64,000 bases of DNA from Aquimarina sp. ERC-38 (lineage in GTDB: Bacteria > Bacteroidota > Bacteroidia > Flavobacteriales > Flavobacteriaceae): contig NZ_CP098511.1 of the NCBI RefSeq assembly GCF_026222555.1, positions 2,213,501 to 2,277,500 on the forward strand, written 5' to 3'. The notes beneath the pieces are model-generated. The model ran no database searches. It saw nothing but the letters and a program-made list of their open reading frames with translations, and was not told the origin of the DNA. This document shows, one piece after another, positions 1 to 64,000 of this stretch (its first letter is position 1; each line of letters opens with the position of its first letter). The translations under genes were made by a program, and so were the position numbers.

Positions 1-60
1 GTTTTGTCCGAACAGGAAAGTGGTACAAAAAATTACCGCTAGTGTAAGTTTTAGTTTCAT
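1..60 (-). CDS. N-terminus of an exported protein, cut by the window edge
   Basis: Read on the minus strand, the first 60 bases start with ATG and encode 20 residues: a Lys-rich start (MKLKL), a hydrophobic core (TLAVIFCTTFLF) and a G-Q-N end. This looks like a Sec signal peptide with cleavage just after the Gly. The rest of the gene lies outside the window, so no function can be given. The frame is open to the edge. Confidence 0.6.
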   Translation of the reverse strand, partial: MKLKLTLAVIFCTTFLFGQN

Positions 61-315
61 TACGAATAAGTTTGTGATTTATAAGTCCAGTTTAGACTAT
101 TTTGTATAAAAATACTAAATTTCTTTAAGGTATACTTTATCATCTGGCTACAAAATTTTAACTTAATATTGAGGTGTATCATTTTGATATAGAAGTAGTT
201 TAGGATTTCCCTTAACTTAATGTATGATATCTCCCTAACTGAAGTACAGCTCCTCTTTTTTGATTACTATTTATACTTTTTATTTTGGGGTTGCATCTAT
301 GATTAAATACTATTA

Positions 316-767
316 GCGTCCGGTAAAGATTTAAGACCCGCCTGCGGACGGGCAGGTCGCTATCGCTTCTAGAATTAAGAATCAAGACTAATATTTATAG
401 TATTGAAAATCAATATTTTAAATTCCCTATAGGCTCTAGTTTAAATTAGCGTTGTTATTAAAATAATGCTGAACATCCCTCTAAATCTCCCTTCAAAGGG
501 AGACTTTTTGGCTCCCTTCCTTCGAAGGAAGGGTTGGGGAAGGATGTTTTTAATGATGCTAATTTCAAAATCTGATTATCAGTGTTTTATGTAATAATAT
601 TAATATCACTAACTTATATTAACAACGCTTATTTAAACTAGAGCGTTCCTATATTTAAAGAACAAATTACTTTTAAAAAAGTAAAAAGTACTCTCCAAAC
701 ACCTTAAAGTTTGGAATCACCTTATTTTACTGTGCTTTATAAACTTTTATTGATTTTAACAGGACAC
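316..767. mobile_element. MITE family A, copy 1, interrupted by a family B MITE
   Basis: The left end GCGTCCGGTAAAG and the right end TTTTAACAGGACAC are imperfect inverted repeats. The outer segments align with the uninterrupted copy at 15990-16181, whose ends are GTGTCCGGT and ACCGGACAC. The element has no coding capacity. It contains a GC-rich palindromic insert (CCCGCCTGCGGACGGGCAGG, 336-355) that is absent from the 15990 copy. Bases 432-644 are a second, unrelated MITE inserted into it. Bases 61-315 and 768-989 show no gene. Confidence 0.75.
432..644. mobile_element. MITE family B, copy 1, nested in MITE A
   Basis: This 213-bp non-coding element has terminal inverted repeats of about 25 bp (GCTCTAGTTTAAATTAGCG at the left; the reverse complement of the right end differs by one base). 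It aligns nearly base for base with the copy at 8363-8574. The flanking 9-mers TTCCCTATA and GTTCCTATA look like a decayed 9-bp target duplication. The centre carries a long imperfect hairpin (AAATCTCCCTTC facing GAAGGAAGGG). Confidence 0.8.
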
Positions 768-989
768 TCATAATTAAATAGTTAAAATACAATTTTAAAA
801 ACTAAATCGAGGTCTCTCTAAAACTGCTATTGATTTCTCCATAAGCGTTAATTCTGTTTTCATAGTAGATGTTTAGATGATCTCATTAGATTAAGTTTAC
901 TTTTCTTAAAGTCACTATTAAAAAACAGGAAGTCTTTAAATCTCATTTTTTAAGTATATATTACCAATAATTAGTATCTAAAATTGTAT

Positions 990-2180
990 ATGAAAGTATC
1001 CATATTATTATTCACTGTGTTATCTGCTGTAATTATAGTAATAAGCTGTAATCCGGTTCATAAGACTAAAACCCCTGAAAAAAATACTGATCAGCATCAA
1101 CCGCAACATTTACTTACCTCTTTAGATTCTTTACAATTTAAAGGAACAATAGAAGGGAAGGCAGTAGGTTTTTATGTATTAAAGAATATTAACGGACTTG
1201 AAGCTGTTTTTACGAACTACGGACAACGACTATTATCGCTATCAGTTCCGGATAAAAAAGGAAATTTTGATGATATTGTATTAGGCTTTTCTGATTTAGA
1301 TCAGTACACTAAACCGGAAGGAAAATACTTTGGGGCTATTATCGGACGATATGCTAACAGAATTGCAAAGGGAACGTTTGCCATAGGAGATAGCATATAC
1401 CAATTGGAGACTAACAATGGGAGTAATCACCTCCACGGGGGAGTTGACGGTTTTAATAGGGTAGTTTGGGATGCTAATCAGGTATCTGACCAGGAAATTG
1501 AATTCTCAAGAATATCTTCTAATGGGGAAGAGGGGTATCCGGGTAATCTTAGTGTTAAGGTTCAATATAAGTTGACCAATCAAAACGAATTAAAAATTAG
1601 GTATACGGCTACTACGGATCAATCTACGGTAGTTAATTTAACGCATCATTCTTTTTTTAACCTTGCCGGAGCAGACAGTGGTACAATTTATAAGCATTTG
1701 TTACTGATTAATGCAGATCAATATATTCCTATTGATCATAATTCAATTCCTTACGGAAGATTGGAGAAGGTAGCAGATACCCCTTTTGATTTTAGGCAAC
1801 CAAAGCCTATGGGAGAAGATTTATTTGAAGAACATCAACAACTGGTTAACGGAAGTGGTTATGACCATACTTTTGTCATAAATAATGTACCCAAAAGCAG
1901 TGAAGGCCTGTCTCTGGCAGCTATAGTTGCAGAACCAAAGAGCGGAAGAATGATGGAAGTATATACCGATGAACCCGGAATCCAGTTTTATAGTGGTAAT
2001 TTTTTGTCTGAAAAGCTAATTGGAAAAGAAAGAAGGCCTTACGTCCACCGGGGAGGTTTTAGCTTAGAAACACAGCATTTTCCTGATTCGCCTAATCAAA
2101 AGAATTTTCCAAGTACCTTATTACGTCCGGGAGAAACCTATATTTCTTTATGCACTTATAAGTTTTTGGTTCAAAACTAA
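990..2180 (+). CDS. Aldose 1-epimerase (galactose mutarotase), lipoprotein
   Basis: This 396-residue protein interconverts alpha and beta anomers of aldohexoses, feeding galactose into the Leloir pathway. A hydrophobic leader ends in V-I-S-C at about residue 20 (lipobox), so it is probably a lipoprotein acting outside the cytoplasm. GalM signatures occur in order: RYANRIAKGTF, NNGSNHLHGG, NLTHHSFFNLAG with the conserved His pair, EPGIQFYSGNF, and SLETQHFPDSPN with the expected catalytic Glu. Length matches the extended Bacteroidota form. ATG 990 is preferred over the TTG two codons upstream because the signal peptide then starts M-K-V. It stands alone on the plus strand. The family call is firm; the physiological sugar is inferred. 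Confidence 0.93.
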   Translation: MKVSILLFTVLSAVIIVISCNPVHKTKTPEKNTDQHQPQHLLTSLDSLQFKGTIEGKAVGFYVLKNINGLEAVFTNYGQRLLSLSVPDKKGNFDDIVLGFSDLDQYTKPEGKYFGAIIGRYANRIAKGTFAIGDSIYQLETNNGSNHLHGGVDGFNRVVWDANQVSDQEIEFSRISSNGEEGYPGNLSVKVQYKLTNQNELKIRYTATTDQSTVVNLTHHSFFNLAGADSGTIYKHLLLINADQYIPIDHNSIPYGRLEKVADTPFDFRQPKPMGEDLFEEHQQLVNGSGYDHTFVINNVPKSSEGLSLAAIVAEPKSGRMMEVYTDEPGIQFYSGNFLSEKLIGKERRPYVHRGGFSLETQHFPDSPNQKNFPSTLLRPGETYISLCTYKFLVQN

Positions 2181-2328
2181 CTGTATATAACTTTTTATTT
2201 TGTAGTTACGGCAGCTTTTTGATATATGTAAAGCGTTGTCATAATGATATATATACATGTAGTTAAATCAACATTAAATTGCATAAATCTTCTATGTATT
2301 TTTATGTTTATCTAACTATAAAGAAAAA

Positions 2329-2354
2329 CCCGGATTATAAATTTATAATCCGGG
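2329..2354 (-). terminator. Rho-independent terminator of lipoprotein gene 2381-2839
   Basis: A perfect 26-bp palindrome (CCCGGATTATAA arm) lies 27 bp past the stop of the minus-strand lipoprotein gene. On that strand it is followed by TTTTTC. Confidence 0.8.
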
Positions 2355-2380
2355 CTACACTATCCTAATGGATGTAAATG

Positions 2381-2839
2381 TTATTCTAATCCTTCGAAGT
2401 CAACAACAGTACATCGTGTTACTTCATCACATATAGGAGAAACCGCAGTAAAACATATTTCTACTGGTCCGGCTTCAGTAACGTGTTCATTAACTAAAAT
2501 ATGAGTTGGCCTTCTAGGTGTAACCACCTCTCCGTTTACGGTCCAAGTTCCAACAATATCTCGTCCGAAATTAGTTTCTCTTCCTCCGGCTATTCCTACA
2601 AAATGATTTATATCTCCAGGTCTTTTTCCATCAATGATGCTGTCAAGAACACAATCAGGCTTTATTCGTCTACCTCGTCCTTCTCTTCTTCTTCTTCTTC
2701 TTTTTAGACTTTCTTCAAAGTCATTTGCTGCGTCTTCAACAGAAACAAGTGGTTCATTGATTTCTTGCTCTTCTTCACAAGATGTTAAAGAAAAGGTGGC
2801 TACTAACACCAATAAAATTAGGGTTTTAAAAGCTTTCAT
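2381..2839 (-). CDS. Small lipoprotein, paralogue 1, with an Arg-rich tract
   Basis: 152 residues of unknown function. The N-terminus MKAFKTLILLVLVATFSLTSC is a lipoprotein signal with lipobox L-T-S-C at about residue 21. The mature part shares order and motifs with the genes at 7693 and 13297: a short acidic segment, E-E-S-L-K, a C...G..I-D segment, HFVG, T-W-(S/T)-(V/I)-(D/N)-G-x-V-V-T-P-x-R-P, and paired Cys near the C-terminus. Unlike its paralogues it has a run of about ten Arg after E-S-L-K (around residues 47-58), encoded by a TCT/TTC-rich repeat on the plus strand. The mature domain looks like a small beta-rich fold with two disulphides (inference). Confidence 0.8.
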   Translation of the reverse strand: MKAFKTLILLVLVATFSLTSCEEEQEINEPLVSVEDAANDFEESLKRRRRRREGRGRRIKPDCVLDSIIDGKRPGDINHFVGIAGGRETNFGRDIVGTWTVNGEVVTPRRPTHILVNEHVTEAGPVEICFTAVSPICDEVTRCTVVDFEGLE

Positions 2840-3227
2840 AAAATTAAATTATTAAATTAAAAATGACTAATATTGATAGTTTATGCTCTTATTACTTACA
2901 TACTATGTCATAATTATAGTAATTAGAAGTTTAAAACTATAAACTATCCTACGGCTAATATATATTGTTTTTACCACATAGTGTAGTTTTAATTTAAGAA
3001 GTATAAGTGTAAACAGTAAGAATTAACTATTTATTAAGTAGATTAAGAATTTATTAACAAATGTTTTGCTTTAGGATTATTATTCTACAATTGATATAAT
3101 TTTATTGCGTTAATTTTCTGTTTATAAAGCACAAAATAACAGTTTATCCTTAACTATATACTTGATTAAATGATGCTTTTATATATTAAATATTTACATC
3201 CTTTTTAAATTAAACGTATAAAGAAAA

Positions 3228-3256
3228 GCGGGATTTTCTTTTAATTAAAACCCCGC
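3228..3256 (-). terminator. Rho-independent terminator of T9SS protein gene 3400-7161
   Basis: Stem GCGGGATTTT/AAAACCCCGC (one G-U pair) with a T-rich tract following on the minus strand. It is about 145 bp downstream of the stop codon. Confidence 0.75.
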
Positions 3257-3307
3257 CAATCCATCCAATCTACAAACTACAAACTTTTATATTTACTTTT
3301 TTATAAA

Positions 3308-3358
3308 AAGTACGATCTATTTAAAAAGATGATTTGTGTGATTTATAGGATCGTACTT
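3308..3358 (-). other. Conserved 3'-UTR hairpin, copy 1
   Basis: A 10-bp stem (AAGTACGATC/GATCGTACTT) encloses a ~31-nt loop, about 40 bp past the stop of the 3400-7161 gene. The same element follows the paralogous gene at 9098-9145 with a nearly identical loop and one compensatory pair change (C-G to T-A). Apart from this and the terminator, 2840-3399 shows nothing recognisable. Confidence 0.5.
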
Positions 3359-3399
3359 ATCTATAAAATTCAAGTAGTAGCTATGATAGATTTATTTAC

Positions 3400-6300
3400 T
3401 TATTTACGGATTATTTTGGTTGTCATTTTGGTCGTATTTCCGTTAACTCTGGCGATATACATCCCTGATACCCAATCTGAGGTATCAATGGTATAACTGT
3501 TTTGTGTACTTTTGAAAGTTTGACTTACTACCTCCTTACCGCTGATATCCATGACTTTTATGGTAATCGTTTCCTCCGGTAAAGTTGCAAATTGTAGATC
3601 AACTAATCCGGTAGTTGGGTTAGGATAGGCTACCACATCATTTTCGGTAAGGTTTAAGGATTTTTTACTAGCTGTGGATTCTTTCTCTCCAAATAGTGAA
3701 AAAATAAGTGTGGCTTTACCTTCCTGACCAACAGATAAATCTAGTAATCTAAGATCACTATAGGAATTCCATTCTGGTAGTAATGTTCTTACATTAGTAC
3801 CTCTTCCATAAAAATCGGATTGCTTATTAAAATTTGGTTCGTTAGGTTCTATCAAATGATAAGAATATACTAAATTATTTATGCTATTAATTTGTTCTAT
3901 CCTAACAAAAGAACACCAGTATTTACCAGATGTTAATTTAGTTGCTTCTGGCAATTCAAATTCTAATTCTTTTGATGTCTCCGTATCATCAAAGTCAGGG
4001 TTGGTTTTTATCGTATCGGTTATATTAATAATTTCTTTCCCGGGTTTACCATTATCATCTTTATAAATTCTAAAACGACCCTGATCTCCAGGAACAGACA
4101 GTTCCAGGAAGATTAAATCTGAAAATACAATCATTTTCATACGCTCAATTGTCCAAGTTTCCCCTTCCGGAATAATAAATTGATCGGCTAGTTCTTGAAG
4201 AATATTTTCTTCTAAGGTATTTATATTAAGTGGTACTTCTGAAGGATTAAAGATGGTTGGTAAAATTGACCTATTGGGATCAAAGGTGTCAAAAAGAGGT
4301 GTTTGAAAAACTTGCACGTTGAATTCAGTTGCTACTTTTTGAGCACCAGATGCAGCAATTATTCTAATGACAGCTTCTCCTATTTTATCAATATTTTCTA
4401 TTGCTGAGTTGGTTCGGGTAAAGAAAATTTGTAGCTTCTTTCCGGACAATTTATAATCTATAAATTCATTATTGGTATCTGAACTTTCCACTCTTAATGT
4501 AAGCTTTTCGCCATTGGTGTCTCGAAAAACCTCGCTGAGATCTACTGTTATGGATTCAGGGGTATCCTCTATACTAAAAGAAATATCCTCTGGCTTTTTA
4601 TTTACTAATAAGGTTATTTCCCCTTGTTGAGGGGCAACATTAAACTTTTTGCTATATACTCCATTACCATGTACAGCCAGTGCGGTTAACCCATCTTTAC
4701 GAGTTCTAACCTGCATTACTACACCATCACCAATTTGATTATTTTCCAACTGCCAAACCGTATTTTCATCTACTATTCTATTTGTATAATATAGGCCGGT
4801 ACTGGTACCTGCAAGAAGGCCGTTATTGTTTCCTAAAAAGGATACCCACCTTACCGAGGGACCATTACCGGTACCATCTTTATTCTCTTCCAGGTTGCCA
4901 CTAATATCCGTCCAGGTTTCCCCTGCATCTGTAGTGTAAAAGACACTTTTTACATTATAATTTGAAAAAGCAATTACTACCCGGTCAGAGTTATTAGGGT
5001 CTACCTGTACGCTATTGACAAAAGCATCTTCAGGAAAACCCTTACCGGTAAAAATATCCACTGGTTTACTGGAGGACAGACTTGCGAAATCCATTCGATA
5101 CACCTGCCCTTGTCCGGTACCAAAATAAACCTTGTCTGCTTCAGGAAATTTTGAAACATCCAGGGCGGTGATGTTATTACGTTCTCTGTTATCAATTGCT
5201 ATAGATTCAATAGAGGCAATCTCAGACCAGTTTACAGTAGCTAGTGAAGTTAATTCATCAATACTAGCAACAGCTGGTATATCATCCAAGTTAGTATTCC
5301 GGAATAAAGAAGTTCCCACCGGTAAATACATTATATTATCGTCATTAGGGTCTAATAGAAATGGATTGATAAAACTAAAATTATCAGGATTTGCAATAGC
5401 TGGTGTCACATAGGCGATTGATTCTACTTCGTTATTATTATCCATATTCAAGCGGAAGATATCTCCAAGCTGTGAAGAAACATATCTTGTGCGTCCTTTA
5501 TCAGCAAAAGCGCTATAACTACCATCCCCTGCGAATTGCTCTACCCAACTCGCTTTAGAATCTTTTTGATTGGTAAACCAGGTACCGTTATCCTGGAAAC
5601 CTGCCAGAAGTTCATCACTTTCTAACTCCGGGTTCAGGGAAATGGAATAGGGTTGTGTGGTAATATACCCATTGTTTAACGAAGTCCAGGAGACCGGTTC
5701 TTCAAAAGAGTTGTTTGTAGTAATATCCTCGGTTACAAATACCCCACCATCATTAGCCATTAAAACCTTATTGGGATTAGAAGGGAAGAAGACAATAGCA
5801 TGTATATCGGGATGGTTATTCGGGTATAGGGAAACATCGTTATTTGGAGAATATCCGGCGATCCAATTATTGGAAAAATTATTTACCGCAGTTCGAAACC
5901 CATCGGTAGTCCTAAAGAGGTTGGTTCCACCAAAGAAAATCATATCCGGATTAGTAGGATGTACGGCAAGTACCATATTATAAGCAAATTGCGTATTCAG
6001 ACCTCCTACCGGCTCTATCGTTATTGGTAATTGATCCGTGAAATCTGTAATTGTATCATCTATCGCATTATATCTAAATAAATTAGTTGAAGTAGCTACA
6101 GGGGTTACTAAAGTACTTAATATATAGACTTCATTTTCATCGGACGGATTGTAGGCACATATCATCCTGGTTGATCTGTCTAAATCAAAAATACCTTCAC
6201 TAATCAGCGTCCAATCTACCCCATTTTTAGATCGATATACTCCACCGTTTTCATTTGATCTTATTGATGGTTCGGGAATAGTTGCATATAAGGTGCCTTT

Positions 6301-7161
6301 AGGGGTAATCATAATTTCAGTTCCTTTATCAAAACCACTAGCAAATACTTCCTGAAAACTCTTACCACCATCCTGAGATCGATGAACACCATTAAACGTA
6401 GCAACATATAAATCACCATTTTGAGGATGAACTGCCATACTATTTACCACATCAAAAGGGGAGGCGGTAAGTATGGTATTATCTGCCGTAGCTTCTAATA
6501 ATTCCCAAGTACGGCCACCATCTTGTGATTTATAAATACCAGCTCCGGTATAAAGGGCTACGGCAGTTGCTGAATTACCAATACGTTCTCCCCCTCCATA
6601 ATACCAAATATGTTGGTATCCAGGTCTTGGATCCTGTACTATTGAAGTAATACTTGGGTTTTGAAATCTTCTGGTTACTCTTTTCCAGTTCTTACCTCCA
6701 TCCTCACTACGCCATAGGCCTCCGGAAACTCCTCCGGCAAGGATAATATTTTCATTTGTCTTGTCTATAGCCAGTGCCCTGGTACGTCCTCCTACGTTAA
6801 AAGGCCCGCGGTTTTTCCAACTAGTAGAAGATTTTTTAATATTCCCTACAGAGGATAAGGATTTGGATTGTTTTGTAAATAATTGTTCTTTTTGATAGAT
6901 ATCTTGAGGTACCTTTCCGGTTCTAGGGTCGCAAGTACGGTCAAATTCGTAATACATACGATCGACTGCTTTATCCCTAATTTGAGAAGGAATGACACGA
7001 TTGACTTTATTGCTATTGTTTTTTTTAGCCTGGATTTTTAGACTTTTATATAATTGATGTCCCGTAGGTATTTGAGAAGTTCCAGGTTTTGTTTGTCCGT
7101 AGAGTAGGGGTTGGCTAATCAGGCAAATCAGTAGAATTGCCAAGGTATATTTTTTTTTCAT
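3400..7161 (-). CDS. Giant secreted BNR-repeat protein with T9SS sorting domain, paralogue 1
   Basis: 1253 residues. A Sec signal peptide ends near residue 22 (LLYGQ). An N-terminal region with RMYYEFDRTCDPRTGKVP is followed by a sortilin/VPS10-like beta-propeller region with Asp-box (BNR) motifs: SEDGGKNW (about 152-159), SQDGGRTW, SQDGGKSF and TTDAGETW. Later come a DUF-like linker and a jelly-roll-like segment. The last ~80 residues are a type IX secretion sorting domain (NVVAYPNPTTG ... GMYIARVNG ... TTKIIRK). The protein should be exported through the T9SS and attached to the surface or released. No catalytic residues are evident, so a binding or adhesion role is as likely as a hydrolytic one. 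It is the tandem paralogue of 9183-12929. Confidence 0.88.
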   Translation of the reverse strand: MKKKYTLAILLICLISQPLLYGQTKPGTSQIPTGHQLYKSLKIQAKKNNSNKVNRVIPSQIRDKAVDRMYYEFDRTCDPRTGKVPQDIYQKEQLFTKQSKSLSSVGNIKKSSTSWKNRGPFNVGGRTRALAIDKTNENIILAGGVSGGLWRSEDGGKNWKRVTRRFQNPSITSIVQDPRPGYQHIWYYGGGERIGNSATAVALYTGAGIYKSQDGGRTWELLEATADNTILTASPFDVVNSMAVHPQNGDLYVATFNGVHRSQDGGKSFQEVFASGFDKGTEIMITPKGTLYATIPEPSIRSNENGGVYRSKNGVDWTLISEGIFDLDRSTRMICAYNPSDENEVYILSTLVTPVATSTNLFRYNAIDDTITDFTDQLPITIEPVGGLNTQFAYNMVLAVHPTNPDMIFFGGTNLFRTTDGFRTAVNNFSNNWIAGYSPNNDVSLYPNNHPDIHAIVFFPSNPNKVLMANDGGVFVTEDITTNNSFEEPVSWTSLNNGYITTQPYSISLNPELESDELLAGFQDNGTWFTNQKDSKASWVEQFAGDGSYSAFADKGRTRYVSSQLGDIFRLNMDNNNEVESIAYVTPAIANPDNFSFINPFLLDPNDDNIMYLPVGTSLFRNTNLDDIPAVASIDELTSLATVNWSEIASIESIAIDNRERNNITALDVSKFPEADKVYFGTGQGQVYRMDFASLSSSKPVDIFTGKGFPEDAFVNSVQVDPNNSDRVVIAFSNYNVKSVFYTTDAGETWTDISGNLEENKDGTGNGPSVRWVSFLGNNNGLLAGTSTGLYYTNRIVDENTVWQLENNQIGDGVVMQVRTRKDGLTALAVHGNGVYSKKFNVAPQQGEITLLVNKKPEDISFSIEDTPESITVDLSEVFRDTNGEKLTLRVESSDTNNEFIDYKLSGKKLQIFFTRTNSAIENIDKIGEAVIRIIAASGAQKVATEFNVQVFQTPLFDTFDPNRSILPTIFNPSEVPLNINTLEENILQELADQFIIPEGETWTIERMKMIVFSDLIFLELSVPGDQGRFRIYKDDNGKPGKEIINITDTIKTNPDFDDTETSKELEFELPEATKLTSGKYWCSFVRIEQINSINNLVYSYHLIEPNEPNFNKQSDFYGRGTNVRTLLPEWNSYSDLRLLDLSVGQEGKATLIFSLFGEKESTASKKSLNLTENDVVAYPNPTTGLVDLQFATLPEETITIKVMDISGKEVVSQTFKSTQNSYTIDTSDWVSGMYIARVNGNTTKMTTKIIRK

Positions 7162-7244
7162 GTTAGTAGTATTATAATGTTTTGTGTATGTGAGCTTTTA
7201 ATTTGAAATTATAAGTAAATCGTTTTTTGTGTTAATTAAAAGTT

Positions 7245-7350
7245 AGTAGCATTCTGTAAAAATTCAAGACCCGCTTGCGGACGGGCAGATTGCTATCGCT
7301 TCTAGAATCAGGAATTAAGATTAATTATTATCATTTGAAAAATCAATATT
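7245..7350. repeat. Degenerate MITE A fragment (copy 2)
   Basis: Bases from TAGCATTCTGTAAAAATTCA through ATTGAAAAATCAATATT-like sequence align with the left half of MITE A at 313-420, including the GC-rich palindrome (CCCGCTTGCGGACGGGCAGA). The right inverted repeat is not found, so this is a decayed half. The rest of 7162-7692 shows no gene. Confidence 0.5.
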
Positions 7351-7635
7351 ATCATATGACTTACGTTAAGAAAGCAGATTACTTTGATCTTCAATTTTTT
7401 TGTTTAGAAATTTTCTATGCCGTCTTATATTCATCTACCTATATTTTGTTAAAAGTCGCGCAGCTTAACAGTTATAATCAGTACCAATCTTTAAAAATTA
7501 AGAGTCCGATCTTACGAATGCGAATCAGTTTAAATAAAATATAAAGAGACTACATAACAAATCAGGTGTGAACTAATCATAACGAATTGCCTAATTTTAA
7601 TTCTGGATGGAAATTAGCATATCGCTACTTATAGT

Positions 7636-7676
7636 AATAGCCCGGATTTAAAATAAAAGTCAGCATCTGGGCTATT
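7636..7676 (-). terminator. Candidate terminator of lipoprotein gene 7693-8130
   Basis: A 12-bp stem (AATAGCCCGGAT/ATCTGGGCTATT, one mismatch) begins 17 bp past the stop on the minus strand. It has no long T-run, so it may be weak or act as an mRNA 3'-end stabiliser. Confidence 0.45.
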
Positions 7677-7692
7677 TTAAGTTCATTACCTT

Positions 7693-8130
7693 TTATAATT
7701 CAAAGTCAGTAATAATACAATCTGATATGGTTCCACAAGTAGAAGAAGTTACACTAAAACATACTTCTACTTTAGCAGGCTGAGATAGGTGATCTTCAAG
7801 CCTAACAAATCTAGGTCGTAATGGAGTTACTACCTCTCCGTCGATTGACCAGGTAACTTCTGCATCATCTCCAAATAAGAAAGGAAACTCATTTACACCT
7901 ACAAAATGACCTGATGAGGTAATTCCCTTGGCATCAATTACACCACCAAAAGCACAATCGATCTCTGAAGGTCCGCGTGGATCGGTATCGCTTTTTAAGC
8001 TTTCTTCGAACTGTGCAATTTGTTCTTCGGTAGAAACAGTGGGTTCATTGGTTTTTTCATTTTCTTCACAAGAGGTGAAAGAAAAAGAGATTATTAATAC
8101 TAAAAGAAATAAGGTTTTAAAAGTTTTCAT
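7693..8130 (-). CDS. Small lipoprotein, paralogue 2
   Basis: 145 residues of unknown function. ATG 8130 is chosen because it gives the signal MKTFKTLFLLVLIISFSFTSC, matching both paralogues; an in-frame upstream start would bury the signal peptide. The mature part carries EESLKSDTDPRGPSE, HFVGVNEFPFLFGDDAEVTWSIDG and four spaced Cys near the C-terminus. It is very similar to the 13297 gene (shared HFVGVNEFPFLFGDDA). It lies upstream, in the transcription direction, of the 3400-7161 T9SS gene, repeating the lipoprotein-giant arrangement. Confidence 0.82.
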   Translation of the reverse strand: MKTFKTLFLLVLIISFSFTSCEENEKTNEPTVSTEEQIAQFEESLKSDTDPRGPSEIDCAFGGVIDAKGITSSGHFVGVNEFPFLFGDDAEVTWSIDGEVVTPLRPRFVRLEDHLSQPAKVEVCFSVTSSTCGTISDCIITDFEL

Positions 8131-8353
8131 AAAAATGAAATTTAGGTTAAAATAATAATGTAAAATCAGCATCCGTATTTTTAAATATGGTGTAACAACC
8201 ACAGTTGGTAAAAAAATCAGGATTTTTATTTACTTACGGTAAAACTATAGTATTTCTTTCTTTTACAGTAGAAAAGAAGTTATCAAAAGGTATACAAGGG
8301 TAATAAGCATTTGGTAAGCATACTTGTAAAATACTGTTTTTGTGGTTATTAAT

Positions 8354-8583
8354 GTAAAATTTGGCTCTAGTCTAAATTAGCGTTGTTATTAAAATATGCT
8401 GAACATCCCTCTAAATCTCCCTTCAAAGGGAGACTTTTTTGCTCCCTTCCTTCGAAGGAAGGGTTGGGGAAGGATGTTTTTAATGATGCTAATTTTAAAA
8501 TCTGATTATCAGTATTTTATGTAATAATATTAATATCGCTAACTTATACTAACAACGCTTATTTAAACTAGAGCGTAAAATTT
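8354..8583. mobile_element. MITE family B, copy 2, with 9-bp target duplication
   Basis: The element itself is 8363-8574 (212 bp). It is flanked on both sides by a perfect 9-bp duplication, GTAAAATTT (8354-8362 and 8575-8583). Terminal inverted repeats and the internal hairpin match copy 1 at 432-644. It has no coding capacity. Confidence 0.88.
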
Positions 8584-8742
8584 ATCTAGCTATTAATAGA
8601 ATTAAATTAATAGTGCTGTCTCACAATATGTTTTTGAAAAATAGTACTAGCGTATAGCACCTACTCGATATAAACCTTTAATTCATATACATCTTTGATT
8701 ATTTGACAGGTATCTATGATTAAATTAACCTGTCTTCAATAC

Positions 8743-8964
8743 AATTTTCTATCGAAAATCACTCAGACAACGTTAATTTTATTGAAAACAACCCTAACTA
8801 TGCTAATTTTCTATCGAAAATCACTCGGACAACGCTGATTTTTTTTTGGGAACAACCCTAACCATGCTAATTTTCTATCAATAATCATTTGGACCAGGCT
8901 AATTTTCTTTTATAATCACCCTGACTTAGGTTAATTTTTTATTGAAGATTATTTAAATTACGCT
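8743..8964. repeat. Tandem array of seven ~32-bp units
   Basis: Seven head-to-tail units of 30-32 bp begin at 8743, 8775, 8805, 8837, 8869, 8901 and 8933. Each opens with AATTTT or a close variant and most end in a GCT/GTT triplet. Odd and even units resemble each other more closely at first (ATCGAAAATCACTC versus AACAACCCTAAC), suggesting a 62-64-bp higher-order repeat. There are no constant-repeat/variable-spacer blocks, so it is not a CRISPR array. Nothing else is evident in 8584-8990. Confidence 0.75.
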
Positions 8965-9005
8965 AAACTTCTTAGATCAAATTCAAGGTATGATCCATAA
9001 AAAAA

Positions 9006-9034
9006 GGCGAGGTTTCTTATTGCGAAACCCCGCC
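9006..9034 (-). terminator. Rho-independent terminator of T9SS protein gene 9183-12929
   Basis: An 11-bp GC-rich stem (GGCGAGGTTTC/GAAACCCCGCC, one G-U pair in RNA) is followed on the minus strand by seven Ts. Confidence 0.85.
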
Positions 9035-9097
9035 TGGCAATCTAAACTACAAACTACAAACTACAAACTATACTATTACATTTACTTTATTATCAAG

Positions 9098-9145
9098 AAG
9101 TATGATCTATTTAAAAGATGATTTGTGTGATTAAATATCATACTT
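9098..9145 (-). other. Conserved 3'-UTR hairpin, copy 2
   Basis: Stem AAGTATGAT/ATCATACTT with nearly the same loop as 3308-3358, located 38 bp past the stop of the paralogous giant gene. The stem differs from copy 1 by a paired change that keeps base-pairing. It is preceded by short CTACAAA repeats at 9052-9068. Confidence 0.5.
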
Positions 9146-9182
9146 AGTTATAATAGTTTATATAATAGTCAAAACTCTTTAT

Positions 9183-12100
9183 CTATTTACGGATGATTTT
9201 AGTCGTCATTTTGGTTGTATTTCCGTTTATTTTAGCAATATACATTCCGGATACCCAATCTGAAGTATCAATTAAATACTCGCTTTGAGTATGATCAAAG
9301 CTGTAACTTGCCACCTGCTTACCACTGATATCCATGACTTTTATGGTGATCGCTTCCTCCGGCAAAGTCGTAAACTTTACATCGACCAATCCATTAGTAG
9401 GGTTAGGATAAGCTACTACGTCATTTTCCGTAAGATTTAAAGATTTTTTACTAACTGAATTTTTTACTCCAAATAAGGAGAAGAGTAGGGTAGCTTTTCC
9501 TTCCGGAGAATCATTAATATTTGCTACTGGAACATCTGTAAAGGAACTCCATTCTACTGTTAATGCTGCTGAATTTATACCCCTTCCATAGGCATCTGCT
9601 ATATTGTTGAAAGTTGGTTCATCAGGTTCTACAATATAGTAGAGCCATCTTAAATTATTTACAAATATAATTTCTTCAATCCTGGCAAAGGAACACCAGT
9701 ATTTTCCGGAAGTCAACTCAATTTTTTTAGGTAATACAAATTCAAACTGCTCTGGTGTAAGTTCATCTTCAAATACAGGGTTTGTTCTTATAGTATCCGT
9801 TACGTCTAGAATTTGTTCCCCAGGTCTATTGTTATCATCTTTATAAATTCTAAATTGGGCTTGATTACCTGGAATAGAAAGATCAGGAATTAATAATACG
9901 TCTGAAACTGCGGTCATTTTCATTCGTTCGATAGTCCAGGTTTCGCCTTCCGGAATGATAAACTGATCTGCTAGTTCTTGGGATACATTCTCTACTAGTC
10001 GAAGTTTGTCAAAAGGTATTATTGAAGGGTTGACATCGGTTGGAATAAGAGGTTTATTAGGGTCAAAACTATCAAAAAGAGGATTTTGAAATACCCGTAC
10101 GTTAAATTCAGTGGCTACTTTTTGTGCTCCTGATACGGCAATCAACGTTATTATTGCTTCCCCTACTTTATCAGGATTTGCTGTAGCTGAATTAGTTGCA
10201 GAAAATAAAACTTGTAACTTCTTTCCGGAGAGGTTATAGTCTATAAATTCATTATTTGAACTTTCTACCTTTACGGTAAATTCCTGATCATTAACTTCCC
10301 TAAAAACTTCGTTAAGATCCACTGTTATAAATTCTGGGGTATTTTCTATAGAAAATGAAACATCTTTAGGTTTTTTATCGATAAATAACGTTCTTTCCCC
10401 TGTTGGAGGGCTTACGTTAAACTTTTTACTATATACCCCGTTACCGTGTACGGCTAATGCAGCTAGTCCATCTTTACGGGTTCTGACTTGCATGACTACA
10501 CCATTACCAATCTGATTAGTTTCTAATCTCCACACTGTGTTTTCATCTACTATTCTATCTGTATAATATAATCCGGTACTGGTACCTGCTAATAGACCGT
10601 TATTATTCCCTAAAAAGGAAACCCATCTTACCGAAGGGCCATTTCCACTCCCATCTTTGTTTTCTTCAAGGTTCCCGCTAATATCCGTCCAGGTTTCTCC
10701 GCCATCTGTAGTGTAGAATACACTTTTGACATCATAATTGGAAAAAGCGATCACTACGCGGTCAGAATTATTAGGGTCTACTTGCACACTATTAACAAAG
10801 GCATCTTCAGGAAAACCCTTGTCAGTAAAAATATCAACCGGTTTACTAGTAGATAAATTGGCAAAATCCATTCTATATACTTGGCCTTGCCCGGTACCAT
10901 AATATACCTTATCAGCTTCGGGAAATTTTGAAACATCAAGTGCGGTAATACTATTAAGTTCCCTAAATTCACTTATTATAGATTCTACCGAAGCAATTTT
11001 AGACCAGTTTACGGTAGCTGGTCCAGCTATATCATCAATACTTGCAAAAGACGGTATCTCATCCAGGTTACTATTTCTATATAAAGAACGTCCTACTGGT
11101 AGGTACATTACGTTATCATCATTGGGATCCAAAACAAAGGGGGTAACAAAACTAAATCCTACTACACCTGCTGGTTTTACAAAGGCTATGGATGCTACCT
11201 CATCATTGTTATCCAAATTAAAACGTAAAACGTTACCAAACTGGGTGGAAACATATCGGGTACGCCCCTTATCAGCAAAGGCGTTATAACTACCATCCCC
11301 TCCGAACTGCTCAATCCAGCTTGCAATGGGGTCTTCTTGATCTGTATACCAACTACCATTATCCTGAAAACCTGCCAGAAGTTCATCACTTTCTGATTCC
11401 GGATCGAAAGAGATGGCATAAGGTTGTGTAGTAATATATCCATTGTTTAAAGAAATCCAGGAGACCGGTTCTTCAAAAGAGTTATCTGTGGTAATATCTT
11501 CGGTCATAAAAACTCCGCCATCGTTAGCGTTTAATACTTTATTAGGGTTAGAAGGGAAAAAGATAGCAGCATGCATATCCGGATGGTTATTAGGATATAA
11601 TGAAACATCATTTAATGGAGAATACCCAGCGACCCAATCATTGGAAACATTATCTACCACAGTTCGAAAACCATCCGTAGTCCTAAATAAGTTGGTTCCT
11701 CCAAAGAGAATTATATCCGGATTGGTAGGATGTATGGCAAGCACCATATTGTATCCTGTTTGCGTATTTAAACCGCCTATTGGTGCTATAGTTGGGGGAA
11801 GTTTATCGGTAAAATCTATAAAAGTGTTGTCCGTAGCATTATATTTAAAGATAGAATTTAAAGGTTGATTAGGCCTATTGGCTGTAACAGTTCTGAAAAT
11901 ATAGACCTCATTTTCATTTGAAGGGTTATAAGCGCATATAATTCTTAATGACCTATTTAGTTCTTCGATATCTTCACCAATACGTGTCCAATCTATCCCA
12001 TTTTTTGAGCTATATACCCCTGCTATAGTCGAATTTGTTGTTAATTCAGAAACTGTTATATAGAAGGTGCTTTTAGGTGTAATTATAATTTCTGTTCTTT

Positions 12101-12929
12101 TATCACGACCACTAGCAAATACTTCTTGAAAGCTTTTACCGCCATCCTGAGATCGATGAATTCCGTCAAAAGTAGCAACGTATAGATCTCCGTTTTGAGG
12201 ATGGATAGCCATACTGTTTACCACATCAAAGGGTGAAACATCAAGTACAGTTTGATCTGCTGTAGCGTCCAATAGTTCCCAGGTACGTCCGCCATCTTGT
12301 GATTTATAGATTCCTGCTCCGGTATACAAGGCAGTTGCGCTGGCAGAATTACCGATACGTTCTCCACCTCCATAATACCAGATATGTTGATATCCCGGTC
12401 TTGGGTCCTGTACTATTGCGGTAATACTTGGGTTTTGAAATCTTCTGGTTACTCTTTTCCAATTTTCACCTCCATCCTCACTACGCCATAGGCCTCCGGA
12501 AACCCCTCCGGCAAGGATAATATTTTCATTGGTTCTGTCTATAGCCAGTGCCCTGGTACGTCCTCCAACGTTAAAAGGACCACGGTTTTCCCAGTTGGCA
12601 GAAGACTTTTTAATATTACCTACAGAGGATAGAGATTTTGATTGTTTGGTAAACAACTGTTCTTTTTGATAAATATCTTTAGGTATTTTTCGGGTTTTAG
12701 GGTCACAGGTACGATCAAATTCATAGTACATCCGGTCGCTTGCTTTATCTCCTATTTTTGAAGGGTTTACAGGTTTGTTTTTTGCGTTCTTCTGAGCCTT
12801 AATTTTTAGGCTTTTGTAAAGTTGATGCCCGGTAGGTATTTGAGTAGTTCCAGGTTTTGTTTGCCCATAGAGTAGGGGCTGACTTATCAAGCAAATCAGT
12901 AGAATTGCCAGGGTATATATTTTTTTCAT
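9183..12929 (-). CDS. Giant secreted BNR-repeat protein with T9SS sorting domain, paralogue 2
   Basis: 1248 residues, collinear with the 3400-7161 product and highly similar across its whole length. The signal peptide ends LLYGQ. Asp-box motifs are SEDGGENW, SQDGGRTW, SQDGGKSF and TTDGGETW. The C-terminal T9SS sorting domain has NDVVAYPNPTNG and ends TTKMTTKIIRK. The conserved parts are the first ~220 residues and the last ~80. The propeller face and the region around residues 280-350 are more divergent, as expected for paralogues diversifying in what they bind. The role is unknown; surface binding or degradation of a polymer is a guess. Confidence 0.88.
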   Translation of the reverse strand: MKKIYTLAILLICLISQPLLYGQTKPGTTQIPTGHQLYKSLKIKAQKNAKNKPVNPSKIGDKASDRMYYEFDRTCDPKTRKIPKDIYQKEQLFTKQSKSLSSVGNIKKSSANWENRGPFNVGGRTRALAIDRTNENIILAGGVSGGLWRSEDGGENWKRVTRRFQNPSITAIVQDPRPGYQHIWYYGGGERIGNSASATALYTGAGIYKSQDGGRTWELLDATADQTVLDVSPFDVVNSMAIHPQNGDLYVATFDGIHRSQDGGKSFQEVFASGRDKRTEIIITPKSTFYITVSELTTNSTIAGVYSSKNGIDWTRIGEDIEELNRSLRIICAYNPSNENEVYIFRTVTANRPNQPLNSIFKYNATDNTFIDFTDKLPPTIAPIGGLNTQTGYNMVLAIHPTNPDIILFGGTNLFRTTDGFRTVVDNVSNDWVAGYSPLNDVSLYPNNHPDMHAAIFFPSNPNKVLNANDGGVFMTEDITTDNSFEEPVSWISLNNGYITTQPYAISFDPESESDELLAGFQDNGSWYTDQEDPIASWIEQFGGDGSYNAFADKGRTRYVSTQFGNVLRFNLDNNDEVASIAFVKPAGVVGFSFVTPFVLDPNDDNVMYLPVGRSLYRNSNLDEIPSFASIDDIAGPATVNWSKIASVESIISEFRELNSITALDVSKFPEADKVYYGTGQGQVYRMDFANLSTSKPVDIFTDKGFPEDAFVNSVQVDPNNSDRVVIAFSNYDVKSVFYTTDGGETWTDISGNLEENKDGSGNGPSVRWVSFLGNNNGLLAGTSTGLYYTDRIVDENTVWRLETNQIGNGVVMQVRTRKDGLAALAVHGNGVYSKKFNVSPPTGERTLFIDKKPKDVSFSIENTPEFITVDLNEVFREVNDQEFTVKVESSNNEFIDYNLSGKKLQVLFSATNSATANPDKVGEAIITLIAVSGAQKVATEFNVRVFQNPLFDSFDPNKPLIPTDVNPSIIPFDKLRLVENVSQELADQFIIPEGETWTIERMKMTAVSDVLLIPDLSIPGNQAQFRIYKDDNNRPGEQILDVTDTIRTNPVFEDELTPEQFEFVLPKKIELTSGKYWCSFARIEEIIFVNNLRWLYYIVEPDEPTFNNIADAYGRGINSAALTVEWSSFTDVPVANINDSPEGKATLLFSLFGVKNSVSKKSLNLTENDVVAYPNPTNGLVDVKFTTLPEEAITIKVMDISGKQVASYSFDHTQSEYLIDTSDWVSGMYIAKINGNTTKMTTKIIRK

Positions 12930-13296
12930 TTCAGTAGAATTATAATGTTATGTGTTTATAAAGCAGGGTCTAATATTAGGTACGACCTACTTTAGTAATT
13001 ACTGTCTATAGCTGCTCATTTTAAGGTATTGTAGTTATATAAAGGAGCTGTGTTGTTATGAATGGAAAATGAAGTATGTTTTAGCTTAAGTAATGTGCCG
13101 ATAGATAATCATCTATATATAGTAAAAAGAATTAATACCCATACAAATGGTAATCTTACAATATATAATAGTGTATTGGTAACCAACAGGTATACGTACT
13201 AACTTGAACTACTTAAATTCCAATATGAAGTTATAATTATAAGCCCGAATCTTAACAAAAAAGATAAAACCCAGGCTTATAAAAATGTGTTCATTT

Positions 13297-13728
13297 CTAA
13301 CCTTCAAAGTCTATAACCACACAAGCTCCCAGGGTTCCACAGCTTAAAGAAGTTACCCTGTAACAAACTTCTAGTTGTCCTGCCTGAGAAATGTGGTCAT
13401 TAACTCTAACAAATCTGGGTCTTAATGGTGTTACCACGTTTCCATCGATGGTCCAGGTAACTTTTGCATCGTCTCCGAATAAAAAAGGAAATTCATTTAC
13501 ACCTACAAAGTGACCGCTTCTTACCTCCGCATTGATTACACCACCAAAAGAACAATTGTTCTCAGACGGAGCACGGGGATCAATATCACTTTTTAAGCTT
13601 TTTTCAAATTCCTTTGCTTCATCTTCAACAGAAATAAGAGGTTCATTAGTTTCTTCTTTATCTTCACAAGAGGTAAAAGAAAAAGAGAGTACAAATAATA
13701 ATAGGGTTAAGGTTTTAAGAGATTTCAT
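13297..13728 (-). CDS. Small lipoprotein, paralogue 3
   Basis: 143 residues of unknown function. The lipoprotein signal is MKSLKTLTLLLFVLSFSFTSC, followed by an acidic stretch, EKSLKSDIDPRAPSE, then HFVGVNEFPFLFGDDAKVTWTIDG and a Cys-rich C-terminus (CYRVTSLSCGTLGAC). It is first in the minus-strand series lipoprotein, giant, lipoprotein, giant, lipoprotein. Lipoprotein plus giant therefore looks like a unit that was duplicated in tandem. Bases 12930-13296 and 13729-14254 contain nothing else recognisable beyond a weak inverted repeat (ATAAGCC/GGCTTAT, 13239-13280). Confidence 0.82.
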   Translation of the reverse strand: MKSLKTLTLLLFVLSFSFTSCEDKEETNEPLISVEDEAKEFEKSLKSDIDPRAPSENNCSFGGVINAEVRSGHFVGVNEFPFLFGDDAKVTWTIDGNVVTPLRPRFVRVNDHISQAGQLEVCYRVTSLSCGTLGACVVIDFEG

Positions 13729-14254
13729 AGAAATGAAATTTAGGTTAAAAATTAATTGTGTAATTAATCTAGTATTCTGTTTTGTTATACATAAATAGAG
13801 ATACCAAATTAGATAGGCAAAACTATAGTATTTCTTTTATGCTTATTTAAAATAAGGTCATCAAAAGGTATACGATAGGGTAAAGCATTTGGTAAGCATG
13901 TATAATTGAATAGTTGCTGACCCTATCTATTATAGGTATAAGCTTATGATGTAGATTAAATTTTTAAGGAATATTAACTGGTTTGTGCTAATACCATGTA
14001 AAACCACCTTATTAGTTAGTGCTAAAATTTCTGAAAGATATTTTAATTTATCTAAATTTTTTGAGGCTAGATTTTATAATACTTTAATTTATAACAAAAA
14101 GGTGGGTAGTTTGTTTACAGTAAGCGCTTGTTGTATTATATTAGAATCTAAGTTGTATGTATAAAAGTAATAATGTAATTAACGAAAATCATACGTTTAC
14201 TACATAATACACGTTAATATAGCAATACTCTTTAAACCTAAAACTGTTAAAACC

Positions 14255-15970
14255 ATGAGATTGTTTTCTTTCATGGTATGTTGTACGTTTCATTTATACG
14301 TATTAGCATATCAAGATACCCTTACTCTAGGGAAGCAAATTGATAGTTTACTTGCCTTAAATACTAAAACTGTTGATTTAAATAGCTATCAATTTTATCA
14401 AACCATACTTAAAGACTCCGAAAAACTAAATTATTCCAGAGGTGTTTTACAGTCTTGCATTAAAATTATTACCTACCAAACGAAGAATGGAAACCTGGAC
14501 AGCTTGTTTCACTACAGTCAGAAATTCGAAAAATACCAAAGCCTTTGTCCGGATCAAAAATTAAAATTAGATTATTTATATACCGTGGGATATGGATTTT
14601 TATATCGTTATAATCTTCCGGAGTATGCGTTACCATATTATGTAGAAGCTTTACGATTATGTAAGGAAGATGATTTTGATAAGAAATTTAGTTTAAATAA
14701 GGGTATTGTAGATAGTTATATTTATAAAGGACAATACGATCTTGTCATAGAACAAGTTAATAAAATGCTTGAAGATTCTGCTAAGACCACTATAGAAGCA
14801 AAAAACTTTATAAAAGGTTCCTTAGCCATTGCTTATCAACAACAAGAACGACCTGACAAGAGCGGACCTATATTAAAAAGTATTATTAAGGAAGCAGCTG
14901 AAGAAAAAGATAGTCTTCAATACACCTTTGCTAAAGTTTATCAAGGTTATAATCTTTATCTCGAAAATAAATATAATAGTTCTATAGATTCCCTTAATTC
15001 TACTTTTAAACTTTTAAAAAAACATTGGCCTAGAGGATTAATTAATCACTATGAATTTCTATCAATGTCTTATGCTAAATTAGGGAATTATAAGAAGGCT
15101 TCCCACTTAATGAAAAAGGCTACTACGGCGTCTCCAATAGCTGAGTTACCTAAATTATATAGTCATCTTGCTAATTACCATATTCAATTAGGTAATAAGG
15201 ATTCTGCTTTGTATTATAATAACCAGAAAAGCCTGATTATAGATAGTATTAGAAAGGTAGAAAAAAAGGTTTATGTTGATTTTTATAAAGTAAAACTGGA
15301 TTTTATAAATACTGTTCAGGAAAATAAGAACATCAAGTTAAAACAAATCATACTGGCTAAAGAAAATAGAAAACAACGCTATTATATTACCATTTTGTTT
15401 ATTAGTACTATTTGTCTGATTATTGGAGTAATTGCTTTTATGTTTTACAAGAAGAATAAAAAGTCAGAAAAAGAACTTAATATACTTAAGAGAAATGAAA
15501 AACGAACCCTGGAAAACCATATTCGGTTAAGAGAAAACGAATTGTCTGCTATATTGATAGGACAATCTAATAAAATGAAAGAATTAAAAGAGATCAAAGA
15601 TCAGGTACATGAGGCTATCGACGAAAGGACTTCCGGAAAGATCAAAAAAACCGTATTATTATTGGATAAATTTTTAAAAACCACAACCTCTGATGAGATT
15701 TTAACCGAACGTATAGAATCTCAATACCCGGGTTTGGTTTTACAATTGCAAGATCTTTATCCTCAACTTTCTAAAACAGATATCAGACATTGTTTATTAA
15801 TTAAATTAGGACTTTCTATAAAAGAATCAGCTGATCTGCTAAATGTGAACCCTAATACGGTTAAAACTGCCAGGTACAGGGCAAAATCAAAACTAAAACT
15901 TCCGGAAGACCTGTCACTAAAGGATTTTTTAGAAAGCAACTTGTCGTACGGAATACCTGAAAGTTATTGA
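14255..15970 (+). CDS. TPR-containing membrane regulator with C-terminal HTH
   Basis: 571 residues. A signal peptide-like N-terminus (MRLFSFMVCCTFHLYVLAYQ) leads into helical TPR-like repeats (about 30-350). One membrane segment follows (about 375-397, YYITILFISTICLIIGVIAF), then a Lys/Glu-rich coiled coil. The C-terminal LuxR/sigma-70 region-4-like HTH (about 505-571) includes LSKTDIRHCLLIKLGLSIKESADLLNVNPNTVKTARYRAKSKL in pieces. This layout is typical of Bacteroidota one-piece sensors in which a periplasmic TPR region controls a cytoplasmic DNA-binding domain. The target genes cannot be told. It is divergent from the lipoprotein/T9SS array, which it could regulate. Confidence 0.85.
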   Translation: MRLFSFMVCCTFHLYVLAYQDTLTLGKQIDSLLALNTKTVDLNSYQFYQTILKDSEKLNYSRGVLQSCIKIITYQTKNGNLDSLFHYSQKFEKYQSLCPDQKLKLDYLYTVGYGFLYRYNLPEYALPYYVEALRLCKEDDFDKKFSLNKGIVDSYIYKGQYDLVIEQVNKMLEDSAKTTIEAKNFIKGSLAIAYQQQERPDKSGPILKSIIKEAAEEKDSLQYTFAKVYQGYNLYLENKYNSSIDSLNSTFKLLKKHWPRGLINHYEFLSMSYAKLGNYKKASHLMKKATTASPIAELPKLYSHLANYHIQLGNKDSALYYNNQKSLIIDSIRKVEKKVYVDFYKVKLDFINTVQENKNIKLKQIILAKENRKQRYYITILFISTICLIIGVIAFMFYKKNKKSEKELNILKRNEKRTLENHIRLRENELSAILIGQSNKMKELKEIKDQVHEAIDERTSGKIKKTVLLLDKFLKTTTSDEILTERIESQYPGLVLQLQDLYPQLSKTDIRHCLLIKLGLSIKESADLLNVNPNTVKTARYRAKSKLKLPEDLSLKDFLESNLSYGIPESY

Positions 15971-15989
15971 TAATAGTTAAAATATATTA

Positions 15990-16181
15990 GTGTCCGGTAA
16001 AGATTTAAGATCGCTATCGCTTCCAGAATCAAGACTAATCATTATAGTATTGAAAATCAATATTTACGTTAAAGAAAAATTACTTTTAAAAAAGTGAAAA
16101 AGCAACCTCCAAACAGCTCAAAGTTTGGAATTACCTTAAATTACTATGTTTTGTAAACTTTTATTTATTTTAACCGGACAC
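15990..16181. mobile_element. MITE family A, copy 3 (intact)
   Basis: 192 bp with inverted ends GTGTCCGGTAAAG and TTTTAACCGGACAC, beginning 20 bp after the regulator stop codon. It lacks the GC-rich palindrome seen in copies 1 and 2. The GTGTCC core of its ends resembles the ends (AGTGTCCACT) of the IS4-type element at 22424, so a related transposase may move it. Confidence 0.8.
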
Positions 16182-16261
16182 CAATGATTCTATATCTGGT
16201 AAATTAATATAAGAAGTAGTAGGAGTTTTTTAGAGATTATTATGGTTTAATTTTATGCGTA

Positions 16262-16681
16262 CTATACACTCGATGAATTTGTACAACAATCCGTACCCGT
16301 ACATTGACAATACTTACGATTATAAAAATGGAGAAGGATTAAGGCGATAGAAGGAACATAAATGACGACTTCTTTTATTTCTAAAATCCCGAATTTTTCA
16401 TTTAGGATAATCCCGGCCAAAATAATCCAACTACTCCATAAGGCATATTTTATCCATGATTTTGAAGTTTGGGTAGTAGAAACAATGATAGCAATAAGGG
16501 ATATAACAAGAAAAACTAAATCTAGCAATTGCCACCATAGTAAATGCTCTTTCCTTAACCCAAAAGTGCTGGCTTGTAAACTGAAAAATAATGGGGTTAT
16601 CAAGCAATGAATCAAACATAATCCGCTAGCTGTAACTCCTAAAAGATTGGGATATTTGGTTTTTTTGATAATAGCTATCAT
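16262..16681 (-). CDS. MerC-domain membrane protein
   Basis: 139 residues with four predicted membrane helices. The first carries the MerC-type motif G-x-x-A-S-G-L-C-L-I-H-C, and the C-terminus is Cys-rich (YCQCTGTDCC). MerC proteins are inner-membrane mercury or metal transporters, but Bacteroidota members usually lie away from mer operons and their substrate is not established. No merA, merR or merT is present nearby. It is followed on the same strand by genes that may also deal with metals. Confidence 0.8.
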   Translation of the reverse strand: MIAIIKKTKYPNLLGVTASGLCLIHCLITPLFFSLQASTFGLRKEHLLWWQLLDLVFLVISLIAIIVSTTQTSKSWIKYALWSSWIILAGIILNEKFGILEIKEVVIYVPSIALILLHFYNRKYCQCTGTDCCTNSSSV

Positions 16682-16901
16682 AGGTATACTATTTCTTTTT
16701 ATGGATTTATTTGAATCTAAAAACTCCTATTTAATAATGTTCTTAGAACAAAATAGTTAATGAATCCCGCCTTTACTGAAATTGTTTCAGAATTCGACGG
16801 GATTTTTAGGTAAACCTTAAACTTTTTGGCTAATTTCTATTGAAGTTTGAAGTTTACTTTTATATTTTTTGATTCTTATAATCTTTCTTCAACTTAGTTC
16901 T

Positions 16902-17729
16902 CTAAGGTTCTAAGGTTACCTTTCGGGTTACAGAATTAAAAGGACCCGGGATTAAATTTCCGGATGTATCGGTTAGTTCTAATTGAATAGTAACTTCTCC
17001 CATTGGGAGCCCTTTAATTACATGGGGAACCCATTCTTCTACCATAAATTGTTTACCATTTATCGTAGTACGAACTTTAGTCCCACTTTCTGAAAGCGTG
17101 GTGTTAAGTACAAAAAAGTCCAATAGAATTTGTTCCGTGTCCTTGCCCTTATAAGTGCCTTTAGGGCGACTGTAAATGAGCGTAGGCGCTTTCAGGTCAA
17201 AATCAAGAGTATCCTTAGTAGTATCTCCTACAGTTAATTTACGAACTATTACCGAATTCTCATTTTTTACGGATTCGTGATAAGAACGACTTAAAAAAGC
17301 AACCAGGTGATGTGTTCCTGCCGGAATTTCTTTTTGAAAGATAGGCTCATAATGTGCAGAATAGGGTTGGTTATCCAGGATAAAATGTATATGCTGTCCT
17401 TTTCCTGAATTTGCTAGGCTTTGTGCGTTAGGCCCTTCGGTTTGTTTACCTAATTCATAATTTTCTACAGCAAAAGAAAAGTCTACTTCTCCAACTTCTG
17501 CAACTTTTATATGTTGCGGAGTATCTAATAACAGAGATGCATCTGCATAGGCAGGAGAGCCTTCTAATTTTTGCAGGGTAATTTCAGGAGGAGTGGTCGG
17601 TGTTTCCACTTCAGTAGTATCTACTGTTGTTTCTTTTTCTTCCGAAGCTTTTTTTTCTTGTTTACAGGCGGTAGCTACAAAGAGTAAGGCTAAAAAAGTA
17701 AAACCTAAGTGTGTCGTTGCTTTTTTCAT
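16902..17729 (-). CDS. Lipoprotein of unknown function, His-containing
   Basis: 275 residues. The lipobox V-A-T-A-C lies at about residue 22, followed by an acidic/Thr-rich linker (EKETTVDTTEVETPTTPP). The mature domain has GQHIHFILDNQPYSAHYEP and PAGTHHLVAFLSRSYHESVK, two His-rich stretches suggesting a beta-sandwich that could bind a metal (inference). It is in the same direction as the HupE-like and DUF6702-like genes upstream, with about 100 bp between. The family is not securely recognised. Confidence 0.7.
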   Translation of the reverse strand: MKKATTHLGFTFLALLFVATACKQEKKASEEKETTVDTTEVETPTTPPEITLQKLEGSPAYADASLLLDTPQHIKVAEVGEVDFSFAVENYELGKQTEGPNAQSLANSGKGQHIHFILDNQPYSAHYEPIFQKEIPAGTHHLVAFLSRSYHESVKNENSVIVRKLTVGDTTKDTLDFDLKAPTLIYSRPKGTYKGKDTEQILLDFFVLNTTLSESGTKVRTTINGKQFMVEEWVPHVIKGLPMGEVTIQLELTDTSGNLIPGPFNSVTRKVTLEP

Positions 17730-17831
17730 TTGATGTTATTTAGAAATTTTTAAAGTTATTTTTAATGTAATCATCTTAAGCGATGAAATGCTATTGCATT
17801 AATTAGAAAGAGTGAAATATACCCAATTCTA

Positions 17832-18416
17832 TTAACCAGAAGTCATTGCCGATACTAAAATAGTAGTTGCAATCCCGAACCCTGCTCCTGAAACAAAAAG
17901 ATTCCACTTAAAATGGGAACCCTTTACTATTTTAGTATATATCCATAGAGAGGTCATAAATAATAATACAATAAAGATCTGCCCTGCTTCAATACCTAAA
18001 TTAAATAGCAATAAAGGCATGATTATACGATCACTAAAAAGCATAAATTTAAAATTACTGGCAAAAGCTAGTCCGTGGATAAGCCCAAAGATCAGAGCAA
18101 TACTATATTTTATGGTTGCATCTGAAAACCTTCCGTGTTTTTCGTAATTAACAATATTAGCAATTGCCGTAATCATAATAGTAGAGGGAATCAGCATGTC
18201 AATCAGTTTAGAATTAGCCGGAATTATTTCTAAGGCACTTAGTACCAGGGTACCGCTATGACCGATGGTAAATGCAGTTATAATAACTAAAATTTGTTTC
18301 CATTGTGTTAAGGTAAAGGCTGCACATAAAGTCATCACAAATAACAAGTGATCATAAGCTGTAATATCTACAATATGATGCCATCCGCTGTAAAAGAAAG
18401 AACTTAATTTATTCAT
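17832..18416 (-). CDS. HupE/UreJ-like membrane protein
   Basis: 194 residues with about six hydrophobic helices. Conserved HupE/UreJ-2 signatures are G-x-H-H-I-x-D-x-x-A-Y-D-H-L-L-F near the N-terminus, FTIGHSGTL and GLIHGLAFAS. HupE and UreJ are nickel permease-type proteins linked to hydrogenase or urease. In Bacteroidota this short form occurs without those enzymes, and none is visible here, so the substrate is uncertain. It sits 11 bp from the upstream DUF6702-like gene, suggesting one transcript. Confidence 0.82.
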   Translation of the reverse strand: MNKLSSFFYSGWHHIVDITAYDHLLFVMTLCAAFTLTQWKQILVIITAFTIGHSGTLVLSALEIIPANSKLIDMLIPSTIMITAIANIVNYEKHGRFSDATIKYSIALIFGLIHGLAFASNFKFMLFSDRIIMPLLLFNLGIEAGQIFIVLLFMTSLWIYTKIVKGSHFKWNLFVSGAGFGIATTILVSAMTSG

Positions 18417-18427
18417 TAGGGTAGGTT

Positions 18428-18952
18428 TTAAAAATTAATGGGTAGATCGTAATCTGTAGACATCGCTTCAAAATAAACTTCTTCTGTCAAAGAGGGAAAC
18501 CGTACGGTAACCATATTGGTTTGTAGAAAATCAAATTCCTCAAAAAACAGCTTATTTTCTACACAGAGTTGATCTCCTTTTTTAGGTTTGGTAATATTTT
18601 GAGAAAAGTAAAAAATACAAATGTTATATTCTTCCATCACTTCTGACGCTACATATTGAAGAGGGAATTGTTTTCCATTAATACTTATTACATAATATTC
18701 TTTAAAATAGCTTTCAATTCCTTTTTTATCTTGGTTTGATAAATTATCGAGATTTATATTTTTGGCAGTTTTACTATCTATGCTATTTAAAAAATCATCC
18801 AGAAATACCCTACATTCAATTTGTAATTGAGTAGTCTCAGGATTATATTGAATTAGTGAGGAGGTAAGTTTAATAGGATGTGCATTGAGCAGAAAGATAC
18901 TACCTACTACTATTCCTATTTGTTTTATAGTTCTATAAATTTTAGTTTTCAT
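18428..18952 (-). CDS. DUF6702-like exported protein
   Basis: 174 residues with an N-terminal hydrophobic signal (IGIVVGSIFLLNAHPIKLT). The mature part starts H-P-I-K-L-T-S-S-L-I-Q-Y-N, a pattern typical of DUF6702 proteins that lie next to HupE-like genes. A C-terminal segment NMVTVRFPSLTEEVYFEAM follows. The function is unknown. Its tight linkage to the HupE-like gene suggests a shared process. Bases 18953-19461 upstream contain no gene. Confidence 0.7.
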   Translation of the reverse strand: MKTKIYRTIKQIGIVVGSIFLLNAHPIKLTSSLIQYNPETTQLQIECRVFLDDFLNSIDSKTAKNINLDNLSNQDKKGIESYFKEYYVISINGKQFPLQYVASEVMEEYNICIFYFSQNITKPKKGDQLCVENKLFFEEFDFLQTNMVTVRFPSLTEEVYFEAMSTDYDLPINF

Positions 18953-19461
18953 TTTTGTGTATTTTACTATTGATGGATGTGTGATTTTTTTGAAGTCGTG
19001 TAAAGAAATAATTGGTTTACCAGATCATACCTTTATTCCTTATAAGAATAATCGTTTTTATTGCTTAGGATGTATAGTGCTTTTATTGTGGCTCTAGAGG
19101 TGTATTTGATCTATAAAGTTTCCTTATTTATCCGGAAATAAAGTTTTATCTGTTTATAGGATTATCTGCAAACCTTTATGTTTAGATTGTATTTAAATAA
19201 GATAGACACAAACCTTATGTATCTTAATTTTAGGTACAAACATCAAAATCTTAAGTTTCTCTAAATAGATTTTATAACTAAATCCATACTATTATTAAAA
19301 AGATTTAATAATTCAAATGAAGTTTTAAAAGCTAAAAGTATTCGAGAATTCCTTTACATTTAAATACAATTACAATGTCAGTAATTACAATAAAGGAAGG
19401 TTTGAACCAACAAACTAATCTTTACATTAGAAAATAAGAATCTCCGGAAATCAATAAATAA

Positions 19462-19785
19462 TTACCCCAAAGTAGAAGGCGGGGGTTTGTTATAAACACT
19501 TTTGGGGAGTGTAATGCTAAATTGAGAAGTTTGATAATAATAATTCGTTTGGTACTCCGGGTAATCCAGCACCATATTTTGTAAACTATCAGTACTAGTA
19601 CCTCCAGTAAAAGGAGTGAGTTTATGAGAAGTAGTAATAATTTTGCACAACTCACAATTTAATCGATCGTCCTGACCATCTTCATCTACAAAATGTGAAA
19701 AAGCATGTACATTTACAATTCTAAGAAGTAGAAAAGCAAACAGAAAAAATAAGGTAATGCTATTTTTAAATATATTCTTTTGCAC
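19462..19785 (-). CDS. Small exported protein with a CxxC motif
   Basis: 107 residues. The signal segment (ITLFFLFAFLLLRIVNVHA) is followed by FSHFVDEDGQDDRLNCELCKIITTSHKLTPF, in which two Cys in a C-E-L-C motif lie near His residues. This is a common arrangement in short Bacteroidota proteins upstream of metal uptake genes. The C-terminus is Pro-rich (NKPPPSTLG). No firm family. Bases 19786-20225 upstream hold no gene; 19900-20120 is noticeably more GC-rich and may be a decayed insert. Confidence 0.6.
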   Translation of the reverse strand: MQKNIFKNSITLFFLFAFLLLRIVNVHAFSHFVDEDGQDDRLNCELCKIITTSHKLTPFTGGTSTDSLQNMVLDYPEYQTNYYYQTSQFSITLPKSVYNKPPPSTLG

Positions 19786-20868
19786 CTCACAAATATAGAA
19801 ATTAAAGTTATATCAAAATCTTATTATAATTGATAAAATATGTTTTTAGTGATTTTTGTGATGGGGTTGGGTTTATAATGTTTACAGGTATTTAAGGGGT
19901 TTGTCAATAAATTTGGGTGTAGTGGAAATCAAAAACGGCAAACCCCTCTGGAAGAACCCGGACTGGGGTTTGATCGGAAAGGAAGAAAAGAAGTTCCTGT
20001 TTTCCTGGGGTGGGGATTAGAAAAGGGCAGACCGCCCGCACTTCCATCAGAATTTTAGCCTGCACCATAGCGAACTGGTCAAACACTACTGGGCAGGAAA
20101 AAAGGACAGGCATTATGTACACCTATCCTAAACTATTAACAACCTTAATACGAAAAACATGTTAGCGTTACTGGAATATCTAGTTTTGTTGTGACGGTTT
20201 TTTGAAGGTTTTTTACTTTTATCAGATGAAAAAGAGGAGTTACGATTTAGATTTTAAAAGAACGATTGTCGAATTAGTCGTATCGGGCAAGCGTGTTAGT
20301 GAAGTTTGTAAGGAATATGATCTTGGAACCGGCATGGTAAATCGCTGGAGGCGAGAGTTTACTAAGAATTCTACGGATATAAAAAGTACCCAAGAAGTCT
20401 CGTAAATGCAGAAAGAGATTGTTAATTTGCGTAAAGAACTACGTGAGATCACTATGGAATGTGACATCTTAAAAAAGGCAGTGCGTATCTTCTCCAGGAG
20501 CGACCGGTAAGGTATCAGTTTATTGCTAACCATAAAGAAGAATATCCGGTTGAGAACCTGCCGGCAGGCAGAGTTGTGCAAGTATATGAGCGTAAGTAAG
20601 AATTCCTAATTATCATCGGGTAAAAACCAAATCCTTGGAAAAAACAAAAAAGTCTTTGATTTACCTTAAAGAACGTATTAAAATTTTATTTATACAGAAC
20701 AAAACAATCTACGGTAGTAACCGCGTTAAAAAGGCATTGAAATGCGAAGGTTTGTTTTACTCAACATCCTACATTGCTTTGCTTATTAAGAATTAGGGCT
20801 AAGAAGCATTCTTAAAAAGAAATACAAGGTTACTACGGATTCCAAACATAATTTAACTGTGGCAGAAA

Positions 20869-21876
20869 ATAAATTATAGGATTACCCATTTAAGTCTCAA
20901 ATACTTGTAAGTGAGGATATTATTTTGTAAATTATAGGTAAATATTTCACAAATGAAGATATTAAAAGAGCTTGATAGACAGGTATTTATAGATCGGTTT
21001 ACAACTAACGAAGATTGTTATAAGTTTTTGGCAAGATTAAAATGGGAAAACGGCTATAGTTGTAGGAGATGTAGCTCAACTGCTTACACAAAGGGCAAGC
21101 AACCTTATAGCCGTCGTTGTAGTAAATGCGGTTATGACGAATCTACAACGGCAGCAACCCTATTTCATAAACTTAAGTTTGATATCCTTAAAGCCTTTGG
21201 GATGCTCTACGAGGTTTCCACTAGTAAGAAAGGGGCAAATAGTATTTGGTTAGCAGAACGTTTTGGTTTGAACCAAAAAACAACATGGGCATTTCGCCAG
21301 AAAGTACAGTTAGCTATGGAAAGCAGTGAGCAGTACCCTTTAGAAGATGAAGTCCATGTTGATGAGTTCGAGATAGGTACACCCTAAAAGGGGGAACAGG
21401 GAAGAAGTAAAAGTGATACGAAAATGAGGGTAGTCGTTGCTTTTGAATACAGGGATGGTAAGTCTGGAAGGGGCTATGCTAAAGTTATAGAAGATTATAG
21501 CGCCAGGTCTTTAAAACCATTGTTTGACACGCATATAAAGAATGATGCCAGTATATTAGCGGATGGTTGGCCTGGTTATCACCCAATCAAAGAAGAATAC
21601 CCTGACTTGAAACAAACTTTATCAAACAAAGGAAAAAACTTTAAAATGTTGCACATACAGATCAGGAACTTTAAAAACTGGTTGAGAGGGGTTCATTCTT
21701 ATTGTAATAAAGAATACCTTCAAAAATACATCGATGAATATTTCTTTAGGTTCAATAGACGGAACCACAGGGTGTCAATCCTAGATAAAATAATAGAACG
21801 TTGCACTAGCCATGAACCCATAACTATCAAACAATTAAAAATCATTGCGAACTAAATGGGTAACCCTAATAAATTA
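20869..21876 (+). mobile_element. IS1595-family element with 8-bp target duplication
   Basis: The element is 20877-21868 (992 bp). Terminal inverted repeats are TAGGATTACCCATTTAAGT and, as reverse complement of the right end, TAGGGTTACCCATTTAGTTC. Both sides carry the perfect 8-bp direct repeat ATAAATTA (20869-20876 and 21869-21876), the duplication length expected for this family. It inserted into the IS3 orfB remnant. Confidence 0.92.
20953..21855 (+). pseudogene. IS1595-family transposase with one in-frame stop
   Basis: The frame runs 301 codons but contains TAA at 21385-21387 (codon 145). Upstream are the zinc-ribbon Cys pairs (CRRC and CSKC) and the first catalytic Asp region (VHVDEFEIGTP). 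Downstream in the same frame are ILADGWPGYHPI with the second Asp and RGVHSYCNKEYLQKYIDEYFFRFNRR with the last acidic residue. A CAA to TAA change in a Gln codon is the simplest explanation. The element's ends and target duplication are intact, so inactivation appears recent. Confidence 0.85.
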
Positions 21877-22274
21877 AATAAAGAATTTACTTCTTTAGAA
21901 TTAGGAGAGAAATGGGTCTCGGATATTACCTATATCAAAGTAGTGGGTTATTGGAATTACTTAACAACTATACTAGACTGGCTAATAGAAAGGTCATATC
22001 TTGGGTAGTAAGCCAGGATATGACTACAAAAAATACAGTCTTAAAAGCATAGAAAAAAGCTATCAAAGTAAGAGAGATTACTTCTAACCATATCTTCCAT
22101 TCCGATAGAGGGGTACAATACGCTAGTGATCTAATGAAACAATGCTTTACCAACCCCAAGCAAAAACCATAGTCAAAGTATGAGTCCGAAAGGGAATTGT
22201 TAGGACAATGCAGTGGCTGAAAGTTTCTTTAAAACTATTAAATATGAATGTCTTAACCATTATAAATTCAATAA

Positions 22275-22405
22275 GGGTGTACTACAAATTTCCATAAATA
22301 GAAATTTTTATGATTTTTCAATGTCCAAGATCGCTTAATTTTAGTGAGTTTTTGTTTCTGGAAAAAATCAAGTTATTAGTAAAACAGTATATTTGTCGTA
22401 CACCC
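22275..22405. mobile_element. 131-bp MITE family C with 8-bp target duplication
   Basis: Ends GGGTGTACTACAAATTT and ATATTTGTCGTACACCC are inverted repeats with two mismatches. The perfect 8-bp direct repeat TTCAATAA flanks it (22267-22274 and 22406-22413). It is non-coding and inserted near the end of the IS3 orfB remnant. The same end sequence occurs at 24476-24492 next to a transposase remnant, which is a likely parent element. Confidence 0.85.
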
Positions 22406-22423
22406 TTCAATAACTATATCACT

Positions 22424-23700
22424 AGTGTCCACTATAAATAATTAGATTTTCTTTGAAATTATTGATACTCTATAAGTTGTAGGGTTTTGAGTTGCGTGTC
22501 GATTTAAAATGGCTAGGTTAGTCAATTTTTAACTTGACACTTAGGAACCAAGGTAAATATGTATTCGCTCAACTACTAACTTTTTTACCGAAGCGTACTT
22601 TTAACGGTATTGTTAATAAGTATGTTCGTCATTTTAGTTGTTGGAACCAATTACTTTGTATGATATTTAGACAACTTACAAACTGTGATAGTTTACGAGA
22701 TCTTGTTGTTACATTAGATGCACATAACAAGAAATCTTACCATTTAGGAATTGGTAGAAGGGTTACTAGAAGTAATTTGGCTAAGGCAAATCAAAAACGT
22801 GATTATAGGATCTTTGAAGATTTTGCATATAACTTAATAACCATAGCAAACGCTAAACTTTCTGATCAAAATCCTAATACCGGACAAAAAATTTACGCCT
22901 TTGATTCTTCTACAATTGATCTATGCTTAAGTGTCTTTCAGTGGGCTAAATTTCGAAAATCGAAAGGCAGAATTAAATTGCACACACTTTTTGATATTCA
23001 GACGCAAATACCTAGCTTTATCCATGTTACCCCCGCCAACATTCATAATGTAAAAGCAATGGATCTACTAATTTATGAAGTTGGGGCTTATTATGTTTTT
23101 GATAGAGGGTATCTCGACTTTGAGAGGCTTTACAAGATTACAAAATGCGCAGCTTATTTTGTTATTATAGCTAAAGCGAACTTTAAATTTAAGCGAATGT
23201 ATTCAGATAAAGCTAACAAAGCAAAAGGAGTTTTATGTGACCAGATTGGAAAATTAACTGGTTTTTACACCTCCAAAAACTATCCTGATAAACTCAGGCG
23301 AATCAAATATTATGATAGCGAAAACAAAAGGACATTTGTATTCCAAACTAATAATATGGAAGCTACAGCAGAACATATCGCTTTACTATACAAAAAGCGT
23401 TGGCAAATCGAACTGTTTTTCAAATGGATCAAACAACATCTGAAAATCAAGTCTTTTTAGGGAACTTCGGAAAATGCAGTCCGGATACAAATTTATACAG
23501 CAATCAGCACTTATTGCTTAGTAGCAATAGTAGCACAGGAATTGAAAATCAATCGATCAACTTACGAAATATTACAGATCCTAGGAGTATCCCTACTAGA
23601 TAAAACCCCTGTAAATGAGCTATTTAAAAATACAGATTACAATAATGCCAATGAACTAGAATGTAAACAACTGTCTATCAATTTGTTTTAAGTGGACACT
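22424..23700 (+). mobile_element. IS4-type insertion sequence, copy 1
   Basis: About 1277 bp bounded by AGTGTCCACT at the left and its exact reverse complement AGTGGACACT at the right, with further partial match inward (TATAAATAATT versus TAAAACAAATT). A convincing target duplication was not found. It encodes the transposase at 22534-23691. Confidence 0.75.
22534..23691 (+). pseudogene. IS4-family transposase with an in-frame amber codon
   Basis: The frame encodes 385 codons ending at TAA 23691 but has TAG at 23458-23460. Before it lie an N-terminal GKYVFAQLL segment, FDSSTIDLCLS and FDRGYLDFERLY (DDE catalytic regions) and the K-x-R-W-Q-I-E-L-F-F-K-W-I-K-Q motif with the conserved Glu. After it the frame resumes GTSENAVRIQIYTAISTYCL and LLDKTPVNELF. 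The related sequence at 32042 has F-W-G-H-T-E-N-A-V here, so TGG to TAG is likely. The expected ATG before N-Q-G-K-Y is AGG at 22543, leaving only a TTG start at 22534; the start codon may also be damaged. Confidence 0.82.
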
Positions 23701-23726
23701 GGTGGCATTTTATATGAACTAAATCA

Positions 23727-23746
23727 CTATGGACTAAAGTCCATAG
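23727..23746. repeat. Left subterminal hairpin of the IS200-type element
   Basis: CTATGGACTAAAGTCCATAG forms a 9-bp stem with an AA loop. A matching hairpin (ATGCACTAAAGTGCAT, 24259-24274) lies on the other side of the transposase gene. Paired subterminal hairpins are the ends recognised by Y1 transposases. Confidence 0.7.
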
Positions 23747-23790
23747 GTTTGTAAATCCGACTAAAGTCATCAGTACGCAAGCTTTACCGA

Positions 23791-24222
23791 TCACTCAAGT
23801 ATGAAGTTCCCACTGTCATTGCCGGACTTCCTGTGATGCTTTAAATACTCGTTCACCATAGTATCAGTAATATTACCAGTACTCCAACATCCAAAACCTA
23901 TAGCCCAAAAATGCCTGCCCCAGTAACGCTTGTGCAGTTCAGGAAATTCTTGTTGAAGCCGTCTTGAACTCCTTTCCTTTAGCTTTTTTACCAAACTACT
24001 GATATCTTGGGAAGGACGATATTCTATATGCATATGAACATAGTCTTTGCTTACAACTCCCTTAAGAATTTGAACACCTTCTGCATCACAAACCTGGATC
24101 AAAAGCTCCCTACACTTTCTTTGAACATCTCCAATTAAAACGGCATACCTATATTTGGTACTCCATACTATATGTACGGTAAGCCTCGATACTGTATGAC
24201 CATTTACCCTTTGTCCTGACAT
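23791..24222 (-). CDS. tnpA: IS200/IS605-family Y1 transposase
   Basis: 143 residues from ATG 24222, chosen because the family begins M-S-x-x-R; upstream residues up to 24264 overlap the hairpin. It has the HUH metal site (VHMHIEY, residues 63-65 HMH) and the nucleophile Tyr126 in NEYLKHH. This is a single-strand transposase of full family length and appears intact, unlike the other transposases here. It should bind the hairpins at 23727 and 24259. No tnpB/IscB partner is present. Confidence 0.9.
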   Translation of the reverse strand: MSGQRVNGHTVSRLTVHIVWSTKYRYAVLIGDVQRKCRELLIQVCDAEGVQILKGVVSKDYVHMHIEYRPSQDISSLVKKLKERSSRRLQQEFPELHKRYWGRHFWAIGFGCWSTGNITDTMVNEYLKHHRKSGNDSGNFILE

Positions 24223-24258
24223 CAAACAAAGGTAGGTTTTTTTAGAAGCTAAAGCGAG

Positions 24259-24274
24259 ATGCACTAAAGTGCAT
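24259..24274. repeat. Right subterminal hairpin of the IS200-type element
   Basis: ATGCACTAAAGTGCAT, a 7-bp stem with an AA loop, similar in core (CACTAAAGTG/GACTAAAGTC) to the hairpin at 23727. Confidence 0.65.
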
Positions 24275-24305
24275 AGTTTTAACTATTTCTGTGACCAATA
24301 AATAA

Positions 24306-24492
24306 CCGTAAATCGTATGAATCTGCTCATAAAGATGTATTACAACAACGCTTGAAACTATCAGGTCAGCGATGGACTATGGAAGGGTTCCAACAAATGG
24401 CACAATTCAGAGTGGTATACAAAAGCAAACAAGAACACAGGATTAAACAATTATGTCAAAATGCAGTATAAAAGGAAATTTGTCGTACACCC
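24306..24492 (+). pseudogene. C-terminal remnant of a transposase plus its right inverted repeat
   Basis: A ~50-codon open stretch ends at TAA 24473 and reads ...ESAHKDVLQQRLKLSGQRW... through QQMAQFRVVYKSKQ. G-Q-R-W near the C-terminus is seen in several transposase families, and I cannot name this one. Four bases later comes AAATTTGTCGTACACCC, identical in core to the ends of MITE C. The left part of the element is lost, perhaps through the adjacent IS200 insertion. Confidence 0.55.
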
Positions 24493-24900
24493 TTGAAGAA
24501 AGATAATCTGTTTTTAGGTAATTTTTTCTTACCTGCTTTTTTACCAATTCGTATCCCATAATATGGTAGAGCTTCAGGTAAAGTACTGTATGCACCTGTA
24601 TACCTTCGATTTTTAAGTTCTCCACAGAGAGTTGCTATTAGTATATCTGGTTTTTAATCCATTCTGGTATTTAATGTATTGAAAGCAGTAAGCACTACAT
24701 TTTTTCCAATAAACTTTTCTTGGAAGTGCATCATGATCAAAGTATTTTCTAACAGTTTCTCTATGGATATTAAGGTTTCTAGTAATAGCTCTAGTGGAAT
24801 ACCCTTCTTTCTGTATTTTCTTTGCCTGCAAAAATCTTTATTTGAATTTACTATTAATGGTTTATTTTGTTGTAAAGGTCTTGTTTCATCTGACTTAGAA
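24493..24900 (-). pseudogene. HTH-containing transposase fragment (ISL3/IS21-like)
   Basis: In pieces on the minus strand: QAKKIQKEGYSTRAITRNLNIHRETVRKYFDHDALPRK, a clear transposase-type HTH (24700-24831), then in shifted frames L-W-R-E and Y-T-G-A-Y-S-T-L-P-E-A. It is broken by frameshifts and by the element ending at 24492. Family assignment between ISL3 and IS21 is uncertain. From 24900 to 25499 I see no gene; TATATTTG at 25232-25239 fits the Bacteroidota -7 box, but no good -33 partner is present. Confidence 0.5.
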
Positions 24901-25499
24901 ACATGAATAGTATCAAAGACTCTACTTAACCTATTGTATTCTCAATTTTTTCATATTTACAGTATTAAATTTACAATTTAAGTAGCTGTCTTAAAAATGG
25001 AGAGTATTATAATGTATATAATTAGGAGTCCACCAAAAGGGAATTTTAATTCAAAGAGTTTTTATTTCTTATCAACTATCTACTAATAAGATGAATTTAA
25101 AAAAGTTATATTATTGTTAATTCTAACAATCCTTTTTTTGTAAGTTTTTAAAAATCATATGCTTATTTATTTTTTAAACAAACAAATAATCACTTAAGGT
25201 TAAACCGTAACAGTTTAAGTAAATACTTTCTTATATTTGTTTATATATGAATAGTAAATCAAGTTCATATTTTTATCTCATAGTAGTCTGTTAGTTATTA
25301 ATCACTTGTAATAGTATATAATTAATTGTTAGTGAAAATTTTATTTCAAAGCTGAAATTTTAATTATTCTCTAATTTTATATTGATCACATTTTTTTAAC
25401 AGAAGGAATTATGTGAGCCAAAAAGGCGAAGCCTTGTTTTATATCTACTCCATCTTTTATTTTTCTTATGTTAATCAACTTATTCAAATAGATAAGCCT

Positions 25500-26019
25500 A
25501 TGTCAAAAAATTTTAAATCTGGTTGGTATGTTCTTTATGTACAATTATGCCACGAGAAAAAAGTTCATAACCTTTTAGAAGAAAATCAATTAGAATCTTT
25601 TCTGCCAATGATTAAAACCGTAAGGGAATGGAGTGATCGAAAAAAAACGATATTTAAACTTCTTTTTCTATCTTACTTTTTTGTAAAGGTCAGTTCATCT
25701 TTAGAACACCATAAATCACTTTCTGTAGATGGTGCCTATAGATATGTGCATTTTGGTTAAAAATATGCACAAGTTACTGAAAAAGAGATTCTACAGATTA
25801 GACATTTGATTAAAACAAATGATAATTAAAATTAACTCAACTTCCCTAATAGTTGGAGAAATGAGAACAATAAATACCGGAGCACTTTCTGGGATTGAAT
25901 GCAAAGTACTTAAAGTAAATAATATTAATAAAATAGTTGTTAGAGTAAATTCTTTAAAATTAAATATTATGGCAAGTGTATCTTCATATTTTCTTGCTAA
26001 ATCCTTGGTAACAAACTAA
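25500..26019 (+). pseudogene. Specialised NusG/UpxY-type antiterminator, broken
   Basis: The first part (25500-25760) is a NusG N-terminal (NGN) domain: SGWYVLYVQLCHEKKVHNLLEENQLESFLPMIKTVREWSDRKK in segments, ending YRYVHFG then TAA. The same frame continues KYAQVTEKEILQIRHLIKTNDN to a second stop. A +1 frame (25819-26019) then gives GEMRTINTGALSGIECKVLKV, a KOW-type domain. One nonsense codon and one frameshift thus separate two recognisable NusG domains. Members of this family (RfaH, UpxY, LoaP) act at the head of long operons to prevent early termination, and this one precedes a more than 37-kb assembly-line operon. ATG 25500 is preferred over the upstream GTG because the domain starts there. 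Bases 26020-26338 show only a 22-codon open frame (26230) and no gene. Confidence 0.75.
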
Positions 26020-26338
26020 AGTAGTGTATCTGTAATTTAATTTCTCATAGAGGGTTTAATATATTAAGTTTTGCATTAAAAAATACCTTTTTAGAATATA
26101 CCTTGCAAGCTTGCTCCCGGAATATGCATATTCACAATAGTACTAATCTTAATAGTTATATTATATACGATAAAGAAGTAACTTTACCATAGGACTAATA
26201 TTAAGTATTCCTACTACATTTTTTATGTACTTAGAAGAAATTCAAGAGGTCAAAAACACAGATATAAAAGCTCTACAATTGTTTTTGCAATAAATAATAG
26301 CCTAAAAGAAAATCATTAATACGTAAAACCTTAATATT

Positions 26339-27244
26339 ATGAAAATTGATTTAACAGCAGAAGAAAAAAAGAAATTCTTTGAACAAGGATTTATAGGGCC
26401 TTTTAAACTTTATGAGCCTAAAGAAGCAAAAAACATTTTTAAGCAAATCAGAATTAAAAGTGCAGACACTTCCAATACTCTTCATAATAACCCACTTAAC
26501 TATGATCGGCATTTTGATATATCGGAGCTAACAAATCATATATGTCATCCAGGCATTGTAGATAGGTTAAGTAGTATTATGGGCGAAGATGTAATTTTAT
26601 GGAGGATGGAATACTTTCCTAAGTATCCTGGTAGTAAGGGGACCGAGTGGCATCAAGTACAGGATTATAGTTATGCTACAGGTAAACCTCAACTTATTCC
26701 TACAGATACAACATCGGGGATACCTTTTGATCTTACTGTTTGGACTTGTTTTACAGAATCTACAAGAAAAAATGGTTGTTTAAAATTAATGCCAGGGTCA
26801 CATAATAAAATGTTTTTTGATGAAACCAAGAAACCAAGCGAAGGAAGGAATAAATTATATACCGCAGTAGATTCTGATACTGGTTTTTATGGGTATAATT
26901 TTTCTGATTTTAAGGTAGACAATAATTGGCAACCAGATGAATCCAAAGCTGTAGTTATGGAAATGGAACCTGGAGAATGTGTTATTTTTTCTGCAAGATG
27001 TATGCATTCTTCTTTCCCTAATACTTCAGAAAGATCAACTAGATTCGCAGTAGCCTGTCGTTATGTACAAAGTCATGTTAAAGTATATCCCGATACTAAC
27101 GAATTTAGAGCTCATGGCTCTGATTTTGATTTAAGTAGATGGGGATGTGTCCAAGTAAGTGGAGTGGATAAATATGGCCATAATAAATTTAGAACAGATA
27201 ATAATTTAGGGCAACCATTTCCTGTTTTGGAGCCAACAAAATAA
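26339..27244 (+). CDS. SyrB2-like non-haem Fe(II)/2-oxoglutarate halogenase
   Basis: 301 residues of the PhyH superfamily, collinear with SyrB2-type chlorinating enzymes. Shared segments include L-T-A-E-x-x-x-x-F-x-x-x-G-F-I-G-P-F, N-Y-D-R-H, FFPKYPG-like (YFPKYPGSKGTEWHQ), GKPQ, the V-W-T-x-F-T core, NWxPDES and C-x-H-x-S-x-P. Iron ligands are His105 and His223; Arg235 is the likely 2-oxoglutarate partner. Position 107, Asp or Glu in hydroxylases, is Val (H-Q-V), leaving room for a halide as in SyrB2 (Ala). These enzymes chlorinate unactivated carbons of aminoacyl groups bound to carrier proteins; valine and isoleucine here are candidate substrates. First intact gene of the cluster, with the thioesterase following after an IS. 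Confidence 0.88.
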   Translation: MKIDLTAEEKKKFFEQGFIGPFKLYEPKEAKNIFKQIRIKSADTSNTLHNNPLNYDRHFDISELTNHICHPGIVDRLSSIMGEDVILWRMEYFPKYPGSKGTEWHQVQDYSYATGKPQLIPTDTTSGIPFDLTVWTCFTESTRKNGCLKLMPGSHNKMFFDETKKPSEGRNKLYTAVDSDTGFYGYNFSDFKVDNNWQPDESKAVVMEMEPGECVIFSARCMHSSFPNTSERSTRFAVACRYVQSHVKVYPDTNEFRAHGSDFDLSRWGCVQVSGVDKYGHNKFRTDNNLGQPFPVLEPTK

Positions 27245-27267
27245 TAAAATCAATTGATTAGTCGGAA

Positions 27268-28229
27268 TTGCACCAGTAATAATATTTAGCTATCTTGATA
27301 ACAAAAGAGAAATGTATGAATATTTTGAAGTTCGTAGAATAGTTCCCTGACGAAAAATCCTGTCGTGACAACGTTGTAAAGGCTCGTAACGCCGAAGGCG
27401 TTGTGTGCAAGAGGTGCTATGGCAAGAAGCATTATTGGCTAAAGGGCAAATGGGCATGGCAGTGCTCAGCCTGTAACTTCAGGATCTCCCTGCGCAGCGG
27501 GACCATAATGGAGAACTCTAATCTTCCCGTTAGGACCTGGTATCTCGCGATGGCGTTCATGACCTATTCCAAAGAGGGGATCTCGGCCACGGAACTACAA
27601 AGACAGCTTGGCTACTCGAGGTACAATACCATTTGGTCGCTGATACACAGGATAAGGGGCGCCATGGGCAAGAGGGATGCGCTCTATGACTTGGAAAGGA
27701 TGATAGAATTCGATGAGGGATACTTTGAGAAGGCCACCAGTAAGGCAGAGCAAAAGAACCTGAAGCGTGGCAGGGGCAGCCAGAGACAGTCCAATGTGGC
27801 GGTCATGGCCGAATCGACAAAACTGGAAGACCCGAAATCGGGCAAGAAGGATAGCCAGTGCAGGTATTTCAAGATGCAGGTTCTGGGCTCGTATAATAAG
27901 GACGAGGTGAACCAACTGGTAAGAGAGAACATTGACGAACTGAGCATTGTCTTCAGTGACCAGAGTACAAGCTACGTGGACATATCCGATTATGTCGAAG
28001 TACACGTTACAGAGAGATCGGGCAGGGAGACCACGGTATCAACCCTAAAACAGGTGCATATCGCAATAAGCAATGCAAAGAGGACACTGCTGGGCATTTA
28101 CCACAAAATCGATGGCAAATATTTACAGAGCTATCTCGATGAGTTTTGCTATAAGCTCAACAGGAGGTATTTAGGGGAGCAGCTATTCGATAGACTAGTA
28201 GTAGCGGTAACTCATTAATACTGGTGCAA
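27268..28229 (+). mobile_element. IS1595-family (ISXO2-like) element inside the cluster
   Basis: Inverted ends TTGCACCAGTAATAAT and, from the right, TTGCACCAGTATTAAT enclose 962 bp between the halogenase and thioesterase genes. No flanking 8-bp duplication was found. Its GC content is visibly higher than the AT-rich genes on both sides, pointing to recent arrival. Confidence 0.82.
27316..28218 (+). pseudogene. ISXO2-like transposase with an in-frame amber codon
   Basis: The frame from ATG 27316 reads MNILKFVE, then TAG (27340-27342), then FPDEKSCRDNVVKARNAEGVVCKRC and on without interruption to 28218. A CAG to TAG change at codon 9 explains this. The remaining frame has the zinc ribbon (CKRC, CSAC), IEFDEGYFE with the first Asp, FSDQSTSYVD with the second, and YLDEFCYKLNRR with the last acidic residue. 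Internal re-initiation at a later start would lose part of the zinc ribbon. Confidence 0.83.
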
Positions 28230-28274
28230 AAGCGTTTAATCAATAAAAATCAATATTCAAAATTAATAAATCTT

Positions 28275-29003
28275 ATGTCGGTTACATTAATTTGCCTGCA
28301 CTACGGAGGAGGAAATCGTTTTAGTTTTCTTAAGCTAAAAGAATTTTTGGATCAGTCAATAGAAATGAAATCTCTTGAAATTCCGGGACATGGAAAAAGA
28401 TTGAATGAACCATTACTTACAGATTTAGAATTAATTGCTAAAGATGTTTTTGAACAAATCAAACCTATTTTAGATGATAATGAATATATCTTATATGGTC
28501 ACAGTCTTGGAGGTACAGTACTATTTCTTGTAACTAGATTGTTACAAACAAACAATTTTAAAATGCCTGGGCATTTGATAGTATCGGGATGTAAAGGTCC
28601 AAAATTTAATCATGTAAGATCTAGTACCTGTCATTTATTAAATGATGAGGATTTTAAATTAGAATTAAAAAAATTAGGGGGGTTTCCCAAAGAAGCGTTG
28701 GAGAATGATGAGTTGCTAACATTTTTTCTTCCGATACTTCGAGCAGATTTTAAAGCTATTGAAACATACCAATATAAAACAGAAGAACCTTTTAAAGTCC
28801 CAATTACGGTCCTATCCGGGTTAAACGAAAATATAACTCTAGAAGAATTGGAAAGTTGGAAAGATGAGACAGCTCTTTCCTTAGATTTTTTACAGTTTCC
28901 TGGGCATCATTTCTTTATTCTAGAAAGGTTTAAAGAAATAGGAGAGATTATAAATGATATCTCAAAAAATAAACTTTCAGAGAGTAGGGCTATAATCTTA
29001 TAA
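28275..29003 (+). CDS. Type II thioesterase of the assembly line
   Basis: 242 residues of the GrsT/LgrE alpha/beta-hydrolase family, which clear mis-primed or stalled acyl groups from carrier proteins. The N-terminal M-S-V-T-L-I-C-L-H-Y-G-G-G-N is typical. The nucleophile is Ser77 in Y-G-H-S-L-G-G, and the catalytic His is at 211-212 in F-P-G-H-H-F-F. The acidic triad member is less clear: the usual Asp region reads S-G-L-N-E-N-I, so Glu185 may replace it. ATG 28275 is chosen because upstream in-frame codons lie inside the IS end. It is followed 37 bp later by the methyltransferase gene. Confidence 0.88.
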   Translation: MSVTLICLHYGGGNRFSFLKLKEFLDQSIEMKSLEIPGHGKRLNEPLLTDLELIAKDVFEQIKPILDDNEYILYGHSLGGTVLFLVTRLLQTNNFKMPGHLIVSGCKGPKFNHVRSSTCHLLNDEDFKLELKKLGGFPKEALENDELLTFFLPILRADFKAIETYQYKTEEPFKVPITVLSGLNENITLEELESWKDETALSLDFLQFPGHHFFILERFKEIGEIINDISKNKLSESRAIIL

Positions 29004-29040
29004 AAGTTAAGTTCAGAATTAATAAATTTAAAAATATTAT

Positions 29041-29883
29041 ATGATTAAGTTATTCAAGTTTAAAGATGCTAAAGAATATTATGAATCTTTAGGAGACGAT
29101 TTAGTTAAAGGAAGAAACGAGAAATTTCAAAACAAAGAAAAACCGCTGTGGTTCAATGTGGGGTATTGGAAAGACTCTGAATCTTTTGAAGATGCCTGTA
29201 AAAATTATGCTGATAATTTATTCGATTTTGGGGATTTAAAAGATGATTGTGATATTCTTGATGTAGGTTATGGCTTTGGAGTGCAAGATATTCATTGGGC
29301 AAAAAAACATAATATTAAGAGCATAAAAGGAGTTAATATCTCTCCAACTCAGGTTAGAGTTGCTAGAGAACTTGTCGAAGAATCAGGATTGTCTGATGTT
29401 ATAGATCTTAGAGAAGGGGATGCTGTTTCTCTGGATTTTGAAGATAAAAGTTTTGATGCTGTAATAGCCTTGGATTGTGCATATCACTTTACAACGAGAA
29501 AGGATTTTCTAAAAGAAGCATCCAGAGTGTTAAAGCCTGGTGGTAAGTTAGTTTTCACAGATATGATGCCGATAAAGGAAAAAAACAGCAGATTTGGTAA
29601 TTATCTTTTAAAACTGAATGCTATTCCTAAAGAAAATTTTTATCCCAAAGAACATCTGATATCATTTGCAAAGTCCATAGGATTTGATGATGCAAAATTT
29701 GAAGATATTAGTCAATGGGTTTTTCAAGGTGCTGCAAAGTTTGGAGAACAAAGGTTCAAAGGCAAGAATGTTTCTGATATTCGTGTGAAACTGAATCCAA
29801 AGGATGAAAAAAAATATAGAAGAGCTTACAATCTTTCTGGGATTAGAAGATGTTATATGTTTTCTATGACTAAAGAGAAATAG
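29041..29883 (+). CDS. SAM-dependent methyltransferase (tailoring)
   Basis: 280 residues, class I fold of the UbiE/RebM-like small-molecule type. Motif I is D-I-L-D-V-G-Y-G-F-G (72-80; Tyr where Cys is usual). A middle acidic motif is GDAVSLDFEDKSFDAVIALDCAYHF (residues 126-150, in pieces), and the post-motif is L-K-P-G-G-K-L (165-170). An upstream W-F-N-V-G-Y-W-K segment is shared with sugar and polyketide O-methyltransferases. Its place between thioesterase and loading AT suggests it O- or N-methylates the product or its C-terminus; the site cannot be read. The next gene begins after 297 bp that hold nothing recognisable. Confidence 0.85.
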   Translation: MIKLFKFKDAKEYYESLGDDLVKGRNEKFQNKEKPLWFNVGYWKDSESFEDACKNYADNLFDFGDLKDDCDILDVGYGFGVQDIHWAKKHNIKSIKGVNISPTQVRVARELVEESGLSDVIDLREGDAVSLDFEDKSFDAVIALDCAYHFTTRKDFLKEASRVLKPGGKLVFTDMMPIKEKNSRFGNYLLKLNAIPKENFYPKEHLISFAKSIGFDDAKFEDISQWVFQGAAKFGEQRFKGKNVSDIRVKLNPKDEKKYRRAYNLSGIRRCYMFSMTKEK

Positions 29884-30180
29884 CCTTCTTTAGACTTGCC
29901 ATGCATTAGATTTTTTTACAACTTCTAACAGCTATAAGATATATCGATTCGTTACGTTTTTCAAATTAATTGCAGCTAGTATGCTATTTTAATTTAATAA
30001 AAAACAATGCTTCATAGTGATCGAAATCTTCATAATACAGTCCTAAATAGATATTCCAAATTTAAAAGATATATCATCTTCATTGTTGTTTAATTCTGAC
30101 ACAATGTACACCGTCAGGCTTAAATAAACATTGAATTATGGGCTCATAGTATAAGACTTTATTTTTTTGAAACGTAATTT

Positions 30181-31929
30181 ATGAAAAGTCACTTCCTCAC
30201 CATACCATATCAATCAATTTCTCAATTACCAGCTATTAGCAAGGAATGCATTGAGTTTTTAGATAATAATCAATCATTAACATTAGATGAGATTACTAAT
30301 AGTTTTTTTTCAGCTTTTCATACTGCTAAAAATAAAATAATTGTTTCAATTGACGAAGGTAACAACGAAGTTCTAAATAAACTGAGATGCATAGAAGAAG
30401 GTAACTATTCTTCCGTTTCTATCTATCCAGAGTTCAACACAGTAGAAAGAAAAAAGAAAGCCTTTTTATTTACAGGAGGAGGATCGCAATACCCAAAAAT
30501 GGGAAAAGAATTATATGATAATGAGACTGTTTTTAGAGAAGCGATTGATCGATGCGCAGAAATTGCGATGAACTATTTGGAACATGACATTAGAAAAGTA
30601 ATGTTTTCTGGTAAAACAACTAAAAAAGGAAAATTAATCAATAGGATTGATTATATGCAAATGGCATTATTCTCCTATGAATATGCAATGTTTTCTTTAT
30701 GGAGTTCTACAGGAGTAAAACCAGATATAGTAATTGGACACAGTATTGGAGAGATTATAGCTTCTTGCGTAGCGGGAATTTTTTCTTTAGAAGATGCAAT
30801 AAAACTAACTTGTTTGAGCGGTCAGCTAGTAGAAAATTACACTAAAAAAGGGCAGATGGCTGTCGTGCAAGGAGAAGAAAATGTTGTTAGAGGTTTTATT
30901 AAAGATTACAAAACAACAATAGGTATTGCAGTAATAAATAGTCCGTTACAAACTGTAATTTCTGGAGAGCTTAATAATCTTAAAAAAGTACTTAATGATC
31001 TTAATAAAAGTGGTTTTGAAACGAAGATTCTTAAAATCTCTCATGCTTTTCATTCTCCGTTAATGATTCCTGCTTTAGAACCTTACATTTCTTTAATTAA
31101 ATCTATAAAAATTAAAACTCCAAGTATTAAAATGGTTAGTTGCATTACAGGTGAAGAAGTAGATAGTAAGGTGTTAAGTATAGAGTATTGGATTGGACAT
31201 TTAATAAATCCGGTAAAATTCTCTAAGGGATTTAAAAAAATAAAAACCTACGATATAGATACTTTTATAGAAGTAGGCCCTAATCCAGTATTATTGGGCA
31301 TCATTGATGAACATCCTGATTTTGAAGCTGATATTTTACAAATATCTTCAGCTGATATGGATGAACCCTGCAAATTTTACAATAGTATTAAAAAGTGGAT
31401 TGTTGAAGGTGGAAGTGTTGATGATACATCTATTTATAAAGATGTAATTATTGATATTGAAAAGTTTGAAGACTTTTTTAATAACCTTTCTAAAATTATA
31501 AATACTACTGAGAGTAATGAGAATGATGCACTAGAGGTTAATTGTATTAAAAATAATGTACAAGTAAGATCGATTGTAAAAGAAGAAATAGGAAGTATTC
31601 TTTCTATTGTAGATTTAGAAAACTTACCAATTCAAAAACCATTAAAAGAGCTAGGATTAAACTCTATTAAAGCTTTAAAACTAGTTAAAAACCTTTCTAA
31701 AATATTACATCAAAATATAACGGTTTCTAATCTGTTTGATTACCCAACTGTAACTTCTTTGGCAAATTTTATAGTATCAGATGTAAATAAAAAAACAGTT
31801 AATGTTTCCAGAATTCAAGATAAAAATACGGATAGTAATGTCAAGCAATATATTGATGAAATTAATAATATGAGCTTGGATGAACTAGAACTTGAGTTAG
31901 AAAAAGAACTCGATTTACTGGGATTGTAA
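30181..31929 (+). CDS. Acyltransferase-ACP didomain, probable loading module
   Basis: 582 residues. Residues 1-90 resemble the linker that normally joins KS to AT, but no KS precedes it. The AT domain (about 92-400) has nucleophile Ser188 in GHSIGE and HAFH (288-291). The Arg that binds the free carboxylate of malonyl units, 25 residues after the Ser (Arg674 in the protein encoded at 33358), is Ser213 here. That points to a monocarboxylic starter acid. An ACP follows with Ser495 in ELGLNSIKAL. The C-terminus (SLDELELELEKELDLL) is the acidic helix typical of PKS proteins that hand over to a downstream partner. It probably primes the KS of the next protein. Confidence 0.85.
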   Translation: MKSHFLTIPYQSISQLPAISKECIEFLDNNQSLTLDEITNSFFSAFHTAKNKIIVSIDEGNNEVLNKLRCIEEGNYSSVSIYPEFNTVERKKKAFLFTGGGSQYPKMGKELYDNETVFREAIDRCAEIAMNYLEHDIRKVMFSGKTTKKGKLINRIDYMQMALFSYEYAMFSLWSSTGVKPDIVIGHSIGEIIASCVAGIFSLEDAIKLTCLSGQLVENYTKKGQMAVVQGEENVVRGFIKDYKTTIGIAVINSPLQTVISGELNNLKKVLNDLNKSGFETKILKISHAFHSPLMIPALEPYISLIKSIKIKTPSIKMVSCITGEEVDSKVLSIEYWIGHLINPVKFSKGFKKIKTYDIDTFIEVGPNPVLLGIIDEHPDFEADILQISSADMDEPCKFYNSIKKWIVEGGSVDDTSIYKDVIIDIEKFEDFFNNLSKIINTTESNENDALEVNCIKNNVQVRSIVKEEIGSILSIVDLENLPIQKPLKELGLNSIKALKLVKNLSKILHQNITVSNLFDYPTVTSLANFIVSDVNKKTVNVSRIQDKNTDSNVKQYIDEINNMSLDELELELEKELDLLGL

Positions 31930-32017
31930 ATTGTAGTACAATCCTATTTTCATTTTCTGAAACTACTTTAAATGAACCTCTTATTTTAATGCAGCTGACT
32001 AGCATTTTCTTTTCTTA

Positions 32018-33324
32018 CTAGTACTGATGCGTTAAGATTTATTAATCGAATAATTTTATTTGTTCATTGACATTTTGTTTTGAAATTGTTTTGGTAAGCA
32101 ATTCTTTTATTGGTGTTTTATCCATTGAGGATATGCCTAAGATTTGTATAATTTGATAAATGGATAATTCACTCTTTATAGAGTGTTTGACACGAGCTAT
32201 TATCAAGTATGTGCATATAGCCACCCATACGTGAGTGTTAACTGCATTTTCAGTATGTCCCCAAAAGCTTTTTTATAGTTAAGTTTTGCTTTATCCACTT
32301 AAAGAAGGTTTCTATTTGCCAGCGATTACGGTAGAGTTTTGCCACTTCAAGTGCTGACACCTCTATATTGTTGGTCAGAAATAGTAGTGTCGTATCGTTT
32401 TTCTTATCATAGTATTCTACTAATCTGAGAGGTTCTGGATATAGTTTTTTAGACTTATACCATTTAGAACTATTATTTTGTCGCTTCTAAGACCAGTTGT
32501 CTTATCGATATTAAAGTTTTCCTCTACGATGTCATAACTTATGTTTGACTTAGCTCTTGTGACAAAAAAAGCTTCACAAGTATTAATACGATAGAGCGCT
32601 TGGAAATCGACATAAGCTTTATCCATCAGGTAAATAGCATGAGGCACAGGAATTAACAAATCCAATATGTTACTGTCATGATATTTTCCATCACTTACTA
32701 GTATAAATGAAGGTATACTACCTCTGAGATCCAGTAATGTATGAATCTTTATAGCCCCTTTAGAATATTTTCCAGGAGCCCAATTAAATAACATAAGACT
32801 CAGAGAAATTGTAGTGGAATCTAGGGCAAAGACTTCATTGTCTAAGTTGACATTTGGTATTGGAGATGAATTATAAAGAGGTCGGACCTGATCAATAAGA
32901 TATTGTCCAAAATCTCCAAAAATCCGCCAATCTCTACGCTCATTTGCACGAGATAAAGAAGATTGGTTTACATACCCACTGAATCCAAGATGATATAATT
33001 TGCTTCTATGTGCTTTTAAACAAGTAGCTATATCTCTCAAAGAATTACGAGAAGTCAATTGACCAAAGAACAATTGGATGAATTGATTCCAGCAATTAAA
33101 ATTTCTGAATCTGTAATCTCCGTTGTACCTCTTTACGCATTTTTCAAACTCATACTTGTTTATAAATTGTAAAAGTTGTGCAAAGACATATTTTCCAGAG
33201 TTCATAACAGTTTTTAAACTGCTAAACTAAAAGCCATTTCAAATCAAAAAATCAAAGAACGTATATTAACCCTTATCATTAAAGGGGTTATTGAAAAAAT
33301 TAAAAAGTTAACGCATCACTAGTA
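32018..33324 (-). mobile_element. IS4-type insertion sequence, copy 2, inside the cluster
   Basis: The element is about 32025-33318 with inverted ends TGATGCGTTAAGATTT and, from the right, TGATGCGTTAACTTTT. The 6-bp repeat CTAGTA flanks it (32018-32023 and 33319-33324). It lies between the loading AT-ACP gene and the first PKS/NRPS gene, transcribed against them. Its ends differ from those of the copy at 22424, so the two are distinct IS types. Confidence 0.82.
32042..33205 (-). pseudogene. IS4-family transposase with two frameshifts
   Basis: ATG 33205 starts MNSGKYVFAQLLQF, collinear with the 22534 transposase. The frame holds through FALDSTTISLSLMLF and LMDKAYVDFQALY to about 32460, then shifts at an A-rich run (TCTAAAAAAC). 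The next frame gives YRNRWQIETFFKWIKQ, with the catalytic Glu, to about 32275. A second shift at AAAAAAGCTTTTGGGG restores FWGHTENAV and the C-terminus (VWVAICTYLIIARVKHS ... DKTPIKELL). Both shifts lie in homopolymers, so sequencing error or programmed slippage is not excluded. Confidence 0.8.
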
Positions 33325-33357
33325 TTTCATAAACTATTAAAATCCAATTGATATTCG

Positions 33358-36300
33358 ATGAATGGCAATAAAGAACAACTAAAACAAGCTTTAATAGCAA
33401 TTAAAAAGCTAAAAAATGAACTACAAAGATCAAAGGTATCTGATCCTATAGCGATTATAGGAATAGGGTGTCGTTTTCCTGGTGGAGTATCAGATTTAGA
33501 AGGCTACTGGGAACTTTTAAGCAAAGGAAAAGATGCAATTACTGAAGTTCCTGTTGAACGATGGAATCATACAGATTGGTTTTCAGAAGAAAAAAATAAA
33601 CAGGGAAAAACGTATTCTAAATGGGGCGGTTTTTTGTCAGATATAGAAAGTTTTGATACTAGCTTTTTTGGCATTTCACCAAGAGAAGCAAAATTTATTG
33701 ATCCACAACAACGATTATTTCTTGAGGTGTGTTGGGAAGCAATTGAGCAAGCTGGATATACGAAATTAAATTTATTTAATAGTAATACTGGTGTATACGC
33801 AGGTGTGTATGCAAATGATTACCAGCATCGTGTAATGAGTGAGGCAGAGCATATTGATGCTTATTCTTTTGTCGGCTCTTTACATAGCACTATTACAGGA
33901 AGAGTTTCATATTGGTTGGGATTAAAAGGACCTAGTATGGCTATCGATACAGCGTGTTCTTCTTCCTTGGTAGCAGTACACACAGCTGTTCAGGCACTGA
34001 GGAATGAAGAATGCGATATGGCTATTGCTGGAGGAGTGAACGTCATTCTTAAACCAGAAAATACAGTAGGTCTTAGTAAAATTAATGGACTCTCACCTAC
34101 AGGAAGATGTTATGCCTTTTCCGATAAAGCTAATGGATTTGTAAGGAGTGAAGGTGCGGGAGCTATCATCTTAAAAAGAGTATCTCTAGCAAAACGTGAT
34201 GGAGATAGAATTTTAGGAGTGATTAAAGGAAGTGCAATAAATCAAGATGGTCAAAGTCAGGGATTTACTGCACCTAGCGGCAATGCTCAACAACAGGTTA
34301 TTCGCAAGGCCCTATCAGATGCAAGAGTATCACCATCTGATATTGATTACATAGAATCTCATGGTACAGGAACAACATTAGGAGATACTATTGAGATTGA
34401 AGCATTAAGTCAAGTATTTAACGATTCAAGAAACGGATTGGGACCATTATTAGTAGGATCTGTCAAAACAAATATAGGACATACAGAATCAGCCGCAGGC
34501 ATTGCAGGTTTAATCAAAGTGATATTGGCTTTCCAAAAGAAAGAGTTTCCTAAAACAATTCATTTAGATACTTTAAATAAAAATGTGGACTGGAATCAAA
34601 TGGCAATAAAAGTGTTAGATGAAAACACACCTTGGTCTAAGCATAAAGAAAGAATTAGACGAGCAGGAGTAAGTTCATTCGGGATTAGTGGAACAAACGC
34701 TCATATAATACTTGAAGAGCCTTTGATACCAGAAAAAATTAAAAACACCAACCAGCTAAATCAACAGTATTATGTACTTCCGGTTTCAGCTGAAACCGAA
34801 GAAGCTTTGAAAATACAATTAAAAAATCTGGAAGGATTTTTAGCTAATAACAAAGAAGAATCTCTTGCAGATATATCTTTTACTTTGGCTTTAAAAAGAG
34901 AACATTTTAGTTTTAAAACTGCTATTTATGGAAGAAATAAAGAAGAATTGATTGATAGTTTAGAGTCTGTTCTAAATGAGGATATAAAAAGGTCTTTAAA
35001 CCATACTATTGGTAAAACAGCTTTTTTGTTTACAGGAGGAGGAGCTCAATATATAGGGATGGGAAGATTGCTATATCAAACCGAAGAATTGTTTAAGCAA
35101 GCATTAGATGAGTGCTGTAGAATTGCTAATCCTTTATTAGATGAAAATTTACTTAAAATTATTTTTCCAGAGGATGACTCTATAACTAAAAAATTGATAC
35201 ATCGTATAGATTACATGCAACCTGCATTATTTGCTTATGAATATGCCATGTGTGAGTTTTGGAAATCTAGAGGAGTAGAACCACAAGTACTTATAGGTCA
35301 TAGCCTAGGTGAAATTGTAGCAGCTTGTATTGCTGGAGTTTTTAGTCTAAAAGATGGAATAAAGCTGGTTTGTGAACGAGGAAAATTAATGCAAAGTCTT
35401 CCAGAAGGAGGAGCTATGGCATCTATAGAAGCAACAGAAGAAGAAGTTCAGTCGATAATAAAGAGAAATAAATCTAATGCAGCTATTGGTGTTATCAACG
35501 GAGACCAGCAGACGGTAATTTCCGGAAATAAAAATGAGGTAGAAACTATTCGATTATTATTTGATACTAAAGGAGTAAAAACTAAAGTGTTGAAAGTTTC
35601 TCATGCATCTCATTCTTCACTAATGGAACCGATTCTAAAGGCATATAAAAAAGTGGTGTCATCTATTCAATTTTATGCTCCTAAAATAGTAATGGTTAGT
35701 AATCTCACAGGAAAAGTTGCAGATCATACAGTTCAAACCGAAGAATATTGGGTTGATCATTTGAGAAAAACTGTTCGATTTGCTGATGGGATAAAACAAC
35801 TAGAAACATTAGACATTAATACATGTATAGAAATGGGGCCAGAACCAGTGCTATTAGGTATTGCTGGTATTTGTTTACAAGAGTCAGAAATGTTATGGTT
35901 ACCCTCTTCTAGAGAAGAAAATGAAGTTATAGTGTATGAGAGTTTATGCAAATGGTATACTTGTAGAGGTGATTTAGATTGGAAATCAATACATAGCCAT
36001 ACTTTAGGAAAAACAGTAATACTTCCTACATATCCATTCCAAAAAGAAAAACATTGGTTTGAATTAAAAAACTCAACACATTCTGGGAGATTCACTGGAC
36101 ATAAGTTATTAGGTAATAGATTAGAAATAGTAGGATTAGATGTATACGAATCGATAATATCTTTAGAAAAACTAAATTATTTTATTGATCATAAAGTAGT
36201 AGGTCAGATCATAATGCCAGGATCTTATTATGTAGAAATATTACTTGCACATACCAATGATAGAGTCGATAGCTCTTATGGTATTAGAGAGTTATTAATA

Positions 36301-39300
36301 CTATCACCAATGGCATTATCAATAGAAAATGAAGTTATAAGTCAATTAATACTACAAAAAATAGAAGAAGACGTATATGAATTTAATCAATATAGTAGAA
36401 TAAGTGATCAGGATGAATGGCAACTTCATGCAAAAGGAATTCTGGAACCAATTCAGATAAAAGAAAAAAAAGATACTGTAGATATTTCAATACTAAAAGG
36501 AACCTACTCTCCATACATATCACAAGCAGATTTTTACAATAATCTGTGGGAAAAAGGAATTCAATATGGAGATATGTTTAGGGGAGTACAAAAAGTGTAT
36601 AAGAATGAAAATGGAGTTTTAGGAGAGATTTGTTTACCAGAAAATTTGAATGATCAGATAAATGATTACAAAATTCATCCTGTTTTACTGGATTGTGTAT
36701 TTCAATTGTTGACTCATATTATGGGTACAGAAGATAAAAATGTTTATTTGTTATATACCATAGAAGATATGAAAGTATTTGCTCCATTGCAACATACATC
36801 TATATGGGCAGAAGCAGTAGTTACGAACGATCGATCGATAAAAGAGGGCGTAATTAATTCGAGCATACGTGTTTGGGATGATCAGGGAGTTCATATAGCA
36901 ACAATAGGATCTGCATATGCAAGAAAAGTGAACTCTTCTCAACTGTTACCAAATGACAAAAGTATTAATTGGCAATACAAATTGGATTGGAAAGAAATTG
37001 ATACAAGTTTACTAAGCAAACAAGTAATGGATGATACGAGTACTTGGTTGATTTTCAATCATAATAACTCAAATAGTTCATTACATAATCAATTGAGTAA
37101 ACAAGGCAAAACAGTTTTTCAATTTTCAGAATGGTCAGATGCAGCAATATGGGCTAAAGAACAAAAAGTTAATCATATTATCATTCAATGGAGTGAGCTG
37201 CATCAAGAAAATAATCATATATCGTCATTTCAACAAGATACAGCAGATGGATTAGGAATTCTTCAGCAAGTTCAGCAATGGTTAAATACTAATGAATACC
37301 CAGAACTTAAAAATCTTTGGTGGATTACAGAAACAACATTATCTAATCCGTTTTGTACTTTTCATCATGCTACATTATGGGGAATGGGGAATGCATTTTT
37401 AGGAGAATGTCCTGATATTTCTTTCAAGTTACTTAATGTAGCGAAAAATACAGCATATCAAACAAGCTTATTACCTCTTCTTTTTTCTAATACCAAAGAA
37501 AGTCAATTATGTATATCTGAAAAGAAAATATATGGATTAAGATTATTATCGTCTGTGCATAGTACAGAAGCACCTGTTAAGTTTTTACCTCAACAGGAGA
37601 GTACTGTATTGATAACAGGAGGCTTAAAAGGATTAGGATACATAACCGCTGAATTATTAATAAGAAAATATAGAATTAAGCATGCAATATTACTGGGCAG
37701 AAGCAAACCTACTACAGAAGTATTGAAGCAAATAGAATCTTTAAGAAATGAAGGAGCTATAATTACTATTGCGACAGGCGATGTTACCGATAAAAAATTC
37801 TTAGAGAAAGTAATAAATGACATACCAAAAGAATTTCCTTTAATAGGAATAATTCACTCGGCAGGATTGACCAATACAGTTACTATAAAAAACCAACATA
37901 CGGAAGGATTTTTGACAGAAATGGCTCCTAAAGTAAAAGGAGCATGGAACTTACATCAACTTACACTGGATATAGACCTTGACTTTTTTATATTATATTC
38001 ATCTGCAGCATCTGTGGTAAACACACTAGCTATAGGACAGAGTAGTTACGTGGCTGGGAACACCTATTTGGATCAATTGGCAACTTACAGAAAAGGATTG
38101 AATTTACCAGCACATAGTATCAATTGGTCTCCTTGGGAATCAATAGGAATGGCTTCAGCCTTGACTGATAAAGAACTACAAAGGTTATCTAGATTAGGAT
38201 TTGAATATATATCAGTAGCGTTAGGACTTGAGATTTTACAAGAAATTTTAGAAAAACCATCAGGGCAATATCCAGTACTAAACCTTAATACCAACATATT
38301 TAACTCAAGCTTCCAGGATAATAATATTCCATTACTATATAGTGAAATTATAGATACAGAAAAACTAGATACTAATAATAGTCAAAAAATAACTAGTGTA
38401 AAAGAGAAACTAGTTGGGTTGTCAAGACATGAAAAACTGGAAATAATCAATAAAATTATCGTTAAAGAAGTGGTAAAGGTTTTGTCTCTTTCTTCTAAAA
38501 ATACGGTCGATATTTATAAAAATCTTTTTTCGCAAGGATTGGATTCCTTAATGGCGGTAGAACTGAAAAATAGATTATCAACCAGACTATCCAAATCGTT
38601 ACCAGTGGCATTAATTCTAAGTAAACCATATATTGATATACTATCCGAGGAGATTGTAAATAAATATTTTAAGGATGAAGGACATATAGACAAAACCGAA
38701 GTTTTAATTGAGGATGATCATGGTAAATTAGAAAGAAAGTTACTTCCTCTTTCTTCAATGCAACAAAGGCTATGGTTTGTATACAAGCTAACTCAAAAGA
38801 ATGAGCTTCATAATATTTTCTTTGAGTTGACGTATAACGGAGACTTGTGTGAAGAGACATTGGAAAGAACGATTTCCTATCTAGCACAACGACATGAATC
38901 ACTACGTTCTAGAGTGGTAGAGCAAAATAATAGTAATCCTTATGTAGAGATAATAGAAGGTTGGTGTCCCAAAATCATTAAAAATGACTTAAGTAAAAAA
39001 TCCATAAAAGAGCAGCAAATAGCTGTAAAGGAACTGCGTAAAGCATTGATGAATTATCAGTTTGATTTTTCTTCTACACCAATTCATTTTGAACTTGTAA
39101 AACTAGAAACTTCGAAGTATCGATTAATGATTACTCAACATCATTTGTTTTCTGATGGGTGGTCAATAATTGTATTGATGAAAGAAATTATAGCAGTTTA
39201 TAATGCATTGAATTTAGGAAAAGATCCGCAATTAACTATTATTACCAAAAAGTATGAGCAATTAGTAAGAGCAGAAGACAAAAAGTTAGAATCATCGTAC

Positions 39301-42300
39301 TTTGAAGAAGATATTTCTTATTGGAAAAAACATTTATTTGAAGCTCCAACGTTAAAACTACCCCTTGATAATGCATATCCGAATATAAAAACATACAAAG
39401 GAGGAAATCTGAATTTTGAGTTTAATGAAGAAGAAACTGCAGCGATAGAAAAATACATTAAAAAAGAGGGAGTAACATTAAACACAATACTTTTTGGAGC
39501 ATACTCATTATTATTATACTATTTTTCTAATCAGGAAGAATTTGTTGTTGGTAGCGGAATGGCAAATAGGAATGACGAAGGATATGAAAACATAATAGGT
39601 TATTTTGTGAATACTATTGCAATTCGATGTAAGGTTTCAGATCAGATCACTTTTAAAGAGTTTCTAGAGCAAATAAGTCAAACCATTTACGATAGTATGC
39701 CTCACCATGAAGTACCTTTTAATGAAGTGGTAAAAAGCGTATTAAAAAATAGATCAGGAAAAAACCCAGTAGATAATCCTTTGTATAATGTTTCTTTTGT
39801 AGTCAATAATTTTGATTTGTCAGGATTATTGGAGACCCAATCAGATTGGGTTTTTGAAGGAGTAAATTTAGGTATAGAAGGCGTTGCTGTAGATGACTTA
39901 AATATGATTCTTATAAGACATCAACAAAGATTACGAGGATCAGTAAATTATAACGCAGATGTGTTTAAGCAAAACACTATACAAGAATTAATTAAGCTTT
40001 ATAAGTATATCATAAATGCTATTATAGAAAACTCAAATCAATACATTGGCCATGCTAGGCTACTTAAGGAAAAAGACCAACAGCAGTTGATTAGTTTTAA
40101 TAGTAAAGAAAAAGAATATCCTGAAGACTCTTCTGTGATAGCACTTTTTGACCAACAAGCAGAACGTACACCTGCAGCCATAGCAATACAGTGTAATTCT
40201 AATAAGCTTACGTATGCAGATGTGCAAGATAAATCCATTCAACTACAACAATACTTGCAAGATCAACTGGGGATTAAACCAAAGGATAGAATAGGAATTG
40301 TAATGGAGCGATCAGAATGGACGATTATAACTATACTTGGAGTCTTAAGAAGTGGAGCAACATATGTGCCTATTGATGTTTCTTATCCTTATGTAAGAAA
40401 GGTATTTATAATAGAGGATACAGAGGTAAAATGTTTGATTACTGATGCGTCACAATTAGATGTTTTTAAAGAATTAAAGATACCAGTAATTGAAATAACA
40501 AATTATCAAGATATTTTTAATGTAGAAATAAAAAAGGATAAGAAGAAAATGCAATTTATCCATGCAAATACTCCTGCCTATATTATGTATACATCTGGAT
40601 CTACCGGAGATCCAAAAGGGGTAGTCATCAATCATAGAGCGATTGTAAGTTTGATTTTCAACCATAGTTTCAACTTTTTAGGAACAGATACTGTAATGTA
40701 TCAATATGCACCTTTTACATTTGATGCATCTACTTTTGAAATATGGGGAGCATTGCTTAAAGGTGGTATATTGGTTATAAGCACACCAACATATAAATCT
40801 AGCGAAGCACTATCTGATGATATTATCAAAAATGAGATTAATACACTTTGGCTTACAGCATCATTATTTCATCTTGCCGTAAAATCAACTCCGCAGTTAT
40901 TTAAAAAATTAAAATATATCCTAGCAGGAGGAGAATCGATACATTCAGATAAAGTACAAATGATTCTAAATCAAAATAAACAACTTACATTCATAAATGG
41001 ATATGGACCTACAGAGTCTACTACATTTACAGTAGTTAATAAAATAGATACTTCAGAAAATGTTCATCATCAAAAAGAGATTATCGGTAAACCAATAGAT
41101 CATAGACAGGTATATATAGGAAGTGTACAGAATGAAGAAATTAATTTAAAACCAATTGGCGTTACTGGAGAATTATTAATAGGTGGTGATGGGCTTGCAG
41201 TTGAATATCTGAATGATACTTTAAAAACGAAAGAAAAATTTATAAATAACCCATTTGTTACCGAAGAATCTAAAATATACCGAACAGGAGATTTAGCAAG
41301 ATGGTTACCAAATGGTACAATAGAATTTATCGGAAGACAAGATGATCAGGTAAAAATAAGAGGGTATAGAATTGAAATAGGAGAGATAGAAAGTTTAATT
41401 TGCAAGTGTGATGATGTAACACATTGTGTGGTAACTACAGAAGATGACCCTAGTGGTTCGAAGAGGTTGGTGGCTCATGTGGTATGTGAAGATGTATTTA
41501 ATTATAAACGCATTAGAAATCAAATAGCAGCTATAGTGCCTGATTATATGATACCATCTTTAATCAAAAAATTAGATGCATTACCGATAAATCACAATGG
41601 CAAGGCAGATAAAGAATCTGTTCAACAAGAACAACCATTGCCAGAGATTGTTAAAGAAGAAATATCCTCCCTTCAATTATGTAAACTCTCCAGTACAAAA
41701 ATCTCTAAAATTTGGAGCAAAGCCTTGGATTTGGAAACGGTAGGGTTAGACGAAGATTTTTTTGAATTGGGCGGTCATTCATTGCTGGCAAATCAAATTT
41801 TAACAGCAATTCATGAAACCTATGGCGTAGAAATTTCTTTGAGCGATTTGTTTAGGGAACATACTGTACGAAAACTTACTAAGTATATACAATCGATAGT
41901 GCCTTATAGAGGAGAGTCTTTCGTTTCTGACAATGAAGAACAGTATGCAGAGATTTCTAAAATTTGGAGCAAAGCCTTGGATTTGGAAACGGTAGGGTTA
42001 GACGAAGATTTTTTTGAATTAGGCGGTCATTCATTACTGGCAAATCAAATTCTAACAGCAATTCATGAAACCTATGGCGTAGAAATTTCTTTGAGCGATT
42101 TGTTTAGGGAGCATACAATACGAAAACTTACTAAGTATATACAATCGATAGTGCCTTATAGAGGAGAGTCTTTCGTTTCTGACAATGAAGAACAGTATGC
42201 AGAGATTTCTAAAATTTGGAGCAAAGCCTTGGATTTAGAAGTGGTAGGGTTGGACGAAGATTTTTTTGAATTAGGCGGTCACTCATTACTGGCAAATCAA

Positions 42301-42423
42301 ATTTTAACAGCAATTCATGAAACCTATGGCGTAGAAATTTCTTTGAGCGATTTGTTTAGGGAGCATACAGTGCGAAAACTTAGCAAATTTATAGCAACCA
42401 GAAAAAAGAAGCTATGCCTATAG
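33358..42423 (+). CDS. Hybrid PKS-NRPS: KS-AT-DH-KR-ACP-C-A-PCP-PCP-PCP
   Basis: 3021 residues. KS: Cys200 in DTACSSS, His335 (ESHGTGT), His375 (NIGHTES). AT: Ser649 in GHSLGE, carboxylate Arg674, HASH at 749-752 (neither malonyl HAFH nor methylmalonyl YASH). DH: His945 in H-x-x-x-G-x-x-x-x-P, Asp1112. KR: ITGGLKGLG about 1420, Tyr1564. ACP Ser1730. C: HHLFSDG 1928-1934. A: YTSGSTGDPKG about 2411; pocket residues D-A-F-W-L-G-G-T-F, close to the known valine code. Then three nearly identical PCPs with Ser2808, Ser2892 and Ser2976. There is no ER, so the module should give an alpha,beta-unsaturated acyl chain that is joined to valine. The N-terminal helix (EQLKQALIAIKKLKNELQ) is a PKS docking coiled coil, matching the upstream AT-ACP C-terminus. 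Confidence 0.92.
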   Translation: MNGNKEQLKQALIAIKKLKNELQRSKVSDPIAIIGIGCRFPGGVSDLEGYWELLSKGKDAITEVPVERWNHTDWFSEEKNKQGKTYSKWGGFLSDIESFDTSFFGISPREAKFIDPQQRLFLEVCWEAIEQAGYTKLNLFNSNTGVYAGVYANDYQHRVMSEAEHIDAYSFVGSLHSTITGRVSYWLGLKGPSMAIDTACSSSLVAVHTAVQALRNEECDMAIAGGVNVILKPENTVGLSKINGLSPTGRCYAFSDKANGFVRSEGAGAIILKRVSLAKRDGDRILGVIKGSAINQDGQSQGFTAPSGNAQQQVIRKALSDARVSPSDIDYIESHGTGTTLGDTIEIEALSQVFNDSRNGLGPLLVGSVKTNIGHTESAAGIAGLIKVILAFQKKEFPKTIHLDTLNKNVDWNQMAIKVLDENTPWSKHKERIRRAGVSSFGISGTNAHIILEEPLIPEKIKNTNQLNQQYYVLPVSAETEEALKIQLKNLEGFLANNKEESLADISFTLALKREHFSFKTAIYGRNKEELIDSLESVLNEDIKRSLNHTIGKTAFLFTGGGAQYIGMGRLLYQTEELFKQALDECCRIANPLLDENLLKIIFPEDDSITKKLIHRIDYMQPALFAYEYAMCEFWKSRGVEPQVLIGHSLGEIVAACIAGVFSLKDGIKLVCERGKLMQSLPEGGAMASIEATEEEVQSIIKRNKSNAAIGVINGDQQTVISGNKNEVETIRLLFDTKGVKTKVLKVSHASHSSLMEPILKAYKKVVSSIQFYAPKIVMVSNLTGKVADHTVQTEEYWVDHLRKTVRFADGIKQLETLDINTCIEMGPEPVLLGIAGICLQESEMLWLPSSREENEVIVYESLCKWYTCRGDLDWKSIHSHTLGKTVILPTYPFQKEKHWFELKNSTHSGRFTGHKLLGNRLEIVGLDVYESIISLEKLNYFIDHKVVGQIIMPGSYYVEILLAHTNDRVDSSYGIRELLILSPMALSIENEVISQLILQKIEEDVYEFNQYSRISDQDEWQLHAKGILEPIQIKEKKDTVDISILKGTYSPYISQADFYNNLWEKGIQYGDMFRGVQKVYKNENGVLGEICLPENLNDQINDYKIHPVLLDCVFQLLTHIMGTEDKNVYLLYTIEDMKVFAPLQHTSIWAEAVVTNDRSIKEGVINSSIRVWDDQGVHIATIGSAYARKVNSSQLLPNDKSINWQYKLDWKEIDTSLLSKQVMDDTSTWLIFNHNNSNSSLHNQLSKQGKTVFQFSEWSDAAIWAKEQKVNHIIIQWSELHQENNHISSFQQDTADGLGILQQVQQWLNTNEYPELKNLWWITETTLSNPFCTFHHATLWGMGNAFLGECPDISFKLLNVAKNTAYQTSLLPLLFSNTKESQLCISEKKIYGLRLLSSVHSTEAPVKFLPQQESTVLITGGLKGLGYITAELLIRKYRIKHAILLGRSKPTTEVLKQIESLRNEGAIITIATGDVTDKKFLEKVINDIPKEFPLIGIIHSAGLTNTVTIKNQHTEGFLTEMAPKVKGAWNLHQLTLDIDLDFFILYSSAASVVNTLAIGQSSYVAGNTYLDQLATYRKGLNLPAHSINWSPWESIGMASALTDKELQRLSRLGFEYISVALGLEILQEILEKPSGQYPVLNLNTNIFNSSFQDNNIPLLYSEIIDTEKLDTNNSQKITSVKEKLVGLSRHEKLEIINKIIVKEVVKVLSLSSKNTVDIYKNLFSQGLDSLMAVELKNRLSTRLSKSLPVALILSKPYIDILSEEIVNKYFKDEGHIDKTEVLIEDDHGKLERKLLPLSSMQQRLWFVYKLTQKNELHNIFFELTYNGDLCEETLERTISYLAQRHESLRSRVVEQNNSNPYVEIIEGWCPKIIKNDLSKKSIKEQQIAVKELRKALMNYQFDFSSTPIHFELVKLETSKYRLMITQHHLFSDGWSIIVLMKEIIAVYNALNLGKDPQLTIITKKYEQLVRAEDKKLESSYFEEDISYWKKHLFEAPTLKLPLDNAYPNIKTYKGGNLNFEFNEEETAAIEKYIKKEGVTLNTILFGAYSLLLYYFSNQEEFVVGSGMANRNDEGYENIIGYFVNTIAIRCKVSDQITFKEFLEQISQTIYDSMPHHEVPFNEVVKSVLKNRSGKNPVDNPLYNVSFVVNNFDLSGLLETQSDWVFEGVNLGIEGVAVDDLNMILIRHQQRLRGSVNYNADVFKQNTIQELIKLYKYIINAIIENSNQYIGHARLLKEKDQQQLISFNSKEKEYPEDSSVIALFDQQAERTPAAIAIQCNSNKLTYADVQDKSIQLQQYLQDQLGIKPKDRIGIVMERSEWTIITILGVLRSGATYVPIDVSYPYVRKVFIIEDTEVKCLITDASQLDVFKELKIPVIEITNYQDIFNVEIKKDKKKMQFIHANTPAYIMYTSGSTGDPKGVVINHRAIVSLIFNHSFNFLGTDTVMYQYAPFTFDASTFEIWGALLKGGILVISTPTYKSSEALSDDIIKNEINTLWLTASLFHLAVKSTPQLFKKLKYILAGGESIHSDKVQMILNQNKQLTFINGYGPTESTTFTVVNKIDTSENVHHQKEIIGKPIDHRQVYIGSVQNEEINLKPIGVTGELLIGGDGLAVEYLNDTLKTKEKFINNPFVTEESKIYRTGDLARWLPNGTIEFIGRQDDQVKIRGYRIEIGEIESLICKCDDVTHCVVTTEDDPSGSKRLVAHVVCEDVFNYKRIRNQIAAIVPDYMIPSLIKKLDALPINHNGKADKESVQQEQPLPEIVKEEISSLQLCKLSSTKISKIWSKALDLETVGLDEDFFELGGHSLLANQILTAIHETYGVEISLSDLFREHTVRKLTKYIQSIVPYRGESFVSDNEEQYAEISKIWSKALDLETVGLDEDFFELGGHSLLANQILTAIHETYGVEISLSDLFREHTIRKLTKYIQSIVPYRGESFVSDNEEQYAEISKIWSKALDLEVVGLDEDFFELGGHSLLANQILTAIHETYGVEISLSDLFREHTVRKLSKFIATRKKKLCL
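41701..42391 (+). repeat. Three tandem, near-identical PCP repeats (252-bp period)
   Basis: Units start at 41701, 41953 and 42205, exactly 252 bp (84 codons) apart. Units 1 and 2 differ at about seven of 252 bases, mostly synonymous. Unit 3 covers the first ~180 bp before the protein's own C-terminus. Each encodes an intact carrier protein with LGGHSLLANQIL. The near identity at DNA level indicates recent duplication or ongoing gene conversion. Confidence 0.93.
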
Positions 42424-42501
42424 ATACTACACTAAGTATTTAAATGATAGATAATAATAATTATTGACCTGTTTATAGTAGATTAATTTTAATACAAGAT
42501 T

Positions 42502-45500
42502 ATGGTTCAAAAGATGAAAAATAATAAATATATAGATATACTACCTGTTCCATTATCATATTCACAAGAAGGTTTGTGGATTGTTGATAAAGCTATGGGA
42601 AGCCTGAATTATCATATTCCGTTGTTATATAAACTCAATCAGGCAATTGATTTAGAAGTTTTGAAATTAACATTTCAAACAATTTTGAAAAGGCATCAAG
42701 TTTTACGAACAGTATTTAAACAAAATGAGATAGGAGATGTTTCACAAGAAATATTGACTATAGAAAACTGGAAAATTGATTATGAAGCTGAATATGAAAT
42801 AAGGAATACAAGCGAACTACAAACCTATGTTGAGAAACTAAACGCTATTCCTTTTGATCTTGAAAAAGATTATATGCTAAGAGTTCATTTTCTTAAAAAA
42901 CGTGATAATGAATATTTCTTAATTTTAATTTTTCATCATATCGCATTTGATGGGTGGTCTTCATCACTATTCTTAGAAGAGTTACAAAAAATTTATAACC
43001 TGAAAATAAGCGAGAATCAAAACAATTTGTTAGAAGTCACATATCAGTATACAGATTATGCGATGAGTCAGAGAAGTGAAGAAAAAGAAACTGTTTTTGA
43101 AGATAAATTAACATTTTGGAAAAGTTTTTTAGAAGGGCATACTCCGTTAAACTTTCCTACTGATTTCCCGAGACCTAATGTACAAAGTTATAAGGGAAAA
43201 ACTTACATTTTTGAGTTACCGAAAGAGTATAAAGAGTCGCTTAAAAATATATCAAAAGAATATCGGGCAACACCTTTTATGATACTGTTTGGGGTTTATA
43301 ATATATTACTATATAAATATACAGGACAAACTGATATAATAGTGGGTAGCCCTACTGCAAACCGTATGAACCCTCAAGATCAACGGCTGATTGGGTGCTT
43401 TGTCAATCCACTTGCATTAAGAACAACTTTTTCAAATACTATAACTGTTAAAGATTTATTAGAGACGGTAAAGATGAATTTTATGAATGTATACGAACAT
43501 CAAGATTTACCTTTCGAAAAAATAGTTAAAGCACTTGTAACAGAACATGATAGAAGTAGGTCACCACTGTTTCAGGTAATGTTTATTATGCAAAGTAATA
43601 AATCAGTAGCATCGGTAAAACTAGGCGATGTAGACCTTTACGAAATTGCTTATGAAGGGAATACTTCTAAGTATGATATGACTTTTAGCATTACAGATAA
43701 AGAAGAAACGCTAGAAGTCTTAATAGAATATTGTGATGATCTTTTTTTATCAAAAACTATAGAACAAATAGCAAATCATTATAAAAAGCTAGTCGGAGAA
43801 GTATTAGAGAAACCAAATAGTCGTATTGATGAATTAGAAATGTTATTAGATGAAGAACAAGATGAATTACTTGTAACACTTAATGACGGAGATGTCAATT
43901 ATCCTTTCGAAAATTTTGTTCTGGATCAATTTAAAAAAGTGAGTAATGATAACGCAATAAAAACAGCTTTAGTCTGTGAGGACAAAGAAATGACGTATCA
44001 CGAATTGGACAAAAAATCTAATCAATTGGCGGTTGTTTTAATTGAAAATGGAATCGATACAGGCGATAAAATAGGACTTTGTACAGATCGCTCATTTGAT
44101 GTTATAATCGGAATTTTAGCAATATGGAAAGCTAATGCTTGCTATGTGCCGATAGATCCATTATATCCATTAGAACGAATTAATTATATAGTGAAAGATG
44201 CTAACATTAAAAATATAGTTTATAGTAGTACTATTACAGTACATCAAAAATTAGAAAAACCTAACAGTATATACATTACAGAAGCTTTATTTCAAAAAGA
44301 ATCTTCAATACAATTAAAAAAACGAACCATAACTAGTGATCAGTTAGCCTATATTATTTATACATCTGGATCGACAGGAAAGCCTAAAGGAGTTATGATT
44401 ACTCATGGTAATCTGAATGCCTTTGTAGGGTGGTGTAAAGAAGAATTTAAAAATGATTCTTTCGAAATAGTATATGCTGTTACATCAGTATGCTTTGATT
44501 TATCAATTTTTGAGATGACATATCCATTATGTGTAGGTAAGAAAATTAGAATACTACCCAATGGATTGAGTATTTCTACATACATAAAAACTGACAAAAA
44601 TATTCTACTAAACACTGTACCAAGTGTTATTGCAAATCTTCAGGATAACAATATTGATTTTGGCAATGTAAACCAGATCAATATGGCTGGAGAAACAATA
44701 CCTCAAAAAGTTATTGACCGTATAGATTTTAACAAAATTATAGCTCGTAATTTATATGGACCTTCGGAAGATACTACCTACAGTACTTGCTATCGGTTAC
44801 ACCATGGCTCAAAATCACTTATAGGTAAGCCTATTAGTAATACACAAGTATATGTGCTTGATGATACCTTAACCTTATTACCAAAAGGAATAATAGGAGA
44901 ATTATATTTGGGGGGAGATGGAGTAGCGCTAGGGTATTTGAATAGGGAAAAATTAACAAAAGAGAAATTTGTTTTAAATCCTTTTGAGACAGGTACATCT
45001 AATAAAATTTATAAAACGGGAGACCTAGTTAGATGGCTTCCAGATGGTAATTTAGAATTTATAGGAAGAAAAGATACTCAGATAAAAATGCGAGGTTTTA
45101 GAATTGAATTGGGAGAAATAGAAACGATACTATCTCAGGTTGATGGGGTAAAACAATGCGTAGTTATTGTCTCTCAAAATGATTTTGAAGATAAGCAATT
45201 AATAGCATATGTAGTTCCTGAAAAAGAAGAATGGGAAATTGAAGCAACACACCATTTACGATTAAAACTCCCAAAATATATGATCCCTAATATCTGGTTA
45301 GAATTAGAAATAATGCCATTAAATACTAATGGAAAAGTTGATAAAAATAAACTTCCAGTACCCCAAAAAGACATAAAGCTAGAAGAAAGATATATAGCTC
45401 CTTCAACCTCCGTTGAGAAAGAACTAGTACATATATGGAAAAAAGTATTGGGAATACAAAAAATAGGAGTTCACGAACAACTTATAGAACTTGGTGGTCA

Positions 45501-45675
45501 CTCTCTTGTGGCAGCCAAACTAGTCATTTTGATTAATAATACATTTCTATCAACGATTACAGTAGGTACATTGTTAGAATTACAAACGATCTCAATGATA
45601 GGTAAATATCTTCAAAACACGATGGATCCGTCAGATCATTACCCAGAAGGCTTGTATGAAGTACTTGATATTTAA
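42502..45675 (+). CDS. NRPS module C-A-PCP, alanine-like specificity
   Basis: 1057 residues. C domain with HHIAFDG (145-151), A domain with YTSGSTGKPKG (about 620), NLYGPSEDTTY (A5), KTGDLVRWL (A7) and NGKVDKN (A10), and one PCP with Ser1001 in ELGGHSLVAAKL. Pocket residues D-L-F-N-N-A-L-T-Y resemble codes I recall for alanine; moderate confidence. There is no N-terminal docking domain. The C-terminal tail (DPSDHYPEGLYEVLDI) is acidic and could bind the TubC-type docking domain of the next protein. It starts 78 bp after the PKS-NRPS stop, 48 bp before the next gene. ATG 42514 is a possible alternative start. Confidence 0.92.
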   Translation: MVQKMKNNKYIDILPVPLSYSQEGLWIVDKAMGSLNYHIPLLYKLNQAIDLEVLKLTFQTILKRHQVLRTVFKQNEIGDVSQEILTIENWKIDYEAEYEIRNTSELQTYVEKLNAIPFDLEKDYMLRVHFLKKRDNEYFLILIFHHIAFDGWSSSLFLEELQKIYNLKISENQNNLLEVTYQYTDYAMSQRSEEKETVFEDKLTFWKSFLEGHTPLNFPTDFPRPNVQSYKGKTYIFELPKEYKESLKNISKEYRATPFMILFGVYNILLYKYTGQTDIIVGSPTANRMNPQDQRLIGCFVNPLALRTTFSNTITVKDLLETVKMNFMNVYEHQDLPFEKIVKALVTEHDRSRSPLFQVMFIMQSNKSVASVKLGDVDLYEIAYEGNTSKYDMTFSITDKEETLEVLIEYCDDLFLSKTIEQIANHYKKLVGEVLEKPNSRIDELEMLLDEEQDELLVTLNDGDVNYPFENFVLDQFKKVSNDNAIKTALVCEDKEMTYHELDKKSNQLAVVLIENGIDTGDKIGLCTDRSFDVIIGILAIWKANACYVPIDPLYPLERINYIVKDANIKNIVYSSTITVHQKLEKPNSIYITEALFQKESSIQLKKRTITSDQLAYIIYTSGSTGKPKGVMITHGNLNAFVGWCKEEFKNDSFEIVYAVTSVCFDLSIFEMTYPLCVGKKIRILPNGLSISTYIKTDKNILLNTVPSVIANLQDNNIDFGNVNQINMAGETIPQKVIDRIDFNKIIARNLYGPSEDTTYSTCYRLHHGSKSLIGKPISNTQVYVLDDTLTLLPKGIIGELYLGGDGVALGYLNREKLTKEKFVLNPFETGTSNKIYKTGDLVRWLPDGNLEFIGRKDTQIKMRGFRIELGEIETILSQVDGVKQCVVIVSQNDFEDKQLIAYVVPEKEEWEIEATHHLRLKLPKYMIPNIWLELEIMPLNTNGKVDKNKLPVPQKDIKLEERYIAPSTSVEKELVHIWKKVLGIQKIGVHEQLIELGGHSLVAAKLVILINNTFLSTITVGTLLELQTISMIGKYLQNTMDPSDHYPEGLYEVLDI

Positions 45676-45723
45676 TATATAATAGTTGTCAATTTCTTAA
45701 AACCAAATTTCACATAAAAGATT

Positions 45724-48700
45724 ATGAATGTACTTAATAAGACTTTAGATATTCTAGATAGAGTAAAACAGTATGGAGCAAGTATTTTTCTTCAAGATGG
45801 AATCTTAAAAATCAAAAAAGAAATAGGTAAAAAACTGCCCAAAGCTATTATTGAAGAAATTAAAGAAAATAAAGAAGATATTATCTTGTTTCTACAAAAG
45901 TATAAGGTAACTTCTAATCTGCGTAATGTAGACGAACGTATTGTCAAACAAGAGAGTGCAACTAGTACTCTTTCTTATAATCAGGAACAGCTATGGTTCA
46001 TTGATGAACTACAAGGAAGTGCCCATTTTAATATGCCTATTTTATGTAAAATTAAAGGTACCATAGATAAGGACAAATTAGAAATGGCTATTAAAGATGT
46101 TTTAGATCGACATCAGATTTTAAGAACTATAATAAAAGGAGATTCACATAACATTCTTCAGAGTATCTTGTTAACAAATCATTGGAATCTTATATATTCT
46201 GAAATTATTGATGATAATCAGAAGTCTATTACAGTAGCAAATAATATAAAGCAAACCATAGAAAAACCGTTTGATTTATCTAACGATTATCTGCTTCGTG
46301 CACACTTGATCAAAGAAGGAGAAGAGCAGTATGTGTTGGTTATTGTAGTTCATCATATCGCTATTGATGGTCAATCAATTGAAATACTATATAATGAAAT
46401 AGTAGCATGTTATAATAATCATTTAAAAGAGAAAAAAAATTCTTTGCCTAAATTGGATATTCAATATAGTGATTTTGCAATATGGGAAAAAGAATATTTT
46501 TCTAATCAAGAAAATAAACAAAAAGCACTCGAGTATTGGAAAGAACAGCTTATAGAATATACTAATCTACAACTTCCTCTTAATAAAAAAAGGCCTGCTA
46601 TTCAAAGCTCAAAAGGGGCAGTAATATCTCTTAATATTAATAACGATATTTCTAATCAGATATATGAATATGCTTCGCAAGAAGGAGTAACTCCATACAT
46701 CTTTTTATTAGCAGTGTTTAAAGTATTAATGGCAAAATATTCAGGACAAAATGATATAGTAATTGGCAGTCCTTTTGCAAATAGAGGAAAAGAGCAGTTA
46801 CAAGGTTTGATAGGTTGTTTTACCAATACATTGCCAATACGATCCATATTAACGCCTAACATTTCTTTTAATAAATTTTTGAAAGAAGTTAAATCTCAAA
46901 TGTTACAGGCATATGACTATCAGAATACTCCTTTTTCTTTGATTGTCAAAGAAATGATAGAAGATAGGGATCTAAGTAGAACACCTATATTTCAGACATT
47001 ATTTACATATGAACCTAAAAAAGAAATTGTAAATACCAAAATAGGAACTGCAGATATTTTTCTTGAGGATATAGGGTATAATGTGTCTAAATATGACCTA
47101 GCTGCTAAATTTCTCGAAAAGGAAAACGAACTTATTTTAAGTTTGGAATATTGCAAAGATCTGTTCGAAGCATCTTTTATTAAGTCTATGGCTAGGCATT
47201 ATAAAGAATTAATAGTGTCAACCATTAAAGATGATAGCATACTGTTAGAAGCATTGCAAATGTTGCATGAAGATGAGAAGGCAGTTATACTAAAAGAATT
47301 TTCCAACAATGACATAAGCTATCAATTATCAGAAAAGACATTTTTAGATAAATTTAGAACACAATCAAAAGATAAGGGATCAAATATTTCATTGATTTTT
47401 GACGATAGAGCACTTACTTATGAGGAGTTAGATTTGATTTCTAATCAATTTGCCAATCAACTACGATCATATAAAATTGGTAAAGGAGATTTTATTCCTA
47501 TTTGTGTCAATCGTTCGATCGAAATGATTGTGGCGATCTTTGGGGTCTTAAAATCGGGAGCAGCATACGTTCCTGTTGACCCTAATGTACCCTTAAAAAG
47601 ATTAAGTTTTATCCTTTCAGATATGAACGCTTCTGTTTGTGTTATTCAAAAAGAAGTTGAAAAATTAGTCTTTAATGGAGATACGAATGTTGAGTGTATA
47701 TACATAGAAGATTTTTCTAAAAACCTTAAGAATTTTCCAAATCATAAAGTAGAAGAATCAATTACTCCAGAACAAACAGCATATATGATATATACATCTG
47801 GAAGTACTGGAATACCAAAAGGAGTAGAAATTAGTCATTCTTCATTATATATATATCTAAAATGTATGTCAGAAAAATATCAACTATTAGAAGTTGATAG
47901 ACTACTTTTTAAAACTAACTTTACATTTGATGTATCTATATACGAACTATTTGGTTGGGTCTTTACGGGTTCGGGGGTAGTGATTTATCCTTCTCAATTA
48001 CATAGAGAAGTAGAAAAGATGATTAACTATGCAAAAAAGTATGCGGTTACTCTGCTTCAGATGGTTCCATCTTTATTTGCTGTATTTATTGAGGTACTTG
48101 ATAGAGAAAAAATTGAATTACCACATCTAAAACATATTTTATTAGCAGGGGAAGCATTATCTCCTTCATTGGTAAAAAAGTATGAAAAACTAGAATTAAA
48201 TGCAAAGTTAGTCAATATTTATGGTCCTACAGAGGCTACTGTATACAGTAGTCAATATGAACTTAACCTGAGTAAATCAGACGTAAGTTATGTTCCTATA
48301 GGACGGCCGTTAAGAAATGTATCGTTATATATTGTTGATAAAAATTTATCCTTATTGCCTGTTGGAATAATCGGGGAATTATGTATTTCTGGTCCACAGG
48401 TTGCTAAAGGATATTGGAACAGAAGTGAATTAACAAAAGAAAAGTTTATTACAAATCCATTTATAGATATACCTAATCAAAAAATGTTTAGAACAGGAGA
48501 TTTGGTACGATGGCTTCCTGATGGTAATATACAATTTATCGGAAGAAAAGATTACCAAGTAAAGATAAGAGGATATCGTATAGAGCTTGAAGAAGTAGAA
48601 ACTCATTTAGAACAACTTTCTTGGATAGATAAAGCTGTTGCTTTGGCTATACCATTGGAAAATGGAACTAATAAATTATTGGCATATGTTCAAAGTAAAG

Positions 48701-51700
48701 AGAAAATAGATATTGTAAAAACTAAGAACTCTTTATATGAGGTGTTGCCAGAATATATGATTCCTGAATTCTTTGAAGAAATACAGGAATATCCTTTGTC
48801 TTCAAATGGTAAAATAGATCGAAAATCACTTACCAAGATAAATACGTCTTTTACTAATGACAGAGAATATATAGCTCCAAGAACAGCGCAGGAAAAACAA
48901 CTGTTAGAAATCTGGCAAGAAATTTTAATGATAGATACGATTAGTGTTAAGGATAATTTTTTTGCTTTAGGAGGGGATTCTATTATGGCAATCCAGATGG
49001 TTAGTAGAGCCAAAGAATATGGAATCTTTTTTATGGTAAAAGATGTATTGAGATATAGAACTATAGAGAGGATACTTCTAATTGCAAAAGAAGAAAATAA
49101 AGTTCTGACAGAGCAAGGAAAACTAGAGGGAGAATTTTCTTTAACACCGATACAGCATCTTTTCTTTAATCAACAAGGCGGAAGTAATCATTACAATCAA
49201 TCGATGTTGTTGGAGGTGGATAGAAAAATTTCATTTGATGTAATGAAAAAAGTAGTAGCCATACTCATAAATAAACATGACTCATTACGGCTATCGTTTA
49301 ATCTTAAAAAGAAACAAGGATGGTCTCAAAACTATATAAAAGATAAAGAAGCAATACTGTTTAAAGAAAGATGTAATTCTAAAAAAGAACTTTCTATAGT
49401 TTGTCAAAAATATCAAGAGAACTTAGATATTACTCAAGGAGAAATAGCAAAATTTGTTTGGATATCTATGCCAAATCATCTAAAAAATGATTTTTTATTT
49501 ATTGTAGTACATCATCTAGGTATAGATGGGGTTTCTTGGAGAATATTGTTTGAAAATATGATCGATAGTTTTAAAATAATTAATATAGAAAAAAAGAATT
49601 TAGATGATGCTATAAAGCAAACCTCCTTTAGACAATGGACTAATCGATTAATAGAGTATGCAGATGCACAGAAACTAAAAGCAGAATATGATTATTGGAT
49701 AAAAACTTTGTCTAATGTCTCAGCAATGCCTAAGGATTTTACAGAAACCGAAATAAAAACGTATAAGAATAAAATAGATTACAAATTTGGTTTTAGTAAA
49801 AAAGAAACGAAAGAGCTTTTGGGAAAAGCTAACTTGGCTTATGGCACCAGAATAAACGATATTCTTCTTAGTGCATTGACTTTAACACTTACTACTTGGT
49901 CCAATACACCTAAAGTAGTAATAGGTTTAGAAGGACATGGTAGAGAAGAACTTTTTGATGATATTGATGTTACAAAGACTACAGGATGGTTTACGTCATT
50001 ATATCCAGTTACACTATCGGTACCTGATGACTCTAATAATCTCGAATTACTTATTGCCAATACAAAAGATATGATTCGAAACATCCCAAATCAAGGAATT
50101 GGCTATGGGATACTTCGATATTTATCTGATGATCAAAAGGTTAAGTTAAATCTAGACATAGACTTCTCTTCTATTATTTTTAACTACCTAGGTGATTTTG
50201 ATACTTCCCTAGATAATCAGAATATGATAAAAATATCTCTTGAAGAAAGAGGTGAAGATATAGGGGTATACAATAAAAACCCCTACAGTATTACGATTAC
50301 AAGCTTGATTCTTGAACAAAAATTAAATTTTATTTGGAGTTTTGATAGTTCTGTATACAATAAAGAGACAAGTGAGTTTTTAATAAAATCTTTTAGTCAA
50401 AACCTAAAAAAAATAATAGTTCATTGCTGTAGTCGTCAACCTGTCAAAACACCTTCTGATTTTGGATTGCCTACTAGTATTTCTTTTAAATCTGTACAAA
50501 ATTTTATAAATGAGGATTTTCATTGCGATCAAGTAGTGGATATATATGAGCTTAGTTACCTCCAAAAAGGAATGTTATTTCATAATTTATTGGATAATAA
50601 TATGGGTGATTATATTATCCAAACAAAATTAGATTTTATACATGGCGTAGATGTAAATATTCTTGAAAAAAGTTGGGAAAAGATAATCAAACAGCATAGT
50701 GTATTAAGAACAGGAGTGTTTTCTGATTATTTTGATATACCCGTTCAATGTGTATATGCAAATATTAAAACCCCTTTAAAAGAAGTCTATTATAATGAGT
50801 TGCCGGAAGGAGATGATAAGATTGAAGCATTTATTTTACATGATCGATCTCTAGGATTTAATCTTAAAAACCCACCACTGTTTAGAATGTCACTTCTACA
50901 TCATGAAAACAGAGGATGTACTTTATTGATAACATATCATCATATTATTTTGGATGGTTGGTCCTTTTCCTTATTACTGAACTTATTTATGGATCAGTAT
51001 CAAAGCCTTAAGAATAATGAGTTTTTGATAGAGAAAAGAGAAGATGAATATGTAGACCTGATCAATCAGCACAAAAGCAAAGATATTTATGAATTAAAGA
51101 CATATTGGAAAAAGTATTTATCTCCAATTTCCTCTCCTTGTTACCTTCCATTTATAAAAAATACTGCCAAAAGAAATAGAGTCTTTGGGAATAGAGTACA
51201 TTTAATTACTCTTGATGAAGCATTAACAGTACGAATCAAAGATTTTGTAAAAAACAACTCCTTTACTATAAGTACATTTTTACAAGGAGCTTGGTCTTTT
51301 TTGTTGAGCCAATATACACATCAGGAATCTGTAGTTTTTGGGGTAACAATTTCAGGAAGAAATACGCTATTAGATAGAATAGAAGAGCGTGTAGGCTTAT
51401 ATATTAATACGATTCCTGTTGTAACGATTATTAGCCCAGAGAGGAACATTATAGAATGGCTTGAAGAATTGCAAATAGAGCATGCAAAAGGCCGTGAGGA
51501 GTTTGGATATATGTCATTGAGTGATATCCAATCATGTTCTTCCGTTCAAGGAGTATTATTTGATAATATTATAGTTTTTGAAAATTATCCATTAGAAGTT
51601 CTAGCATCTCATAAATTTAACGAACTTGATATTGCCAATATTGAAGGGAGAGGATATGGTAATTTTGCACTTAGTTTATCGGTATCAATTCTAGATAATT

Positions 51701-54700
51701 CATTTAAAATAGGATTTACATATAATGAAGAATTATTGGATCAAGCTATTATAGAGAGGATTTGTAAACATTTTGTATGTGTTTTTAATAATATGCTTTC
51801 AACAAGTAAAACTCTAGGAGAGTTATCTTATCTTCCAGAGTCTGAATACCATCAATTACTTTCATTTAACAAGACTTTTTTTGATTATGATCGCGGATGT
51901 AGTTTGATAGATAGTTTTTATGATATGGTTGTTTTATATTCTTCAAAGACCGCTTTGGTATTTAATGAAGAATCGATGACCTACCAGGAGTTATACGATC
52001 GTTCTAATCAACTGGCACATTGTCTTAAGTCCAAAGGAGCAAATCCTGGTGATAGGATAGGTTTGTTATCGTATCGAGGTTTGGATATGTTGGTAAGCAT
52101 TTTTGGAATTCTACAGACTGGCTGTGTGTACGTTCCTTTGCATGCTGAATATCCTTCACAGCGATTATCCTATATTTTAGAAGATGCTGGAGTTAAGCAA
52201 TTGGTGTGTACCGATATGGATTTATTATCAGCAAAAGGGATATCAGGACTTTATGATATAGTTTCTTTTTCTGATCTATCAGAGTGCCCAGATACTCCTA
52301 TCGATGTTCTATTATGTCATGATTCTTTGGCATATTTGATGTACACTTCTGGTAGTACAGGTGTTCCTAAGGGCGTTAAGGTGACCCATGGTAATATTCA
52401 GAAGTTGGTAAATGATCAAGGCGCAATAGGGGTGAGATCATCAGATGTTGTCTTGCAGTGGTCAAACTATGCTTTTGATGGTTCAGTTTATGAGATTTTC
52501 AGTTGTTTATTAAGCGGAGCTACGTTGCATTTGATAAATAAGGAAGAAGCTTCGAGTGCTATTGCTGTATCAAAGCTTTTGGTTGAGCGTTCTATTAGTG
52601 TTTGTTTTTTGACCACGGCTTTGTTTAATGCATTGGTCGATTATGATGTATCAAGTTTGTCTGGAGTTCGCAGAGTATTGTTTGGAGGGGAGTTGGTGTC
52701 ACCGAGTCATGTATCTCGTGCTCTCGAAGTTATGGTTCCAGGTAATTTGGTTCATGTTTATGGTCCAACAGAAACGGTTGTTTATGCTACGAGTCATCAG
52801 ATTTATGCTATAGAAGGGGATTGTGTTCCTATTGGTTCCCCATTGAGCAATACACAGATTTATATCGTTAATGATAATTTTCAGTTATGTGGATTAGGAG
52901 TTAGCGGAGAGATTTGTATAGGTGGTGAAGGTGTTTCTAAGGGGTATTTGAATAAAGATGATGTAACGTCATCACATTTTGTAAAGAACCCTTTTGGCTC
53001 AGGATTTTTATATTGTACAGGAGATTTAGGTCGCTGGTTAGAAGATGGTAGCATAGATTTTATAGGTCGTAGGGATAGTCAGGTAAAGATACGTGGCTAT
53101 CGAATCGAGTTGGGCGAGGTAGAGAGTGCATTACAATCACTACCCATGGTTGATCGTGCTATTGTCATATCAGATTCAGCCCCTGGTGGAGGTAAGCGTT
53201 TGATAGGTTATGTTGTTGGCGGGTCAGATTTTAATAAGGGTTTGCTTGATTCACAGCTAGTGAATATGTTGCCAGAGTATATGATTCCTTCGTTTATCAT
53301 AGTTTTAGATTCGTTTCCACTAACCCCCAATGGTAAGATAGATCGTAAATCATTGCCAGAACCAGGAAGAGATCAGGATCGATCATTAGATATAAAACAA
53401 GGAGCGTATACCAGTATAGAAAGACAGCTGATCCCTATATGGAAAGAGGTGTTAAAGGTAGATGGTATTGAACCGCAGGATAATTTTTTTGATCTCGGAG
53501 GACACTCTATTCTTGCAACACAATTAGTAAATAAAATAAGGAATGTTTTTACCGTAGATATAGAGATAAAGGATGTATTTATACACGATACTATAGCCAC
53601 ATTGGCTAATTTTATTTCTATTGAATCTAATAAAACAATACATATATTAATTGAAATCTGGAAGGATATTCTAAAATTAGAAGATATAAGTATTCATGAC
53701 GAATTCTTCGATTTGGGAGGACATTCTATACTTGCAACACAAATGGTTACTGTAGTTAGAAACACTTTTAAAATTGATATAGAAATTGAAGATATATTTA
53801 TTTATGATACCATTTTTCAGTTAGCAGAATTTATAAATACATCACCAAATGATGTTCAGAAAAGAGTAGCCGAAATCTGGAAAGAGATATTAAAAATTAA
53901 TACGATTAATATCCATGAAGAATTTTTTGATTTGGGAGGACATTCAATTTTGGCAACACAAGTTGTTACTAAAGTTAGAAAAGAATTCGAAATAGATATA
54001 GAATTAAAAGACGTATTCGTTCACGATACTATAGCTGAATTTTCTCATTTTATTGAAGACCAGAAGTCAAAAAGTACACTTCCTAAAATTACCGTTCAAG
54101 AAAGGCCAGAACACATTCCACTCTCCTATGCACAAGAGCGATTGTGGTTCATCGATAAGATGAATGGAAGTACACACTATCATATTCCTGCAATAATGCA
54201 GCTTAAAGGAACATTAAAAATAAATATTTTAGAAGATTCTGTAAATATAATTATTAATAGACATCAACCACTTCGAACAGTATTTTATGAATATGAAAGA
54301 GACTACTATCAAAAAGTAATGCTCAAAAATAAATGGAAGATTCAAATAGTTAAAAATATAGAAGAAGAGCAAGTGCCACAAATTATTAATCAAACACTTA
54401 ATCAACCTTTTAATTTATCACAAGATCATATGCTAAGGGGGCTTGTCATTGAGAAAACAAAAGGAGATTATGTTTTGATATTTATATTCCACCATATTGC
54501 AGGAGATAGTAAGTTACTCATTTTCTTTGAAGAACTTACCAAGATATATAATGCAAAACTAAAGGGGGAGTCTTCATATAACTTACAAGAATTACCAATT
54601 CAATATATAGATTATGCAATTTGGCAAAAAAAGTATCTCCGAGGAAAAATAATGACTGAAAAGTTATCTTATTGGAAAGATAAACTGCAAGGAATTTCCC

Positions 54701-57700
54701 CTTTGGAGTTGCCAACAGATTTTCCTAGGCGACAATATCAAAGTACGCATGGAGAAACTGCCCAAATAACCATACCCAAAAATATACAAAAGCAATTGAC
54801 AAAACTTTCAAAAGAAGAAGATGTTACTTTATTTACACTAATGTTAGCAGCTTTCAAAGTATTGTTATATAGATATAGTGGTCAAAAAGAAATAGTTGTA
54901 GGAACCCCGGTAGCAAATCGAACTGTTGCCGAAGTAGAAAATCTAATTGGTTTTTTTGTAAATGCTTTGGTTTTAAGGAGTAATATAGAAGAGAATAGTT
55001 TATTTACAGAGTTACTGCAGCAAGTAAAAGAAAACACTTTATCCGCTTATCAATATCAGGATGTTCCCTTTGAAAGAGTCGTAGAAAATATAGATATAGA
55101 AAGAGACGAAAGTAGAACTCCGATTTTTCAAATAATGTTTACCCTTCAGAATAATAAAAAACAAGAAGAGTTTACTTTGGGAAATACAACAATTGAACCT
55201 CATAAATACGATTATAAGATTTCAAAATATGATCTTACATTTACGATTATAGAAAATAACGAAAATCTTCAATTGCATATAGAATACTGCTCTGATTTGT
55301 TTATGTCAGAAACAATAGAAAACATGGGAAACCATTATGTAACACTTTTGAAGGCTATTATTTCTGATAAAAATACGAAAATCAATAAATTGAACTTATT
55401 AAGTGATGAAGAAAAGAATACCTTATTATCATTAGCAATTGCACCAAAGATTAAAATCCCGAAAGAAGTTTCCATATTTCAGTTATTTAATAATAAAGTA
55501 GTAGAATATCCTAATAAGATAGCACTACGCTTAGGTGAATCTTCAATTACATATCAAGAACTGTGGGAACGATCTAATCAATTGGCAAATTGTTTAATAG
55601 AAAAAGGAGTATCTGTATCAGAACATGTAGGAATTTTGATGGAGAGAGGTATGGATATGATTATTTCAATTTTTGGAGTGCTCCAATGTGGAGCAGTATA
55701 TGTACCCTTACATACCGATTATCCAGCAAAAAGAATAAAATATATATTGAATGATGCCAAAATTTCTAAGGTTATTACAAATGATAAGCAACTCATTAAT
55801 CAAAAAGAGGTGTTGATTCATGAATGTATTGATATTGTAGAGAGTATGGAATATATTAAGAAACCAATTGCTATAGATTACATAGAAAACGAATTGGCTT
55901 ACATAATGTATACTTCTGGAACCACAGGAAAGCCCAAAGGAGTATGTGTTACTCATAAAAATGTAATAAAATTAGTTTATGATCAAGGAGACATCGCGGT
56001 AGATTCAAATGATAACGTATTACAATGGTCTAATTTTGCTTTCGATGGATCGGTTTATGAAATATTTAGTGCTTTATTAAAAGGGGCTACTTTACATCTT
56101 ATAGAAGAGAATCAAGCATCAGATGCAGCTCAGTTATCAGAGGTTATTTCTAATCAAAAAATTACAATAAGTTTTATGACCACGGCTTTGTTTAATGCAG
56201 TAGTAGATTATGATGTAATATCCTTAAAAAAAGTAAGAAAACTTTTATTTGGAGGAGAATCAGTTTCTGTACCTCATGCCAGAAAAGCATTAAATGTAAT
56301 CGGGCCTAATATTCTAATTCATGTTTATGGACCTACTGAAACAGTCGTATTTGCAACATTTCATACTATAAACGAAATTAATAATGAGAAAGTGCCGATA
56401 GGAAAACCTTTATCCAATACCAGTGCACATATTGTGGACGAACAAGGACAAGTATGTCCCATAGGCATAGTTGGTGAGTTATTGATTGGAGGGGATGGCG
56501 TTTCTTCTGGATATTTGGGTAAACCAGCGCTAACAGAAGAAAAATTTGTGGATAACATTTTGAACCTAGAAGATCTAGGAAAATTATATAGAACAGGAGA
56601 TTTGGTGAAAAGACTACCTAATGGAGATATTAATTTTATAGGTCGTAAAGATAATCAGGTAAAAATTAGAGGGTATCGAATTGAACTGGGAGAAATAGAA
56701 GAAAAATTAGAAGAAATAAAGGAGATTGAAAAAGCTGTGGTTCTGGTAGATAAAAGTAAACAGACGTCTAAAAGGTTAATAGCATATGTAATATCAAATA
56801 AAAACTTTGATAAATTGGAGAGCGTCAAAAAAATGAAAGAAAAGCTTCCAGATTATATGATTCCCAAAATTTATGTAGAGATGGATGTTTTTCCACTTAA
56901 TACTAATGGGAAAATAGATAAAGCAAAATTTCCAAAACCACAGGAGGAAGCATTCATTACTCAAAAGTATATAGCTCCAAGAAATGATATGGAGAAAAGT
57001 TTACATGAAATTTGGAGTAAGATATTAAATATTGACAAAATAGGAGTGCAAGATAATTTCTTTGAACTGGGTGGCTATTCTATTCTTGCGACTAGATTGA
57101 CTTCTACGATAAGAGACGAATTGCAGATTGATATTACTATCAAAAGTGTTTTCGCCCATTGTAATATAGAAGAATTGGCAAGATATATGGGTTCATTGCA
57201 AAACCAGACAATTGACAAAATTAAGAAAACGCATAAAGTAGAAAAAGTAGCACTATCTTTTTCACAAGAACGATTATGGTTTATAGATCAATTAGAAGGA
57301 AGTGTTCAATATCATATGCCCTTTATCTTTAACGTCTGTGGTAACCTCGATGTTAACATACTTGAACAGTCTTTTAAACGATTAATATTGAGACATGAGA
57401 TACTAAGAACTATTATAAAAGAAGAAGCAGGTATACGATGGCAAGAAATCAGAGATATTGATCAATTTAGATTGGAGCGTATCACATTAGAGGTACATAG
57501 TGATGAAGTAACTTCTTATATACAGCAGTGTATAATCCAACCTTTTGATCTCAGCGAGGATTACATGATCAGAGTAAAGATTATAGGTACCTCTGATCAA
57601 AAATATACCTTATTTATGATGTTGCATCACATTGTATCAGATGGTTGGTCAATGCCTATATTATTTGAAGAATTAAGTCTATTATATCAAACACATCAGC

Positions 57701-60700
57701 AAGAACAAGAAACTTGTTTACAACCACTCGAAATACAATATGCAGATTACAGTGCATGGCAACAAGAGAGTTTGAGTGGTGAGAAATTGAATAGAAAGTT
57801 GACATATTGGACCAAAAAACTAGCAGGAGTACTACCATTAGAATTACCTACTGATTATACAAGGCCTCCTGTTCAGAGTATTAAAGGATCACAATACACT
57901 TTTTCAATAAGTAAAGAAGTAACAGAAAAATTATATAGTATTTCTAAGATTATGAATGCTAGCCTTTTTATGACATTACTAGCATCATACAAGTTGTTTT
58001 TATATCGATATTCTGGTCAGAAAGATATATGTGTAGGTACCCCCGTAGCCAATAGAGGTCACAAGGAAATAGAACCACTAATAGGATTCTTTATTAATAC
58101 ACTTGCATTGCGATCTCAGATTGATAAAGAATCAGATTTCATATCATTTTTAGAAACAATAAAACATGAAACTCTAGAAGCATTTGAACATGAAGATATT
58201 CCTTTTGAAAAAATAGTAGAGAAGGTAGTTCGTGAAAGAGATCAAAGCAGACCACCCTTATTTCAGACGATGTTTAGCCTTCAGAACATAAAGCAAATCT
58301 CTAATACGATTCATATGGGGGACATCATTTTGGAACTAGAACCATTCCATTTTGATATTGCAAAATACGACCTATCTTTTACAGCCGTGGAGTCAAATGA
58401 TCAATTAGATATAGCAATCGAATATTGTACAGATCTGTATAAGGAGTCTACCATTAAAAGAATGGCAAAACATTACACCAATCTCTTAACTGAAATTGCC
58501 AATAACCCAAATAAAAATATAAATACCTATCAATTACTATCTCAGGAAGAAGAAGAGAAAATAATAGTTGATTTTAATCAAACAATTCAGGAATTTCCTA
58601 AAAATGAAACTATTATAGGTTTGTTTCAAAAACAGGTCGAAGAAAATCCTGATAAAGAGGCTATAATTTTTGAAGATACAAGAGTGACTTTTCTAGAGTT
58701 TAATAATCAGGTATGTTCTTATGCGGCCTATCTTAACCAAAAAGAAGGTATTAATCCAAAGGATAAAGTACTGGTTACCATACCACATCATCAAGATCTT
58801 TTGGCAATCTTATTAGCAATAAAACAAATAGGAGCCATATATATACCTCTTGATCCAGATACAACTAAAGACATGATTACCTATGTTCAGAATGACAGTC
58901 AATGTAGTCTGGTTATACAACAGGAATTTGTTGATTTAATGAATGAAGAAGTGAAGAAAAATGAGTATCTCTGGCAGCAACAGCAGTCAGAAGATAGCGA
59001 TTTTATTATATATACTTCTGGATCTACTGGAAAACCAAAAGGGGTATTATTAAAAGCATCAAATGTGTTGAATAGAATGCATTGGATGTGGGAAAATTAT
59101 GCATTTAAAACAGAAGAGCGATGTTGTGCAAAAACATCTATAAGCTTTGTAGATCATATATGGGAATTGTTTGGACCAATTCTTAAAGGAATTCCTTTGG
59201 TGTTTTATAATAAAGAGCAAATACTAGATATACCAGAGTTTATTGTAAGTCTAGAAAAAGAGAAGGTATCTAGGATTGTTTTAGTTCCTTCGTTACTTAA
59301 GGCATTGCTAGAATATCCAGAACTGTGCAAGAAAAAGCTAAGAGACCTTTGTCTGTGGATTTGTAGTGGAGAAACATTAAAGAAAAGCCTAGTAGAGCAA
59401 TTTTATGCTACTGTACAAAATAAAGAAGCACACCTTCTTAATATATATGGATCTTCTGAAGTGGCTGCGGATGCTACATACTTTGATACATATAAACTAT
59501 TTAATACATATAAAGAACTTCGATTTAGTCTATTCGAAGACTCTATAGAGAAACGGATAGAAGAATTGATTTATAAATACGATAATAAACAAAAAATAAC
59601 ATCTAGTTCATTTTCAGAGATTTTAAAAAATAAAACATTCTCCGATGTCTCTCTAGAATCTCAAGTATCTTTAACTGGATATACAGAATTTATAGAAACC
59701 ATTGTATCTGGAGAGGTACCCAATATTTCAAGTCGAACATATATAGGTCATATGACTGGACCGATACCAAAATTATTTAGAGAGTTAGGAGCTTTGTTAA
59801 CGACTATGAATCAAAATCAGGTAAAAATTGAAACGTCGATGGCGGCCTCTCTTATAGAAAGACAAGTCATTGGTAAATTTCATAATTTGGTGTACAAAAA
59901 AAATACTGATTTCTATAGTACACATGTTCAGAATGCAGATACTTGTCTAGGGATTTGTACTAATGGCGGAACCATATCTAATATTTCTGCTTTGAGTTAT
60001 GCCCTAAATTATGCATTTAGACCTAAAGGTGATTTTAAAGGAATTGTAGAAGAAGGGTTAATACATGCTTTACACTATTATGAATATAAAAAAGTAGTTA
60101 TTCTAGGATCTTCTTGGTGTCATTATTCTATTCAGAAAACGCTAAAGCTTTTAGGATTAGGAAAACAATCTTTTATTGAAGTGGACTTCTCAAATAAAAC
60201 AAAGCCTGAACTAGAAAAGGTATTAAAACAGAAAATAGAAGAGTTGAGTAGTCAGGGTGTATATATCTTATCAATTATAGGAGTAGCAGGAACCACAGAG
60301 GGAGGTAATATTGAACCTTTGGTAACATTAGGTTCTATTGCTTTAGATCATAATATACATTTTCATGTAGATGCGGCATATGGTGGAGCGGCATTAATGG
60401 ATGACCATTTGAGTGCTAAGTTAAGCGGTATAGAGTTGGCAGATTCAGTTACCATTTGCGCTCATAAACAATTATATCTTCCAATAGGAGCTAGCTTAGT
60501 ACTATTTAAAGATCCTGAGTTGGCAACTTTTTCAGAAAACAATACGCAATATCAAGCAAGGAAAGGGAGTTATGACCTAGGCAAATTTACGATAGAAGGA
60601 TCTCGAAGTTTTATGAGTTTTATGCTTCATGCAACATTAAATATCTATGGTAAAGAAGGATTTGCAGAAGTAATACGGCACAATTACGAGAATGCTCAAA

Positions 60701-61935
60701 AATTTGCAAAATGTATAGACGAACATCCTTCTTTTGAATTGTGGACTATGCCAGATCTTACTATAGTATTGTATCGATATATTCCTAAAAAGTTAAGAGG
60801 GAAATCTAAATTAACTACAGATGAATTGATCACCGTAAATGAATTGAACCAAAAGATTCAAAAAGAACAGTTTGCCCAAGGAAATACATTTGTATCCTAC
60901 ACCAACCTAAGACAATCAATAACACAAGAATGGATTACCGTATTCAGAGCAGTATTCATGAATCCATATTCTACAGAAAAAGAATTTCTAGAAGTATTAA
61001 AAGATCAAGAAAAAATAGCATTACAATTACAGCAGATAGATTATAAAGAGATTAATATTTCTAAAAGTGAACAAAGAGTAATATCAATAGGAAAGCCTAT
61101 TAGTAATGTAAATATTTATATTTTAGATGAAAACCTAAATATTACACCAATTGGTGTTTCTGGTGAAATTTATGTTTCAGGAGAAGGGGTAGCCTCAGGA
61201 TATATCAATCTACCAACTCAAACAAGTGAATGTTTTATTAAAAGTCCATTTAATAAGGATCAAAAACTCTTTAAAACAGGGGATATAGCTCGGTGGCTTG
61301 ATGATGGAAATATCGATTTTGTAGGAAGAGCTGATCATCAGGTCAAAATACGAGGATATCGAATAGAACTTCAGGAAATAGAAAATCAATTAGAACAATT
61401 ATCACAGGTTGTTAAGGCTTTGGTTGCCGTTAAAGAAGATCAGGAGAATGATAAAAAATTGATTGCATACCTAATTATAAAGGAACCTATAGATAAAACA
61501 GTAGTACGAGCATCTTTAAAAGAAGTATTGCCAGAATATATGATTCCTGCTGCTTTTGTGATTCTGGATGAATTTCCATTAGCATCAAACGGAAAAATTA
61601 ATAGAATACTCCTGCCAGATCCAGAGGTATTAGACTTTATTCAAGAAGAATATGTAATGCCTTCAACAGGAAATGAAATAGTTTTAGAAACAATTTGGAA
61701 AACACTATTAGAAATCAAAACTATAGGAATTCATGATAATTTTTTCATTATTGGTGGACATTCTCTTTTAGCAACAAGATTGATTTCAAAACTCAAAAGT
61801 GAATATGGGATAGGAATTCCTATAAAAACGATTTTCAATTACCCTACCATACATGAATTGGCCAAGTTCTTAGATATTCTTGGAAATAAAGAAGATGATG
61901 AAGAAAGTAAAGAACTAGAAACTACTTTTTTCTAA
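45724..61935 (+). CDS. Four-module NRPS with PLP decarboxylase embedded in its last A domain
   Basis: 5403 residues. A TubC-type docking domain (1-60) is followed by C (HHIAIDG 210-216), A (pocket D-V-Y-Q-L-A-I-V-Y, unassigned), PCP (Ser1086, LGGDS) and E (HHLGIDG 1263-1269, NYLGDF). Next come C (HHIILDG 1739-1745), A (D-G-Y-F-L-G-V-V-Y, Ile-like) and three PCPs (Ser2595, 2668, 2741). Next: C (HHIAGDS 2923-2929, last Gly is Ser), A (D-G-Y-F-L-G-V-V-F, Ile-like), PCP (Ser3786, LGGYS). Last: C (HHIVSDG 3968-3974), A (V-D-W-V-I-S-I-A-D, beta-alanine-like) and PCP (Ser5347). The last A domain is split after A5 (YGSSEVAAD) by a ~515-residue PanP-like domain. The acidic C-tail (NKEDDEESKELETTFF) could meet the TubC domain of the next protein. 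No termination domain, so the chain passes on. Confidence 0.93.
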   Translation: MNVLNKTLDILDRVKQYGASIFLQDGILKIKKEIGKKLPKAIIEEIKENKEDIILFLQKYKVTSNLRNVDERIVKQESATSTLSYNQEQLWFIDELQGSAHFNMPILCKIKGTIDKDKLEMAIKDVLDRHQILRTIIKGDSHNILQSILLTNHWNLIYSEIIDDNQKSITVANNIKQTIEKPFDLSNDYLLRAHLIKEGEEQYVLVIVVHHIAIDGQSIEILYNEIVACYNNHLKEKKNSLPKLDIQYSDFAIWEKEYFSNQENKQKALEYWKEQLIEYTNLQLPLNKKRPAIQSSKGAVISLNINNDISNQIYEYASQEGVTPYIFLLAVFKVLMAKYSGQNDIVIGSPFANRGKEQLQGLIGCFTNTLPIRSILTPNISFNKFLKEVKSQMLQAYDYQNTPFSLIVKEMIEDRDLSRTPIFQTLFTYEPKKEIVNTKIGTADIFLEDIGYNVSKYDLAAKFLEKENELILSLEYCKDLFEASFIKSMARHYKELIVSTIKDDSILLEALQMLHEDEKAVILKEFSNNDISYQLSEKTFLDKFRTQSKDKGSNISLIFDDRALTYEELDLISNQFANQLRSYKIGKGDFIPICVNRSIEMIVAIFGVLKSGAAYVPVDPNVPLKRLSFILSDMNASVCVIQKEVEKLVFNGDTNVECIYIEDFSKNLKNFPNHKVEESITPEQTAYMIYTSGSTGIPKGVEISHSSLYIYLKCMSEKYQLLEVDRLLFKTNFTFDVSIYELFGWVFTGSGVVIYPSQLHREVEKMINYAKKYAVTLLQMVPSLFAVFIEVLDREKIELPHLKHILLAGEALSPSLVKKYEKLELNAKLVNIYGPTEATVYSSQYELNLSKSDVSYVPIGRPLRNVSLYIVDKNLSLLPVGIIGELCISGPQVAKGYWNRSELTKEKFITNPFIDIPNQKMFRTGDLVRWLPDGNIQFIGRKDYQVKIRGYRIELEEVETHLEQLSWIDKAVALAIPLENGTNKLLAYVQSKEKIDIVKTKNSLYEVLPEYMIPEFFEEIQEYPLSSNGKIDRKSLTKINTSFTNDREYIAPRTAQEKQLLEIWQEILMIDTISVKDNFFALGGDSIMAIQMVSRAKEYGIFFMVKDVLRYRTIERILLIAKEENKVLTEQGKLEGEFSLTPIQHLFFNQQGGSNHYNQSMLLEVDRKISFDVMKKVVAILINKHDSLRLSFNLKKKQGWSQNYIKDKEAILFKERCNSKKELSIVCQKYQENLDITQGEIAKFVWISMPNHLKNDFLFIVVHHLGIDGVSWRILFENMIDSFKIINIEKKNLDDAIKQTSFRQWTNRLIEYADAQKLKAEYDYWIKTLSNVSAMPKDFTETEIKTYKNKIDYKFGFSKKETKELLGKANLAYGTRINDILLSALTLTLTTWSNTPKVVIGLEGHGREELFDDIDVTKTTGWFTSLYPVTLSVPDDSNNLELLIANTKDMIRNIPNQGIGYGILRYLSDDQKVKLNLDIDFSSIIFNYLGDFDTSLDNQNMIKISLEERGEDIGVYNKNPYSITITSLILEQKLNFIWSFDSSVYNKETSEFLIKSFSQNLKKIIVHCCSRQPVKTPSDFGLPTSISFKSVQNFINEDFHCDQVVDIYELSYLQKGMLFHNLLDNNMGDYIIQTKLDFIHGVDVNILEKSWEKIIKQHSVLRTGVFSDYFDIPVQCVYANIKTPLKEVYYNELPEGDDKIEAFILHDRSLGFNLKNPPLFRMSLLHHENRGCTLLITYHHIILDGWSFSLLLNLFMDQYQSLKNNEFLIEKREDEYVDLINQHKSKDIYELKTYWKKYLSPISSPCYLPFIKNTAKRNRVFGNRVHLITLDEALTVRIKDFVKNNSFTISTFLQGAWSFLLSQYTHQESVVFGVTISGRNTLLDRIEERVGLYINTIPVVTIISPERNIIEWLEELQIEHAKGREEFGYMSLSDIQSCSSVQGVLFDNIIVFENYPLEVLASHKFNELDIANIEGRGYGNFALSLSVSILDNSFKIGFTYNEELLDQAIIERICKHFVCVFNNMLSTSKTLGELSYLPESEYHQLLSFNKTFFDYDRGCSLIDSFYDMVVLYSSKTALVFNEESMTYQELYDRSNQLAHCLKSKGANPGDRIGLLSYRGLDMLVSIFGILQTGCVYVPLHAEYPSQRLSYILEDAGVKQLVCTDMDLLSAKGISGLYDIVSFSDLSECPDTPIDVLLCHDSLAYLMYTSGSTGVPKGVKVTHGNIQKLVNDQGAIGVRSSDVVLQWSNYAFDGSVYEIFSCLLSGATLHLINKEEASSAIAVSKLLVERSISVCFLTTALFNALVDYDVSSLSGVRRVLFGGELVSPSHVSRALEVMVPGNLVHVYGPTETVVYATSHQIYAIEGDCVPIGSPLSNTQIYIVNDNFQLCGLGVSGEICIGGEGVSKGYLNKDDVTSSHFVKNPFGSGFLYCTGDLGRWLEDGSIDFIGRRDSQVKIRGYRIELGEVESALQSLPMVDRAIVISDSAPGGGKRLIGYVVGGSDFNKGLLDSQLVNMLPEYMIPSFIIVLDSFPLTPNGKIDRKSLPEPGRDQDRSLDIKQGAYTSIERQLIPIWKEVLKVDGIEPQDNFFDLGGHSILATQLVNKIRNVFTVDIEIKDVFIHDTIATLANFISIESNKTIHILIEIWKDILKLEDISIHDEFFDLGGHSILATQMVTVVRNTFKIDIEIEDIFIYDTIFQLAEFINTSPNDVQKRVAEIWKEILKINTINIHEEFFDLGGHSILATQVVTKVRKEFEIDIELKDVFVHDTIAEFSHFIEDQKSKSTLPKITVQERPEHIPLSYAQERLWFIDKMNGSTHYHIPAIMQLKGTLKINILEDSVNIIINRHQPLRTVFYEYERDYYQKVMLKNKWKIQIVKNIEEEQVPQIINQTLNQPFNLSQDHMLRGLVIEKTKGDYVLIFIFHHIAGDSKLLIFFEELTKIYNAKLKGESSYNLQELPIQYIDYAIWQKKYLRGKIMTEKLSYWKDKLQGISPLELPTDFPRRQYQSTHGETAQITIPKNIQKQLTKLSKEEDVTLFTLMLAAFKVLLYRYSGQKEIVVGTPVANRTVAEVENLIGFFVNALVLRSNIEENSLFTELLQQVKENTLSAYQYQDVPFERVVENIDIERDESRTPIFQIMFTLQNNKKQEEFTLGNTTIEPHKYDYKISKYDLTFTIIENNENLQLHIEYCSDLFMSETIENMGNHYVTLLKAIISDKNTKINKLNLLSDEEKNTLLSLAIAPKIKIPKEVSIFQLFNNKVVEYPNKIALRLGESSITYQELWERSNQLANCLIEKGVSVSEHVGILMERGMDMIISIFGVLQCGAVYVPLHTDYPAKRIKYILNDAKISKVITNDKQLINQKEVLIHECIDIVESMEYIKKPIAIDYIENELAYIMYTSGTTGKPKGVCVTHKNVIKLVYDQGDIAVDSNDNVLQWSNFAFDGSVYEIFSALLKGATLHLIEENQASDAAQLSEVISNQKITISFMTTALFNAVVDYDVISLKKVRKLLFGGESVSVPHARKALNVIGPNILIHVYGPTETVVFATFHTINEINNEKVPIGKPLSNTSAHIVDEQGQVCPIGIVGELLIGGDGVSSGYLGKPALTEEKFVDNILNLEDLGKLYRTGDLVKRLPNGDINFIGRKDNQVKIRGYRIELGEIEEKLEEIKEIEKAVVLVDKSKQTSKRLIAYVISNKNFDKLESVKKMKEKLPDYMIPKIYVEMDVFPLNTNGKIDKAKFPKPQEEAFITQKYIAPRNDMEKSLHEIWSKILNIDKIGVQDNFFELGGYSILATRLTSTIRDELQIDITIKSVFAHCNIEELARYMGSLQNQTIDKIKKTHKVEKVALSFSQERLWFIDQLEGSVQYHMPFIFNVCGNLDVNILEQSFKRLILRHEILRTIIKEEAGIRWQEIRDIDQFRLERITLEVHSDEVTSYIQQCIIQPFDLSEDYMIRVKIIGTSDQKYTLFMMLHHIVSDGWSMPILFEELSLLYQTHQQEQETCLQPLEIQYADYSAWQQESLSGEKLNRKLTYWTKKLAGVLPLELPTDYTRPPVQSIKGSQYTFSISKEVTEKLYSISKIMNASLFMTLLASYKLFLYRYSGQKDICVGTPVANRGHKEIEPLIGFFINTLALRSQIDKESDFISFLETIKHETLEAFEHEDIPFEKIVEKVVRERDQSRPPLFQTMFSLQNIKQISNTIHMGDIILELEPFHFDIAKYDLSFTAVESNDQLDIAIEYCTDLYKESTIKRMAKHYTNLLTEIANNPNKNINTYQLLSQEEEEKIIVDFNQTIQEFPKNETIIGLFQKQVEENPDKEAIIFEDTRVTFLEFNNQVCSYAAYLNQKEGINPKDKVLVTIPHHQDLLAILLAIKQIGAIYIPLDPDTTKDMITYVQNDSQCSLVIQQEFVDLMNEEVKKNEYLWQQQQSEDSDFIIYTSGSTGKPKGVLLKASNVLNRMHWMWENYAFKTEERCCAKTSISFVDHIWELFGPILKGIPLVFYNKEQILDIPEFIVSLEKEKVSRIVLVPSLLKALLEYPELCKKKLRDLCLWICSGETLKKSLVEQFYATVQNKEAHLLNIYGSSEVAADATYFDTYKLFNTYKELRFSLFEDSIEKRIEELIYKYDNKQKITSSSFSEILKNKTFSDVSLESQVSLTGYTEFIETIVSGEVPNISSRTYIGHMTGPIPKLFRELGALLTTMNQNQVKIETSMAASLIERQVIGKFHNLVYKKNTDFYSTHVQNADTCLGICTNGGTISNISALSYALNYAFRPKGDFKGIVEEGLIHALHYYEYKKVVILGSSWCHYSIQKTLKLLGLGKQSFIEVDFSNKTKPELEKVLKQKIEELSSQGVYILSIIGVAGTTEGGNIEPLVTLGSIALDHNIHFHVDAAYGGAALMDDHLSAKLSGIELADSVTICAHKQLYLPIGASLVLFKDPELATFSENNTQYQARKGSYDLGKFTIEGSRSFMSFMLHATLNIYGKEGFAEVIRHNYENAQKFAKCIDEHPSFELWTMPDLTIVLYRYIPKKLRGKSKLTTDELITVNELNQKIQKEQFAQGNTFVSYTNLRQSITQEWITVFRAVFMNPYSTEKEFLEVLKDQEKIALQLQQIDYKEINISKSEQRVISIGKPISNVNIYILDENLNITPIGVSGEIYVSGEGVASGYINLPTQTSECFIKSPFNKDQKLFKTGDIARWLDDGNIDFVGRADHQVKIRGYRIELQEIENQLEQLSQVVKALVAVKEDQENDKKLIAYLIIKEPIDKTVVRASLKEVLPEYMIPAAFVILDEFPLASNGKINRILLPDPEVLDFIQEEYVMPSTGNEIVLETIWKTLLEIKTIGIHDNFFIIGGHSLLATRLISKLKSEYGIGIPIKTIFNYPTIHELAKFLDILGNKEDDEESKELETTFF
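51870..53385 (+). other. Module-2 A-domain segment with atypical codon use
   Basis: Within the large NRPS gene, this ~1.5-kb stretch covering one A domain uses CGT/CGC for Arg, TTG for Leu and G/T-rich codons far more than its surroundings, which favour AGA, TTA and AAA. The shift starts near the C/A border and ends just before the PCP array. Judged by eye only. Confidence 0.5.
53425..54065 (+). repeat. Three tandem divergent PCP domains
   Basis: Carrier-protein serines lie at residues 2595, 2668 and 2741, 73 residues apart, each in F-F-D-L-G-G-H-S-I-L-A-T-Q. The protein motifs match but the DNA has diverged well beyond the array at 41701-42391, so this is an older triplication. It follows an Ile-like A domain and precedes a C domain. 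Confidence 0.9.
59490..61060 (+). other. Embedded PanP-like PLP-dependent aspartate 1-decarboxylase domain
   Basis: Residues ~4590-5112 of the large NRPS form a complete group II decarboxylase. Conserved blocks, in order, are YIGHMTGPIP, NQNQVKIETS, ERQVIGKFHNLVY, TNGGTISNISAL, GVAGTTEGGNI, HVDAAYGG (Asp4883, pyridine-N contact) and DSVTICAHKQLYLPIGASL (Lys4915, Schiff-base lysine). A C-terminal segment EGSRSFMSFMLHATL follows. The pattern follows PanP (aspartate to beta-alanine plus CO2) more closely than glutamate or DOPA decarboxylases, notably H-K-Q-L-Y and G-A-G/S-L-V-x-F-K-D-P. All key PLP residues are present. A-domain sequence resumes at S-I-G-K-P-I-S-N-V-N-I-Y (motif A6), so both parts look functional. 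Confidence 0.9.
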
Positions 61936-62052
61936 ATTAGAAACCACTTTTTTGATAGGTATGATTCTGAGATTTAATAGAATCAACTTTGAAATCTAAT
62001 AATTTACCATAATATAATTCAAACGTTGTAAGAAGCAAAATACTACAGTAAG

Positions 62053-64000
62053 ATGAGTACACATAATGTTCTTGATATTATCCAATCTTTACAAAAAGAA
62101 GGAATAGAATTATTTATTGAAAATGGCCGATTAGGAATGAAAAAAAATAAGGAGGTAGCATTGTCAAACCATTTTTCAGAAATCATAAAAAATAATAAAG
62201 ATGCTATTATTCATTTTTTCGAAAACGATTTTCAAGGAATCAGATCAGTAACCCCCATTACTAGAGAGTCAGATTTACATGAGGGTCGTATTCCTTTATC
62301 GTATTCTCAGGAGCGTTTATGGTTTATCGATGCGTTATCTGGCAGTTCTCATTATCATGTTCCTGTAGTCATGCGTATTAATGGGGTCCTTGATATTACT
62401 ATTTTAGAACGGTCTTTTCAGTTATTACTTGAGCGTCATCAGGTCCTTAGGACTGTTATAAAGGAGGAGGATGGTATTGCTTATCAAGAGGTTAAAGAGT
62501 CTGCTGGATTTAAGCTTTCCTATTTTGATAATATTAATCCAGGTTTGATTTCAGAACGAATTTCCTCTGTGGTAGCAATTCCTTTTGATCTAGGAGATGA
62601 CTATATGCTACGTGCATCGGTTTACGGTATTGGTACAGATCAATATTGTATGGTATTAGTGATGCATCATATTGCGTCAGACGGATGGTCGATTCCTATT
62701 TTGTTTAAAGAGTTACAGTATTTTTATGATTGTTTAGCATCAGAGAGCGTAATAGTTCTTCCTGATTTACCTATTCAATATTCAGACTATAGTATATGGC
62801 AACGTTCAGATTCAGAAGTTAGTGTATTATCATCAAAGTTATCTTTTTGGCAAGAGACTTTAGGAGGAGTTCCTGTCTTAGAGCTCCCCACCGATTATAT
62901 TCGTCCCTCGGTTCAGAGTACCAAGGGTTCTAATTATGTATTTAGTTTAGATTCAGGATTGAGTGCATTGATTCGTAAGCTGAGTCAATCAGAGGATTGT
63001 AGTTTATTTATGTTTTTATTGGCAAGTTATACTTTGTTATTACATCGGTATACGGGTCAGTATGATATAAGTGTTGGTACTCCTGTTGCTAATAGGCCAT
63101 ATCAAGAAATAGAGGGTTTGATAGGTTTCTTTGTAAACACTTTGGTGTTACGAAACCAGATAGATGAGGGATTAGATTTTCTTACTTTTCTAGGGTCAGT
63201 AAAGCGTTCTACTTTATTAGCTTATGATCATCAAGAGGTTCCTTTTGAGAAGTTGGTAAGTCATTTGGGTTTGGATCGTGATCAGAGTAGATCTCCATTA
63301 TTTCAGACGATGTTGGTTTTACAGAACAATGATCGGGTATCCGATGTTCGTTTTGGAGGCGCATCGGTTAACATAGAATCGTATGATTACTTAGCAGCAA
63401 AAGAGGACCTTACATTGTATGTTGGGGATTCTGGCACTGAGATAGGGTTTTCGATAGAATATTGCACAGATTTATTCAAGGAGTCTACAATTATACGAAT
63501 GGCAGATCATTTTAAGAATTTAATAGAGTCGATAGTAGCTTCTCCTACGAGTAAGATTGGTACATTTGAGTTACTTTCTACAAAAGAAAAATACCAACTC
63601 CTAAAAGAATTTAATGCAAACCAACTTAAATTTTCAAAAAGCGGTACCGTTTTAGATCTTTTCAAGGAGCAGACTCTTAAAAATCCAGAAGCTATTGCTG
63701 TTCATGATAGAGAATTGCAACTAAGTTATGAAGAGCTAGATAAAAAATCAGATCAAATAGCAAAACATTTGATAAGGATGGGAGTAGATAAAGAAGCACT
63801 TATTCCCATTTGTATGGATCGATCGGGGAGTTTGGTAATGGGTATTTTAGGAATTTTAAAATCGGGAGCTGCATATGTACCTGTTGATCCAAGATATCCC
63901 GAAGATAGAATTCAGTTTATAATTAATAATACGAACGCAAAAATTATTCTTGCAACGCCTAAAATCTCTTCAATACTAGAGCAGAACAAAGACTTACTAA
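62053..64000 (+). CDS. NRPS protein, TubC docking-C-A..., cut by the window end
   Basis: The start ATG 62053 lies 117 bp after the previous stop. Residues 1-60 (VLDIIQSLQKEGIELFIENGRLGM...) are a TubC-type docking domain like that of the preceding protein. A C domain follows (LSYSQERLWFIDALSG, HHIASDGWS, RSPLFQTMLVLQN). An A domain then begins (AVHDRELQLSYEELD, LKSGAAYVPVDPRYP) and is cut before its pocket can be read. The C-domain stretch about 62280-63560 shares the CGT/GGT-rich codon style of 51870-53385, unlike the docking and A-domain parts around it. This is at least the sixth amino-acid module; the termination domain must lie beyond the window. Confidence 0.9.
   Translation, partial: MSTHNVLDIIQSLQKEGIELFIENGRLGMKKNKEVALSNHFSEIIKNNKDAIIHFFENDFQGIRSVTPITRESDLHEGRIPLSYSQERLWFIDALSGSSHYHVPVVMRINGVLDITILERSFQLLLERHQVLRTVIKEEDGIAYQEVKESAGFKLSYFDNINPGLISERISSVVAIPFDLGDDYMLRASVYGIGTDQYCMVLVMHHIASDGWSIPILFKELQYFYDCLASESVIVLPDLPIQYSDYSIWQRSDSEVSVLSSKLSFWQETLGGVPVLELPTDYIRPSVQSTKGSNYVFSLDSGLSALIRKLSQSEDCSLFMFLLASYTLLLHRYTGQYDISVGTPVANRPYQEIEGLIGFFVNTLVLRNQIDEGLDFLTFLGSVKRSTLLAYDHQEVPFEKLVSHLGLDRDQSRSPLFQTMLVLQNNDRVSDVRFGGASVNIESYDYLAAKEDLTLYVGDSGTEIGFSIEYCTDLFKESTIIRMADHFKNLIESIVASPTSKIGTFELLSTKEKYQLLKEFNANQLKFSKSGTVLDLFKEQTLKNPEAIAVHDRELQLSYEELDKKSDQIAKHLIRMGVDKEALIPICMDRSGSLVMGILGILKSGAAYVPVDPRYPEDRIQFIINNTNAKIILATPKISSILEQNKDLL

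Follow-up and report, generated by a model that had tools for sequence, protein, structure and literature searches.

The window analysed here is a stretch of 64,000 nucleotides from Aquimarina sp. ERC-38. It holds a nonribosomal peptide synthetase (NRPS) gene of 16.2 kb, encoding 5403 aa and four adenylation (A) domains; the fourth contains an insert of about 530 residues in one open frame. The last module of the protein reads C-A(N)-[PanP-like]-A(C)-T, and its features, in window coordinates, are as follows.

45724–61935 (+): NRPS gene, 5403 aa, four A domains, the fourth interrupted; open reading frame without internal stop
58000–58563 (+): condensation domain of the interrupted module, the C-terminal part being the portion scanned (Pfam PF00668)
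58585–59487 (+): A domain, N-terminal part, motifs A1–A5, ending in ...NIYGSSEVAADATYFD (AMP-binding, 1.3e-64)
59149–59154 (+): codons of pocket residues Val235-Asp236 (GrsA numbering), within SFVDHIW
59488–61077 (+): inserted block of 530 codons at the A5/A6 boundary
59539–61017 (+): PanP-like group II PLP decarboxylase, profile positions 25–522 of 522
60121–60123 (+): His4800, in SSWCHYS, conserved in 85/85 embedded domains; by family knowledge, presumably the PLP-stacking histidine
60370–60372 (+): Asp4883, in HVDAAYGG, conserved in 85/85; by the same reasoning taken to be the aspartate at the PLP pyridine nitrogen
60466–60468 (+): Lys4915, in AHKQLY, conserved in 85/85; likewise assumed to be the PLP Schiff-base lysine
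61078–61614 (+): A domain, C-terminal part, SIGKPISN followed by A6–A10, with Lys517 in NGKIN
61684–61872 (+): carrier (T/PCP) domain, predicted substrate of the interrupted A domain (PF00550, 2.2e-13)

Upstream of the NRPS gene are genes for a PhyH oxygenase, a thioesterase, a methyltransferase and an acyltransferase-carrier protein. Beyond the window, the cluster extends to an NRPS of 1119 aa, a second of 4108 aa that has a reductase domain (NAD_binding_4) close to its end, and a protein of 712 aa containing a class III aminotransferase domain. Among or beside the biosynthetic genes there are also transposase genes, of IS1595 type and of DUF4372/DDE_Tnp_1 type, at 27403–28218 (+) and 32420–33205 (-). 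Two further features of the window may be recorded here: a pair of near-equal minus-strand open reading frames (3400–7161, 1253 aa; 9183–12929, 1248 aa), and three tandem carrier-domain motifs (FFDLGGHSILATQ) that follow the second A domain of the NRPS at a spacing of 73 residues (about 53485–54003, residues 2588–2760).

A profile scan of residues 4093–5403 returned four domains in order, namely (in segment numbering) AMP-binding at 209–494, Pyridoxal_deC at 599–927 (6.7e-42), AMP-binding_C at 1126–1199 and PP-binding at 1229–1291. The insert begins directly after ...YGSSEVAADATYFD (A5) and ends directly before VISIGKPISN, which leads into A6. In the predicted model, the A domain closes around the insert and aligns to solved A domains across it. 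This is one A domain, then, split in frame by a catalytic domain and retaining the A fold as predicted. The first-pass annotation, made by eye from the sequence, had already described a full-length PanP-like decarboxylase between A5 and A6 in a single frame, with A-domain core motifs preserved on either side; the profile scan, the stop-free frame and the finding of A1–A5 before and A6–A10 after the insert all bear this out. Its limits for the insert, 59490–61060, fall within a few codons of ours, and its PLP lysine, Lys4915, is the one found here (the first residues of HVDAAYGG and AHKQLY are 4881 and 4913).

That annotation had also warned that the junctions could be an assembly artefact. This is ruled out: the window's genome is a single 4.43-Mb contig, and a congener, G399 (a single contig of 6.01 Mb), contains the insert in a 5489-aa frame without stops. 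The two are 76.1% identical over the insert and 75.7% and 76.0% identical over the flanking A halves. A rough dN/dS estimate (NG86, with dS >1 and so saturated) gives 0.111 for the insert, and 0.051 and 0.117 for the flanks. Within the genus, 3 of 37 genomes (the window's included) match at E up to 1e-60, the other two matches being 76% identical, in the 5489-aa frame, and 40% identical, in a 1591-aa frame. A scan for the family across 395 genomes of the phylum gave 7 genomes with a match at E up to 1e-60, and a score >228 bits in the window's genome only.

What, then, is the insert? The NCBIfam profile for PanP, the PLP-dependent aspartate 1-decarboxylase (TIGR03799), matches it with E 9.5e-140 over positions 25–522 of 522, and is the best of the decarboxylase profiles listed for it, at 466 bits compared with 122 for diaminobutyrate decarboxylase. 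Because its score (466.4 bits, or 469.5 in a second profile search) is under the curated equivalog cut-off of 606.1, we call the insert PanP-like and do not certify it as PanP. Like the free PanP enzymes of Vibrio and others, it shows full-length homology (38–49% identity to 41 aligned free relatives) and the PLP-site residues H, D and K. In 85/85 embedded domains this His-Asp-Lys set is invariant, as are the arginine in FRxVxxNP and the loop tyrosine. It differs from free PanP in being embedded, in scoring below the cut-off, and in the residue three positions before the PLP lysine: Cys in 85/85 embedded domains, against Asp in 23/41 and Cys in 18/41 of the free relatives. This Cys is possibly a marker of specificity or of history. 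Solved relatives of the insert include lysine, diaminobutyrate and glutamate decarboxylases, and its model aligns from residue 3 with GAD65 from residue 95.

The genome also encodes an ordinary PanD (C1:1570311–1570652), and beta-alanine should therefore be available without the insert, which rules out the idea that the insert substitutes for an absent PanD. Nor does the genome's other Pyridoxal_deC gene (C1:4112635) qualify as a second PanP, scoring 169 bits against the PanP model.

The layout is not peculiar to this gene. Among 96 homologues, from two insert-keyed protein searches with the window's own protein excluded, A-domain halves stand on both sides of the insert in 84, on one side in 4 and on neither in 8; both searches admit certain protein lengths only, which favours fused forms, and one set of relatives comprises 120 of 1164 matches. 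Since 84/96 carry both halves, the insertion is not a matter of chance. A plain fusion beside an A domain, rather than inside it, is ruled out by the two-sided halves and by the A-domain model. Junctions were inspected residue by residue in 29 of the 85 sequences. A separate scan of named genomes (one per species, 80 loci kept of 108 relatives, with flanks of ≤10 kb) gave 25/80 embedded and 55/80 stand-alone decarboxylases, the embedded ones coming from Bacteroidota (11), Cyanobacteriota (7), Pseudomonadota (2), Fibrobacterota (2), Cloacimonadota (1) and genomes with no phylum assigned (2).

The substrate pocket was read at the GrsA positions, assigned on the alignment by motif and by the known positions of GrsA. 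The code of the window's domain is VDWVISIADK, in agreement with the V-D-W-V-I-S-I-A-D previously read by eye. It equals VDWVISLADK, which we take to be a beta-alanine code, at 9 of 10 positions, and has the aspartate at 236 and not at 235. The string VDWVISLADK had no match in a search of the open-access literature, and the portions consulted of the Kasichelin, PARAS, Khayatt and cahuitamycin papers held no beta-alanine code for comparison.

The suggestion that other split A domains might carry similar pockets holds up well. In the 85 interrupted domains position 235 is never Asp (81 V, 2 A, 2 I), while D236 and S301 are each present in 84/85, and D331 and K517 in 85/85; the exceptions are P0074, which lacks D236, and P0091, which is very divergent. 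Positions 239 (mainly W/A), 278 (V/T) and 299 (I/T/F) vary across the family. Uninterrupted A domains, from elsewhere in these proteins and from the window's NRPS genes, served as a control. Of 76 such domains, 72 could be read at both 235 and 236; D235 is present in 68/72, VD in 3/72 and TD in 1/72, and one of the four unreadable ones has D236. Judged by sequence, insert and beta-type pocket are strictly linked across the 85 sequences. In ordinary A domains Asp235 holds the alpha-amino group, according to a review (PMC11355689), and an aspartate moved from 235 to 236 would suit a beta-amino acid. Near two interrupted domains there are also uninterrupted ones with Asn at 331, VDWVISLAN (L027 17185–21306, Mastigocoleus) and VDWIISLAN (L032 10162–14268, Plectonema), which are perhaps second beta-amino-acid positions.

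From the single frame, the A5/A6 site, the PLP residues, the closing A domain and the D236 pocket we infer both substrates and the order of reactions: probably, the insert turns aspartate into beta-alanine and the surrounding A domain loads the product. The embedded PanP-like domain would decarboxylate aspartate and release free beta-alanine beside its consumer; the A domain would then adenylate the beta-alanine and load it onto the neighbouring carrier domain (thiolation). Enzymes of this fold type, when free, form dimers or tetramers whose active site lies where subunits meet (Milano et al. 2013, PMC3870968), and the NRPS subunit is accordingly predicted to dimerise through its insert. Such an arrangement may also have gained independence from the pantothenate pool.

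An alternative order deserves consideration, in which aspartate is first loaded through its beta-carboxylate and only then loses the alpha-carboxylate, so that beta-aspartyl-S-carrier becomes beta-alanyl-S-carrier. Chemically this could work, since the alpha-carboxylate would remain free. Moreover, inserted methyltransferases do act after loading (PMC11355689), and decarboxylation of a phosphopantetheine-tethered amino acid was a speculation of Milano et al. (2013; PMC3870968). We nevertheless think it unlikely. VDWVISIADK offers two acids and no base but Lys517, so that nothing obvious would receive an extra carboxylate; the same type of code exists in uninterrupted domains; and the speculation had as its premise the loss of an N-terminal helical domain, whereas here the profile match starts at position 25 and the alignment with GAD65 at its residue 95.

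Cases in which pocket and decarboxylase have come apart are also easier to reconcile with free beta-alanine as the intermediate than with a strictly tethered one. In P0027 there is an uninterrupted VDAVFSLAD domain whose A5–A6 linker resembles both insert ends of the protein's other VD-type domain; the linker looks like an excision scar, and this A domain appears to have lost an insert. P0033 and P0037 each combine an interrupted VD-type domain with an uninterrupted one. Locus L024, from Chitinophaga sp. YR573, has an NRPS frame with an uninterrupted VDWVTSIAD domain, followed about 1 kb further on by a free PanP, one frame intervening. L043 has a free PanP whose stop-to-stop frame runs into the end of another frame, which encodes an IDTTTSIGD domain. 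The 601-aa P0099 is a stand-alone PanP with a weak N-terminal match to the TubC docking domain (21.9 bits, cut-off 26), and is possibly a trans-acting enzyme that docks to an NRPS. The free PanPs of Crocosphaera (P0112; L025, L047) start with residues resembling those at the left junction of the insert. It should be kept in mind that, within the flanks of the 55 stand-alone loci, a beta-type A domain was found for 2 and any A-like match for 9, and that in L023 the NRPS genes adjoining a free PanP have readable codes of the alpha type.

There is a similarly small chance that beta-alanine made from aspartate is the wrong pair, and that the insert instead decarboxylates 3-methylaspartate, a diamino acid or glutamate, the A domain loading the matching beta- or omega-amino acid. 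PanP-like enzymes might act on relatives of aspartate instead of aspartate itself, and the variable pocket positions 239, 278 and 299, the range of decarboxylases among the solved relatives and the Cys before the PLP lysine all leave room for this; against it, PanP is by far the top decarboxylase profile among those listed, and the window's code is the beta-alanine code VDWVISLADK but for one position. It is very improbable that the insert is a non-catalytic structural or regulatory relic, with beta-alanine drawn from the cell's PanD, given that the catalytic residues are invariant in 85/85 and dN/dS is low between congeners, even though PanD is present and the domain in P0027 kept its beta-type code after apparently losing its insert.

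The history of pocket and insert was approached through distances and trees. Distances between A domains and between inserts are strongly correlated (r 0.85, 0/2000 permutations). In the full A-domain tree, built from 158 of the 161 domains after removal of 3 short ones, 2 changes are required for the beta-type set, and on a thinned tree of 80 rows it forms one clade (SH-aLRT 99). This set was thinned after the first tree was known, with 40 of the 85 interrupted rows picked by hand, 37 uninterrupted rows taken at random plus the three VD ones, and 6 of 12 rows flagged for long branches dropped, two of them interrupted (P0085, P0091). The decarboxylase tree (87 embedded rows, with 35 of 119 free relatives as representatives) has no single embedded clade, and its embedded rows need 8 changes. 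Holding 40 embedded rows together was rejected (p 1.1e-9), as was holding them together with 8 nested free rows, chosen after the tree was known (p-AU 0.0007). The lack of a single embedded clade therefore points to repeated capture or replacement of the insert, or to some free PanPs derived from embedded ones.

A bolder proposal can be offered only tentatively, and we think it somewhat doubtful: that self-supplying A domains are widespread, with the pocket and its supplying enzyme forming one evolutionary unit across several phyla, the decarboxylase dimer joining two megasynthases, the PLP site handing beta-alanine to the A pocket, and the unit split again in places, so that a free decarboxylase now stands next to its A domain.

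If the aspartate-to-beta-alanine reading is correct, a PanP-like domain found within an A domain would flag beta-alanine at that position of an unknown peptide and could be used in genome mining, and A-domain insertions would be seen to supply substrate as well as to tailor. It would also suggest a function for the insert of JamL, and recommend A5/A6 to NRPS engineers as an insertion site. Whether joining enzyme and consumer brings channelling, or merely linked expression and inheritance, becomes a testable question.

Jamaicamide contains beta-alanine, and its synthase from Lyngbya majuscula includes the closest known counterpart to the module described here. The first-pass annotation was aware of no A domain reported to contain an amino-acid decarboxylase; this claim falls, and the kind is already known, because JamL (Q6E7J8) was laid out as ...C-HxxPF-A-PLP4-A-CP, PLP4 being a Pyridoxal_deC domain embedded in the A domain, in the part consulted of Milano et al. 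(2013; PMC3870968). That source lists two NRPS/PKS proteins with Pyridoxal_deC, JamL being the one with it inside an A domain, and calls the function of PLP4 unclarified. It is the sole report of a decarboxylase inside an A domain among the open-access matches listed, and an earlier proposal of the same function for JamL may exist; in the parts seen of the janustatin, ocean-microbiome and recombination papers, no decarboxylase insert was found. Compared by printed layout, both proteins have Pyridoxal_deC between two A parts with a carrier domain after them, but JamL is a cyanobacterial PKS-NRPS subunit and ours a multimodular NRPS. In homologue P0035 the domains run from ketosynthase to A-PanP-A in an order similar to that of JamL.

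Other interrupted A domains carry methyltransferase, oxidase or ketoreductase inserts (e.g., TioS, 5wmm). In the sources as far as consulted, the known methyltransferase inserts tailor, modifying the loaded residue, whereas the insert here is predicted to make the substrate; their sites are mostly a8/a9, also a2/a3 and a4/a5 (a usual feature, not a defining one), and ours is at A5/A6. The bacillamide system (PMC8795117, in the part seen) similarly has a decarboxylase among the proteins serving an NRPS pathway, but as a discrete enzyme in trans and not inside an A domain. Set against the literature matches examined, what is fresh here is the extent of the family, the PanP-like identity of the insert, its A5/A6 site and the lock-step of insert and pocket.
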